The notes under the pieces were generated by a model. It was not told the origin of the DNA. It was given only the letters and a program-made list of their open reading frames with translations, and made no database searches. 49,511 nt of DNA. Source: Pseudomonadota bacterium. Lineage in GTDB: Bacteria > Pseudomonadota > Gammaproteobacteria > Burkholderiales > Thiobacillaceae. Positions 1-49,511 of the stretch are shown here, one piece after another. The position numbers and the translations under genes were made by a program. Position 1 is the first letter of the stretch. Each line of letters opens with the position of its first letter. The DNA is taken from assembly GCA_030684775.1 (NCBI GenBank), contig JAUXXW010000218.1, positions 1 to 49,511 on the forward strand, given 5' to 3'.

Positions 1-66
1 CAGGGACTGACCGGCCTCAAAAGGCACCCATATCGCAGGATGGCGGGCTGTACTCAGCCAACGTGA
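1..66 (-). ncRNA. Partial copy of repeated structured leader element (candidate radC-type RNA motif), leading a gene left of the window
   Basis: Nearly identical to 4686-4751: CACGTTGGCTGAGTACAGCCCGCC..GGGTGCCTTTTGAGGCCGGTCAGTCCCTG on the minus strand; cut by the window edge. Confidence 0.65.
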
Positions 67-152
67 AACGCTTTCAGTCTACCCAGATAGGCCTCACCTG
101 GACAACCGGATTGGTCGCCCAGGTGAGGCCCCTCGTGAGAGGGGCCAGGTTG

Positions 153-496
153 TTACAACCAGCCTCGATCGCAAAACGACAGATGCTCATTGCCGGCCAC
201 GATGATGTGGTCGACCAGCTTTACGTCCACCAGGCCAAGCGCGGCTTTGAGCTGGTCAGTAAGCCAACGATCCGCCTGTGATGCCTCGGCGGTGCCGGAC
301 GGATGGTTGTGCGACAGGATCACGCCGGCGGCATTGTGAGCCAGAGCCTGCTTTACGACTTCGCGGGGAGCTCGTCGGGAAACAAGCTAAACAAGCTTCC
401 TCCCGTTTCCATCAGCATGCAGTCGGCGGTGTTCTCGCCTACCAGCAGGGCCAACAGATCTCGGTTGGAAAGTTCTACAACGGGTTGAGACAGCAT
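153..496 (-). pseudogene. radC: radC/JAB-domain protein with internal deletion
   Basis: Minus strand encodes [39 protein letters not shown] (N-terminal part), then out of frame [70 protein letters not shown] (JAB HxHPSG motif). The middle domain is missing. Confidence 0.8.
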
Positions 497-575
497 CGTG
501 TCCTCCATTTCAGAAAAACACGGGGAGCCTCCGGGGAGGAGAACTCCCCGAAAGGGTTTGATGTAAGACCCGCAG

Positions 576-1340
576 TTACGCCGTCGGCGGCGCCACTGCC
601 TGCGACAACTCGGTGGCCACCTCGCGGCACAGCGCCGTGAAATCCAGCCCGCCGGCGGCGATCACTTCCAGAGTTGCTTCATCCAAGACTTGGACGATGC
701 GCGTAGCGCGCCGCTCCAGCTCTTGCCTGGCGATCTTCTGCCAGTCGTCGATAGCGCACAGACCACCCAGCGCCTTGTTGTCATTGCGGCCGTAGCCGCG
801 CAGAACGTCTTTCACAGTGGCGGCAGCGTTGTCATCACTGACCAGGTCCGCCACAACTGTTGCCAGGGAGTGGTAGTTGATCTCGTGCAGCGACTTGACC
901 AGGCCATCGACAGCCCCGCGATTCCATTTGCGCGGATATTGGATTCCTTGCCACGCAGCTTCCTCCTTCGACTTGATGAAATCTCCAACGGCCCACTTGC
1001 CTGCTTCATTCGGATAGGCGTCCAGCATGAGTTCCACTGGGCACGCCCCTCTTGTCGCGCAGTAATCGGCAAAAAGCGCCATGACCGGGTAACTGATAGA
1101 TCCATCGCAGGATTGCCCAGGGCAATAGGGGCGTGGTGATGTGTAGTGGAAAGTTTCAGCGCATTCGAGGACTTGGCCGAGCGACGGCTTGTCGTCAGAT
1201 CGGTACACGAAATGCTTGATTCCGCCTTCCACCTTCACATAAGCGTCAATGAGATAGTCGCCATTATCCGTATCCCGCCAGATGCTCACGCGGTGGTCCG
1301 GTTGAATACTTTCCATCTCCAGGTCGGTAGCGTGAGTCAC
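576..1340 (-). CDS. Hypothetical ICE protein
   Basis: 254-aa ORF; ATGA overlap with upstream ORF ending at 1337. Confidence 0.65.
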   Translation of the reverse strand: MTHATDLEMESIQPDHRVSIWRDTDNGDYLIDAYVKVEGGIKHFVYRSDDKPSLGQVLECAETFHYTSPRPYCPGQSCDGSISYPVMALFADYCATRGACPVELMLDAYPNEAGKWAVGDFIKSKEEAAWQGIQYPRKWNRGAVDGLVKSLHEINYHSLATVVADLVSDDNAAATVKDVLRGYGRNDNKALGGLCAIDDWQKIARQELERRATRIVQVLDEATLEVIAAGGLDFTALCREVATELSQAVAPPTA

Positions 1341-1756
1341 AGCGCCACCTCGCTTCCACGCCGCCGCAACTCCACCCCCGCAGCATGGCGAATTGCCGAG
1401 ACGACCGCGAAGCCATCTTCCTTCTCGATCACATCCAACTCATTCAGAAGGGATTCCAGCGCCACCAGGTCATATTCCTTGAGCAGGTAGTACAGGCCGT
1501 AAGCCATAGCCAGGAACGGCGGTGAATATGCGTGTCCAGGCTGGCCAGCTATTTCAAGGTGCATACCCGGAAAGAGCACGACCCGTTCCTTTGCCCGTTT
1601 GGTGCCGCGCAACAAGACGTACCAATAGCCGCCATCCATGTTGGCGCCACAGAAATTGTCAGCAACAACCACGCCCTCACGGCCTGGATATAGCGGTCCA
1701 CTAATGCGGTCCTGCTCGCGCGTTACGCGCACCCTCATACCAAGTTCTATTTGCAT
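1337..1756 (-). CDS. Hypothetical ICE protein (139 aa, MQIELGMRVRVTREQ...)
   Basis: ATG at 1756 downstream of recurrent leader hairpin; the longer ORF in the track runs through the leader and the adjacent gene. Confidence 0.65.
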   Translation of the reverse strand: MQIELGMRVRVTREQDRISGPLYPGREGVVVADNFCGANMDGGYWYVLLRGTKRAKERVVLFPGMHLEIAGQPGHAYSPPFLAMAYGLYYLLKEYDLVALESLLNELDVIEKEDGFAVVSAIRHAAGVELRRRGSEVAL

Positions 1757-1830
1757 GTTTTCGCTCCAGAAAAGAGCGAGAGGCCACCCCGTAGGGGCGT
1801 GAAGCCCCTCGCGGGTTGATGTTGAAAAGA

Positions 1831-2265
1831 TCAGGCCGGTTGCAACTGGCGCGGCGCCTTGATGGCGCAGTTCAGCGCCCGCATCTGCCGCTTGATTTCG
1901 GCATTCGCCTCTTTCTGGAAAGCCGGGAAGGCTTTCCTGGCATCGGCGATAGCCTCGCGGACCATGTCCGAGAAGTAAGAGCCGTAGCCTTTCCCGTTCA
2001 TTCCGAAGTGGTCCCGGAATTCCCTGGGGTCGGCATAGATCGAGTTGCCCAGGTACGACTCGGACAACACTATCTTCGTGGCGAGGTGAACTACCCGGAT
2101 GATGGAGGTAAAGCATTTCCACTCGCCGGTTCGCACCTTGGCGCGACATTCGTTGACCAGGTCCGGATCCATGTAGCCAAAATCCAGGGTATCCCGCTCG
2201 ATTAGCCACTCCACTGTGAAGTGGGCGGTTTTGAAACTCCACATTCTTGTCATGACGCATTCCAT
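1831..2265 (-). CDS. Hypothetical ICE protein (144 aa)
   Basis: ORF preceded by recurrent leader hairpin at 2288-2320. Confidence 0.65.
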   Translation of the reverse strand: MECVMTRMWSFKTAHFTVEWLIERDTLDFGYMDPDLVNECRAKVRTGEWKCFTSIIRVVHLATKIVLSESYLGNSIYADPREFRDHFGMNGKGYGSYFSDMVREAIADARKAFPAFQKEANAEIKRQMRALNCAIKAPRQLQPA

Positions 2266-2334
2266 GTAAAAACGGGAGCGCCACGATCCCCGGAGGGGCG
2301 TGAAGCCCCTCGCGGGTTGAAAAAAACAGATGAA

Positions 2335-3432
2335 TTACCGAATCGTCACCACCTGGCCGAAGCCAGACCCAGGCGTGAAATCAAGGCCCCGGATCACCGG
2401 CACGAAGGTGTCGGTCATCCGGATGGTTTCGACGATGCTGCCGTCTGCCTTGAATTCCTGGTCCACGGCGCGCGACTTCTCCTTGAAGGTGTCGCCCTTG
2501 ATGAGCAGGGTTCTGGAACCGGAACGTACTACACCGGAAATCTGCCCGGCGGCCAGCGCCAGCGCCAGATGCCATTTGGACAGATCGCGTAGCGGCCGCC
2601 TGGCCGGCAACGTAATTCGCCCATACATGGCGCCGAACTGTGGCCACAGAGTGTGGGCAGCAAGGCGGCGAACCTCGGCTTCCAACTGGGCGCCGTCAAT
2701 GCGCATCGAGGTGAAGGCAAACGCGTCTTCCGCCGTCATTGCCGGCACAAGATAGGGCTCACCACACCAGCCCTCGGGCAGCACTGGGGGGAGTTCTCCC
2801 TGGCCGGCTGCTTCGAGCGCTTTCGCGATCGCCAAATCAGGGCTGTCCGCCCGGCGCTTGACGCCCATGATCACGCATTGCTTGAACTGCTGCTCGGGCG
2901 CCATGTGAATCGTCACCCGCTCGAAGTGGCGGGCAATCATGGCGGCGAACTCGGCATCGAGCACGTAGTGAGGAATGATCAACACCATGACGCCGCCGAA
3001 CTGCAACCACGGCACCGTTTTGCGGTAGAAGATTTTTTCCAGGCGTTCGCGCTTGGCATCATCCCCGGTGCCGGCTTTGTCGGAAACGACCGCGCCGTAG
3101 GGAGGGTTCAGGAACAACAGCCCGAGGCTGCGCGCGGTCACGAACACGTCGTTCACGTCCGCGTGCGCCACGGTGTCGAGCAGCCCCTTCGCGTGCCAGG
3201 CACGTTCCGGGTCGAACTCCACGCCCAGGGCGGTCACGGCAGCACCGCATTCGGCCAGATGATGCTTGGCCTCGGCAAGCGCCACACCCTCGCCGCAACA
3301 GGGGTCGAAAATACGAACCCTGCCGGCGGCGATGTCCAGAGCGGAAAAAATCCGCTCCAGGGTCATGTCGTCGGTTGGGAAATAGCCGTTCTTGATAAAG
3401 TTGCGCGCGAGGCGCGAGAACATCAGAGCCAT
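2335..3432 (-). CDS. DUF6094-type class I SAM-dependent N6 DNA methyltransferase
   Basis: MALMFSRLARNFIKNGYFPTDDMTLERIFSALD...FDPCCGEGVALAEAK...LLFLNPPYG: SAM motif plus NPPY catalytic motif. Confidence 0.8.
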   Translation of the reverse strand: MALMFSRLARNFIKNGYFPTDDMTLERIFSALDIAAGRVRIFDPCCGEGVALAEAKHHLAECGAAVTALGVEFDPERAWHAKGLLDTVAHADVNDVFVTARSLGLLFLNPPYGAVVSDKAGTGDDAKRERLEKIFYRKTVPWLQFGGVMVLIIPHYVLDAEFAAMIARHFERVTIHMAPEQQFKQCVIMGVKRRADSPDLAIAKALEAAGQGELPPVLPEGWCGEPYLVPAMTAEDAFAFTSMRIDGAQLEAEVRRLAAHTLWPQFGAMYGRITLPARRPLRDLSKWHLALALAAGQISGVVRSGSRTLLIKGDTFKEKSRAVDQEFKADGSIVETIRMTDTFVPVIRGLDFTPGSGFGQVVTIR

Positions 3433-3549
3433 GTTGCCTCCATGCCAGAATTGGACGGAGACCCCGGACAGGGGAGCCCGTCCGGGTGGTAACGAAAATC
3501 CCCGGCAGCACAGCTGCACGGGGCTCAGTTGAGAAGGGGGGGCGCCTCG

Positions 3550-3828
3550 CTAATTCGAGAGCGCCTTATTCTTCCTACGGGGGTCATCAGCGCGAGATTT
3601 GTTCGCGTAAATGTCCAGCCAGGCCGCCTTGACATCGTCAGCCCAGAACATAACGGCCATACCTGATTCCACATCATGTTCAGCAACCGTCTTGCCATCA
3701 CGACAAATCCGGGGCTTCTCATGGCATGGGTCCATACCGTCGAACGCCTTGATGGCGTCCACGATATTGTCGTAGGGCTGCTCTTTCCAGCCTTGCCCAA
3801 AACCCAGGAACGACTTCACGGTAATCAT
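3550..3828 (-). CDS. Hypothetical small protein (92 aa)
   Basis: ORF coupled by ATGA overlap to the upstream ORF 3825-4286. Confidence 0.55.
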   Translation of the reverse strand: MITVKSFLGFGQGWKEQPYDNIVDAIKAFDGMDPCHEKPRICRDGKTVAEHDVESGMAVMFWADDVKAAWLDIYANKSRADDPRRKNKALSN

Positions 3829-4286
3829 GCGACAGCCTCCTCAATAAGTGGATCAACCAGAAGAAATGGCCGACCCCGCACGGACTGCTCGCGATCAGCT
3901 TGTCGGCGTTGCCGCATGGCCAGCTTGTCGCGGTTTTCCCGATTGACACGGTACTGCGTCAAATCGACAGGGCAGCAGTCAAGCCGCTCCGCCCACGTGT
4001 TCTCGATGCGGTCCGCGAGATCGAACATGCGGGCCTTGGGGTCGAGGGGGGAGACATAGCAGCCTAGGTCCATGCTCCAGGATTCCTGGAAGCAGCGGCC
4101 ATAAAGGCGATCACACAGCGAGAGCGGGAAGCCCACGCGCTGAGCGGCAACCTCATAGGCCCGGCGCTTCGATTTCTCGATGGCGTCCAGGCCGCTGTAC
4201 TGCATGTCACGCCAGTACATGCGAGCAAGCTCGTAGAACTGGTAGTACAGCGACTTCGTACTGCCGATGATCTTGGCGTGGCTCAT
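3825..4286 (-). CDS. Hypothetical ICE protein (MSHAKIIGSTKSLYYQFYELARMYW...)
   Basis: ATG at 4286 preceded by GAGGAG Shine-Dalgarno; upstream hairpin leader at 4326-4362. Confidence 0.6.
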   Translation of the reverse strand: MSHAKIIGSTKSLYYQFYELARMYWRDMQYSGLDAIEKSKRRAYEVAAQRVGFPLSLCDRLYGRCFQESWSMDLGCYVSPLDPKARMFDLADRIENTWAERLDCCPVDLTQYRVNRENRDKLAMRQRRQADREQSVRGRPFLLVDPLIEEAVA

Positions 4287-4378
4287 GGTGTTGCTCCTCG
4301 AAATATGAAAATGGAAAGGAACGACACCACCCCCAGCCGGGAGTGATGCGTCCCGGATGGGAAAGAAAAAATCGAACC

Positions 4379-4543
4379 TCAAGCCGGCGTCCAGGTTCCC
4401 TGGGTCATTGCCGCCAAGGCTTCTTGGAAATCCGGATAGAACTCGTCAGAAATACGACTGAATTCACGGTCAACTTCGTCGTAAAGCGCGACGAACCAAC
4501 CCCTTACAGATGAGAAGAGAACTGCGTATTGCATGACTTCCAT
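4379..4543 (-). CDS. Small hypothetical protein (54 aa, MEVMQYAVLFSSVRGWFVALYDEVDREFSRISDEF...)
   Basis: GGAGG SD before ATG at 4543; composite leader upstream. Confidence 0.6.
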   Translation of the reverse strand: MEVMQYAVLFSSVRGWFVALYDEVDREFSRISDEFYPDFQEALAAMTQGTWTPA

Positions 4544-4649
4544 GATGGCCTCCAGAAGGAAATGGGAAGCCACCATGTCCGATAGGACAGTCCCCGTGCT
4601 GGGAAGGTGGATCCCCAGCAGGGTTGAAAAACAGATTTACGATAATCCC

Positions 4650-4751
4650 GACCTCTCGCGAGGTGTGCCGGTACGGAGCGAACTCCTCAGGGACTGACCG
4701 GCCTCAAAAGGCACCCATATCGCAGGGTGGCGGGCTGTACTCAGCCAACGT
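4650..4751 (-). ncRNA. Repeated structured leader element, copy 2
   Basis: GGCUgaguacAGCC hairpin, CCGGU...ACCGG stem, GGAGuucgCUCC hairpin, ACCUCgcGAGGU-type hairpin; ~100 nt upstream of CDS 4379-4543. Confidence 0.7.
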
Positions 4752-5063
4752 GTTCCTCCATGAGACGGGTGCTATCCCATCGAGGAACCCGTCGGGTTCA
4801 GGTTGATTCATGGCGCCAGGTGGCATGTTGTTTACATCGTTCCCTGCGGGCATTGCCCGGGCGTCGGAATCGGGAACCAGGACGCCGAAAAAGGGGGTGC
4901 GTCTACGACGCAAAGGCCACGACAGTCTGGGTCGTCGTCACCCTGATTAGAAAAGCCCGTCGCAACAGGCTTTCCGCCGGGTTGGCCCGGTGGAAAGCCT
5001 GCTATCGCAGGCCTGGTTGATGTTTCACACCAGGTGCGCGAAGCGCACCTGGATGTAGCCGAC

Positions 5064-5651
5064 TCAGGTTTTCAGCTCCCAGGTCTGAGTTGCGGACTGG
5101 AAGCCATAGCCGAGCACCTTGAGCCGATCACGCTGGTTGCGGAACTGTCCACGGTCAATGGTCGGATCGAGTTTTACCGGCGCGCCGGCGGCGACAAGTG
5201 CGTAAAGCTCAGGGCCGAACAGCGCCGCATCAGGATCACTGGTGTCGGCGACCGGTGCCGCACCTTCAAAGCCTCCAGAGCCCACTTCCGCAGGTTGTTT
5301 ATCCGCGACCTCCCTCGAAGGTTGATCAACAGGATGCGCAACCCGCTCCTCGTTCACCGGGTCGGGCTCGAACGGGGCGGCGGGAACCGCTTTCTCTTCA
5401 GACTCTTCCAGGAAGATTTCGGAAACATTGACACGGATTTCTGTGACAACCCTTCCGCCCCAGACATACGTGGACGGGAAAATCTGGGTCACCAGAAAAG
5501 CTCCCCGATACTCCCCCTCTTCATACTGGTCCAGGATCGCGTCCTTGACCTTGAACTTGCCGATGGGGGTAGACAGATCACCGACGGCAAAACCACCGTT
5601 CTTGCCATTGATATGGCGCACCACCAGGGTGCCATCAAGCCTGACAGACAT
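5064..5651 (-). CDS. DUF3275 family ICE protein
   Basis: MSVRLDGTLVVRHINGKNGGFAVGDLSTPIGKFKVKDAILDQYEEGEYRGAFLVTQIFPS resembles DUF3275; ATG at 5651 after GGAG SD. Confidence 0.75.
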   Translation of the reverse strand: MSVRLDGTLVVRHINGKNGGFAVGDLSTPIGKFKVKDAILDQYEEGEYRGAFLVTQIFPSTYVWGGRVVTEIRVNVSEIFLEESEEKAVPAAPFEPDPVNEERVAHPVDQPSREVADKQPAEVGSGGFEGAAPVADTSDPDAALFGPELYALVAAGAPVKLDPTIDRGQFRNQRDRLKVLGYGFQSATQTWELKT

Positions 5652-5931
5652 GCTGTTCTCCAGAAAAAAGCCAGCCGGAGGCGCATGTCTCCCCAAGGGG
5701 AGCATTTAGCCCCCGGGCGAGCGGGTCGAAAAAACAAGGGAAGGAAAGAGGTTGGCCGCCACTCCGGTTAGGGAGTGGACGGTTGATTGAAACTCAGCCT
5801 CGGGTGTTCAGACCGAAGCAGTCAGGACGTGACCGTGTGGTCATGCCTCAGGTTGCTGTAGATGCAACAACTTGTGTGGAATTGGCGCTTCCAGGGAGCT
5901 CCTGGCGACAAACCACTCACGGCGGATTGAT

Positions 5932-6022
5932 TACATTAACCCCGAACACTTCCAATACCACCGGAAGCGTCGTACCGGTGTCAGGGGCTGACCGGTCTCA
6001 AAGGGCGCCACTTGCGTGGCAG
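5932..6022 (-). ncRNA. Divergent copy of the repeated structured leader element (copy 3)
   Basis: GCCCTTTGAGACCGGTCAGCCCCTGA...CACCGGT...GGGGTTAATGTAA keeps the conserved core; the GGAG-UUCG-CUCC hairpin is absent. Confidence 0.55.
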
Positions 6023-6132
6023 TTTTTGCGTTTTTGAGCCTGAAACGCACAAAACAGGGAACAAACCGTTTTCCCGGAACACCCCGGTTCAGGGTGCTCA
6101 GGGAAAACCCCTCTTGCGAGGGGCGGTGTGGT

Positions 6133-6255
6133 TCAAACCTGGTGAACGTGGGTGTTCTTGTGGTCATCCCTTCCCTTGCGGGAGAGGAAGTAAATAATCC
6201 AACCTACACCACCTATGGCGGCAATTACGCCGAGCAAGAAATATTCGAACATCAT
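6133..6255 (-). CDS. 40-aa small membrane protein MMFEYFLLGVIAAIGGVGWIIYFLSRKGRDDHKNTHVHQV
   Basis: ATGA overlap with stop of ORF 6252-6461; one strong TM segment; below track cutoff. Confidence 0.6.
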   Translation of the reverse strand: MMFEYFLLGVIAAIGGVGWIIYFLSRKGRDDHKNTHVHQV

Positions 6256-6461
6256 TTATCTCCTAGCAGTAGCAGCGCCAGTGACTCGAATTCCGCGAAC
6301 ACCAGTGCGGACACTAAAGTCATGAGGTACTGTTGTTCAGCGAACGAAGTATAGCCAAACGCCGCGAACTGGGCGATGGCGATGATCCTTGCGGTATCGG
6401 CCAAGTGCTTAGCCTGTTCCTTGTTGAGCCTCATGGGTTTCCTCATGTTTGTAGATGCCAT
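6252..6461 (-). CDS. Small predicted membrane protein
   Basis: ORF with hydrophobic segments (IIAIAQFAAFGYTSF, LMTLVSALVFAEFESLALLLL); start could be an internal ATG. Confidence 0.5.
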   Translation of the reverse strand: MASTNMRKPMRLNKEQAKHLADTARIIAIAQFAAFGYTSFAEQQYLMTLVSALVFAEFESLALLLLGDK

Positions 6462-6509
6462 TCGCCATCCAGGGAATTACTCCCCCGGATGGATCATGGT
6501 CGAGCCAGA

Positions 6510-7310
6510 TCAGGCGGCTTTTTCGGTGAGCGGGAATTCTTCCCCGTCCACCTTCGCCCAGGTGATGCGTGAGAGCGCACCCTTGAGCACCGCGTCAGTC
6601 TGACCTTTCTTTTCGCCACGTTCGTACTGGAACAGTTCAGCGCGAATACCGCTCGCGTCGAATCCAACCAGCACCTTCTTCTTGGCCAGCAAGGCATCCT
6701 GTAGGGCTTGAGCCGGAACCAGCGCATCCGGGCCGACGGCCAGGACGAAGCGCGTGGTTTCGACCTTACCACCCTCCACCGGATCACCGCGAAGCGCGGC
6801 GATGGAGGCCATCCAGACGTGCTCACCTTCACCAACGTGGACTTTACTCACTCGGTTGAGATAGCCGACACCAGACGTGACCAGCCCAACGGGAGGCTGT
6901 TTGCTGGGGGTATCGGTATAGGGCATGGGCGGCAGGTCAATGTCCTGACCATCCACTTTCGCCATATACACCTTGAGCACACGCCCCTTGATGTTGACAC
7001 CCATTTCACCCTGGCGTTTGCCGGACTTGTAGGAGAAAACCTCGGGGTAGATGTCACCGATTTTCAACTGGGCGATGACGGCCTTGCCGGCAACGGCCAG
7101 GGGCTTCAGAGCGAGCACGCAAGCCTTCGCGTGGGCGCCGACAACTTTCAGATCGAAGCGAGTGTTGCTGTTGCCTTCCGTGCGGAGGGCGGAGAAACGG
7201 CAGGCGATGAAACTGCCACGCTTGACTTGGACTTCACGAATGTCATCGACATGGCCGGTGGCGAACGTGTGCAGATCGAAATACTTGGAAGCAGAGGCGG
7301 GATTGGTCAT
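6510..7310 (-). CDS. STY4534/DUF3577 family ICE protein with two tandem DUF3577-like domains
   Basis: Both halves match the family pattern: N YFDLHTFATGHVDDIREVQVKRGSFIACRFSALR...; C LVTSGVGYLNRVSKVHVGEGEHVWMASIAALRG...FQYERGEKKGQTDAVLKGALSRITWAKVDGE. Confidence 0.75.
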   Translation of the reverse strand: MTNPASASKYFDLHTFATGHVDDIREVQVKRGSFIACRFSALRTEGNSNTRFDLKVVGAHAKACVLALKPLAVAGKAVIAQLKIGDIYPEVFSYKSGKRQGEMGVNIKGRVLKVYMAKVDGQDIDLPPMPYTDTPSKQPPVGLVTSGVGYLNRVSKVHVGEGEHVWMASIAALRGDPVEGGKVETTRFVLAVGPDALVPAQALQDALLAKKKVLVGFDASGIRAELFQYERGEKKGQTDAVLKGALSRITWAKVDGEEFPLTEKAA

Positions 7311-7404
7311 GGTGATCTCCAGAAATAAAAAGAAGGGGAGACCACCCTGTCAAAAATGACAGTTCCCATATGGGGACGGTGGATCCCCAGATGGGTGAAG
7401 AAAA

Positions 7405-7526
7405 GTAGCATTACGTTAATCCCAGTCTCTTGCGAGACGTGCCGGTACGGAGCGAACTCCTCAGGGACTGACCGGCCTCAAAAGGCACCCGTGACGCTGG
7501 GCGGCGGGCTGTACGAAGCCAACGTG
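7405..7526 (-). ncRNA. Repeated structured leader element, copy 4
   Basis: Near identical core to 4650-4751 with compensatory changes in the terminal hairpin (GUCUCgcaaGAGAC vs CCUCgcGAGG); upstream of DUF3577 gene. Confidence 0.7.
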
Positions 7527-7561
7527 AAACTGTGTTTAGTCTATTCAGCCGAAAAAGCGTG

Positions 7562-8290
7562 TCAAGCCCGTTTTTTTCTCATGGCGAGAACGCGGGGGCC
7601 TGCCTTCGCTAGATCGACTTCCGACCTGAGCCAGCGCAACTCGCCCACATGCACCACAGACTCATAGGCAGAGATGGATTCATTCCAGTCCGACTCGTCA
7701 TCCTCTGCGGAAAAGGAGAGGCAAGCCGCCAGCGCCGCGCCGTTTTCAGGTGACGCCTTGAATTCGCTCTCGCGGACTTCGTATTCGATCGTGCGCCACA
7801 CCCCATCCACATCAATGACCTCACAAATCCCATATTCGGGATGGTGTACCAGCGCGCCGATAGGGCATCTTGCAGGTGCATGAAGCATGTCCATCTTGAT
7901 CGCCTGTTCATGATTCGGTGATGGGGTATGCGGGCGGGTATCCATCGGCCGCCGAGGAGAAAGAAGGGAAATGCGCCCATTCATCCCCAGAATTCTGGAT
8001 AGCGGTTGCTTCATCGGATCCCGTGGGAAATCCTGTTCACGCAACTCGTTCACGTCCACCTCGACCTCATGAATCGTGATCGTCGCACTGGAGAGGACGG
8101 ATTCCGGGTCTTCGTCCGGTTCAAGATCGGAAGTATCAGGAACGGCATCCGGCACACGCTCGTCATAGAGCACAGTGCGTTTTGCACCTGATGCGCCTGT
8201 CACCTCGCATAAACCGTACTCGGGATGAAAGGCCAGCGTACCTGGCTGGCATTTGTGAGGGGCGGGGAAGGAAAGAATAGTGGCTGCCAT
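7562..8290 (-). CDS. Hypothetical protein with two internal HPEYG-containing repeats
   Basis: GTLAFHPEYGLCEVTGASGAKRTVLYDERV and GALVHHPEYGICEVIDVDGVWRTIEYEVRE within one ORF. Confidence 0.6.
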   Translation of the reverse strand: MAATILSFPAPHKCQPGTLAFHPEYGLCEVTGASGAKRTVLYDERVPDAVPDTSDLEPDEDPESVLSSATITIHEVEVDVNELREQDFPRDPMKQPLSRILGMNGRISLLSPRRPMDTRPHTPSPNHEQAIKMDMLHAPARCPIGALVHHPEYGICEVIDVDGVWRTIEYEVRESEFKASPENGAALAACLSFSAEDDESDWNESISAYESVVHVGELRWLRSEVDLAKAGPRVLAMRKKRA

Positions 8291-8406
8291 GAGCATCTCC
8301 AATGAGGGTTGATCGGGTTCAAGCGCCCGCGCGGCGCTACGCGTAAGAAAGAACCCGCCCCGGAAGGTACTGATTGGACGGCCTGAAAACTGCTGGACTG
8401 AATTCT

Positions 8407-8435
8407 GACATATCCACAGTTTCTGTGGATATGTC
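8407..8435. repeat. Perfect inverted repeat GACATATCCACAG-TTT-CTGTGGATATGTC
   Basis: 13-bp perfect arms, 3-nt loop, in the topB/downstream-gene intergenic region. Confidence 0.9.
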
Positions 8436-8511
8436 TGTCAGAAAACGCCGCGAAGCTTCGCTTTATCCTTGCCCAGCAGCGACTTGGTAACCTGCCTCAG
8501 AAAAAGGCAGG

Positions 8512-10715
8512 TCATGTCCTGACCCAGTAGAAATACCGGCATGACGGAAACCCGGAGCAACCCAAAAACGGCTTGTCATTATGGCTGCGCAGCACCAGCG
8601 CCCCCGTGCCGCATGTCGGGCACTTCTCGCCGGCCTTGCCAGGTGCGGATGTCTCTCTTGCAGCCGGTGCGGGTCGCTCAGCGCGGGAAGTGCTCTCGGG
8701 AGGCGGCAACCCAGGCTTGCCATCCTCGTCCGGCAATGTTTGCCGACACTCCGGGTAGGCTGAACACCCCCAGAACCCGCCGTTCTTGCCCTGGCGCCGG
8801 CGCATCGGCTTATGACAGGCGGGGCAGGGGTAGTGCGGCCCATCGTCATGGACAGGCTTGCTTCCGTCACCCTGGCCACGCGCCGCGCGCCCTGGATTCT
8901 CCGCCTTCAGCTTCGAGACCAGGCCGGCTACGAATTCGGATTGCAGCGCCAGGAAGGCATCCATGCCGGCGCGGCCGGCGGCCACTTCCTCCAGCGCCTG
9001 CTCCCATCGCGCCGTGGTCGCCGGGTCAGTCAACACGGCCGGCAGGATGTCGATCAGGTTGCGGCCTTTCTCGGTCGACACCAACCACTTCTTCTTCTCG
9101 ACGCGGATGTATTCCCGCGTAAAGAGGTTCTTGATGATGGCGGCACGGGTCGCTTCCGTGCCGATGCCGGCGGTTTCCTTCAACACGCTTTTCAGCCGTG
9201 GATCGGTGACATTCCGCCCCACGTTCTTCATGGCCCCGATCAGCGTGCCTTCGGTAAATCTAGCGGGCGGTTGGGTTTTCTTGGCCGCCAGGTCGGCTTT
9301 CAGGCAGGGAACGGATTCACCCTGATTGACACGGGGGAGGCGCGAATCCTGACCCTCCCCTTCGGCGGCCGAGTCCAGGGATAAGAAAGCCAGCTTCCAG
9401 CCGGGCTTGGTCGGCGTCCGCCCCGTGACCTTGAAGGTTTCCTCCTCACAAACCACCTCGATCTTCTGCTTCAGGAATTCATGGTCGCCCAGGAACTGAG
9501 CCAGGTAATGCCGCACCACCAGGTCATAGATGCGTCGTTCCGCCGGCTTCATGGCCGACACGTTCACCTGAATGTTGCCGGTCGGGATGATGGCGTGGTG
9601 AGCCGTGATCTTCCGATCATCCCAGGCGCGCGAGCGGATTGAGGGATCCACCTTGTCCATCACGCCGACGACATCCGGGTACACACGCCTGACCGCTTCC
9701 AACACGCGCGCGGCCTCCACGAACTGGGTGGAGGGCAGGTAGGGGCAATCGGTACGGGGATACGACGTGGCCTTGTAGGTTTCATACAGCGCCTGAGCAC
9801 ACTCCAGCGTCTCGGCCGCGCCCATCCCCCAGCGCCGCGAGGCCTCCTGCTGGAGCGTGGACAGATCGAAGGGGAGGGGAGGCGGCTCCTTCGCCGGCGC
9901 CGTCTCAGCCAGGGAAACTCGCCCCGTTTTGCCTGACACCTTGTCCACCACCGCCTGTGCGGCGGCGTTCGACAAGCATCGTCCCTCATCATCCGCCACA
10001 CCTTCCGGCGGCACCCACAGGCCTGGAAAGGCACCTTCACGCGCCTGGAAGGACGCCGACACCATGAAGTAATCCTTGGGCTTGAAGTTCTCGATCTCGC
10101 GGTCGCGCGCGACGATCAAGGCCAGTGTGGGCGTTTGCACCCTGCCTACGGATACCACCCCGGAAGCCCCTTGCCCTTGCCATGCACCACCGTGTAGGCA
10201 ATCGTCAGATTCATGCCGACCAGCCAGTCCGCGCGAGAACGTGCCATGCCGGCGAGGTACAGGGCGCGGGTCTTCTCTCCGGGAAGGATGCTGGCCAGCG
10301 CCTTACGGATGGAGACGTCGTCCAGCGCCGAGAGCCACAACCTCGACACCGGCCCGCGCCAGCCGTGCTTGTCCAGAACCTCCCGGCCGATCATCTCACC
10401 CTCCCGATCGGCATCGGTGGCCACCACCACTTCAGAAGCACTCTTGAGCAACTTCCCGATCAGGCTGAACTGTTTGTTCGCCGATGCCTTGACTGCGGTC
10501 TTCCAGCCGTCAGGTAGCACTGGCAGTTTCTCCAGCGCCCACAGGGACAGGGATTCGTTGTATGCCTCGGGCGGCGCCAGTTCGATCAGATGGCCAAAGC
10601 ACCAGGTCACGGTGACATCCTGGCCCTGTAAGCAGCCGTCGCCTTGGCGGTCGGCTTTCAGGACTCGGGCAATGTCTCGGCCCTGGGAGGGCTTTTCACA
10701 GAGGTAAAGTTTCAT
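8512..10715 (-). CDS. topB: DNA topoisomerase III, split into two frames (10146-10715 and 8512-10158)
   Basis: First ORF ends SRADWLVGMNLTIAYTVVHGKGKGLPG; the second resumes VVSVGRVQTPTLALIVARDREIENFKPKDY in the -1 frame; C-terminal zinc ribbons CPACHKPM..CSAYPEC and CPTCGTG..CSGFPSC. Confidence 0.9.
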
Positions 10716-10722
10716 TTCTTCC

Positions 10723-11085
10723 TCATGTGCTGACAGAGCAACTCACTACTGCCATAGCTAATACAACAAGTCCGATGGCACGGGAAAACCACCACGGTAA
10801 ATCAACAAGCCTATCTGCTACATGGATAGACCGCTGATCTTCGCACTGAGGTTGACTTGATCCGTTTGACCGACCTTGCGTGTCCGGCACACACGCCTTA
10901 CGAACGCATTCCGATGCCTGCGGATTCGTTTCGCAAGGGACGGACTCGACATCGCAGATCCAACCACGCTGGCAGTCCCGATCAGTCGCGCAATCCCTGT
11001 ATTCCCTTGCGAGCGTGGGAGTGCTGGCGAAGACTGAGAGCACCAGGGTGGCCAGCCCTAGCAGTCGGCATATCGACTCAGTCAT
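10723..11085 (-). CDS. Secreted Cys-rich protein with C-terminal TM segment
   Basis: Signal-peptide-like N-terminus (LGLATLVLSVFASTPTLA), multiple Cys (CATDRDCQRGWICDVESVPC...), hydrophobic C-terminus. Confidence 0.55.
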   Translation of the reverse strand: MTESICRLLGLATLVLSVFASTPTLAREYRDCATDRDCQRGWICDVESVPCETNPQASECVRKACVPDTQGRSNGSSQPQCEDQRSIHVADRLVDLPWWFSRAIGLVVLAMAVVSCSVST

Positions 11086-11127
11086 GCATGACTCCGCAGG
11101 AGACCGTGTTCGTGGAACTGGACATCC

Positions 11128-11496
11128 TTATTGCCAACGGCTCATGCCGTGATTAGCAGCTTTTCGGATAGCTGTAATCACATCAGGAGATAGCGGAGCG
11201 CGAGCCAAGTAAAACGCATGCCCAAGCGCGGCTTCCACCACCTCACCCGGCTGATAGCCCCTGACCATCGTGTCGGCAAGCTGCCGATCATCAAGATCAC
11301 CCAGATGTAGCAAAATCGTTTCATGCGCGCGGAACTGGCTCACCAGTGCACGCACGCTTCCCGAGAGCCGATCAGATGCCTTCTGCTCGTAGATTCGCTC
11401 TTGTCGCTCAAGATCAGTCTTGAGCCGGTCGATTTGTTCCAGTAGCGCATGAATCACACGGCCAGATTCTTCGACTTCTTTCTCGTTGATGCTCAT
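11128..11496 (-). CDS. Hypothetical coiled-coil ICE protein
   Basis: ORF with LLEQIDRLKTDLERQERIYEQ; ATGA-type overlap with 11493-11741. Confidence 0.55.
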   Translation of the reverse strand: MSINEKEVEESGRVIHALLEQIDRLKTDLERQERIYEQKASDRLSGSVRALVSQFRAHETILLHLGDLDDRQLADTMVRGYQPGEVVEAALGHAFYLARAPLSPDVITAIRKAANHGMSRWQ

Positions 11497-11741
11497 GTTG
11501 ATGACTCCTTCATGGGTTGGAACGGATCTGCCACGAGCGGCACGCCGTTGTGGTCAATGATCTCCATCAGGACGTGAGCCGGTTCCGCAAGTTGGAGCAC
11601 CTGGCACGCTTCGCGGATGATGATTTCCGCCGCCTGTTCCGGCGTCTCGAACATGCCCAGGCAAGCCTTGGCGCGCATCGACATCCGAGCTTTTGTCACA
11701 GCGCCGGCCGTTCCATGTTCTCGTTGCCGATATATGGACAA
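11493..11741 (-). CDS. Hypothetical ICE protein
   Basis: ORF; the true start may be the internal MSMRAKACLGMFETPEQ. Confidence 0.5.
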   Translation of the reverse strand: MSIYRQREHGTAGAVTKARMSMRAKACLGMFETPEQAAEIIIREACQVLQLAEPAHVLMEIIDHNGVPLVADPFQPMKESST

Positions 11742-11809
11742 CCACAGGAAATGGCGGATAGCAGCTTGATGGCGGCGTCGGATGATTTCTTGCGATCAGA
11801 ATCAGGCAT
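11696..11809 (-). CDS. Possible 37-aa small ORF MPDSDRKKSSDAAIKLLSAISCGCPYIGNENMERPAL
   Basis: Overlaps the stop of 11802-12191 and bridges to the next gene; not in ORF track. Confidence 0.35.
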   Translation of the reverse strand: MPDSDRKKSSDAAIKLLSAISCGCPYIGNENMERPAL

Positions 11810-12191
11810 CGCGGGGCTCCTCTGCCGGACATTGGACGCCGAGGCGGGACTGGACGAACTCGCGAAGTCTCAGACGGGCCTTGTCGGAACAGCAGCACCC
11901 ACCCTCGATTTCTTCAATGTCCTGGCGTAGCAGGTACATCACCAACGGAAGCCCATACGTCGTGAGCATCAGGTCGCGATCAATAGCCTGTCCATGTTTA
12001 CTCAGCACATCAAGCAGGTCCAGCGAGACGCTCCGCATCCGCTGTTCCGCCTCGGCAACGGCGGTGCCAATTCCGCCGTCTTCGTATCGCTTAAACAGCC
12101 TGCTGTAATCTGGGTCGGCGAGTCGCCTCGCTTCCGTATGTGCAAGAGCTCCGACCAGCACTTTGCGCAGCGCTTCTTCTGTAGTTGTCAT
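11802..12191 (-). CDS. Hypothetical ICE protein
   Basis: 129-aa ORF, collinear with neighbours. Confidence 0.55.
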   Translation of the reverse strand: MTTTEEALRKVLVGALAHTEARRLADPDYSRLFKRYEDGGIGTAVAEAEQRMRSVSLDLLDVLSKHGQAIDRDLMLTTYGLPLVMYLLRQDIEEIEGGCCCSDKARLRLREFVQSRLGVQCPAEEPRDA

Positions 12192-12195
12192 TCAA

Positions 12196-12354
12196 TCACC
12201 ACCGTGCGGCAAGAGCGCGCCAGAGCCCATATCCGTTGGCCGCAAGGCACACAACACCTGCAATGCTCACCCACACGCTACTACCGGCGTATGCCACGTA
12301 GCCCGCAGCCAGAAAACCAATCAAGTGAAGGATTGGAAGTTCCATAACTCTCAT
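12196..12354 (-). CDS. 52-aa membrane protein (MRVMELPILHLIGFLAAGYVAYAGSSVWVSIAGVVCLAANGYGLWRALAARW)
   Basis: ATG at 12354 overlapping the methyltransferase stop; two hydrophobic segments. Confidence 0.6.
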   Translation of the reverse strand: MRVMELPILHLIGFLAAGYVAYAGSSVWVSIAGVVCLAANGYGLWRALAARW

Positions 12355-14270
12355 GATGTAGCCCCCCTTTGTGCCACGCTCAGCGCCACAGCAATCGGCC
12401 GCACCCAGATCGGGGTAGAGCCCAGACTGAACGTCTCGCCTGTCCACGCCAGCAACAGCGTCTTGCCCATCACGCCAGCTATCGCCTGCGCCGCCGGCGG
12501 CGGCACGGCGTTACCGATGCGCTCGCGCCAGCCCGAATCGCTCAATCCATCCAGTTCGAGTTGCTCTTCGGGGTTGACCAGCCCCTGCAATGCCGCCAAC
12601 TCCAGCGTCGTGAACGGCCTGTGCCACGTCCCATCCAGGGCGCGGATAACGGCCACCAAGTTTTCGTTCGCCGCCGGCAGGGCATCCACCCTGGGATCGG
12701 CCACCGATCCATAGCCGTTGTCATGGCCACTGGATGCCGTGACGGCGCCGCTGGGCGAGGCCCACTGCACAACGCCATAGTGCCCGGCGGTGAGGTAATG
12801 GTCGCCGCGCTCACGCTGTAGGCCGGGCCGAGGATCGGCCACGGCATAGGCGCCCTGAACGGCGCCAGAAATCACCGTGCCGGCGTTCTCATGCCACGGC
12901 GTCACAGCGTACTTACCGAAAATCGGGCCGACGGGTCTCGGGTCGCTCACACATCCCGCACCGCTGCCTACCTGCTGGCTCCCTGTCACGGTCGAGCTGT
13001 TGCCGTCCCACCTCACCACGCGGAACATCTGCTGGTGGCGCGAGTCGCTTTCCGACATGCGCGGGTCAGCGACGGTGTAACCACCCCCACCCGACTTGCT
13101 CTGACCGCTGATTGCGCCGGTGTGCTTGTCCCAAGTCAGCACGCCATACTGGCCGTATTCATGACCATTGAAGCGGGGATCTGAAACTGCAAACGCACCA
13201 TTGCCCGTGGTGCTTCCGGCAATGACTGTGTTCGCCGGGGAGTCGAACGGTGTGACGATGTACTTACCACCCCCGCCAAAGCCCGAACAGGCACGGGGGT
13301 CCGCCACCGAGTAGCGCCCATTCGTCGGCAGCCCGCGAGCGGAAACGGTCGCCCCAGTTTCATCCCAGCCTGTGACGCCCAGAAAATCCCGACGCCGCTC
13401 CGGCACGATCAGATAGTCACGCAGGATTCCGCCCTCGACGGCCAGCTCGTTCAGCGAGCGCCAATCAGAACCGGCCCGCACGAACGCCAACCTGACCCAC
13501 GTTTTCATCTGCAATCGTGGCACGCGGTGCATTGGCCCGCCGGCGGGATCACCTGGCAACGGCATCCGCCCCAGCACGTCGCCCACGGCGTGCAATGGGC
13601 GTTTGTGGGGTTCGTACAGAAACGGGCTGATTTTCCCGGTATGCCGGGCAACCAAGAGGAAGCGCTTACGGCTCTGTGCCAATCCTCCCAATTCCCCGCA
13701 ATCGTGGGTGGTCTCGGCCACGGCATAGCCGTAGGACCGGAGCACGTCACCAATCTGGTCCAGTAGATGCCGGCCCCGGCTCTGGATGCGCGGCACGTTT
13801 TCCAGGATGACGAACTCAGGCGGATCATCCGCCCAGGCCTCCATCGTCAGCCAGATACCGCGCAGGGTGAGGCGGTTCAAGGCTTGGTATTTATCCGACC
13901 GGCTTTTGTTCTCGGACAACAGCCCCGAGAGCCCCTTACAGGGCGGGCTGGTGAAGACGATGTGCGGCCGCTCGCCGCCAGCGGCGAGGCGGATGTCGTC
14001 AAGCGTGGCTTCACGCCACCCGGGTGGCGGTTCGTGGCAGTGAAACGCTGTGTACTGGTCACGGCTGAACAGATCGAGGACCGTGCCCGGCACCCCGGCC
14101 AGACGGCCGAAGTCCGCGATCGCGGGGGCGTTCACGTCAATCCCGCCCAGGCAACGAAACTTCGCCTGGAGGTTGCCCACGCGGGCTTCGCCGCGATTGA
14201 AGCCAGCCGCACCACCGCCGAGCCCGGCGAACAAGTGAAAATGCTTGATTTCTACGTCACGGCGGCTCAT
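12351..14270 (-). CDS. DNA (cytosine-5) methyltransferase with repeat-containing variable region
   Basis: FHLFAGLGGGAAGF, TSPPCKGLSG, VILENVPRI, LGGLAQSRKRFLLVA, GWRERIGNAVPPP motifs. Confidence 0.9.
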   Translation of the reverse strand: MSRRDVEIKHFHLFAGLGGGAAGFNRGEARVGNLQAKFRCLGGIDVNAPAIADFGRLAGVPGTVLDLFSRDQYTAFHCHEPPPGWREATLDDIRLAAGGERPHIVFTSPPCKGLSGLLSENKSRSDKYQALNRLTLRGIWLTMEAWADDPPEFVILENVPRIQSRGRHLLDQIGDVLRSYGYAVAETTHDCGELGGLAQSRKRFLLVARHTGKISPFLYEPHKRPLHAVGDVLGRMPLPGDPAGGPMHRVPRLQMKTWVRLAFVRAGSDWRSLNELAVEGGILRDYLIVPERRRDFLGVTGWDETGATVSARGLPTNGRYSVADPRACSGFGGGGKYIVTPFDSPANTVIAGSTTGNGAFAVSDPRFNGHEYGQYGVLTWDKHTGAISGQSKSGGGGYTVADPRMSESDSRHQQMFRVVRWDGNSSTVTGSQQVGSGAGCVSDPRPVGPIFGKYAVTPWHENAGTVISGAVQGAYAVADPRPGLQRERGDHYLTAGHYGVVQWASPSGAVTASSGHDNGYGSVADPRVDALPAANENLVAVIRALDGTWHRPFTTLELAALQGLVNPEEQLELDGLSDSGWRERIGNAVPPPAAQAIAGVMGKTLLLAWTGETFSLGSTPIWVRPIAVALSVAQRGATS

Positions 14271-15157
14271 GGCTTCTCGTCCCCAAGCACATCACCCAAC
14301 CCAATACTGGAAAGCGCGTAATCAAACGCTGATGCCGAAAGTTGCACCGGAGCCAAGGCGGGTTCGTCGTATCTGGCCTCGATGCGACTACTGCCATGCA
14401 CTGTGCCATCGCCAGATGTGTAGTTCAGCCAGACATTCACCACTTGGCGAGGCCGGTCCAATGCATCTCGCTTCGCTTTGCAGTCGTCGCTATACATCGC
14501 ACAGAAAGAATAGGGGTTTTTGGGTGCATGAGTCCTCTGAATCAAACCGGTCAACCCCGTCAGGTCAAATAGGCCAGCGACAACCGCCTGTACCCCAAAG
14601 CCACCAGCGAGGCTGCCACCGGAGAGCTGAAGTGAGTGATAGTTGGCGCCGAGGTCGCGCCCGATACCCGAAAGAGCGGACGGCCGCTTCCCAGAGTCCG
14701 CAGTCTCTTTGTTCGGCGGCACGGTGGACAGAACCAGAACCTTGCCAAGTTCGACATTACCCGTACTGATCTTGCCGACTTCCTGGAACTTGCCATCGGC
14801 CGAGTAATCGGCCGCCAACTGCAAGTGGGCAACGCCGGATTCGCGGACATCACTCAGCTTGTAACCCCGTGAACCAAGCCGATCCCGAAGGGCGGACTCG
14901 AACGCGCCGACACCGATGAACTCTGCATAAACCCGAGGTGCCTCTCCAGACTTCGGAAATGCAATCGACCCGAACTGCTCGAACGCAAACCTCGACGGAT
15001 TTACTTGCAGCACCGGCTCCGTCGACGCGGGGGCCGACGCCACAGTATTGCCGCCAGATGAATCCCCGAAATCCAGGATGCTGTCGCCGTGAGCGACACC
15101 ACCGAACATGCCGCACATCAATGCAACCATCCATTCCAACCTGACCATCTTTTTCAT
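14267..15157 (-). CDS. Secreted hypothetical protein
   Basis: MKKMVRLEWMVALMCGMFGGVAHG signal-peptide-like N-terminus; ATG at 15157. Confidence 0.65.
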   Translation of the reverse strand: MKKMVRLEWMVALMCGMFGGVAHGDSILDFGDSSGGNTVASAPASTEPVLQVNPSRFAFEQFGSIAFPKSGEAPRVYAEFIGVGAFESALRDRLGSRGYKLSDVRESGVAHLQLAADYSADGKFQEVGKISTGNVELGKVLVLSTVPPNKETADSGKRPSALSGIGRDLGANYHSLQLSGGSLAGGFGVQAVVAGLFDLTGLTGLIQRTHAPKNPYSFCAMYSDDCKAKRDALDRPRQVVNVWLNYTSGDGTVHGSSRIEARYDEPALAPVQLSASAFDYALSSIGLGDVLGDEKP

Positions 15158-15183
15158 TTGACCATCCCCAAAATTGAAATCTG

Positions 15184-15429
15184 CTACAAACTCTCCACCA
15201 AGGTCTGCTGATCCAATACATACCCGCCAAGCCGCACCACCACCCTGGATAATCTGGCTGCCCTGCCGTGCCGGTGTACGCGGCAGCTCGACGCATCCAC
15301 GACGAAACCGTGGAAACTGCCGTGAAACGCCCCGCACTGGCGGGCCTCTTCCAGCGCCTGGATGGAAATGGCGCGAACCATCGCCATTTCCATTTCATCG
15401 TGGTAGTAGGCAGGCTGCCACACCAGCAT
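15184..15429 (-). CDS. Hypothetical protein (81 aa)
   Basis: ORF between HU-like and secreted protein genes. Confidence 0.4.
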   Translation of the reverse strand: MLVWQPAYYHDEMEMAMVRAISIQALEEARQCGAFHGSFHGFVVDASSCRVHRHGRAARLSRVVVRLGGYVLDQQTLVESL

Positions 15430-15431
15430 GG

Positions 15432-15707
15432 TTACAGTGCCTCCCTCATCTCCTTGAACGGGCGAAAGCCGGCTACCCGTTTCTCAGGAACCGCCACCGA
15501 AGCCCCGGTATGGGGATTCCTGGCCATGCGAGGTTTCTTCACCTTCACCACAAAGCGGCCTACGCCCGGAAGCGAGAACTCCCCGGACTTCACCAACTCC
15601 GCCAGAGCCGCCTTGGCCAGGCCCTTCAGGACCACCTCCACATTGCTCCGAGGAAGCGTCTTGTCCGAATGCATCAGCACCGTATCGACCAATTTATGTT
15701 TGTTCAT
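15432..15707 (-). CDS. HU/IHF-like DNA-binding protein
   Basis: LKGLAKAALAELVKSGEFSLPGVGRFVVKVKKPRMARNPHTGASVAVPEKRVAGFRPFKEMREAL: HU signature-like. Confidence 0.85.
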   Translation of the reverse strand: MNKHKLVDTVLMHSDKTLPRSNVEVVLKGLAKAALAELVKSGEFSLPGVGRFVVKVKKPRMARNPHTGASVAVPEKRVAGFRPFKEMREAL

Positions 15708-15717
15708 GTCGGCCACC

Positions 15718-16140
15718 TCAGAACGGAACTTCATCATCGCCGCCCCAACCCGATTGGGGCGGCGGCACACCAGCACCAGTCGCTTCATCACCGGCATCAT
15801 CGGCACCAGCGTCCTTCGGTTTGCGATCCAGCAACCGCCACCGACCCATCACGTACTTGTCGCGGTATTTGGTCACGCCTTCCTTGTCTTCCCACGTCTC
15901 GTTACGAATGGACCCCTCGATCAGCACCTGAGCACCCTTGCCGACCAGCTTGGCCAAGTTCTCCGCCGACTTCCCCCAGCACTCCCAGCGCAACCAAGTG
16001 GTGCGCTCCTGTATCTCGCCTTCCTTGTCCTTCCATCGGTCAGTCGTCCCGACCCGTACCGTGGCCACCGCATCACCAGACGGCACATAGCGCAGCTCCG
16101 GCAATCCCCCGACAAAACCGATTTGCGTTGTTCTCAGCAT
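15718..16140 (-). CDS. ssb: Single-stranded DNA-binding protein
   Basis: OB-fold SSB pattern TTWLRWECWGKSAENLAKLVGKGAQVLIEGSIRNETW...; acidic DDEVPF tail. Confidence 0.9.
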   Translation of the reverse strand: MLRTTQIGFVGGLPELRYVPSGDAVATVRVGTTDRWKDKEGEIQERTTWLRWECWGKSAENLAKLVGKGAQVLIEGSIRNETWEDKEGVTKYRDKYVMGRWRLLDRKPKDAGADDAGDEATGAGVPPPQSGWGGDDEVPF

Positions 16141-16303
16141 GTTTTCACCCCTTACGTTGGCAACAAAAAGCACCACCACACATGGCGTGCCACAGATCCC
16201 TCCCACCAAAATGGCAAAAGGGCACAAAAATTGCTTAACTCACCTGCCTGGCTGCCACAGCGTGGCTTTCATTTTTTCTAATTGACACAGCGAGTGGCAT
16301 GGC

Positions 16304-16756
16304 ATGAAATCCAACCGCCTCAGCCACTTCATGAACGGAACAATGGCCGCCTTCGATCTTTACGCGCTCCCCGACCTGTACCCGATCTACAAGCGCTACC
16401 TCGCCGATCACCTGGGGCCGCGTTGCCGTGAATGTGGCCACTACGGCCCGCCGGAGACGCTGGACGGTTATTTCGAGACTCACCGCGCCCTCAAGCGCTT
16501 GATGCACGAAAACCCGCTCGACCCTCTGACTGACATCTCTGACGAAGCCTACGGCGCCGTGTGCTGGGTCGCCGTCAAAGCCGTTGGCATGATCGACGAG
16601 CAAAAACACGCGAAAGCCTTCCTCCCTACCGAACACACAGACGCCACGGTCCTGCAACTCATCGCGCGCAGCATCTGGCCGTACACCATCTGCACTGAAA
16701 TCTTCGTCCCCGCTCGCCAGGAAGAAAGCCCGGATACAGGGCAACACCACCACTGA
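16304..16756 (+). CDS. Hypothetical protein, divergent from the ICE operon
   Basis: Only plausible plus-strand gene in the ICE block; CRECGHYG motif; TTGACA box at 16282-16287 suggests the start may be internal. Confidence 0.6.
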   Translation: MKSNRLSHFMNGTMAAFDLYALPDLYPIYKRYLADHLGPRCRECGHYGPPETLDGYFETHRALKRLMHENPLDPLTDISDEAYGAVCWVAVKAVGMIDEQKHAKAFLPTEHTDATVLQLIARSIWPYTICTEIFVPARQEESPDTGQHHH

Positions 16757-16796
16757 CCCTCCGCGTTCTTGTCCAGACCCTGGACTATGACGAAAG

Positions 16797-17282
16797 TCAC
16801 CCATGTCTAGCTTTCGTCATACGCGTTGAAAAATCGTCACGCGCCACCGCCCGCAGCTCCCGCTCCTCGCGGTTGAGCTTTAGCGCCATGGCATTCTTCT
16901 CCGCGTACCAGTCCTTCCACACCAGAGCCAGCCGAGAAAGCGCCAGTTGCATGGCCTCGTCTTCCCACTTCACATGACGCCAGCCGCCAGGCACCAGACG
17001 CCACCGCAAGCTGGTTTGCCCTGTTTGCTTGCGGCGATGGACTTCCAGGAAGAAAACACGCCCGGCAACCGCCTTCGTCTCCTCGGCCAACATCCGCATT
17101 TCCACCTGAACATCCACCAACACCCGCACCCCTCGCCCGCCCTTACCCTTAAAGGCCTTTGTGTCAGCACCCTGTTGACAACTCGCACCAGCCCCCCCGC
17201 CAAGTGTTGACAACCCCGCTGCGCCAGATTGAACCCCATCCGTGCAGTCGCTCAACGGGAGAATTCGCTGCGCCATGATCAT
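16797..17282 (-). CDS. DUF3158-like ICE protein
   Basis: Position between TIGR03761-like gene and ssb; LRWRLVPGGWRHVKWED segment. Confidence 0.45.
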   Translation of the reverse strand: MIMAQRILPLSDCTDGVQSGAAGLSTLGGGAGASCQQGADTKAFKGKGGRGVRVLVDVQVEMRMLAEETKAVAGRVFFLEVHRRKQTGQTSLRWRLVPGGWRHVKWEDEAMQLALSRLALVWKDWYAEKNAMALKLNREERELRAVARDDFSTRMTKARHG

Positions 17283-18322
17283 TCCAACAACCCGCCTTCA
17301 TCCTCGTCCGAGACATCGGCTGCCACAGGCGAAAGCGCGGCTTCCTGCAACAGGCGTAATTCCTTCTCCGACAAATTCGCGTGCCTACGGCTGTGACGTG
17401 GCGCAATCTGCCCGGTGAACACCTCACGCGGCACTTCCCCGAACAACCCCACCACCGCTGCCACACGCTTCTGAGCCTCCTCATTCGCACCAGGCAGGAA
17501 ATCGGAACGCGAGAGCTGGCGCAGTTCCTCGCGCATCAAGAAACGTTCGTACTTCGACGGATCCTCGAACATCGACCGAATCTCGCGAACCCGCTGGCGC
17601 ATGGCCACGCGGCCTTCCTCATCGGACATACGGTCTTTGCGGATCAGCGTCTTGATCAAACGCACGAAATAGTCGTAATGCACGATCAACTCGGCGACTG
17701 CATAGCCGTATGGGCTGCGGAAACCCAGGTCCACATCCTTCGGCTCACGCGATCGCAACACCGAATAGGTCAACCCCCGCTGGCGCAGGTCTTTCAACAC
17801 CTTCTCGCACCCGGTAATCGCCGTCTCCAGCTTCCCTTTGGCTGCATCCATGCGATCCATGAAGGCGATCAACACCCAGTCCGCATAGGGGTTGTCATTG
17901 CCAGAGAGCACCCAGGCCGAACGCAATGCCGAAGCGACACGCCGACCGCCGACGATAGGGCTGTGATTACCCTCCGCATCGCGCGCTCTCCCCATGAACA
18001 ATCGATACGCCTCACGGGTATGCAGCGTCATCGTGTCCTGGTCTTCGTCTTCCAGGGCGCCGATGTAGCGCATGTCGCTGGCTTCCTTGTTGGAGACCAG
18101 CTTGTCCGCACCCTGACGTTGCCGGTATTCAGACTGGGACCGTTGCAATGTCTCTTTGCGGGATTCGAGTTCGACTACCCGAGACCACCTGGGATCCATC
18201 GTGTTCGGGTTCTCGGCGTCGAGCAGATCCTTGAGGGCGGCTTCTTCCCCGGCGATGTCGTAGTGATCGGGAAACGGCGAATCCGGGCTGGTGGCGAACG
18301 TGGGTTTTAGAGTGGTGGCCAT
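17279..18322 (-). CDS. TIGR03761/PFL_4669-like integrating conjugative element protein
   Basis: Position and sequence (MTLHTREAYRLFMGRARDAEGNHSPIVGGRRVASALRSAWVLSGNDNPYADWVL...). Confidence 0.7.
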   Translation of the reverse strand: MATTLKPTFATSPDSPFPDHYDIAGEEAALKDLLDAENPNTMDPRWSRVVELESRKETLQRSQSEYRQRQGADKLVSNKEASDMRYIGALEDEDQDTMTLHTREAYRLFMGRARDAEGNHSPIVGGRRVASALRSAWVLSGNDNPYADWVLIAFMDRMDAAKGKLETAITGCEKVLKDLRQRGLTYSVLRSREPKDVDLGFRSPYGYAVAELIVHYDYFVRLIKTLIRKDRMSDEEGRVAMRQRVREIRSMFEDPSKYERFLMREELRQLSRSDFLPGANEEAQKRVAAVVGLFGEVPREVFTGQIAPRHSRRHANLSEKELRLLQEAALSPVAADVSDEDEGGLLE

Positions 18323-18428
18323 GATCAATTTGGTTGGGTTGGTGGAAGGGGTGGGAGGAACAGCCCGGCGGTAAGATGGAGATGCGGAGTCACGTTCGCA
18401 TCCCACCCAACCGAAAGGAGCCCTCCCA

Positions 18429-18508
18429 TGGAAAGATTCGGCGCCAGGGAGCCTGCGGTTTTGGTTTTCCACCGGGTGGAAAGATTCGGCGCCAGGGAGC
18501 CTGCGGTT
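18429..18508. repeat. Two 32-bp direct repeats TGGAAAGATTCGGCGCCAGGGAGCCTGCGGTT spaced 48 bp apart
   Basis: Identical copies at 18429-18460 and 18477-18508 between two ICE genes. Confidence 0.95.
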
Positions 18509-18530
18509 ATTCCAAGCTGCGCCAGGCACA

Positions 18531-19970
18531 TCATGACGGCCTCCTGGTCGGCCACAACTCCGACATTTTTTTCTTCAGCAACGCCCTGCCTGCATCCATA
18601 GCCTGCAAATCCCGTGGCGCACTTGGGGTGGCGATAATCTGTGACTGGCGCACGCTCTCGATCTCCTGCCGGCGCTGGCGAGCAGCTGCAACCTCGAAGC
18701 AAAGGCACGGTGTGAAAGGTTCGCTGTCGAGGCCCTTGGCCCGTTTCACCAGCGTGTTGAGCACGCCGAGCCGGCTATACATCGGCTTGATGCCGCGAGC
18801 AGCCAGCGAGAGCAAGCCAGCCCATTCATCCGCCACCTGCTGGCGCAGTTCGCCCTCCAGCGGCATCAGCCAGTTGCGGGCGGCGGTGGCTTCGCCGGCC
18901 AGCAGTTTCTCGGGAAGGATGATTTCCAACTCACTACTACTACCCACGGCCGGGGCAGGGGAGGGCGCCTGGGCTTCCGGCGCGGCTTTTTGTAGTGGTT
19001 CTCTTTTGTAGTTTTCTTCTTTAGTGATTGGCCCTTTCCGCACAGCTTGATCTGCGCTTTGGGCAACTTCAGTTATGCGGTTCGGGCATTCCTTGTTTTG
19101 CGCTTTGGGCAACTCCAGATATGCGCTTTGGGCAACTCTTGTTTGCAGGATTCCGCAATCAAGATTGCGGAATCCTGCAAACATGTTTGCGGAATCCTGC
19201 AAACAGTGGATTTCATTAGCTTTTTTGGCACATTCAAGGCCAAGCTGACCCAGATTCAGGCGGGTCAGAAGCTTGGGCTGAACGACTCTCTCGAACGTTT
19301 CTTCCACCAGCCCGGCCTGACGCAGTCGCTCCCTGGCCCTGCGCTGTTGCTTGAGCGTGATGCCCAGAAACTCGCGTGTATGGCCCACAGGGATGTGCAT
19401 CCATTCGCCGTCGCCGCCGTCCGACAGATCGCGCCGGGTGGCGCGGAACAGGTAGGAGAGGATCAACCCGCCGACAACACTTTCCGCCACCTTGATCAGA
19501 ATCCGGTGACAGGGAACGGGCTGGCCCAGCAGATGAAGCATGGCCGCGCGGTCCCAACTCCACTCCTCAAACTGCCGGCCGGCCGATGCCGCCACAAGGT
19601 GTCCCAGTTTGTCCAGATTCACTCTGTACCAAATCTTGGCCGGCACGCCGATGCGTTTCTCTTCCAGGATGCCCATCCCCTTGAGGATGATTCGAGCGGT
19701 GGCCTGCTCACGGCCGCTGAGACCCGCACCCTCATGCCAATCCGATGCACGCAGCCAGAACCATCCATCACGATCAGGCTGTGATTTATGCACATAGCGC
19801 GACCAGGAAATGGCGTGAGACAGGAACAGGGCCGCTTTCACATTACCGGTCACGGTGGCCAGGAGGGGATGGTAGGAGACATAGCTCTGGCCCAGTGCAG
19901 ACGAGACGGTCCCCACCTGCCCGGCAATAGCTTGCCGGGTTGATCGGTTGGGTGGGCGTCGCTGGGCCAT
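18531..19970 (-). CDS. STY4528-like ICE replication protein, winged-helix N-terminus
   Basis: MAQRRPPNRSTRQAIAGQ...ALFLSHAISWSRY..GWFWLRASDWHEGAGLSGREQATARIILKGMGILEEKRIGVPAKIWYRVN; position upstream of TIGR03761-like gene. Confidence 0.7.
   Translation of the reverse strand: MAQRRPPNRSTRQAIAGQVGTVSSALGQSYVSYHPLLATVTGNVKAALFLSHAISWSRYVHKSQPDRDGWFWLRASDWHEGAGLSGREQATARIILKGMGILEEKRIGVPAKIWYRVNLDKLGHLVAASAGRQFEEWSWDRAAMLHLLGQPVPCHRILIKVAESVVGGLILSYLFRATRRDLSDGGDGEWMHIPVGHTREFLGITLKQQRRARERLRQAGLVEETFERVVQPKLLTRLNLGQLGLECAKKANEIHCLQDSANMFAGFRNLDCGILQTRVAQSAYLELPKAQNKECPNRITEVAQSADQAVRKGPITKEENYKREPLQKAAPEAQAPSPAPAVGSSSELEIILPEKLLAGEATAARNWLMPLEGELRQQVADEWAGLLSLAARGIKPMYSRLGVLNTLVKRAKGLDSEPFTPCLCFEVAAARQRRQEIESVRQSQIIATPSAPRDLQAMDAGRALLKKKMSELWPTRRPS
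19053..19209. repeat. Seven-unit iteron-like array (22-23 bp period) inside the replication gene
   Basis: Units begin TGC at 19053, 19076, 19099, 19122, 19144, 19166, 19188: four TGCGSTTYGGGCAWYY.. units then TGCAGGATTCCGCAATC and two TGCGGAATCCTGCAAACA units. Confidence 0.9.
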
Positions 19971-19971
19971 G

Positions 19972-20676
19972 TCAGGGCTGCGCCACGGCGTTGGAATCAG
20001 GAGAAGGCGATGCTTGAATTCGCCCAGAACGGGAAATAGACGCCTCGACATCAATGCGACGAGCCAGTTCTACCAATGCATCCCAGGTCGAGAAGAGAAG
20101 ATTGGAAGCAAATGTCCACGGCGATTCATCTCCGGGAGAAACGCCGCAAGACGTGATGCCCAGGAGCTTGTACGGGCCGAAGCAGTGATGCAGAAGCGGC
20201 CCCTTCGGAGTCTCGAATCGGCTGGCCCACCAGACGTAAGGGGGCTTGCCTGGCTGGCATGTCGAAACAGACAGGTTGGTTTCCTGACCGGTATCACCGT
20301 TCAGATGGAAATAGACGTCGGCGTAGTCGCTATCGAATTCGACAGGTGACGCCACCAACTTGGCTTCAACCACAAAATAACCAGAATCACAGGAGGGGCA
20401 AAAACCAACCAAGCGCTCGTAATCAAAGCCGATGTCCTTGTATAGTTTTCCGGCATCGGCGAGTCGTTGATGTAGGCCGGGAATCGTGTCTCCATCGTTT
20501 AGAAAGTAGCCTCCGCCGGGGATTACGCTCCCGCGCGGATAGATATGCAGACGCACGGTGCCGCATTCCGGGCAACAAAGATCAAGCCCTTGTGAAGGCA
20601 ATGAGGTGATGGTCAGCGGGCTGTGGATCTCCACGGTGGCCGGCATGCTGCTGGAAACGGTGTGCAGTGTTGTCAT
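19972..20676 (-). CDS. Hypothetical zinc-ribbon protein
   Basis: CCPECGTVRL and CPSCDSGYF motifs. Confidence 0.6.
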   Translation of the reverse strand: MTTLHTVSSSMPATVEIHSPLTITSLPSQGLDLCCPECGTVRLHIYPRGSVIPGGGYFLNDGDTIPGLHQRLADAGKLYKDIGFDYERLVGFCPSCDSGYFVVEAKLVASPVEFDSDYADVYFHLNGDTGQETNLSVSTCQPGKPPYVWWASRFETPKGPLLHHCFGPYKLLGITSCGVSPGDESPWTFASNLLFSTWDALVELARRIDVEASISRSGRIQASPSPDSNAVAQP

Positions 20677-21152
20677 AGCGGCTGATACCCCGGCGGGAAC
20701 GCCTTCGATGTGCGTTTCCCGCTCTTGGCCTGCGGCGCCGCGTATACCCGCTCGTCCAGGTGGCCATAGGAATCGGCCGCCAGCGCATCGACCAGGGCAT
20801 AGACGCGGTCTTGATCGACCTTGTATTCCAGCCGTGCCGGCATCCCCTTCCGCCGCTCTTTGAGCAGGCCCAGTTCAAGCAATCTGGCTCTCGCCGTTTC
20901 CTGTTCTGATCTGGACAGGCCGGCTTCCTCTTGCCATTCCTTGATGGTCTTGGCGAACCAGCCTTCGTTTTTGTTCTGTAGGGCCTGGCTCAGTTGCAGC
21001 GCATAGGAAATCATCACGGCGGCGGTAATGCTGCCGGTTGCCGTGACTGCCCAACGCTGGGCGACGATGGGCTCGTCGAAGACCACCATCATGTGGGAAG
21101 GGCGCATGCCCTGGGCGGGCTTTGGATCGGGTTTCAAGGCGCGGTTATTCAT
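20673..21152 (-). CDS. Winged-helix ICE protein paralogous to the N-terminus of the STY4528-like protein
   Basis: GWFAKTIKEWQEEAGLSRSEQETARARLLELGLLKERRKGMPARLEYKVDQD aligns with GWFWLRASDWHEGAGLSGREQATARIILKGMGILEEKRIGVPAKIWYRVNLD. Confidence 0.65.
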   Translation of the reverse strand: MNNRALKPDPKPAQGMRPSHMMVVFDEPIVAQRWAVTATGSITAAVMISYALQLSQALQNKNEGWFAKTIKEWQEEAGLSRSEQETARARLLELGLLKERRKGMPARLEYKVDQDRVYALVDALAADSYGHLDERVYAAPQAKSGKRTSKAFPPGYQPL

Positions 21153-21161
21153 GGCGTCACC

Positions 21162-21704
21162 TCACATGTTGAATTCGTTGATCACGGCGTACAGGGACGC
21201 CAGGGAGAATTGCGGCCATTTCTTATGCAGCGCAATCCAGCGCTGGCGTGTCGGCATGGATTGATTCGCTGCCCACCATTGGTGGATAGCATCGCGTGTG
21301 CCCACATCCGGCATGCTGGGGCGGCCAGAACGCTTGTCCGTGGTCATCAGGGTGGCCAGATGTGCCTCGGCCTCAGTAAGCGAGATCCGAAAAATCTCCG
21401 ACAACAGCAGCGCCGTGGCGCCCGCGCGGGCGAGATAGGTCAGGTCTTGCGAGTCGTTGATCCGGCGTGTCCTGGCTGATATGGCGGATTCGAATCGCGA
21501 CACATTGAGCAACAGAGACATCATCCCCATCGTGCCGGCCAGGCTGCTCAAATCGTTTACCGTCATCTGGCGTAACGTCGATATGGTTTCCGGTGAGAAG
21601 CCAGCGGCGATGAGCTGGTCGATCTCGCCCGACTCGGCCAATTCGATGAGGTAACACAACGCCTTGAAACTCAAGTCTTGCGAGTCGATGTCGATGCGGC
21701 TCAT
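21162..21704 (-). CDS. DUF2857 family ICE protein
   Basis: Position downstream of parB; TSRxxL-type sequence LIELAESGEIDQLIAAGFSPETISTLRQMTVNDLSSLA. Confidence 0.7.
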   Translation of the reverse strand: MSRIDIDSQDLSFKALCYLIELAESGEIDQLIAAGFSPETISTLRQMTVNDLSSLAGTMGMMSLLLNVSRFESAISARTRRINDSQDLTYLARAGATALLLSEIFRISLTEAEAHLATLMTTDKRSGRPSMPDVGTRDAIHQWWAANQSMPTRQRWIALHKKWPQFSLASLYAVINEFNM

Positions 21705-23401
21705 ACCCCCTCCCGCTTCGTGAAATGAAGAAGGAGCCCGGCGGCGGCGCCGGCGCAGACAGGATCGGTCAACAGGTCGACCACCCAGCCGATGCCGACC
21801 GATGGCCCCCAGCCAAGATCGGCCGCGCCAGGCGTGCTGTGTCCACCGATGTCCACCAGCAGTTGGTCCTGGACCAACATGGGTAGGGCTTCAGAGCTAA
21901 GTCCACCCTCGCACAAACGCATACGCCTCCATAGCGAGTCCATCGGCAGCTTCCGGCAGGTGGCTTCGTCCCACTGCCCGGACAGCACCGCGAGCAATTG
22001 CCAGGCGATGATGCGATGTGATGTGCGCGGGCATTCCGCGCAGACGTCGATGGCCTCGGTCGGAAGTTCCACATAGAAGCCATCCGGCATCGATGCGTAC
22101 TCACGCAGGCAATCCTCGACATGGGCCGCCTGGGCGAGGGCATGGGCAGCGGCCAGAGACGTGCCCGTTGCCTCATTGACCCTGAGCATGATCGTCGTGT
22201 TCACGTTGCCTGAAATCGCCTTCTCGACTTCTTCCGTGCTGCCGGCGGCCATGGGCACGGAACCCTGACCAGCCTCCGATGCAGGAGCGGTAGCGTCCAG
22301 CGCAAGACTGGACTGGCCAGGCGTATTCCCGGTGGTGCCTTCGTTGGAAGGGTCGCCCGGAGCGGAGGAGGGGGCTGCCGTCTTCGCGGGCTTCTTGGGC
22401 TGCGCAGGCGGTGCGTTGCGCAAATCCTCCTCGCTGGCATCCGGGAAGCGTGCCAAGGTATCGAGCCAGCGGCGCATTTCAGCGGGCGTGCCGCCAAGGC
22501 GGGCGGCGAGAGCGGCTTCCACGGCGGGGAGGAGGGCATCCGCGCGGACGCCTTCGCTCTTCTCCTCCGACGCTTCCAGTTGCGCGCGTTGCGCGTCCAG
22601 AACGGCATCGAGCACGGCCTGGAAGCCGGCGTCGTCGATGCTGAATTTCTCGGCGAGACGGGCAAGCAGGTTGATGGCGGGTTGAAGCTGGATGACTTGC
22701 TTGGCGCTCAGATAGGGGCCGATCTTGGCCAGGCGCTCGATCGTGAACTGAAATAGGTAGATGCGGGATTTGCCGACCCCAATACCGCGCCGGGCCAGTT
22801 CTTCTTCCAGACGCAAAAGAGAAACCTTGCCACCGACCTCCTTCTCAATCTCCGCGCGCATGTCGACCAGGTAAGCGCAAGCCTTGTCCCAAAAGGTCAT
22901 GTCTGCGCGGTTGTTGTTCTCGATCAGGTGCTGAGCCAGGGTGTCGGCCTCCGAGACCCACACCTTGTAGACGACGATCAGGCGCTCCCAGCGTGCGTCG
23001 CCTTTCTGGAACAGTTCCTGGATCGCTGCCAGACGGGTATTGCCGCCCCGGTAGGGCATGTACCAGTCCTGGTCAGGCCGTTGCGTGACCCACAGTTCCA
23101 GGCTGTCCCGGCCCGTGGCGCTTAGCGACGCCTTGATGTCCTCGAAAGCCGCGTTGCTGGATTTGCGCGGGTTGCGGTCATAGGGCCGGATCTTCGCCAG
23201 CGGGATTTCGTGTTTGGTGCCGTCGAGCATCGAATTCGGCGTAATGCTCGCAGCGGCATTGGGCGGATTCGGGATGTTCAGGGAGTCGGTTAATGAGACC
23301 GGTGCCCGCGCCAGCGCCCGCACATCCTTCGGGGTCATTTTGGGTCTGGACAGCCGTGACAAGTCGGCTTCCGTGGAGAAAGGAATGGTGGGCTTGACCA
23401 T
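21701..23401 (-). CDS. parB: ParB-family protein, PFGI-1 class ICE type
   Basis: EIPLAKIRPYDRNPRKSSNAAFEDIKASLSATGRDSLELWVTQRP...YRGGNTRLAAIQEL; adjacent to parA. Confidence 0.85.
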   Translation of the reverse strand: MVKPTIPFSTEADLSRLSRPKMTPKDVRALARAPVSLTDSLNIPNPPNAAASITPNSMLDGTKHEIPLAKIRPYDRNPRKSSNAAFEDIKASLSATGRDSLELWVTQRPDQDWYMPYRGGNTRLAAIQELFQKGDARWERLIVVYKVWVSEADTLAQHLIENNNRADMTFWDKACAYLVDMRAEIEKEVGGKVSLLRLEEELARRGIGVGKSRIYLFQFTIERLAKIGPYLSAKQVIQLQPAINLLARLAEKFSIDDAGFQAVLDAVLDAQRAQLEASEEKSEGVRADALLPAVEAALAARLGGTPAEMRRWLDTLARFPDASEEDLRNAPPAQPKKPAKTAAPSSAPGDPSNEGTTGNTPGQSSLALDATAPASEAGQGSVPMAAGSTEEVEKAISGNVNTTIMLRVNEATGTSLAAAHALAQAAHVEDCLREYASMPDGFYVELPTEAIDVCAECPRTSHRIIAWQLLAVLSGQWDEATCRKLPMDSLWRRMRLCEGGLSSEALPMLVQDQLLVDIGGHSTPGAADLGWGPSVGIGWVVDLLTDPVCAGAAAGLLLHFTKREGV

Positions 23402-24255
23402 CACGCCTCCTCGCCGATGTTGCCGGCCTCGATGCCTTCCAGGTTGGGCATCAACTCCCATACCAGCTTGTGCATGATTTCGTAGGCGCAGGGCGTGGCC
23501 CCGGTGGTCACCCGGTCATGCCAATGCACCGGCAACTGCTCCCTTGAGGCGCGGGTGTAGGCCACCGTGCTGGGGACCACGGTATCCAGCACGGCCACCC
23601 GGCCTGCCATCGGTATGTGCCCCTCGCGCTTGATCTGCTGAGCGATGCTTGTGGCGTCGGCCGTGCGTGTCTGGCGGTAGATCAACGCCTTGACCGGGCC
23701 GAGTGTCGGCATATGCGGCATCGGCGCGCCACGGTAAGACAGGCGGTTGAGCATATCCATCGTCCCGCTCAGGAACTCGCGGGCCGACAACATTTCCGGC
23801 ACGATCGGCGAAATCAGGATGTCGGCCGCCAGCGCCGCCGCATCCTGGAGTGGCCCCACGGCGCCTTGCGTGTCGATCAAGACGACGTCGTATTGATCCT
23901 TCAGTTCAGCCGAGTGCAACGGCCCATAGAGCCGGGTCTCCCGGAAGGTCTGATTCATGAGCCAGGTCTGTATCTGGCCCTCGGGCGTATCGGACACCAC
24001 GATGTCCAGGACACCATTCACGGACAGGTCAACGACTGAGATGGCGTCGGCCGTGATCATCCCGGACGTGATGATGTGCGTCAGGCCGCGTGGGGCCCGG
24101 TGCTTGAGCGGATAGAACTTGCTCAAGGACGGTTGCACATCCGCGTCGATCAGCAGGACGCGAAGACCAAGATCGGCGAGCAGCGCGCCGAGGTTGGCGG
24201 TCAGCGTCGTCTTGCCGGCGCCGCCTTTGGTACTTACAACTGCGAACACGATCAC
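23401..24255 (-). CDS. parA: ParA-family ATPase
   Basis: MIVFAVVSTKGGAGKTTLTANLGALLADLGLRVLLIDADVQPSLSKFY deviant Walker A. Confidence 0.9.
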   Translation of the reverse strand: MIVFAVVSTKGGAGKTTLTANLGALLADLGLRVLLIDADVQPSLSKFYPLKHRAPRGLTHIITSGMITADAISVVDLSVNGVLDIVVSDTPEGQIQTWLMNQTFRETRLYGPLHSAELKDQYDVVLIDTQGAVGPLQDAAALAADILISPIVPEMLSAREFLSGTMDMLNRLSYRGAPMPHMPTLGPVKALIYRQTRTADATSIAQQIKREGHIPMAGRVAVLDTVVPSTVAYTRASREQLPVHWHDRVTTGATPCAYEIMHKLVWELMPNLEGIEAGNIGEEA

Positions 24256-24395
24256 GTTACTTCTCCCAGTGGGTTGAGGTCACTGGAACTGGCGTCTCGG
24301 ATGCATCAGCTGCATGTCAAGCCATCGTTAAACCCTGAATGAAGATTATGTTAAATAATCGTGCGGCAGTTCAATGTGGGCTGGCTTGCGCCTGG

Positions 24396-24821
24396 CTACT
24401 TGACCAGTGTCACCGGCACCTGCACCAGATGCAGCACTTTGGTGGAGGTCGAGCCGAGTAGCAGCCCTTCCACCGAGCCCATGCCGCGGGTGCCCATGAC
24501 GATCTGGTTGCAGCCGCTGCTGACGGCAAGTTCGGCGATGGTTTCCGCCACTTCACCCACCCTATGGTGAAGTTGATAGGAAATGCCGGCCGCATCGAGG
24601 ATGGCGCACGCGGCTTGAGTGGATTCTTCCGACAGCGCCGTATGCAAGTCATCGATTTCCCGTTCACGCAGGAATCGCTTCACTTCCCAGGCGGTGACCG
24701 CCGGCTGCACATTGACCACGTGGGCCTGCATCGGGCCAACCAACTTGGCCAGTTCGACGACATGGCGCACCGCGCGCTCGGAACTGGCGGAACCATCGAC
24801 GGGAATCAGAATGTTGTACAT
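24396..24821 (-). CDS. Universal stress protein family
   Basis: MYNILIPVDGSASSERAVRHV...IVMGTRGMGSVEGLLLGSTSTKVLHLVQVPVTLVK. Confidence 0.9.
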   Translation of the reverse strand: MYNILIPVDGSASSERAVRHVVELAKLVGPMQAHVVNVQPAVTAWEVKRFLREREIDDLHTALSEESTQAACAILDAAGISYQLHHRVGEVAETIAELAVSSGCNQIVMGTRGMGSVEGLLLGSTSTKVLHLVQVPVTLVK

Positions 24822-24921
24822 GGTGGAAGCCTCATTTATTGATCGTCTTCAAAGCGCTTGATAACTTCGTTTGGTGCAACGCAATATAATCGTACATCGC
24901 CATCCGAATACAGACTATTCC

Positions 24922-26250
24922 ATGTTTACTCCCGTGCGTCTCGTTGCCATCTCACTCACTATCCTGGCCTTTCCTTCTCTCGCGCTGGCTGCCGACGGCC
25001 CCGCATTGCTGGGTATTCCACTGGAATTCATCCTGTTCGCCCTGACCCTGCTGGGGGTGGCACTGTTCCACCATCACACCCTGCTGGTCGCGCTCACCGG
25101 CCTGGCCACCATCACGCTCTACAAACTCGGCTTCACCGGCATTCATGGCGTTGCCGGTCTGCCCGGCCTGGCCCTGCACCTGGGACATGAGTGGGTAACA
25201 CTTACCAATCTGCTCGGGCTGTTGCTGGGCTTTTCCATACTGGCGCGCCATTTCGAGGACAGCCGCATCCCCGAAGTGCTGCCACGTTACCTGCCGGACG
25301 ACTGGAAAGGCGGTTTTGTGCTGCTGGTGATGGTGTTCGTGCTGTCGTCCTTTCTCGACAACATCGCGGCGGCGCTGATCGGCGGCACCGTGGCGGCGGG
25401 GGTATTCCATCGCCGCGTGCATATCGGTTACCTGGCGGCCATCGTCGCGGCATCCAATGCCGGCGGCTCCGGTTCGGTGGTGGGCGATACCACCACGACC
25501 ATGATGTGGATAGACGGCGTCGCGCCGCTCGACGTGATCAATGCCTATGCCGCCGCCATCCCGGCGCTGCTGATTTTCGGCATCTTCGCCGCGCGGCAGC
25601 AACAGGCTTACGCGCCGATCCAGAAGAGTGCCGGCGTGCATGCCCGCATCGACTGGGCCTATGTGGTGATCGTGGTGTTGATTCTGGCGGGCGCGATGAC
25701 GACCAACATCGTGGTCAACACACACTACCCGGAACTGTCCGAGTCCTTCCCTTTCCTGGGCGTGGCGGTGTGGCTGGTGGTGCTGGCCTTGGCGCCTTGG
25801 CGCAAGCCGGAATGGAGTTTGTTGCCGGATGCCATCAAGGGCAGCGTGTTCCTGCTTTCATTGGTGTTGTGCGCTTCCATGATGCCGGTGGAAACCCTGC
25901 CGGCGCCCTCCTGGCAAACCGCCTTCGGCCTCGGCTTTGTCTCCGCCGTGTTCGACAACATCCCCCTTACCGCCCTGGCCCTCACCCAGGGCGGCTACGA
26001 CTGGGGCGTGCTGGCTTATGCGGTAGGCTTCGGCGGCTCGATGGTGTGGTTCGGTTCCTCGGCCGGCGTTGCCCTTTCCAACCTGTTCCCGGAAGCCCGC
26101 TCGGTCGGCGCCTGGGTCAAGGGCGGCTGGCATGTGGCGCTGGCCTATGTGATCGGCTTCTTCATCATGCTGGGCACGGTGGGCTGGCATCCGCATACGC
26201 CGCACAAGGAGCCAGCGCAGGCGATACCGGTTCAGGAGCCGCGCCCATAG
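24922..26250 (+). CDS. NhaD/citrate-transporter-like (ArsB/NhaD superfamily) antiporter
   Basis: SSFLDNIAAALIGGTVAAGVFHRRVHIGYLAAIVAASNAGGSGSVVGDTTTTMMW. Confidence 0.85.
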   Translation: MFTPVRLVAISLTILAFPSLALAADGPALLGIPLEFILFALTLLGVALFHHHTLLVALTGLATITLYKLGFTGIHGVAGLPGLALHLGHEWVTLTNLLGLLLGFSILARHFEDSRIPEVLPRYLPDDWKGGFVLLVMVFVLSSFLDNIAAALIGGTVAAGVFHRRVHIGYLAAIVAASNAGGSGSVVGDTTTTMMWIDGVAPLDVINAYAAAIPALLIFGIFAARQQQAYAPIQKSAGVHARIDWAYVVIVVLILAGAMTTNIVVNTHYPELSESFPFLGVAVWLVVLALAPWRKPEWSLLPDAIKGSVFLLSLVLCASMMPVETLPAPSWQTAFGLGFVSAVFDNIPLTALALTQGGYDWGVLAYAVGFGGSMVWFGSSAGVALSNLFPEARSVGAWVKGGWHVALAYVIGFFIMLGTVGWHPHTPHKEPAQAIPVQEPRP

Positions 26251-26271
26251 TCGTGATGGTGTTGTCGAAAA

Positions 26272-29200
26272 TTACCGTCCAGCGGCTTTGCCGAACCCGT
26301 CACGCAGGGTTTCCAACGCGGCATGGAAGTCATAGTCATCCGCCTGTTTGAGAAGTCGCGCAAGGGTTTCCGCGGGTAGGGTTTGCTCCAACTGTGGCGC
26401 AATGCCGCGCAGGGTGGCGATGGCGCGCAGATCGTCGGTGGCGAACAATTCCTCCAGGTGGGCGACCGCCACGCCCAGATCGATTCGGGCGTCCGCTCCA
26501 CGGTCCACAGCCGCTGCTTCCTCGGGCAAGGCTTCGAGCACGGCAATCGACAGCGCGGCGAATGCCTGATCCAGTTGAGAAATCTGATCGGCGAAAGCGG
26601 CCATGCCGGTGTCGTTCGGATCGGCATCGCGTATGGCCACTTCCAGTCGGGTGGCCAATTCCTGCAAGCGTGTTGCTCCCAGCGTGCCTGAAGTGCCCTT
26701 GATCGTGTGCGCGATGCGCCTGGCCGAGGCGTAATCGCCAGCCTCGAATTGACTCCGCAACAAGTTCATGTCGCCGCTGTGGGCCACGACAAACCTGCGC
26801 AGCAGTCGTGCATAGCTGGGTAACTTGCCGCGCACACTGCGCAAGCCGGCACCCAGATCGAGCCCGTCGATGCTGGCCAGTTTGCCGAGCAAAGCGGAGT
26901 CATCCTCAGCGCGCTTTTCTTCCTTCATTACCGGGAGTTGTACGGAACGCCGTTCCGGCAACCATTTGGCGAGGGTGGCAAACAGCACATCCGGGTCAAC
27001 CGGTTTCGGCACCAGATCGTTCATGCCGGATTCCAGGCACTGGCTCTGTTCCTCGGCGAAAACACTGGCGGTCATCGCCAGAATCGGGGTGGCGGAGTAA
27101 TTCGACAGGCGGCGAATGGCCGCCGTTGCGGCCAGACCATCCATCACCGGCATCTGCACATCCATCAGTACCAGTTCGTAATCGTGACCGCGCGCCTTTT
27201 CCACCGCCTCGCGCCCATCACCGGCCAGGTCGGCGCGAATGCCGACCTCACGCAGCAGGTCGAGCGCGACTTCCTGGTTGATCGGATTGTCTTCCACCAG
27301 CAACACATGGCGACCACGCAGTTTGGCGAGCAGGCTGCCCGTCTGTGCGCGCGGTGACGGCTGGCCATCCAGTGTGCCGGCCGTTGTATTACTCCGCTGC
27401 ACGCGCGCGGTAAACCAGAACGTGCTGCCCTGCCCTACCCGGCTTTCGGCGCCGGCCTGGCCGCCCATCAACTGTGCCAGTCGGCGGCTGATCGCCAGGC
27501 CCAGCCCGGTGCCTCCGTATTTTCGGGTGGTGGAACTGTCGGCCTGCTCGAAAGATTTGAAAAGATGCGGCAGGCGGTCGGCGGGAATGCCGATGCCGCT
27601 GTCCTCCACTTCGAAACGCAGCAGCAAGCCGCCATCGCCTTCCTCCAGCAAACGCGCTCGCAGGGTGATCTGGCCCCGGTCGGTGAATTTCACCGCGTTG
27701 GAAAGGTAATTGAGCAGGACTTGGGATAGGCGCGTCGAGTCGCCGCGCAGCGCGCCGGACAAGGTCGGCTCGATCTCGCGCGACAAGAACAGGCCTTTCT
27801 CGCGGATCTTGTCCTCCATCAGGCTGGAGGCCCCATTCAACACCTGATCCAGGCTGAAGTCGGCATTCTCCAGGGTGAGTTTCCCGGCTTCGATTTTGGA
27901 AAAATCGAGGATGTCGTTGATGATGCCCAGCAAGTGTTTTGCCGCTTCCGCGACCTTGGCCAGACGCGTTTGCTGACCGGCGTCACGCACGTCGCGGCGC
28001 AGGAGATAAGTCAGTCCAACGATGGCATTCATCGGGGTGCGGATTTCATGGCTCATGTTGGCCAGGAACGCGCTCTTCGCCTGATTCGCCGTCTCGGCGG
28101 CGGTCATCGCGCTGGCCAGTTCCTCCGTTCGCCGCGCCACCTGGTCTTCGAGGTGAAGGCGGTAGCGCGCCAATTCGTCGAGATTGTGCTTTTCCTCTGT
28201 GATGTCCTGAAAAGCGGTCACCACGCCCTGAATTCGCCCATCGGCATCGACTATGGGGCGTGCATTGAGTCTGACCGGGAAGCCCTCGCCGTTCTTGCGG
28301 AAATACCATTGCTCGCCGGAGTAGGGGCGCCCACTTTGCAGCGTGATGAAGATCGGGCACGCCTCGCGGGCATAGTCACTACCATCGGGATGGTGATGGT
28401 GAGTGAGGCCATGCATGTCACGGCCCAGCGCCTCCTCACGGGTGAAGCCCAGGTTTGCGAGCGCGGTGGCATTGATGAAGGTGATGTTGCCCGCCTTGTC
28501 GATGCCGATCACGCCCTCACCCAGGCTTTCCAGAAGGGCATCGCGCAGCGCCAGGCGCTCGGCTTCCGCCAGCGCCGCGCGCAGGCGGCGATTGACCCGG
28601 CGCATGGCGACCAGGGCCACAGCCGCCACCAGCAGCGCGGCCAGTGCCGCCATCACCCAGTGCGAATAGCGTTCGATGAACATGGAGAAGGTGAACTGGT
28701 AATCCGGGTGTACCCGCAGCTTCACCATGATGGTTTCTATCCGGCTGTAGTCGCCGGCCGGCGCGAAACCGAAGAATTTGCCCGTCCGGGCCACCTCGCT
28801 GTTCGGGTCCAGTTCGAACAAGGCCTGCACCACCTGCTTGGTGAACCATCCGGGCACCCCGGTGGTCGCCGAAAACGGCCATTCGGGATAGAGGTCGGTG
28901 GAAATCTGTTGCGGGAATTCCGGTGTCTCCGCCTGTTTCAGCACCCTCAACTGACCGGGTTTGAGCTTGCCTTCCTTGACCAGGGCCTCGATCACGCCGG
29001 TACGCACGAAACCGGCGTCGACTTGGCCGGAGAGCACCTCGAACACCACCTTGTCATGCGGCATGCCGGTGAATCGCAGATCGCGGATATCGCGGGTGAT
29101 GTCCACGCCGGCTTGCAACAAGGCCCAACGCTGCATCAGGTAGCCGCCCAGCGATTGTTCGCTGGGCGAGGCAAGACGTTTGCCCTTGAGGTCCAAGAGT

Positions 29201-29649
29201 GTTTTCAGGTCCGGGCGATCCGCCCTGACCACGATGACCCCACCGAACTGGCTGACCGGAAAATCGCCCGCCATCGGCATCAGGGTCGCCTGCGCGGTCA
29301 GGCCGTAACGCGAGCGCAGCAGGACGTAATGCTCTGGATTGGTCAGGACCATATCCAGTTCGTGGCGCGCCACCGCCTGATCGAGGTCCGGGTAGTACAG
29401 GGGCACGATGCGAAAGCGATATCCGGGTATGCGTCGGCTGAGATAGTCCGCGAGCGGCTGCCATTGCAGGGTGGTGTGTTCTATGGAACGGAAGGAAAGC
29501 ACGCCCAGGCGCACGTCCTGGAGCACGGGCTCCACGGCCCGTGCGGTGGAGCACGCAATGAACAGCAGGAGCAGGCCGGGCGTCGCCGCGCGCGCCCAAC
29601 GCGCGAGCACCGCAATCCCTCGCCCCCACGCCCCGGCCAAAGCAGTCAT
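26272..29649 (-). CDS. PhnD-type periplasmic sensor / PAS / histidine kinase / receiver / Hpt hybrid kinase
   Basis: Start at 29649 (MTALAGAW...); PhnD-like domain, FLANMSHEIRTPMNAIVGL H-box, GTGLGLAI, VLMDVQMPVMDGL receiver, HTIKGTSGTLGA Hpt. The ORF beyond 29649 is read-through antisense frame. Confidence 0.9.
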   Translation of the reverse strand: MTALAGAWGRGIAVLARWARAATPGLLLLFIACSTARAVEPVLQDVRLGVLSFRSIEHTTLQWQPLADYLSRRIPGYRFRIVPLYYPDLDQAVARHELDMVLTNPEHYVLLRSRYGLTAQATLMPMAGDFPVSQFGGVIVVRADRPDLKTLLDLKGKRLASPSEQSLGGYLMQRWALLQAGVDITRDIRDLRFTGMPHDKVVFEVLSGQVDAGFVRTGVIEALVKEGKLKPGQLRVLKQAETPEFPQQISTDLYPEWPFSATTGVPGWFTKQVVQALFELDPNSEVARTGKFFGFAPAGDYSRIETIMVKLRVHPDYQFTFSMFIERYSHWVMAALAALLVAAVALVAMRRVNRRLRAALAEAERLALRDALLESLGEGVIGIDKAGNITFINATALANLGFTREEALGRDMHGLTHHHHPDGSDYAREACPIFITLQSGRPYSGEQWYFRKNGEGFPVRLNARPIVDADGRIQGVVTAFQDITEEKHNLDELARYRLHLEDQVARRTEELASAMTAAETANQAKSAFLANMSHEIRTPMNAIVGLTYLLRRDVRDAGQQTRLAKVAEAAKHLLGIINDILDFSKIEAGKLTLENADFSLDQVLNGASSLMEDKIREKGLFLSREIEPTLSGALRGDSTRLSQVLLNYLSNAVKFTDRGQITLRARLLEEGDGGLLLRFEVEDSGIGIPADRLPHLFKSFEQADSSTTRKYGGTGLGLAISRRLAQLMGGQAGAESRVGQGSTFWFTARVQRSNTTAGTLDGQPSPRAQTGSLLAKLRGRHVLLVEDNPINQEVALDLLREVGIRADLAGDGREAVEKARGHDYELVLMDVQMPVMDGLAATAAIRRLSNYSATPILAMTASVFAEEQSQCLESGMNDLVPKPVDPDVLFATLAKWLPERRSVQLPVMKEEKRAEDDSALLGKLASIDGLDLGAGLRSVRGKLPSYARLLRRFVVAHSGDMNLLRSQFEAGDYASARRIAHTIKGTSGTLGATRLQELATRLEVAIRDADPNDTGMAAFADQISQLDQAFAALSIAVLEALPEEAAAVDRGADARIDLGVAVAHLEELFATDDLRAIATLRGIAPQLEQTLPAETLARLLKQADDYDFHAALETLRDGFGKAAGR

Positions 29650-29797
29650 GAGACGCTCCCTGTTCCGCGCGGGGCTTCCACCCGCCGGGCCGGGCTGGAC
29701 AAGGTGGCGCGTGTCTCGTGGCTCACGCGCGGCCGGGACGTGGGTTGGTTTAGGCGCAACGTAGCGCGGCGGATGGCTGTCCCGGGTTTTCGCATCG

Positions 29798-31027
29798 CTA
29801 AACCATGCCGCGCGCGTGCAGGGTACCGAGCTTGAGCTCGAGCGCCTCGTCGCTGTCGGCATAACGCACCAGGATTTCCTGAAAGGTGCCCTTATTGGCG
29901 AGGAAGGCCGCCACCACGTCCGGATCGAAGTGTTTGCCGCTGCCTTCAGTGATGAGCCGCACCGCCTGCTCGAACGGCATCGGCTCCTTGTAGACGCGCC
30001 GGCTGGCGAGGGCGTCGAAGACATCGGCCAGGGCCATCAAACGCGCGGGGATGGGAATGGCGTCGCCGACCAGGCCGTCCGGATAACCGGAGCCATCCCA
30101 CTTTTCGTGGTGCCACATGGCGATTTCCTTGGCCACGGCGAGAAAAGCCAGGGGTGCGCTTTCGAATTCCCGTATCGCCGAGGCGAGCGCATTGCTGCCC
30201 ATGTGGCGGTGTTTCTGAAGAATCAGGAAGTCCTCGTCGCTGATTTCATCACGCATGGCCAGATTGATGGCATCGCCGCCGATGCTGCTGTGGGTTTTCA
30301 TGATCTCGAATTCGTCGGCGGTCAGGCGTCCGGGTTTCAACAGGATGCTGTCGGGTATGCCGACCTTGCCGATGTCATGCAGCGGCGCGGCCTTGGCCAC
30401 CATCTGCGCGGTCGCGTCGGTGAAGTAGCCGGAAAAGCGCGGATGCGCGCGCAGATGCGCTACCAGCACTTCGATATAGGCCTGGGTGCGACGAATGTGC
30501 TGGCCGGTTTCCATGTCGCGCGCTTCGGCCAAGCTGGCGAGTGCGCGAATACTGACGTCCTGCATCAACTGGTTGTCGCGCATGCGCCGGGCGATTTCGC
30601 TTTCCAGCCAGGCGTTCTTGTCATTCAGCCAGTCGCGCGCCTGCTTGAGTTCCATGTGGGCCTTGACCCGCGCCAATACGACGGCGGGGCGGATCGGCTT
30701 GGCGATGTAGTCCACGGCGCCCAGTTCCAGGCCGCGTTCCTCGTCCTCGTCGGCATCCATGGCGGTGACGAAGATGACCGGGATGTCGCGGGTGCCGGGG
30801 TCGGCGCGCAGTTCATTGATGACGGCGTAGCCATCCATCTCCGGCATCATCACATCAAGCAGGATCAGGTCAGGACGCGGCTTGCTGGCCGCCACCTGAA
30901 GCGCGCGCTGGCCGGAATTGGCGACCCGTACCCGGTACCTGGGTTGCAACAACTCGCCCAGAACGGTGAGGTTTTCCGGCGTGTCATCGACGACCAGAAC
31001 GGTGAGTTTGGCGGCTTCTTGCGGCAT
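29798..31027 (-). CDS. Response regulator with HD-GYP domain (putative c-di-GMP phosphodiesterase)
   Basis: LVVDDTPENL..LLDVMMPEMDGY receiver; HDIGKVGIPD ... HHEKWDGSGYPDGL. Confidence 0.95.
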   Translation of the reverse strand: MPQEAAKLTVLVVDDTPENLTVLGELLQPRYRVRVANSGQRALQVAASKPRPDLILLDVMMPEMDGYAVINELRADPGTRDIPVIFVTAMDADEDEERGLELGAVDYIAKPIRPAVVLARVKAHMELKQARDWLNDKNAWLESEIARRMRDNQLMQDVSIRALASLAEARDMETGQHIRRTQAYIEVLVAHLRAHPRFSGYFTDATAQMVAKAAPLHDIGKVGIPDSILLKPGRLTADEFEIMKTHSSIGGDAINLAMRDEISDEDFLILQKHRHMGSNALASAIREFESAPLAFLAVAKEIAMWHHEKWDGSGYPDGLVGDAIPIPARLMALADVFDALASRRVYKEPMPFEQAVRLITEGSGKHFDPDVVAAFLANKGTFQEILVRYADSDEALELKLGTLHARGMV

Positions 31028-31199
31028 GTGTCGACCAGGGGTCAGGGCAATCGCGATAAGAGGGGTCTCATGCGAGGCTTAACGGCAGATTCGGAGGGAA
31101 CTTGAGTAGGTGGCCTGCATGGATGCCTTCAGGCCGAATTGCCGCCATGGTCGCCTGTCCTGTTCGTCTTGGTCGTTGATCAACGTGTTCGCGCCTGAG

Positions 31200-31310
31200 T
31201 GAGTGGCCTCCCCCTTTTCAAAGGGGGAATGAGGGGGATTTAGCGACGTTTGCCTGGGCAGCCGCCTCAGAAATCCCCCCTACCCCCCTTTGATAAAGGG
31301 GGGGGCGCTG
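31200..31310. repeat. Palindromic CCCCCTTT..AAAGGGGG intergenic repeat
   Basis: ccccttttcaaagggggaatgagggggat...atcccccctacccccctttgataaaggggg; related copy at 32100-32275. Confidence 0.7.
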
Positions 31311-31355
31311 CGCCAACCGCATCACCAGCTAACGAGAAAAGCGCCCTTATCCGGC

Positions 31356-31685
31356 TTACGGATTCGCTGGATTGCCGGTTACTCCCGTACTGACCGGATG
31401 TGTCACATAAACCAGGCGCAGCTTTTCACCACCCACCCGCTCGATCAGCGCGGCAATCTTGCTGTCATCCGCGAAGAATTCCACGGTTTCCGGCAATTTT
31501 CCCGCCAGCTCGAAGAAATGATCCTCATGGAGACCATGACGGCCAAAGCCCGCCGCGGCGCGAAACACCGTGCCGCCGGGAATATCCAGCCCTCGCGCGG
31601 CCGCGAACAGCCATTCGTGGATGGACTGGTGGCCGTGTTTCATGCCTTCCTGGACATAGAAACGGATGAAGATGGTTTGCGGCAT
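31356..31685 (-). CDS. DUF190 family protein
   Basis: MPQTIFIRFYVQEGMKHGHQSIHEWLFAAARGLDIPGGTVFRAAAGFGRHG. Confidence 0.85.
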   Translation of the reverse strand: MPQTIFIRFYVQEGMKHGHQSIHEWLFAAARGLDIPGGTVFRAAAGFGRHGLHEDHFFELAGKLPETVEFFADDSKIAALIERVGGEKLRLVYVTHPVSTGVTGNPANP

Positions 31686-31687
31686 GG

Positions 31688-32065
31688 CTATCCCCTTATC
31701 TGGCCGTACGTCCACACCCCCAGCGCGGTAAAAGCCAGGGAACCGAACAGATGGACGGACGCCGTCCCCAGCGCCCAGGCCAGTTGCCCACGGCTGATGA
31801 GGGTGAAGACTTCGGCGGAAAACGTTGAAAACGTGGTCAGGCCGCCGAGAAAGCCGGTGATGACGAATAGCCGCCACTCCGGCGACAAGCCGGGGTGCTG
31901 CACGAAAAAGACGATGGCGATGCCGACCAGATAGCCGCCCAGCAGATTCGCCGCCAGGGTGCCGTAAGGCAGTGTCGGGAACAGCGGATTCAGCCACAGC
32001 CCCAGGCCCCAGCGCAGCCAGGCGCCGAGGGTGGCGCCGAGTCCGATGGCGAGGAAGGAAGTCAT
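31688..32065 (-). CDS. crcB: CrcB-type fluoride channel
   Basis: [18 protein letters not shown]...[16 protein letters not shown]...[16 protein letters not shown]. Confidence 0.95.
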
Positions 32066-32099
32066 GGAGTCAGTCGCTACCGTGCAAGGCAATGAAGCG

Positions 32100-32275
32100 C
32101 ATTACTCACCCCTTTGCAAAAGGGATGGCTGGGGGGGGGATTTCTGCGGCGGTTGGCCATGTAAAGGTTGCCAAATTCCCCTCAATCCCCCGTTGGGAAA
32201 GGGGGAAGGTGCCTCAGTCAGCGCCCCAGGTATTTTCAACGGCAAATGCGTACAGAGCCTTTGGTAAAGGGGGGT
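32100..32275. repeat. CCCCTTT/AAAGGGG palindromic intergenic repeats
   Basis: Several inverted arms between crcB and glgP; related to 31200-31310. Confidence 0.65.
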
Positions 32276-32280
32276 GAAAA

Positions 32281-34833
32281 TCACAGCCATACCATCAACC
32301 CCATCTCGAACGGGTGGGTGAGCAGGCCGTGAATCGGATACACACGCACCCGGTAGAGCAGGCGGCCGCACATTTCCGGGGTGAGTTCCAGTTTGTAGAC
32401 GCATTCCTGGCCTTCCCAGCCATCCGGATTCAGCGGCACGGCATCGAGATCCTTGTCCTGGCCATTTTTCGAGGCGCGCCCCATCAGCACTTCGACCCGC
32501 ACATCATCCGGGGCGAGGCCGTTGAGGTTCACCACTGCCTTGATTTCCAGGCTTTCGCCAAAGGTAATGCGTTTCTTCGGGTCATCCAGGCGGCGCAAGG
32601 ACACCCCCCCCCAGGCGAGACGCACCTTGACCTTCCATGCGGCCAGCCCCTGGGCCGCGGCGAACCCGCCTTCCGAGTAGCGGCGCCATTGCCGGCTCGC
32701 GGGCGCGTAGAACTTGTTGGCGTACTGCATGACCATGCGGGTGGAATTGAAAGCGGGCAGCAGGGTGGCGATGGAACGCTTGGCCATCTTTACCCATTCG
32801 CCCGAGAACCCCAGTTCCTGGCGTCGGTAATACAGGGGGATAACCTGATCCTGCAGCAGTTCGTAGAGGGTCTGGCTGTCCTCGCGGTTGCGCCTGGCAT
32901 CGTCGTAATACTCGGGCGCCGGCTTGATCGCCCAACCGTTGCCGGGCTCGTAACCCTCATCCCACCAGCCGTCGGTGACCGAGAGGTTGAGCACGCCATT
33001 CATGGCCGCCTTCATGCCGGAGGTGCCGGAGGCTTCCAGCGGGTAGATGGGGTTGTTGAGCCAGACGTCGCAGCCGGCCACCAGACGCCGCGCGAAGCCG
33101 AGGTCGTAGCCTTCCACCATCAGGAAGTTGCCCTCGAACTCCGGCATTCGGGAAATTTCGTGCACGCGGCGGATCAATTCCTGTCCGGGCTTGTCGGCCG
33201 GGTGTGCCTTGCCGGCGAAAATGAACAGGATCGGGCGGCTCGTGTCGTTGATGATCTGGCGCAGCCAGTCCATGTTTTCGAAGATCAGGGTGGCCCGCTT
33301 GTAGGTGGCGAAGCGCCGCCCGAAGCCGATGGTCAGCACGTTGGGATCGAGCGGGTTGGCGTACTTGAGCATGCGCTCCAGATGCGCCTCGGAACCGTGG
33401 TTGCGCAGATGTTGTTGAGTGATGCGGTAGCGCACCGAGTAGAGCATCTGCGCCTTCAGGCCCTGGTGCACCGACCAGAAATGATGGTCGGGAATGGATT
33501 CCACTTTCTGCCAGAACGCCGGCTCGCACATGCGGCGGCGCCATTCATAACCCAGCTTGGTGTCGAAAAGATCCTGCCATTCCTGCGCCAGAAAGGACGC
33601 TACATGCACACCGTTGGTGATGTAGTCCATCGGCGACTCATCCTCGGAAACCTGTGGCCACATGTCCGCCAGGATGCGCGAGGAAACCTTGCCGTGAATG
33701 CGCGAGACGCCGTTGTGATGGCGCGAGCCATTCAGCGCCAGGCGGGTCATGTTGAAATCCTCGCCGTGTCCGGCGCCGCCCAGACGCATGAAATCTTCGC
33801 GTGAGACCCCCAGATCGGAACAGCAATGGCTGAAATAGTCCCAGATCATGTCTTCGGCGAAATGATCGTGGCCGGCCGGCACCGGGGTGTGGGTGGTGAA
33901 TACCGTCGAGGCGGCCACGGCTTCCAGCGCGGCATGAAAGGACAATCCCGCCTTTACCTTGCTCCGGATACGTTCCAGCACCAGGAAGGCGGCGTGGCCT
34001 TCGTTGATGTGGTAGGTGGTGGGTTTGACGTCGAGCGCGGCCAGCGCGCGCATGCCGCCGATGCCGAGGACGATTTCCTGCTGGATGCGGGTGTGCTTGT
34101 CGCCGCCATAAAGCTGGTGGGTGACGTAGCGGTCTTCCGGGCTGTTGATCGGCAGGTCGGTATCCAGCAGATAGAGGCGGGCATGGCCGACCTGGGCTTC
34201 CCAGACCTTGACTTCCAGCGTGCGCCCGGGAAATTCGATCTGGACATGGATTTCGACGCCCTCCTCGCTCAGCGCGGGGCGGATCGGCAGATCGTCGAAA
34301 TCGGAGTCGGTGTAATTGGCGATCTGGTTGCCGTCGTTGTCGATGCGCTGGTGAAAATAACCCTGGCGATAGAGCAGCCCCACCGCCACGAAGGGCAGGC
34401 GCAGATCGGAAGCGGCCTTGCAGTGGTCGCCGGCAAGGATGCCCAGCCCCCCCGAGTACACCGGGAAGCTTTCATGGAAGCCGAATTCCGCGCAGAAGTA
34501 GGCGATCAGGTCGCCCGGCTTCAAATCCAGCGGCAGATCGCGCCGCAGCGGCTCGCTCATGTAGGTGTCGAACGAGGACAGCACGCGGTTGTAACTGCCC
34601 AGGAAGATATGATCCTCCGCCGCCTCGGTCAGACGCTCCTCGTCCACTCGCTTCAGGAAGGCCTTCGGATTGTGGCCGACGGCATCCCAGAGGCCGGGAT
34701 GCAGACGCGCGAACAGGGTGCGGGTGGGGCGGTCCCAGGCATACCAGAGGTTCTCCGCCAGTTCGGACAAGCGCGCCAGGCGGCGCGGCAGGCGCGGGTT
34801 GACTTCAATGACGTAGGGCGTGCCGGGTTTCAT
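32281..34833 (-). CDS. glgP: Alpha-glucan (glycogen) phosphorylase, GT35
   Basis: 850 aa; NPIYPLEASGTSGMKAAMNGVLNLSVTDGWW, FGRRFATYKRATL, ITNGVHVASFLA. Confidence 0.95.
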   Translation of the reverse strand: MKPGTPYVIEVNPRLPRRLARLSELAENLWYAWDRPTRTLFARLHPGLWDAVGHNPKAFLKRVDEERLTEAAEDHIFLGSYNRVLSSFDTYMSEPLRRDLPLDLKPGDLIAYFCAEFGFHESFPVYSGGLGILAGDHCKAASDLRLPFVAVGLLYRQGYFHQRIDNDGNQIANYTDSDFDDLPIRPALSEEGVEIHVQIEFPGRTLEVKVWEAQVGHARLYLLDTDLPINSPEDRYVTHQLYGGDKHTRIQQEIVLGIGGMRALAALDVKPTTYHINEGHAAFLVLERIRSKVKAGLSFHAALEAVAASTVFTTHTPVPAGHDHFAEDMIWDYFSHCCSDLGVSREDFMRLGGAGHGEDFNMTRLALNGSRHHNGVSRIHGKVSSRILADMWPQVSEDESPMDYITNGVHVASFLAQEWQDLFDTKLGYEWRRRMCEPAFWQKVESIPDHHFWSVHQGLKAQMLYSVRYRITQQHLRNHGSEAHLERMLKYANPLDPNVLTIGFGRRFATYKRATLIFENMDWLRQIINDTSRPILFIFAGKAHPADKPGQELIRRVHEISRMPEFEGNFLMVEGYDLGFARRLVAGCDVWLNNPIYPLEASGTSGMKAAMNGVLNLSVTDGWWDEGYEPGNGWAIKPAPEYYDDARRNREDSQTLYELLQDQVIPLYYRRQELGFSGEWVKMAKRSIATLLPAFNSTRMVMQYANKFYAPASRQWRRYSEGGFAAAQGLAAWKVKVRLAWGGVSLRRLDDPKKRITFGESLEIKAVVNLNGLAPDDVRVEVLMGRASKNGQDKDLDAVPLNPDGWEGQECVYKLELTPEMCGRLLYRVRVYPIHGLLTHPFEMGLMVWL

Positions 34834-34867
34834 GGGGGGGCTCCGTTAACGTGAAACAACTGCGGTG

Positions 34868-34987
34868 CCGTAGGAGCGGCTTTAGCCGCGATGCGGGCGG
34901 CAGCCCGCAAAGGTGGAACGGCGTGGTCTTGGTGAGCATTTGCACTTTGCGCCTCACGGCGCATCGCGGCTAAAGCCGCTCCTACGC
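34868..34987. repeat. REP doublet GTAGGAGCGGCTTTAGCCGCGATGCG / GCATCGCGGCTAAAGCCGCTCCTACG
   Basis: Two inverted copies, the second overlapping the 3' end of orn. Confidence 0.85.
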
Positions 34988-35533
34988 GCTCATCCGAATG
35001 AAAGTATCGCGGTAATACTTCAATTCTTCGATGGATTCCTGAATGTCGGCCAGGGCGGTGTGGCTGTTGGCCTTTTTGAAACCGTCCTTGAGTTCAGGGC
35101 GCCAGCGCGCAGCCAGTTCCTTCAGGGTGGAGACATCCAGGTTGCGGTAGTGGAAATAGGCTTCCAGCTTGGGCATGTGGCGGGCGAGAAAGCGGCGGTC
35201 TTGGCAGATGGAATTGCCGCACATGGGCGACTTGCGCTCACCCACGTGTTTTTTCATGAATTCGATCATTTGCGCTTCCACGTCGGCGTCGGACAGGGTG
35301 GAGGCTTTCACCTTGTCGATCAGCCCGGATTTTCCGTGGGTGCCCTTGTTCCAGCTATCCATCGCATCCAGTACCGCATCGCTCTGATGCACCACCAGTA
35401 CCGGGCCTTCCTCGACCAGGTTGAGATCCTTGTCGGTGACGATCAGCGCCACTTCCAGGACGCTGTCGCTATCGGGTTCCAGACCGGACATTTCCATGTC
35501 GATCCAGACCAGGTGGGTATCGTTCTGAGCCAC
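34982..35533 (-). CDS. orn: Oligoribonuclease
   Basis: [31 protein letters not shown] motifs; GTG start proposed. Confidence 0.9.
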
Positions 35534-35613
35534 GTTTATTGATCCTTTACAGCCCTGAAGGGCGGGGCCGGCATTGTGGCATAATCGCCCGTCCCTTGTA
35601 GAAAACGCTCCTA

Positions 35614-36879
35614 ATGCCTTCATTTCAAAGCATTTTTCTCGCCGCCCTGATCCTCGCCTTCGGCCTGAAGCTGTGGTTGCTGCTGCGCCAGATGCGCCAT
35701 GTCTGGCAGCACCGCGCGCTGCCGCCGGCGGTATTCGCCGCCCGCATCCCGGTCGAGGACCATCACAAGGCGGCCGACTACACCCTGGCCAAGTCGCGCC
35801 TGGGCCTGCTGCATCTTGCCGTGGAAGCCGGCCTCCTGCTGGCGTTCACCCTGGGTGGCGGCTTGCAGTGGCTCAACGACCTGCTACTGCCGCAACTGTC
35901 TCCTCTGGTCGCCGGCACCGCCCTGCTGCTCGGCCTGTTCCTGATCGGCGCCGTGGTGGAACTGCCGCTCAATCTCTATCACCAGTTCAGCATCGAGGCG
36001 CGCTTCGGCTTCAACCGACAGACCGCCGCCGGCTTCATCGCCGACCTCGCCAAGCAGACCTTGCTCGGCTTAGGTATCGGCGGCCCGCTGATCCTGCTGG
36101 TGCTCTGGCTCATGGGCATCATGGACGAGGCTTGGTGGCTCTGGGTCTGGGGGGTGTGGATGGGCTTCAACCTGCTGATTTTGATGCTCTACCCCACCGT
36201 GATCGCGCCGCTGTTCAACAAATTCACGCCGCTCGAAGATGCCAGCCTGAAAGCCCGTATCGAAGCCCTGTTGCAGCGCGCCGGCTTTACCGCCAGCGGC
36301 GTCTTCGTGATGGACGGCTCGCGCCGCTCCAGCCACGGCAACGCCTATTTCACCGGCCTGGGCAAAAACAAGCGCATCGTCTTCTACGACACCCTGCTCA
36401 AGCAGTTGAACCCGGAGCAGATCGAGGCCGTGCTGGCGCATGAACTGGGACATTTCAAGCACCGCCACATCGTCAAGCGCATCGCCCTGATGTTCGTACT
36501 CTCGCTGGTAATGCTGGCCGTGCTGGCCTGGCTGAAACAGGCGCCCTGGTTCTATGCCGGCCTGGGCGTGGCGACGCCTTCCGATGCGGTCGCGCTGGCC
36601 CTGTTCTTCCTGGCCCTGCCGGTGTTCCTGTTCCCGCTGACCCCGTTGATGAGCCTTTATTCGCGCAAACACGAATTCGAAGCCGACGCCTTCGCCGCCA
36701 GCCACAGCCAGCCGGAACACCTGATCGCCGCCCTGGTCCGCCTCTACCGCGACAATGCCGCCACGCTGACGCCGGACCCCATTTACTCGCTGTTCTATGA
36801 CAGCCACCCGAAGGCGGTCGAACGGATCGCAAAACTTGAGTATTATGGTCAAGCATCAACCGCCCCCCAACACGCCTGA
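35614..36879 (+). CDS. M48 family metalloprotease (Ste24-like)
   Basis: [10 protein letters not shown] motif, multi-TM. Confidence 0.9.
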
Positions 36880-36889
36880 AAGGAACGCC

Positions 36890-37192
36890 ATGAAAACCTT
36901 GATCGCCCTACTCGTTTTGCTCAGCACCCCCGCCTTCGCCGCCCCCTTCGACAAGGGCGACGCCAAAGCCGGCAAAGCCATTCATGACAAGCAATGCAAT
37001 GCTTGCCATGCCGCCCGCTTCAACGGCGATACCGGCAAGATCTATACCCGCGCCGACCGCCGTGTGAAATCCCCGGCCAGCCTGGCCCAGATGATCACCA
37101 CCTGTAACGCCAACCTGGGCAACAACCTGTTTCCGGAAGACGAGCTGAACATCGGCGCGCACCTGAACGGCACGTTCTACAAGTTCAAATAA
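36890..37192 (+). CDS. Periplasmic c-type cytochrome
   Basis: Signal peptide + CNACH haem motif. Confidence 0.9.
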   Translation: MKTLIALLVLLSTPAFAAPFDKGDAKAGKAIHDKQCNACHAARFNGDTGKIYTRADRRVKSPASLAQMITTCNANLGNNLFPEDELNIGAHLNGTFYKFK

Positions 37193-37224
37193 GGACTGTC
37201 ATTCCCGCCCAGGCGGCATTCTGT

Positions 37225-37305
37225 TCTTTGGTTGGGCAAAGCGCTGCGTGCCCAAAAAACCGCTCCCATGTTGGGCACGCTGCGCTTTGCCCAACCTACC
37301 GATAT
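37225..37305. repeat. GTAGGTTGGGCAAAGCG-type palindromic repeat, copy 1
   Basis: GGTTGGGCAAAGCGCTGCGTGCCCAA / TTGGGCACGCTGCGCTTTGCCCAACC. Confidence 0.9.
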
Positions 37306-37321
37306 CTCAGACATCAAACCA

Positions 37322-37666
37322 ATGACCGATACCTTCTGCGACCTCTCCAAAGACAAATGCAAACCCTGCGAAGGCGGTGTCACGCCCTACACACAAGATG
37401 AAATCAGCGCGCTCATGCCCCAGCTCGCCGGTGACTGGCAGGTGGTGGATGGCAAGTTACGCCGCGACTTCGAATTTCCCGACCACTACATCACCATGAC
37501 CTTCGTCAACGCCGTGGCCTGGGTGTCGCACCAGCAGGGACACCACCCCGACCTCGCCGTGGGCTACAACACCTGCCGGGTGGAATACATCACCCACGCC
37601 ATCGACGGGATATCCGAATCCGACTTCATCTGTGCCGCGAAGATCGACGCGCTGTTCGCGCTTTGA
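37322..37666 (+). CDS. phhB: Pterin-4a-carbinolamine dehydratase
   Basis: DFEFPDHYITMTFVNAVAWVSHQQGHHPDLAVGYNTCRVEYITHAIDGISESDF. Confidence 0.9.
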   Translation: MTDTFCDLSKDKCKPCEGGVTPYTQDEISALMPQLAGDWQVVDGKLRRDFEFPDHYITMTFVNAVAWVSHQQGHHPDLAVGYNTCRVEYITHAIDGISESDFICAAKIDALFAL

Positions 37667-38601
37667 ACCTGGGTAGAGTCGTCGCCGTCCACGGCCACCA
37701 TTTCCTGGTGGATGGTGGAGAAGGCATCATCGAATGTGTCACCCGCGGCAAGAAAGGTGGCGTGGCGTGCGGCGACAACGTCACGTTCGCCTCCACCAGT
37801 GCCGGCAAGGGCGTCATCGAAAGCATCGAGGCGCGCCGCAACCTGCTTTACCGTTCCGATGAATTCCGCAGCAAGCTGCTCGCCGCCAATGTCGATCAGG
37901 CCGCCATCGTCGTGGCGGCGGTGCCGGCGTTCAACGAGGAATTGCTGATCCGCTGTCTGGTGGCCTGCGAGGTGGCGGAGATTCCCGCGCTGATCGTGTT
38001 GAACAAGGCCGATCTGCCGGAAACCGAAGCGCTGGCGCGCGCCTTGGCACCCTACGCCGAACTCGGTTATCCCTTGTTGCTGGTGTCGGCGCGGGAAGAG
38101 GTGGCGATGGCGGAACCGCTTCGCGTTCCGCCCTACGTGGAGGGTTCCCCGCGCGGGCAACTGGCCGAATTGGATCAATGCCTGAGCGACAAGACCACCG
38201 TGTTTGTCGGCGCCTCCGGCGTCGGCAAAAGCACTCTGCTCAACCGCCTGGTGCCGGATGCCAATGCCACCACCGGTGAAATTTCGCTAGCCCTGGACGC
38301 CGGAAAGCACACGACCACGCATGCGCGACTATTTCGCCTGCCCAGTGGTGCTGGCGCCTTGATCGATTCTCCCGGGATGCAGGAATTCGGCCTCAAGCAT
38401 CTCGATTTGGCCAGCCTCATGGCGGCCTTCCCGGAAATCCACAGCCGCCACGGCCAATGCCGCTTCTACAACTGCCGCCACCTCAAGGAACCCGGTTGCG
38501 CGGTGCTGGAAGCGGCAAAGGACGGCGCCATCATGGCCAACCGGATGAAGGTCTATCACTGGTTGCTGGCGGGGTTGGTCAAGACTAACCAGGGCAGTTA
38601 G
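37663..38601 (+). CDS. rsgA: Ribosome small subunit-dependent GTPase A
   Basis: Circularly permuted GTPase: VLNKADLP, VGASGVGKSTLLNRLVP, GALIDSPGMQEFGL; TTG start overlapping phhB stop. Confidence 0.95.
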   Translation: MNLGRVVAVHGHHFLVDGGEGIIECVTRGKKGGVACGDNVTFASTSAGKGVIESIEARRNLLYRSDEFRSKLLAANVDQAAIVVAAVPAFNEELLIRCLVACEVAEIPALIVLNKADLPETEALARALAPYAELGYPLLLVSAREEVAMAEPLRVPPYVEGSPRGQLAELDQCLSDKTTVFVGASGVGKSTLLNRLVPDANATTGEISLALDAGKHTTTHARLFRLPSGAGALIDSPGMQEFGLKHLDLASLMAAFPEIHSRHGQCRFYNCRHLKEPGCAVLEAAKDGAIMANRMKVYHWLLAGLVKTNQGS

Positions 38602-38618
38602 CGGCACTGAAGATCGTA

Positions 38619-38693
38619 GGTTGGGCAAAGCGAAGCGTGCCCAACATCTCACGCCTGATTGTTGGGCACGCTACGCTTTGCCCAACCTACGAA
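38619..38693. repeat. GTAGGTTGGGCAAAGCG-type palindromic repeat, copy 2
   Basis: Inverted arms of ~30 bp. Confidence 0.9.
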
Positions 38694-38728
38694 GCCTGAT
38701 CCCGCCCACCACGCGCGCGCGGCGCGCG

Positions 38729-39334
38729 CTACTTCGTGGTTTTCACCACGGCCGGATCATCGGCATGATCCAGCAAAATCCTTTGCACCCGCTCCTGCCA
38801 TAGCCGCGCGAATTCGGCGCGCTCGAAGGCATCGGCCTGGCCACTCACGACGCGTGGCATCAGGGTCTGCATTCCGGCGGCCGGGGGCACGGCTTCCGGG
38901 TGGTATTCGAGCTGCACGACGGCGCCGTTATCCAGCCGGGTGAAGCGGACTTCGGCCGCGATCTCCGCGCCGAAAAGCAACAGATCGCGGCGACCGAAGC
39001 GAGGGCCCAGGCCTTTGAAACCGCCCTCCCCCGCCGCGCCGGTGATCAAGCCCAGCACCGCGCCGACCACGCCGGTGGTGCCGGCATCCTGAGCGGCACG
39101 CAGTTCCACGCGGATGCCGCCGCGCTCCGGCATGCCTTCCGGATAGAGCGTGGACAGACCATGCCGCGCCAGCAGCCAGGCGCCCGCCACGGTCGGGCAG
39201 GAATGCCCGGCCAGACGCACGACATCCTCGTAGCGGTATTCGATGATGCCACCGGCGGCGGCGCCCAGCACTTCGGCCAGGCCATCGTGCAGGGTCAAAG
39301 GGGAAATTTGAGCGAAGAATTCGGGGAAGGGCAT
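38729..39334 (-). CDS. FmdE-like domain hypothetical protein
   Basis: RLAGHSCPTVAGAWLLARHGLSTLYPEGMPERGGIRVEL resembles the FmdE GHxCP region. Confidence 0.5.
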   Translation of the reverse strand: MPFPEFFAQISPLTLHDGLAEVLGAAAGGIIEYRYEDVVRLAGHSCPTVAGAWLLARHGLSTLYPEGMPERGGIRVELRAAQDAGTTGVVGAVLGLITGAAGEGGFKGLGPRFGRRDLLLFGAEIAAEVRFTRLDNGAVVQLEYHPEAVPPAAGMQTLMPRVVSGQADAFERAEFARLWQERVQRILLDHADDPAVVKTTK

Positions 39335-39403
39335 GGTTTTTACCTGGATGCTGCCGACATCACCGTCGGCACGAAAACAGCCGGCTGGAAGCCGGCGCTA
39401 CAA

Positions 39404-39868
39404 CTACTTCAATGCCAGATGGCGCAACTTCATGACTACGCGTCCCATGCCGACCGGCATGCCGGCGGTGGCGGTTTCCAGTTCCACGGCGTCGAGCATG
39501 TTCTTCACCGTCAAGCCCAGGTCGGTATCGCCCTCGATCAACAGGCGGCGGTTGAAAAACAGGGTATCCGGGTCTTCCAGGCGCAGCGCCAGGCGGGCGA
39601 AATCCTGGGCGGTGGCGGTGAAGGTGACATCGGCCAGACCGTTGTGCAGGGCGCGGAAGCCATTGGCATGCACGGAGAAATACAGTTTCAGTCCAAGGTC
39701 GCTCACCTGCACGCGAAAACGGCGGCCGGCGACATGTGACCAATCCAGATCACGCAAGGAAGGCCAGGCCACCAGATTACCGGCCGCGACAAAGGCGCGC
39801 GAAGCCGGCCAGGACGGCAGGGTGGACACGAAGCGTGCGAGGGGTTTGGGGAAGTTGGGCAGTTTCAT
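39404..39868 (-). CDS. ubiT: SCP2-domain accessory factor for O2-independent ubiquinone synthesis
   Basis: SCP2-like protein adjacent to ubiV/ubiU. Confidence 0.85.
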   Translation of the reverse strand: MKLPNFPKPLARFVSTLPSWPASRAFVAAGNLVAWPSLRDLDWSHVAGRRFRVQVSDLGLKLYFSVHANGFRALHNGLADVTFTATAQDFARLALRLEDPDTLFFNRRLLIEGDTDLGLTVKNMLDAVELETATAGMPVGMGRVVMKLRHLALK

Positions 39869-39887
39869 GGTGGTTTCCGGGTAATTC

Positions 39888-39961
39888 GTAGGTTGGGCAA
39901 AGCGAAGCGTGCCCAACATTGCGACGGTTTGTTGGGCACGCTGCGCTTTGCCCAACCTACG
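39888..39961. repeat. GTAGGTTGGGCAAAGCG-type palindromic repeat, copy 3
   Basis: Nearly identical to copy 2, between ubiT and ubiV. Confidence 0.9.
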
Positions 39962-39967
39962 TCGGCG

Positions 39968-40972
39968 CTACATGGGGTGATAGGCCATCCCCGCCTCGCC
40001 CAGCCAGTAGCCGTCGCAGGGTAGTCCTGGCATGAGTTTGTCGAGTTTTTCCGGCGCGGTGGCGGCGGCGATGTCACCCGTCAGCAGGGCGCGGAATACT
40101 TCAACCACCCGCCCCATGTGCCGCGACTGGGGCGACAGGCGCAGGAGGTCAATGCCGGCTGTGCGCAGTTCGTCAACCCGGTGCGCCAGGCTCATGACCT
40201 TGGCCGACTGGGTCTGGATGCCGTTGATGGTAAGAAAATCCTCGCTCTCACGGGTACGCATGGTCAACCCGTCCGGATGGTCGAGGCAGCGGAACTGGCA
40301 GTCGTCCTTCTGCAGGTTGTGGCGCCGGGCGGTAAAGCAGCGCGCCGAGAAGGCCAGCGGCAGGCGGCCGTAGGCGAACAACTCGGTTTCCATGCGCTCC
40401 GGGACAGCCGTCGATGCCAGCATGGCTTTGACCATATCGCGCGGCATTTCCACTGGTGGCACCCAGCGGGTTGCCCCCATTTCGGCGAGCAGGGCCAAGG
40501 TATCCGGGTTGTAGGCATTGAGCGTCGAGCCGGCGACGAAGGGCGCGCCCTTCTCCGCCAGCAGGCGCACCGCGCCCCACTCGTTGGCCTCGACCAGGAA
40601 ACGGCCATCGGCAACCACCTTGCGCAACGCTTTGAGATCGGATTCCGATTCGATCAGGGTCTGTGTCGAGAGCACCACTTCCTTGCCAGCGGCGGTGAGT
40701 TTTTCCGCCAGTTCCAGCCAGTCCGACAGGCGCAGCAGGTGGCGGCGCGAACAGACAGTTTCGCCCAGGTAAATGCTGTCCAGCGGCCAACCGGCGGCCT
40801 CTTCATAAAAGGCCAGGGTGTCTTCGCGCGACCAGTAGTACAACAACGGCCCCAGGGAAAGTCTTGTAGCGCCGGCTTTATGGCTCGAAGGGCCGGTATC
40901 CTTCAGGGCCAGCCGGCTGTCTGGCTTGTTGGCCGGCAGGGATGCCGGCGCTACAGTTGCGTTCATTTCCAC
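39968..40972 (-). CDS. ubiV: U32 peptidase-family ubiquinone hydroxylation factor
   Basis: LSLGPLLYYWSREDTLAFYEEAAGWPLDSIYLGETVCSRRH; N-terminal extension encoded by a REP-like palindrome. Confidence 0.9.
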   Translation of the reverse strand: MEMNATVAPASLPANKPDSRLALKDTGPSSHKAGATRLSLGPLLYYWSREDTLAFYEEAAGWPLDSIYLGETVCSRRHLLRLSDWLELAEKLTAAGKEVVLSTQTLIESESDLKALRKVVADGRFLVEANEWGAVRLLAEKGAPFVAGSTLNAYNPDTLALLAEMGATRWVPPVEMPRDMVKAMLASTAVPERMETELFAYGRLPLAFSARCFTARRHNLQKDDCQFRCLDHPDGLTMRTRESEDFLTINGIQTQSAKVMSLAHRVDELRTAGIDLLRLSPQSRHMGRVVEVFRALLTGDIAAATAPEKLDKLMPGLPCDGYWLGEAGMAYHPM

Positions 40973-41985
40973 GGCCTGTAATACGCCCCGAGGGTGCTCA
41001 TGCTGCCCTCGGAAACCTTGTTGAGTTGCGCCATCCAGGCCGCCTCGGGTTTGAAACTGCCGGGCTTGAACGCGGCCATGTCTTTCTTCACCGCGTCGAT
41101 GGCGGCGCGCCAGACTTGCGTCACCTGGGCGACATAAGCGGGACTGCGCTGACGGCCTTCGATCTTGATCGCGGCTATCCCTAAGCGCGCCATCTCCGGC
41201 AGCATTTCCATGCTATTGAGGCTGGTCGGTTCTTCCAGCGCGTAATAGGTCTCGCCCTGCACGTCGAAGCGGCCTTTGCACAGGGTCGGGTAGCCGGCCT
41301 TTTCATCATCGGCATAGCGGTCGATCAGGACGCCGTTGAGGCGGGTTTCCATGCCCTTGGGCGTCTGTTGCCAGCGCACCGCGTGGCCGGGCGAGCAGGC
41401 GCCGAAGGTATTGGGCGAATCGCCACAGGCGTAGGAGGAGAGCAGACAGCGCCCTTCCACCATCACGCAGAGGCCGCCGAAGCCGAACAATTCGATTTCC
41501 ACGTCGGTGTTGTTCACCACGTTCTCCACCTGCGGCAGCGACAACACGCGCGGCAGGACGGCGCGTTGAATGCCGAAGCGTTCCCGGTAGAAATTCACCG
41601 CCTCGTAGCTGGTGGCGGAACCCTGCACGGAAAGATGCAGGCGCAGGTTCGGGTGGACCTTGCGCGCGTAGGCCATGAGACCGGGGTCGGCCAGGATGAT
41701 GGCGTCGAGGCCGGAGGTGGCCGCCGTATCGACGGCCTGATGCCAGCGCGACACGGTATCCGGTTGCGGATAGGTGTTGAGCGCCATGAGCACCTTGACG
41801 CCCTTGTTATGGGCATAGCGGATGCCCTCGGCCAATGCCTTCGCATCGAAGTTGAGGCCGGAGAAATTACGCGCGTTGGTGTTGTCCTTGAGGCCCAGAT
41901 AGACGCCATCGGCGCCGTTATCGACGGCGGCCTTGAGCGCGGGCAGGCTGCCGGCCGGACAGATGAGTTCAAGCAATGCAGACAT
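40963..41985 (-). CDS. ubiU: U32 peptidase-family ubiquinone hydroxylation factor
   Basis: MSALLELICPAGSLPALKAAVDNGADGVYLGLKDNTNARNFSGLNF. Confidence 0.9.
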   Translation of the reverse strand: MSALLELICPAGSLPALKAAVDNGADGVYLGLKDNTNARNFSGLNFDAKALAEGIRYAHNKGVKVLMALNTYPQPDTVSRWHQAVDTAATSGLDAIILADPGLMAYARKVHPNLRLHLSVQGSATSYEAVNFYRERFGIQRAVLPRVLSLPQVENVVNNTDVEIELFGFGGLCVMVEGRCLLSSYACGDSPNTFGACSPGHAVRWQQTPKGMETRLNGVLIDRYADDEKAGYPTLCKGRFDVQGETYYALEEPTSLNSMEMLPEMARLGIAAIKIEGRQRSPAYVAQVTQVWRAAIDAVKKDMAAFKPGSFKPEAAWMAQLNKVSEGSMSTLGAYYRPWK

Positions 41986-42979
41986 TTTCTTCAGTAACCT
42001 TTTGATAAGGCGTGACTTTGCACCCCTGGCGCGATCCCCGCCGGCGCAACTCGGCCACCACGGCATTCACCACCGGCCATTTCTGGCTGCACCAGGCGGG
42101 TGCCAGCAGCAGATTGGCCGGCGCGGTGCCGGTAACACGGTGGTACAGCACTTCCCATGGTGTGCGTTCGATCAGATCGGCGGCGATCTCGATGTACCTC
42201 TCCAGCGTCAGCGGCTGGTATTCGCCACGCCGCCACTCATTGGCCAATTGCGTGCCCTTCACCACATGCAGCGGATGCAACTTGAGCCCGTCGGTGCCGA
42301 TGTCGAGCACGATGTCCAGGCTCTCACGTGCATGCCAGCCGTCCTCGCCGGGCATTCCAACAATCAGATGGGTGCACACGGGAAGTCCCAGGCGACGCGC
42401 GGCGACGGTGGTCTGGATGTATTCCTTGAGGCCGTGGCCTCGGTTCACTTTTTCCAGGCTTTCGTCAAAGGCGGACTGTAGGCCCAGTTCCAGCCAGACT
42501 TCCATGCCTCTGTCGTGGTACTCCGCAAGGAGATCAAGCACGGCCGGCGATACACAATCCGGCCGGGTACCCACGGACAGGCCGATCATGCCGTCCACCG
42601 CCAGTGCCTGGTCGTACATGGCGCGCAGGCTCTGCACGTCGGCGTAGGTATTGGTGTAAGCCTGGAAATAGGCGAGGTATTTTCTGGCGCGGGTGCAGCG
42701 ATCGATGCCGCTGCGGCCGGAATCGAGCTGATCGGAGAGCGATTTGCCGCCCCCCTCACCCCCAGCCCCTCTCCCACCCGCGGGCGAGGGGAGCTTCGTG
42801 CGTTGCTCCGCAACGGTCACGTTGAACGAGGCGTTGTTGCAGAAGGTGCAGCCGCCGATGCCCTTGCTGCCATCGCGATTCGGGCAGGTAAAGCCCGCAT
42901 CCAGGGCGATTTTGTGTACACGCTCGCCATGCTTGGCGAGCAGCCACTGGCCGAAGGTATGCACGTAATCCGGCAACAT
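41969..42979 (-). CDS. TIGR01212/YhcC-like radical SAM protein
   Basis: CPNRDGSKGIGGCTFCNN cluster motif; YFQAYTNTYA; contains in-frame repeat insertion. Confidence 0.85.
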   Translation of the reverse strand: MLPDYVHTFGQWLLAKHGERVHKIALDAGFTCPNRDGSKGIGGCTFCNNASFNVTVAEQRTKLPSPAGGRGAGGEGGGKSLSDQLDSGRSGIDRCTRARKYLAYFQAYTNTYADVQSLRAMYDQALAVDGMIGLSVGTRPDCVSPAVLDLLAEYHDRGMEVWLELGLQSAFDESLEKVNRGHGLKEYIQTTVAARRLGLPVCTHLIVGMPGEDGWHARESLDIVLDIGTDGLKLHPLHVVKGTQLANEWRRGEYQPLTLERYIEIAADLIERTPWEVLYHRVTGTAPANLLLAPAWCSQKWPVVNAVVAELRRRGSRQGCKVTPYQKVTEENVCIA

Positions 42980-42987
42980 TCAGGACA

Positions 42988-44082
42988 TCACTCTCTGGAA
43001 AGCCACAAAGCCAGCACGATGCCGAACCAGACCAGCGCGGTCAAGGCCGGCATACCGGAACATTTGTAACCGAACAGCGGCAACAAGGCCGCCGACAGGA
43101 ACAACAAGGCGCGCGCGCCGTTCCAGCGGGTCAGGCGCAGGCGCGCTTCGTGATGCCAGGCGACCGGGCGGGTAGGCTCGGTCCAGACCGGCGCCAGTTG
43201 GCCGGCGGCACCGGTGACCAGGGGCATGAGGAAACCCGGCAGGAACAAAGTCAGGGGCGAACCGATTTCCAGCAGCGTGCCGATCATGGCGAAGGCAAAA
43301 CCCAGGGTGGCCGCCAACAGCACCGGCGCGGCGCCATGCAAGGCCAGGAGGTGGCTTCGATGCAACCGCCACCAGGCCACGGCCATGTGGCCCAGCACCC
43401 AGCCCCAGAGCGCGCCGCCGAGCCAGGCCAGGGGCGGCAGCCAGGCCTGGCCGATCGCCAGGATCAGGCTGCCGGCCACCGCCCATTTCAGGTCGCCGCG
43501 TAGGCGTGAGGCGGCCTGCGGGTCGAATTGATTGGCGGCGGTCGGCATCAGCACCTGCAAGGTGCCCACCGCGGTCAGGCCGATGAAGCCATATAAATTG
43601 ATGTGCAGATGAAAGACGCGCAGCGGCGCATGCCACTCGGGAAACAGCGGAATCAGCATCGCGGCGATCAGGCCCAGCGCTAGGCAGGCCATGGCCGCGA
43701 CATACCAGTCGAGGCCGGGATGCGGGCGCCCCAGGGTCTTGCGCGCGCGCTCCAGCATCCAGACGATCATCGCCACGGCGCCGAACAAGGCCAATAGCGC
43801 CGCGACCGGCACCCAGTAGAAATCCAGCCAGCCGGCGAATATCACCAGCGCCAGCGCGCCCGACGCCGTCATCAGCCAGGGCAATCGCGCCGTCCAGCGG
43901 CTCGGGCCGCGTCCGCGCGTGAGCACCGGCACGAAGTGCTGCATCGCGGCGGTGATCAAGGTCATCACCCCCAGCGCCAACACCAGATGCGCCCAGAACG
44001 CGGGCGCCACATTGATCGCCTTGGGCAGTGCCTGCCCGGCGAACAGCGCGATCAGTGTGGCGACAAGGAGCGCGACCAGCAC
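42988..44082 (-). CDS. NnrS-like multi-TM protein
   Basis: 12-TM-like hydrophobic protein with conserved His; adjacent DUF2249 gene. Confidence 0.6.
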   Translation of the reverse strand: MLVALLVATLIALFAGQALPKAINVAPAFWAHLVLALGVMTLITAAMQHFVPVLTRGRGPSRWTARLPWLMTASGALALVIFAGWLDFYWVPVAALLALFGAVAMIVWMLERARKTLGRPHPGLDWYVAAMACLALGLIAAMLIPLFPEWHAPLRVFHLHINLYGFIGLTAVGTLQVLMPTAANQFDPQAASRLRGDLKWAVAGSLILAIGQAWLPPLAWLGGALWGWVLGHMAVAWWRLHRSHLLALHGAAPVLLAATLGFAFAMIGTLLEIGSPLTLFLPGFLMPLVTGAAGQLAPVWTEPTRPVAWHHEARLRLTRWNGARALLFLSAALLPLFGYKCSGMPALTALVWFGIVLALWLSRE

Positions 44083-44086
44083 CGAT

Positions 44087-44359
44087 TTACGAGGCTTTGA
44101 CGATGAAGTCGATCATCACGCCCTGCGGACCCTGGTCGAGATAGTTGATCTCGATACGGTCGCCATAGCGCGCCTGCATCTGCTGCAGGAGGGGAATGGG
44201 GTTGTGGTCGTTGACGAAGCGCATCCGCTCGCCGGGGTTCAGGGCGTCCAGCGCACCGAAGATGGCGGCATGGCGGAAACGCTTGGCGATGCCGCGCGCG
44301 TCGAAAGGATAGATGGCATCGGCGGTGGTGTGATCGTGGACGGGGATATGAACGGACAT
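44087..44359 (-). CDS. DUF2249 family protein
   Basis: FDARGIAKRFRHAAIFGALDALNPGERMRFVNDHNPIPLLQQM. Confidence 0.85.
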   Translation of the reverse strand: MSVHIPVHDHTTADAIYPFDARGIAKRFRHAAIFGALDALNPGERMRFVNDHNPIPLLQQMQARYGDRIEINYLDQGPQGVMIDFIVKAS

Positions 44360-44538
44360 GGTGCACCTCGGAATGAATGGGGGACGCATAGTCAGGCCAG
44401 ACGCCGATACCGACCTTGACTGAAGTCATGGGACAGCCCTTGCTGCAAAGGGGTCAAGCGGACGCGGCCCGCGCGGTTTGCCGATACACTCACCGGCAGC
44501 CAGCACAATAAACGATCCAGAGAGACAGACCCGTACTC

Positions 44539-45699
44539 GTGAGCACACATCACACGGCACTCATCATCGGCGGCGGCCCCGCCGGTTCCGCCGCCGCCCA
44601 TACCCTCGCCAGCCACGGCATCGACACCGCCCTGATCGACAAGGCAATCTTCCCGCGCGACAAACTGTGCGGCGGCCTGCTCACCCTGCGCAGCAAGAAA
44701 ATCTATTCCCGGATATTTCCGACAGCGTGGGACCCGGTGATCGACTTCACCGCGCGGGGCGTGAAATTCTTTCACCGGACGAAACTGCTCAACGAGGTCA
44801 GCAATGCCGACGAGCTGTATTTCACACGGCGCCTGGATTTCGACCATTTCCTGCTGAATCAGGCCATCGCCCAAGGAGCCCGGCACTACCAGGGCGAAAC
44901 CGTCATTTCCCTGGATCTGGCCGGCAAGTCGTGTCGCCTACGCTCCGGCAAAGAGTTCACTTTCGACTACCTGATCGGCGCCGATGGTGTGAACAGCCTG
45001 GTCGGCAAAACCCTGTTCGGCAAAGCCTTCGACCACGACCGCATCGCCTTCGCCCTGGAAATGGAAGTCGACCGGGCAGCGTGCAATCTCCAGATCGACG
45101 CACCGGAAATCATCTTCGGCCTGGCGCGCTGGGGCTATGGCTGGGTCTTCCCGAAAAAGGACACGCTCACAGTCGGTATCGGCGGGCTGCACGCGAAGAA
45201 CCCCGATCTGAAAAAGGTGTTCCATGAGTTCCTGACGGCGCGCTTCGGCGCCATTCCGGAGGGCAAGATCAAGGGCCACCACTTACCCTTCGGCGACTAC
45301 AGAAAAACGCCCGGCCGCGGCAACGTCCTGCTCTGCGGCGACGCCGCCGGCCTGGTGGAACCCATCACCGGCGAAGGCATCGCCTTCGCCATGCAGAGCG
45401 GCCTGTACGCGGCGCAAGCCATCATCGAAGCGCAAGACAGCGGCGGTGACGCCCTGCCCCGCTACCAGGCTCGCTACCGGGAAATCACCCGGAATTTCGA
45501 TCACGCCAACCGCCTGCGCACTCTGCTGTTTCCCAGCGCCTGCGAGCGCCTGTTTCTCAAGGCCCTGCCCAAAAGCAGAACGCTGCCGCGCAAGCATCTG
45601 GAACTGATGGCCGCCAAGCTCCAATATGGCGACTATTTCCGCTATCTGATGTTCAAGGTGCTGAAAGCCTTGGTGAAACGCGCGCTATTCATCAAGTAA
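44539..45699 (+). CDS. Geranylgeranyl reductase family FAD-dependent oxidoreductase
   Basis: ALIIGGGPAGSAAAHTLASHGIDTALIDK ... LLCGDAAGLVEPITGEGIAFAMQSG; GTG start. Confidence 0.9.
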   Translation: MSTHHTALIIGGGPAGSAAAHTLASHGIDTALIDKAIFPRDKLCGGLLTLRSKKIYSRIFPTAWDPVIDFTARGVKFFHRTKLLNEVSNADELYFTRRLDFDHFLLNQAIAQGARHYQGETVISLDLAGKSCRLRSGKEFTFDYLIGADGVNSLVGKTLFGKAFDHDRIAFALEMEVDRAACNLQIDAPEIIFGLARWGYGWVFPKKDTLTVGIGGLHAKNPDLKKVFHEFLTARFGAIPEGKIKGHHLPFGDYRKTPGRGNVLLCGDAAGLVEPITGEGIAFAMQSGLYAAQAIIEAQDSGGDALPRYQARYREITRNFDHANRLRTLLFPSACERLFLKALPKSRTLPRKHLELMAAKLQYGDYFRYLMFKVLKALVKRALFIK

Positions 45700-45726
45700 T
45701 CAACGAATCCAGCAGGAGCCACCGCC

Positions 45727-46008
45727 ATGAGCCATAAACACGATCATCTGATCCGCGCCATCTTCCAGGACCCGATCAGCGGCAACATCCACTGGCGCGA
45801 AATCGAATCCCTCATCCTTCATCTGGGCGCCACCATGGAACCCATCACGGGCGCGCGCTATCGCGTGGTGCTCAACGGCGTCGAAGGCATCCTGCACCAC
45901 CCGCACCACAGCAGCGTCTTCGGCAAGCAGGACATCAAAAACCTGCGCCAGTACCTGGCCTCCGCGCGGGTGACGCCGTCGCTGTATGAGGAAAGCCAGA
46001 AGTCCTGA
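45727..46008 (+). CDS. HicA-like small protein without visible HicB partner
   Basis: IHWREIESLILHLGATMEP..GARYRVVLNGVEGILHHPHHSSVFGKQDIKNLRQYLASARVTPSLY. Confidence 0.6.
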   Translation: MSHKHDHLIRAIFQDPISGNIHWREIESLILHLGATMEPITGARYRVVLNGVEGILHHPHHSSVFGKQDIKNLRQYLASARVTPSLYEESQKS

Positions 46009-46140
46009 TCAAGGGGCTGCCCTATATCACCCTCCTCCGGGTTATTCCAGACCACATCCAAGTGTTCGACATCGTCCACAACGCACGGAAATTTCCGCGA
46101 TGGCACCGTCGGGTATGGCGGCTTGCCTATGGCGGGAATC

Positions 46141-46249
46141 GACCCATTTCGGCCAGTCAGTTTTCTCCATAGCTGCCTTCCCGCCAAAGCCATGCTCTGC
46201 GAACTGGAGTTCTACAAAGCGGCCGTTGGCGACATCACGCTTCCGGCCA
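46141..46249 (+). repeat. ~109-bp direct repeat, left copy
   Basis: gacccatttcggccagtcagttttctccatagctgcc...ggccgttggcgacatcacgcttccggcca; matches 48767-48875 with ~10 differences. Confidence 0.9.
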
Positions 46250-46577
46250 TCTCCGGCCTTCGCACTGCGCTGCAACCGGCCGGATGAACGTCTGTAGCAC
46301 CCCAGACAGCCGCCGTACAGGCCATCCTTGCGTGCTTCCGAAGCTCGGCCAAACCAGTCATTGAACAAACCTTGAGCCTGACTTACTGTAGGGTACTGTC
46401 TGAAATGTTGCCCGAACGCCCTTGCCGTTTTGGATAGCAGTGGGTGACGCATTACGAAATACAAAATCACCAGAGATCAACAGGTCATGCAGCCTTCAGA
46501 CTTGTTACAAATCACCAATCACCAGAATCCAGGTCAATTTTGACGTGTAACTGAAACTTAGAGCTCGGGAGCGCGCT

Positions 46578-47273
46578 GTGGATAGCAAGAAGGCGATTGA
46601 TCTTGGAGCAAGAGTGGTGGAACTCCAATCGCTTATGATTGCCTTTGCAACCGATGGAAGGACTCCGGATCAACCCAGCGCTTACCGCGATCTATATGCC
46701 GACGTGACTGTCGAGCTTGAAGATGCGAAGTACGCGAATCCAAACCCCCACAAGTCACTGGAAGTCTTCTTTGCCTTCTGCAAGTTGCAGGACATGAAGA
46801 CCTACGCTAGCCGTCGTGCCTATGTAGAAGAGTTGTACGCCGACATATTGCTAGACCTAAAGCGAATCCAACGTCACGCACCGTCGTCCAAGAATTGGGG
46901 CAAAGCAAACGACGCCCTAAATGATGAGTTGAACCCAATCCGCGCGCAGTGGTTGAAGGCAAAGAACTTCATCTACTCATCAACGCCGGACTTCGAGAAC
47001 TCCATTAAGGAATCTATCAGTGCAGTTGAGTCATGCCTCATGGTCCTGTTGGATGAACCGAACGGAACGCTCGGAAAGATCATCAAGAAGGCTCTCCTAG
47101 ATTCTGATATTGAGCGCCTTATTACCCATGCCTACGGTTACGCCAGCAACAAGGATTTTGTTCGCCATGGCGGTACCACCGCATCTGCCCTCACGAAAGC
47201 CGAAGCGGAGTTTTTTCTAGAATTCGCAGCCATGTCCATCGTGTACATCACGTCCAAGCTGAAGCATGAATAA
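46578..47273 (+). CDS. Abi_C (abortive infection C-terminal)-like protein
   Basis: IKESISAVESCLMVLLDEPNGTLGKIIKKALLDSDIERLITHAYGYASNKDFVRHGGTTASALTKAEAEFFLEFAAMSIVYIT fits the Abi_C pattern. Confidence 0.6.
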   Translation: MDSKKAIDLGARVVELQSLMIAFATDGRTPDQPSAYRDLYADVTVELEDAKYANPNPHKSLEVFFAFCKLQDMKTYASRRAYVEELYADILLDLKRIQRHAPSSKNWGKANDALNDELNPIRAQWLKAKNFIYSSTPDFENSIKESISAVESCLMVLLDEPNGTLGKIIKKALLDSDIERLITHAYGYASNKDFVRHGGTTASALTKAEAEFFLEFAAMSIVYITSKLKHE

Positions 47274-47332
47274 GCCGCCACTAACACAAACGCGAGCCTG
47301 CTCATGACCTTGAACGTTGTTAGGAGCTTTCT

Positions 47333-47953
47333 ATGAATCGAGACGTCTTCGACGCCACGAAAGAGTTTGCTGCCAAGCTCTTTGAGCTTGTTGATCTGCC
47401 TCTATACGACCAGTCGAGCAGATTAGTGACAAGCGATGTTGCTTGTTCAATGTCCCTTGAGCACTGGAGCGCCACACTCCAACTGATGCAATCAGCACTG
47501 CTTCCTTCAGCGGTTACCGTGCATCGGGCTCAATTTGAAGCACTATTGCGCTCAATCTGGATTCTCTATGCTGCCAACGATCAGCAGATCGACAAACTTG
47601 TATCTGACCTAAATCTAGAAACCGATCAGACAGCTAAGAATCTCCCACAAGTGGCAGACATGCTGACCGCGTTGGAAAAGAATGGCCCGGCACAAGCATT
47701 TGAAGCACTAACACGCTTCAAAGACAATTCTTGGAAGGCGCTGAACTCATATGCTCACGCAGGCATCCACCCAATACGGCGTCATGCTGAGGGTTACCCC
47801 ATCCCCTTAATTGAGAGCATTACCAAGAATGCCAACGGACTTGCGGTTGTCGCGGTTATGCAAGCATCAGTCCTAAGCGGTGCTCAGCCTTTGCAGCGCG
47901 AAATCCTAGATCTCGCCTCGAAATATCCTGAATGCATGCCACCGCCACTATGA
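47333..47953 (+). CDS. Hypothetical protein (possibly DUF6988-like)
   Basis: AVTVHRAQFEALLRSIWILYAANDQQIDKLVSDL. Confidence 0.45.
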   Translation: MNRDVFDATKEFAAKLFELVDLPLYDQSSRLVTSDVACSMSLEHWSATLQLMQSALLPSAVTVHRAQFEALLRSIWILYAANDQQIDKLVSDLNLETDQTAKNLPQVADMLTALEKNGPAQAFEALTRFKDNSWKALNSYAHAGIHPIRRHAEGYPIPLIESITKNANGLAVVAVMQASVLSGAQPLQREILDLASKYPECMPPPL

Positions 47954-48588
47954 AGCACCTAACAGCTAAGCAAATGCCGATTCAGACTGAAAGTTTATAC
48001 TCAAACATCACGCTTACGGACGTTCAACTCGCCTCGGCGTATTACCCAATTCTCATTGATCTTGCCAGGCACAAGCATTGCTTGACCTATGGTGAGCTTG
48101 TCGAGCGTGCTCAACGCCTGTACCCGGACAAGCCAGTTGTTAAAAATGCGATTGCAGTCTCCACTGGGCGTCGACTTGATGTAGTCCGCCTCTTCACATC
48201 CGAGCGTGATTTGCCTGACCTCACCTCACTTATCATCAACAAGGGGCTGGGCGAGTGTGGCATCGGCTTCACTCAGCACTTTGACCCAAAGGCAACCCGC
48301 GAAAAGGTTTTTGCGTATGACTGGAGCGAAGTCTCCACGGACTTCGATGGGTTCTTACAGCACACCGAAACCGCAATAAAGCCGCGAAAAAAGGTTAAGA
48401 AGCAGAAGGCTCTCGAATTAATGGCCGAGCATTACAAAAACAACAGAAGTACTTTGCCTCCATCCGTACGAGAGCATCGCGAACTGATCGTGGAGCTAAT
48501 TATGGAAGGCCTCTCTCCCGAAGATGCATTTGCAAAAACGCGCAGCACCTCAGATTCACGTCGAACTGCAGAAATAGTCGATGACTAG
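47932..48588 (+). CDS. Hypothetical protein
   Basis: 218-aa ORF overlapping the previous gene; the start may be internal (MPIQTESLYS). Confidence 0.5.
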   Translation: MHATATMKHLTAKQMPIQTESLYSNITLTDVQLASAYYPILIDLARHKHCLTYGELVERAQRLYPDKPVVKNAIAVSTGRRLDVVRLFTSERDLPDLTSLIINKGLGECGIGFTQHFDPKATREKVFAYDWSEVSTDFDGFLQHTETAIKPRKKVKKQKALELMAEHYKNNRSTLPPSVREHRELIVELIMEGLSPEDAFAKTRSTSDSRRTAEIVDD

Positions 48589-48766
48589 GCATCCACCCCT
48601 GATATTTGAATGGCGGCTCCACCCCAGTCTGCCGCCCGTCAAGACGTCGAAAGCCGGGCGACGGTTGAGGGTCGGGAGCACTTGATGACGACTGGCTGCT
48701 TCCGGGAAGCGAAATTTCACTGGCCGCTTTCCGGCAACGAATTCGAAGAGAGGACAGTCTCGTCGC

Positions 48767-48875
48767 GACCCATTTCGGTCAGCCAGTTTTCTCCATAGCT
48801 GCCGTCCCGCCAAAGCCATGTTCTGCGACCTGGAGTTCTATAAAGCGGCCGTTGGCGACATCACCATTCCGGCCA
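48767..48875 (+). repeat. ~109-bp direct repeat, right copy
   Basis: See 46141-46249. Confidence 0.9.
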
Positions 48876-49047
48876 GTTTCCGCCGTTCAGGAACTGGAAA
48901 ATTTCCCGAATTGAGCGTCAGCAGTACCTCACATTACAGCCCTTCGGAAAATCGAAGTCGGCATCAGTCATTCCGCTAGATTTCGCGCTTTTCAATAGCC
49001 GTTAACACTGATCCAGGGGTTTTGAAGAAGTCATCGCGTGCACAAAA

Positions 49048-49430
49048 TCAGGCATAACGCGCCGCTCCCTCGCTCAACTGTTTTGCAATTTCAGTGCGCA
49101 ATGTTTTCGGCCCGAGCACTACGATGTCGCCTGTTTTCGAAAGAATCCACCAGCGCAGTCGCCAGCTATCGATCAGCGTGGCGGTCAGTTCAAAGCCGTC
49201 TGCGACCGGCTGCAATTTCTGGTCTGCGGCTAGCCTGGTTTCTGCCATCCGTTCGCCAAGCATCTTTGAGACCCATGCTTTGAGCTTGATCGGACCCTTT
49301 TCACCAAAACCAAATCCACCCTGATCGATAAAGCCTTGGAGAGAAAAACCCTTCGGCACGGTCGCGGGCTCGTAGGTGTTGCATCCCGTGTGATTATGTC
49401 CCCGTCCGCAGCTGGCCGCTGTTCCGAGCC
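49048..49430 (-). pseudogene. C-terminal remnant of a WYL-domain transcriptional regulator
   Basis: KGFSLQGFIDQGGFGFGEKGPIKLKAWVSKMLGERMAETRLAADQKLQPVADGFELTATLIDSWRLRWWILSKTGDIVVLGPKTLRTEIAKQLSEGAARYA; no N-terminal part upstream within the window. Confidence 0.65.
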
Positions 49431-49511
49431 CGAGACCTGATGCAGCAACTGATTGAGTCGTTTACACCCTCTGGTGAGGCAACAAACGCCAGCCCCGTAG
49501 CCGGGTCAAGG

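Follow-up and report, generated by a model that had tools for sequence, protein, structure and literature searches.

Repeated pseudoknot leader RNAs in an ICE of the PFGI-1/pKLC102/SPI-7 type and their resemblance to radC RNA

The ICE region and its four leader copies

The DNA analyzed here, referred to as the window, is a stretch of 49,511 nucleotides (contig JAUXXW010000218.1, positions 1 to 49,511) from a bacterium of the Thiobacillaceae, order Burkholderiales. Its first 24 kb are an ICE of the PFGI-1/pKLC102/SPI-7 type, carrying STY4534/DUF3577, DUF3275, topoisomerase, DUF6094 methyltransferase, PFL_4669-family and ICE ParB genes. The element probably ends near 24–25 kb, and genes for a hybrid histidine kinase, a response regulator and a glucan phosphorylase are found at about 25000–35000. 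The gene for the DUF3577 (STY4534-family) ICE replication protein lies at 6510–7310 on the minus strand, and its product has two DUF3577 domains, compared with one in most relatives. The DUF3275 gene is at 5064–5651, also on the minus strand. Two further minus-strand genes are irregular. In the topoisomerase III gene (8512–10715), about the first 186 profile positions are absent from the frame, and an overlapping upstream frame suggests a frameshift. The RadC-like gene at about 160–508 is not one open frame, there being no ORF of at least 80 aa on its strand, and is either a pseudogene or an assembly error.

A reading based on the sequence only had proposed four copies of a structured element ahead of minus-strand genes, and four minus-strand copies were indeed located at those places: c1 (1–65), c2 (4636–4752), c3 (5930–6050) and c4 (7410–7526). 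The identity is 98% over 65 nt between c1 and c2 and 86% over 127 nt between c2 and c4. We refer to the repeated element as motif A and to a second element, situated between it and the start codon, as motif B.

The c4 copy leads the DUF3577 gene and was identified by sequence, covariance model and covariation. A promoter-like region at 7538–7565 (minus strand; TTGACA at 7560–7565, 16 nt, TAGACT at 7538–7543) ends about 11 nt ahead of its motif A. Within c4, a stem is formed by 7471–7476 with 7441–7446, a UUCG insert occupies 7449–7460, a terminal hairpin lies at 7425–7438, and a pseudoknot joins 7464–7469 to 7418–7423; the stem, the terminal hairpin and the pseudoknot are all supported by covariation. 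Motif B of this leader (7311–7396, minus strand) consists of hairpin B1, an inner hairpin and an anti-SD segment, the last of which (7337–7346) pairs with the SD region GGAGATCACC at 7311–7320. Just upstream of c4, the minus strand encodes at 7562–8290 an ICE protein with two segments resembling the CarD/TRCF RID, an RNA-polymerase-binding fold. The protein is a candidate partner of the leaders; as a universal partner it was rejected, having been found in only five elements (the window and four others).

The divergent c3 copy, in the long leader of the DUF3275 gene, was recognized by the covariance model and covariation; its stem pairs 5991–5996 with 5974–5979 and its pseudoknot pairs AGCCCC (5984–5989) with GGGGTT (5938–5943). 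The c2 copy was supported by sequence, covariance model and covariation, with a stem (4697–4702 with 4667–4672), a terminal hairpin (4651–4664) and a pseudoknot (4690–4695 with 4644–4649), and it is followed by an SD-sequestering motif B (4544–4624, minus strand) ahead of a 54-aa gene starting at 4543. Hairpins resembling motif B and sequestering the SD also occur without motif A at 4287–4362 (minus strand), ahead of the gene starting at 4286, and similar hairpins precede the genes starting at 3432, about 1756 and 508, as judged by inspection of the folds by eye.

The contig end cuts the c1 copy, so that the window holds the 5′ half of its motif A. The 3′ half, together with the gene it leads, is at the end of contig C7 (locus L027) of the same genome, which overlaps the window by 5 nt. 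The overlap indicates that the copy is probably complete, and the position of the missing half indicates an assembly break within the repeat. This break, between window positions 1–5 and the end of contig C7, was likely caused by the repeat.

The copies had been supposed to control different operons, a view that calls for caution: the DUF3577 copy has a TTGACA promoter, but most other copies are intergenic within one cluster and lack TTGACA. Across elements, a TTGACA box lies upstream of 18 of 82 copies, mostly those of DUF3577 genes, compared with a background of 4%.

Structure of motifs A and B

Motif A opens with a hairpin at its 5′ side, which in many copies takes the form of a small pseudoknot. 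Another hairpin follows, and then a core pseudoknot, in which a 6-bp stem has a hairpin next to it and the stem loop pairs with the tail. In 83 distinct copies, 97.8% of the cells of the stem, hairpin and pseudoknot were paired, and double changes were observed in 15 of 21 pairs. The covariation score was 0.351 versus 0.125 after shuffling, and the signal was abolished when the partners were slid against each other. The alignment had been fitted to the stem and the hairpin and not to the pseudoknot. The repeat is a conserved structured RNA family.

The structure first suggested was right in two of its helices and wrong in one, and it overlooked the core pseudoknot, the main feature of the motif. 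The CCGGU/ACCGG stem and the terminal hairpin covaried strongly, with double changes at every pair among the 83 distinct copies and with stem variants such as GCCGGU/ACCGGC, GCUCGU/ACGAGC and GCCGUU/AACGGC. The GGUGCC/GGCAC helix was rejected, as it was paired in 56% of cases, did not exceed shuffles, and showed no covariation. The GGAG-UUCG-CUCC hairpin exists, but it is an optional insert, seen only in the copies of the window and of a genome of the same genus (G019). The pseudoknot that had been missed varies as AGUCCC/GGGAUU, AGCCCC/GGGGUU, AGUUCC/GGAAUU and AGCCUC/GAGGUA. A subset of copies additionally carries two covarying 5′ elements, a small interleaved pseudoknot (ACUG/CAGU and GGCUG/CAGCC) and, after it, a hairpin whose loop is of the CGUCA type.

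Paired positions contained 121 G-U cells versus 17 A-C cells, with nearly constant G-U within the pseudoknot; this excess indicates that it is the sense strand that folds, and that the molecule is RNA. The folding energy of motif A alone, compared with shuffles, gave z of about 0 for c4 and c2 and −2.2 for c3. Because the energy is no better than that of shuffles in two of these three copies, the case for motif A rests on covariation and not on stability.

Motif B begins with a hairpin of the form CCC..GGGGA..UCCCC..GGG, followed by an SD-complementary segment, a pyrimidine-rich spacer, the SD and the start codon. In 46 non-redundant leaders, the anti-SD segment paired with its own SD at −13.4 kcal/mol versus −10.8 kcal/mol with swapped SDs (p = 8e-7, a generous value since the leaders are related to each other). 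Matched changes of the two partners include UGGUCUCC/GGAGACCA, UGCGCUCC/GGAGCGCA and GGUUGUCUCC/GGAGACAACC. On average, the minimum-energy folds leave 0.7 of 5 SD bases free, and motif B folds beyond its shuffles in both c4 (z = −6.25) and c2 (z = −4.6). Thus, with a conserved helix over the SD, these leaders have the form of cis-regulatory leaders with SD sequestration.

Distribution and relation to radC RNA

A covariance model built from ten copies gave 87 matches across 26 loci, with a maximum of 10 in one element. We used 82 of them, the other five being partial or false. Strong matches occur in ICE-like regions of 14 genomes from the same family and of one genome from another family of the order (G254), and close relatives were found in two other genomes of the same genus (G019 and G022). 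Plasmids of Burkholderia cenocepacia and Comamonas aquatica each gave one weaker match in which loop and tail are complementary. A copy in genome G369 was retained because its loop (AUCUCC) and tail (GGAGAU) match perfectly. Matches in seven genomes outside the order were chance-like, and no convincing pseudoknot or ICE context was found in those inspected. Eight pattern matches on viral contigs, at only 16–18 bits, were likewise chance-like, and a blastn search of one window leader against plasmids gave no match. As the searches sample genomes, the true range may be wider.

Across elements, motif A stands ahead of DUF3577, usually of DUF3275, and also of a helicase gene and of several genes without a known function. 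It lies 120–180 nt upstream of the start codon in most leaders; the leader of the c3 type has a length of about 350 nt. The DUF3577 leader of B. cenocepacia plasmid pTY921B (locus L109, 11820–11990) has no model match; it carries a motif B whose U tract is strong and, possibly, a third kind of stem-hairpin-tail core.

The repeats had been likened to radC RNA (RF01754), which Weinberg et al. catalogued in 2010 as structured and probably cis-regulatory (PMC2864571). In that paper, radC is named in a table and a citation only (PMC2864571), and a literature search found no later study of radC RNA and no paper on leaders of the window type. Membership in radC was not borne out: RF01754 had no match in the window at its gathering score (40 bits) or, at E ≤ 10, in 1–9000, and a search of the window's own genome gave no hit on this contig. 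The repeats matched no other Rfam family either. Kinship, on the other hand, was supported by leader position, pseudoknot topology and the downstream module.

In pKLC102 and its relatives, RF01754 matches at 75–143 bits occur 2–4 times per element ahead of orthologous genes, one of them directly ahead of DUF3577. We read radC RNAs in pKLC102-family plasmids and one genome, G763 (loci L107, L111, L113–L115 and L126–L152). In the 28 that were inspected, the order is stem-loop, adjacent hairpin, loop-complementary tail and then a module resembling motif B. The loop and tail pair as GGUC/GACC, GAUC/GAUC, GACC/GGUC and GGUU/AACC (native versus swapped, p = 1.6e-4), and an SD-sequestering helix follows (p = 0.006). 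The pseudoknot is absent from the structure line printed with the Rfam radC matches.

Both RNAs therefore share an arrangement that for radC is defined in this analysis, a stem-loop with an adjacent hairpin and a tail-loop pseudoknot, as well as a similar SD-sequestering module downstream. Both belong to elements of one ICE superfamily, where each element has several copies, leading DUF3577 and other ICE genes. In contrast, no covariance-model match was obtained in either direction, the window RNA conserves CAG...CUGA where radC has ..GAUCUUCAA.., and in radC a further hairpin domain, which the window RNA lacks, separates the pseudoknot from motif B. The hosts also differ, with the window RNA found here in Burkholderiales elements and radC in those of Pseudomonas, Stutzerimonas, Enterobacter and Tistrella. 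The window RNA is an uncatalogued sister class of radC RNA and not a member of it, and the two cores may plausibly descend from a common ancestor.

The STAXI motif (RF01728, PMC2864571) likewise combines a pseudoknot and UUCG loops and is situated close to DNA-processing genes on mobile elements; however, it consists of two or three tandem pseudoknots in Enterobacteriales, whereas the window RNA occurs as single copies in separate leaders (PMC2864571 for STAXI). Membership in STAXI was rejected, as there is no Rfam match and the copies lie more than 1 kb apart and not in tandem.

Proposed control of ICE genes by the leaders

We lean, by a little, towards a cis-acting leader that represses translation by default through the SD helix and is relieved through motif A. 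The repeats would be the structured 5′ part of two-module leader RNAs on ICE genes, in which the helix of motif B would hide the SD and keep the DNA-processing genes of the ICE translationally off. A factor recognizing motif A, probably an ICE-encoded protein, would then alter motif B so that ribosomes can start. A common regulator of the several copies, as first proposed, is plausible. The preferential pairing of anti-SD segments with their own SDs, the folding of motif B beyond shuffles and the placement 120–180 nt from the start codon support SD control, as do the radC leaders of the same design with their pseudoknot and SD helix. The c3-type leader, with motif A distant from the start codon, weighs against it. 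The coupling of A to B is offered as a proposal, since B-like elements also occur before genes that have no motif A. A link through base pairing between the tail of A and the 5′ arm of B1 was considered and rejected on inspection as inconsistent between families.

The main rival explanation is that the leaders control transcription instead. Motif B can form a competing helix T, which covaries (native versus swapped, p = 8e-6) and is followed in 55% of leaders by at least 5 U in 9 nt (mean 4.8 versus 2.2 expected). Helix T and the U tract would then be a terminator, and motif A would let polymerase through by attenuation or processive antitermination, acting either like put or EAR or together with an RNA-polymerase-binding ICE protein. 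The put RNA of phage HK022 and the EAR element of Bacillus work by antitermination, and they too are structured leader RNAs near an operon start, with possible terminators downstream in the window case; however, neither has an Rfam match here, and most window-type copies are inside the cluster beside an SD-sequestering module. The recurrence of B-like elements without motif A, as if one A served several terminators, and the RID-like protein just upstream of c4 also fit this explanation. Nevertheless, we regard it as unlikely: the T state is a median of 6.5 kcal/mol above the SD-sequestered fold, 45% of leaders, c1 among them, have no good U tract, the up to 10 copies of motif A inside clusters would be needless for one processive element, and the RID-like protein was found in only the five elements.

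Less probable still is a metabolite riboswitch, with motif A as the small-molecule sensor and motif B as the expression platform. The layout, an SD-sequestering platform behind a pseudoknot core, is a usual one for riboswitches, and the CAG...CUG and tail positions are invariant, but most core positions vary freely, the RNA is limited to one kind of mobile element, and the genes served are DNA-processing or of unknown function and form no metabolic pathway. We consider it very improbable that the repeats are Frpo-like single-stranded-DNA promoters or leading-region priming sites, where folding of the transferred strand would allow the genes to be read immediately in the recipient. Such promoters are similarly repeated, structured and placed before genes of conjugative elements, and the hairpin-rich repeats here precede DNA-processing, radC-like and methyltransferase genes. 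However, folding of the template strand would turn G-U pairs into C-A mismatches, so the G-U bias places the structure in the sense RNA; the GNRA and UUCG-type loops are RNA-like, and the TTGACA promoter lies upstream of the structure and not within it, which is not the Frpo arrangement.

It is possible that one ICE superfamily has a leader design in common, a pseudoknot RNA with an SD-sequestering module, ahead of many of its DNA-processing genes, and that replacement or divergence of the pseudoknot part has given rise to at least two mutually unrecognizable classes, radC RNA and the window RNA. If this is true, there would be an ICE-wide post-transcriptional regulon, with a cognate factor co-evolving with the RNA. 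A second class with the topology, leader positions, pseudoknot and SD module of radC offers a concrete, testable mechanism for radC RNA. The results suggest that conjugative elements of a large group may control their genes after transcription has begun.
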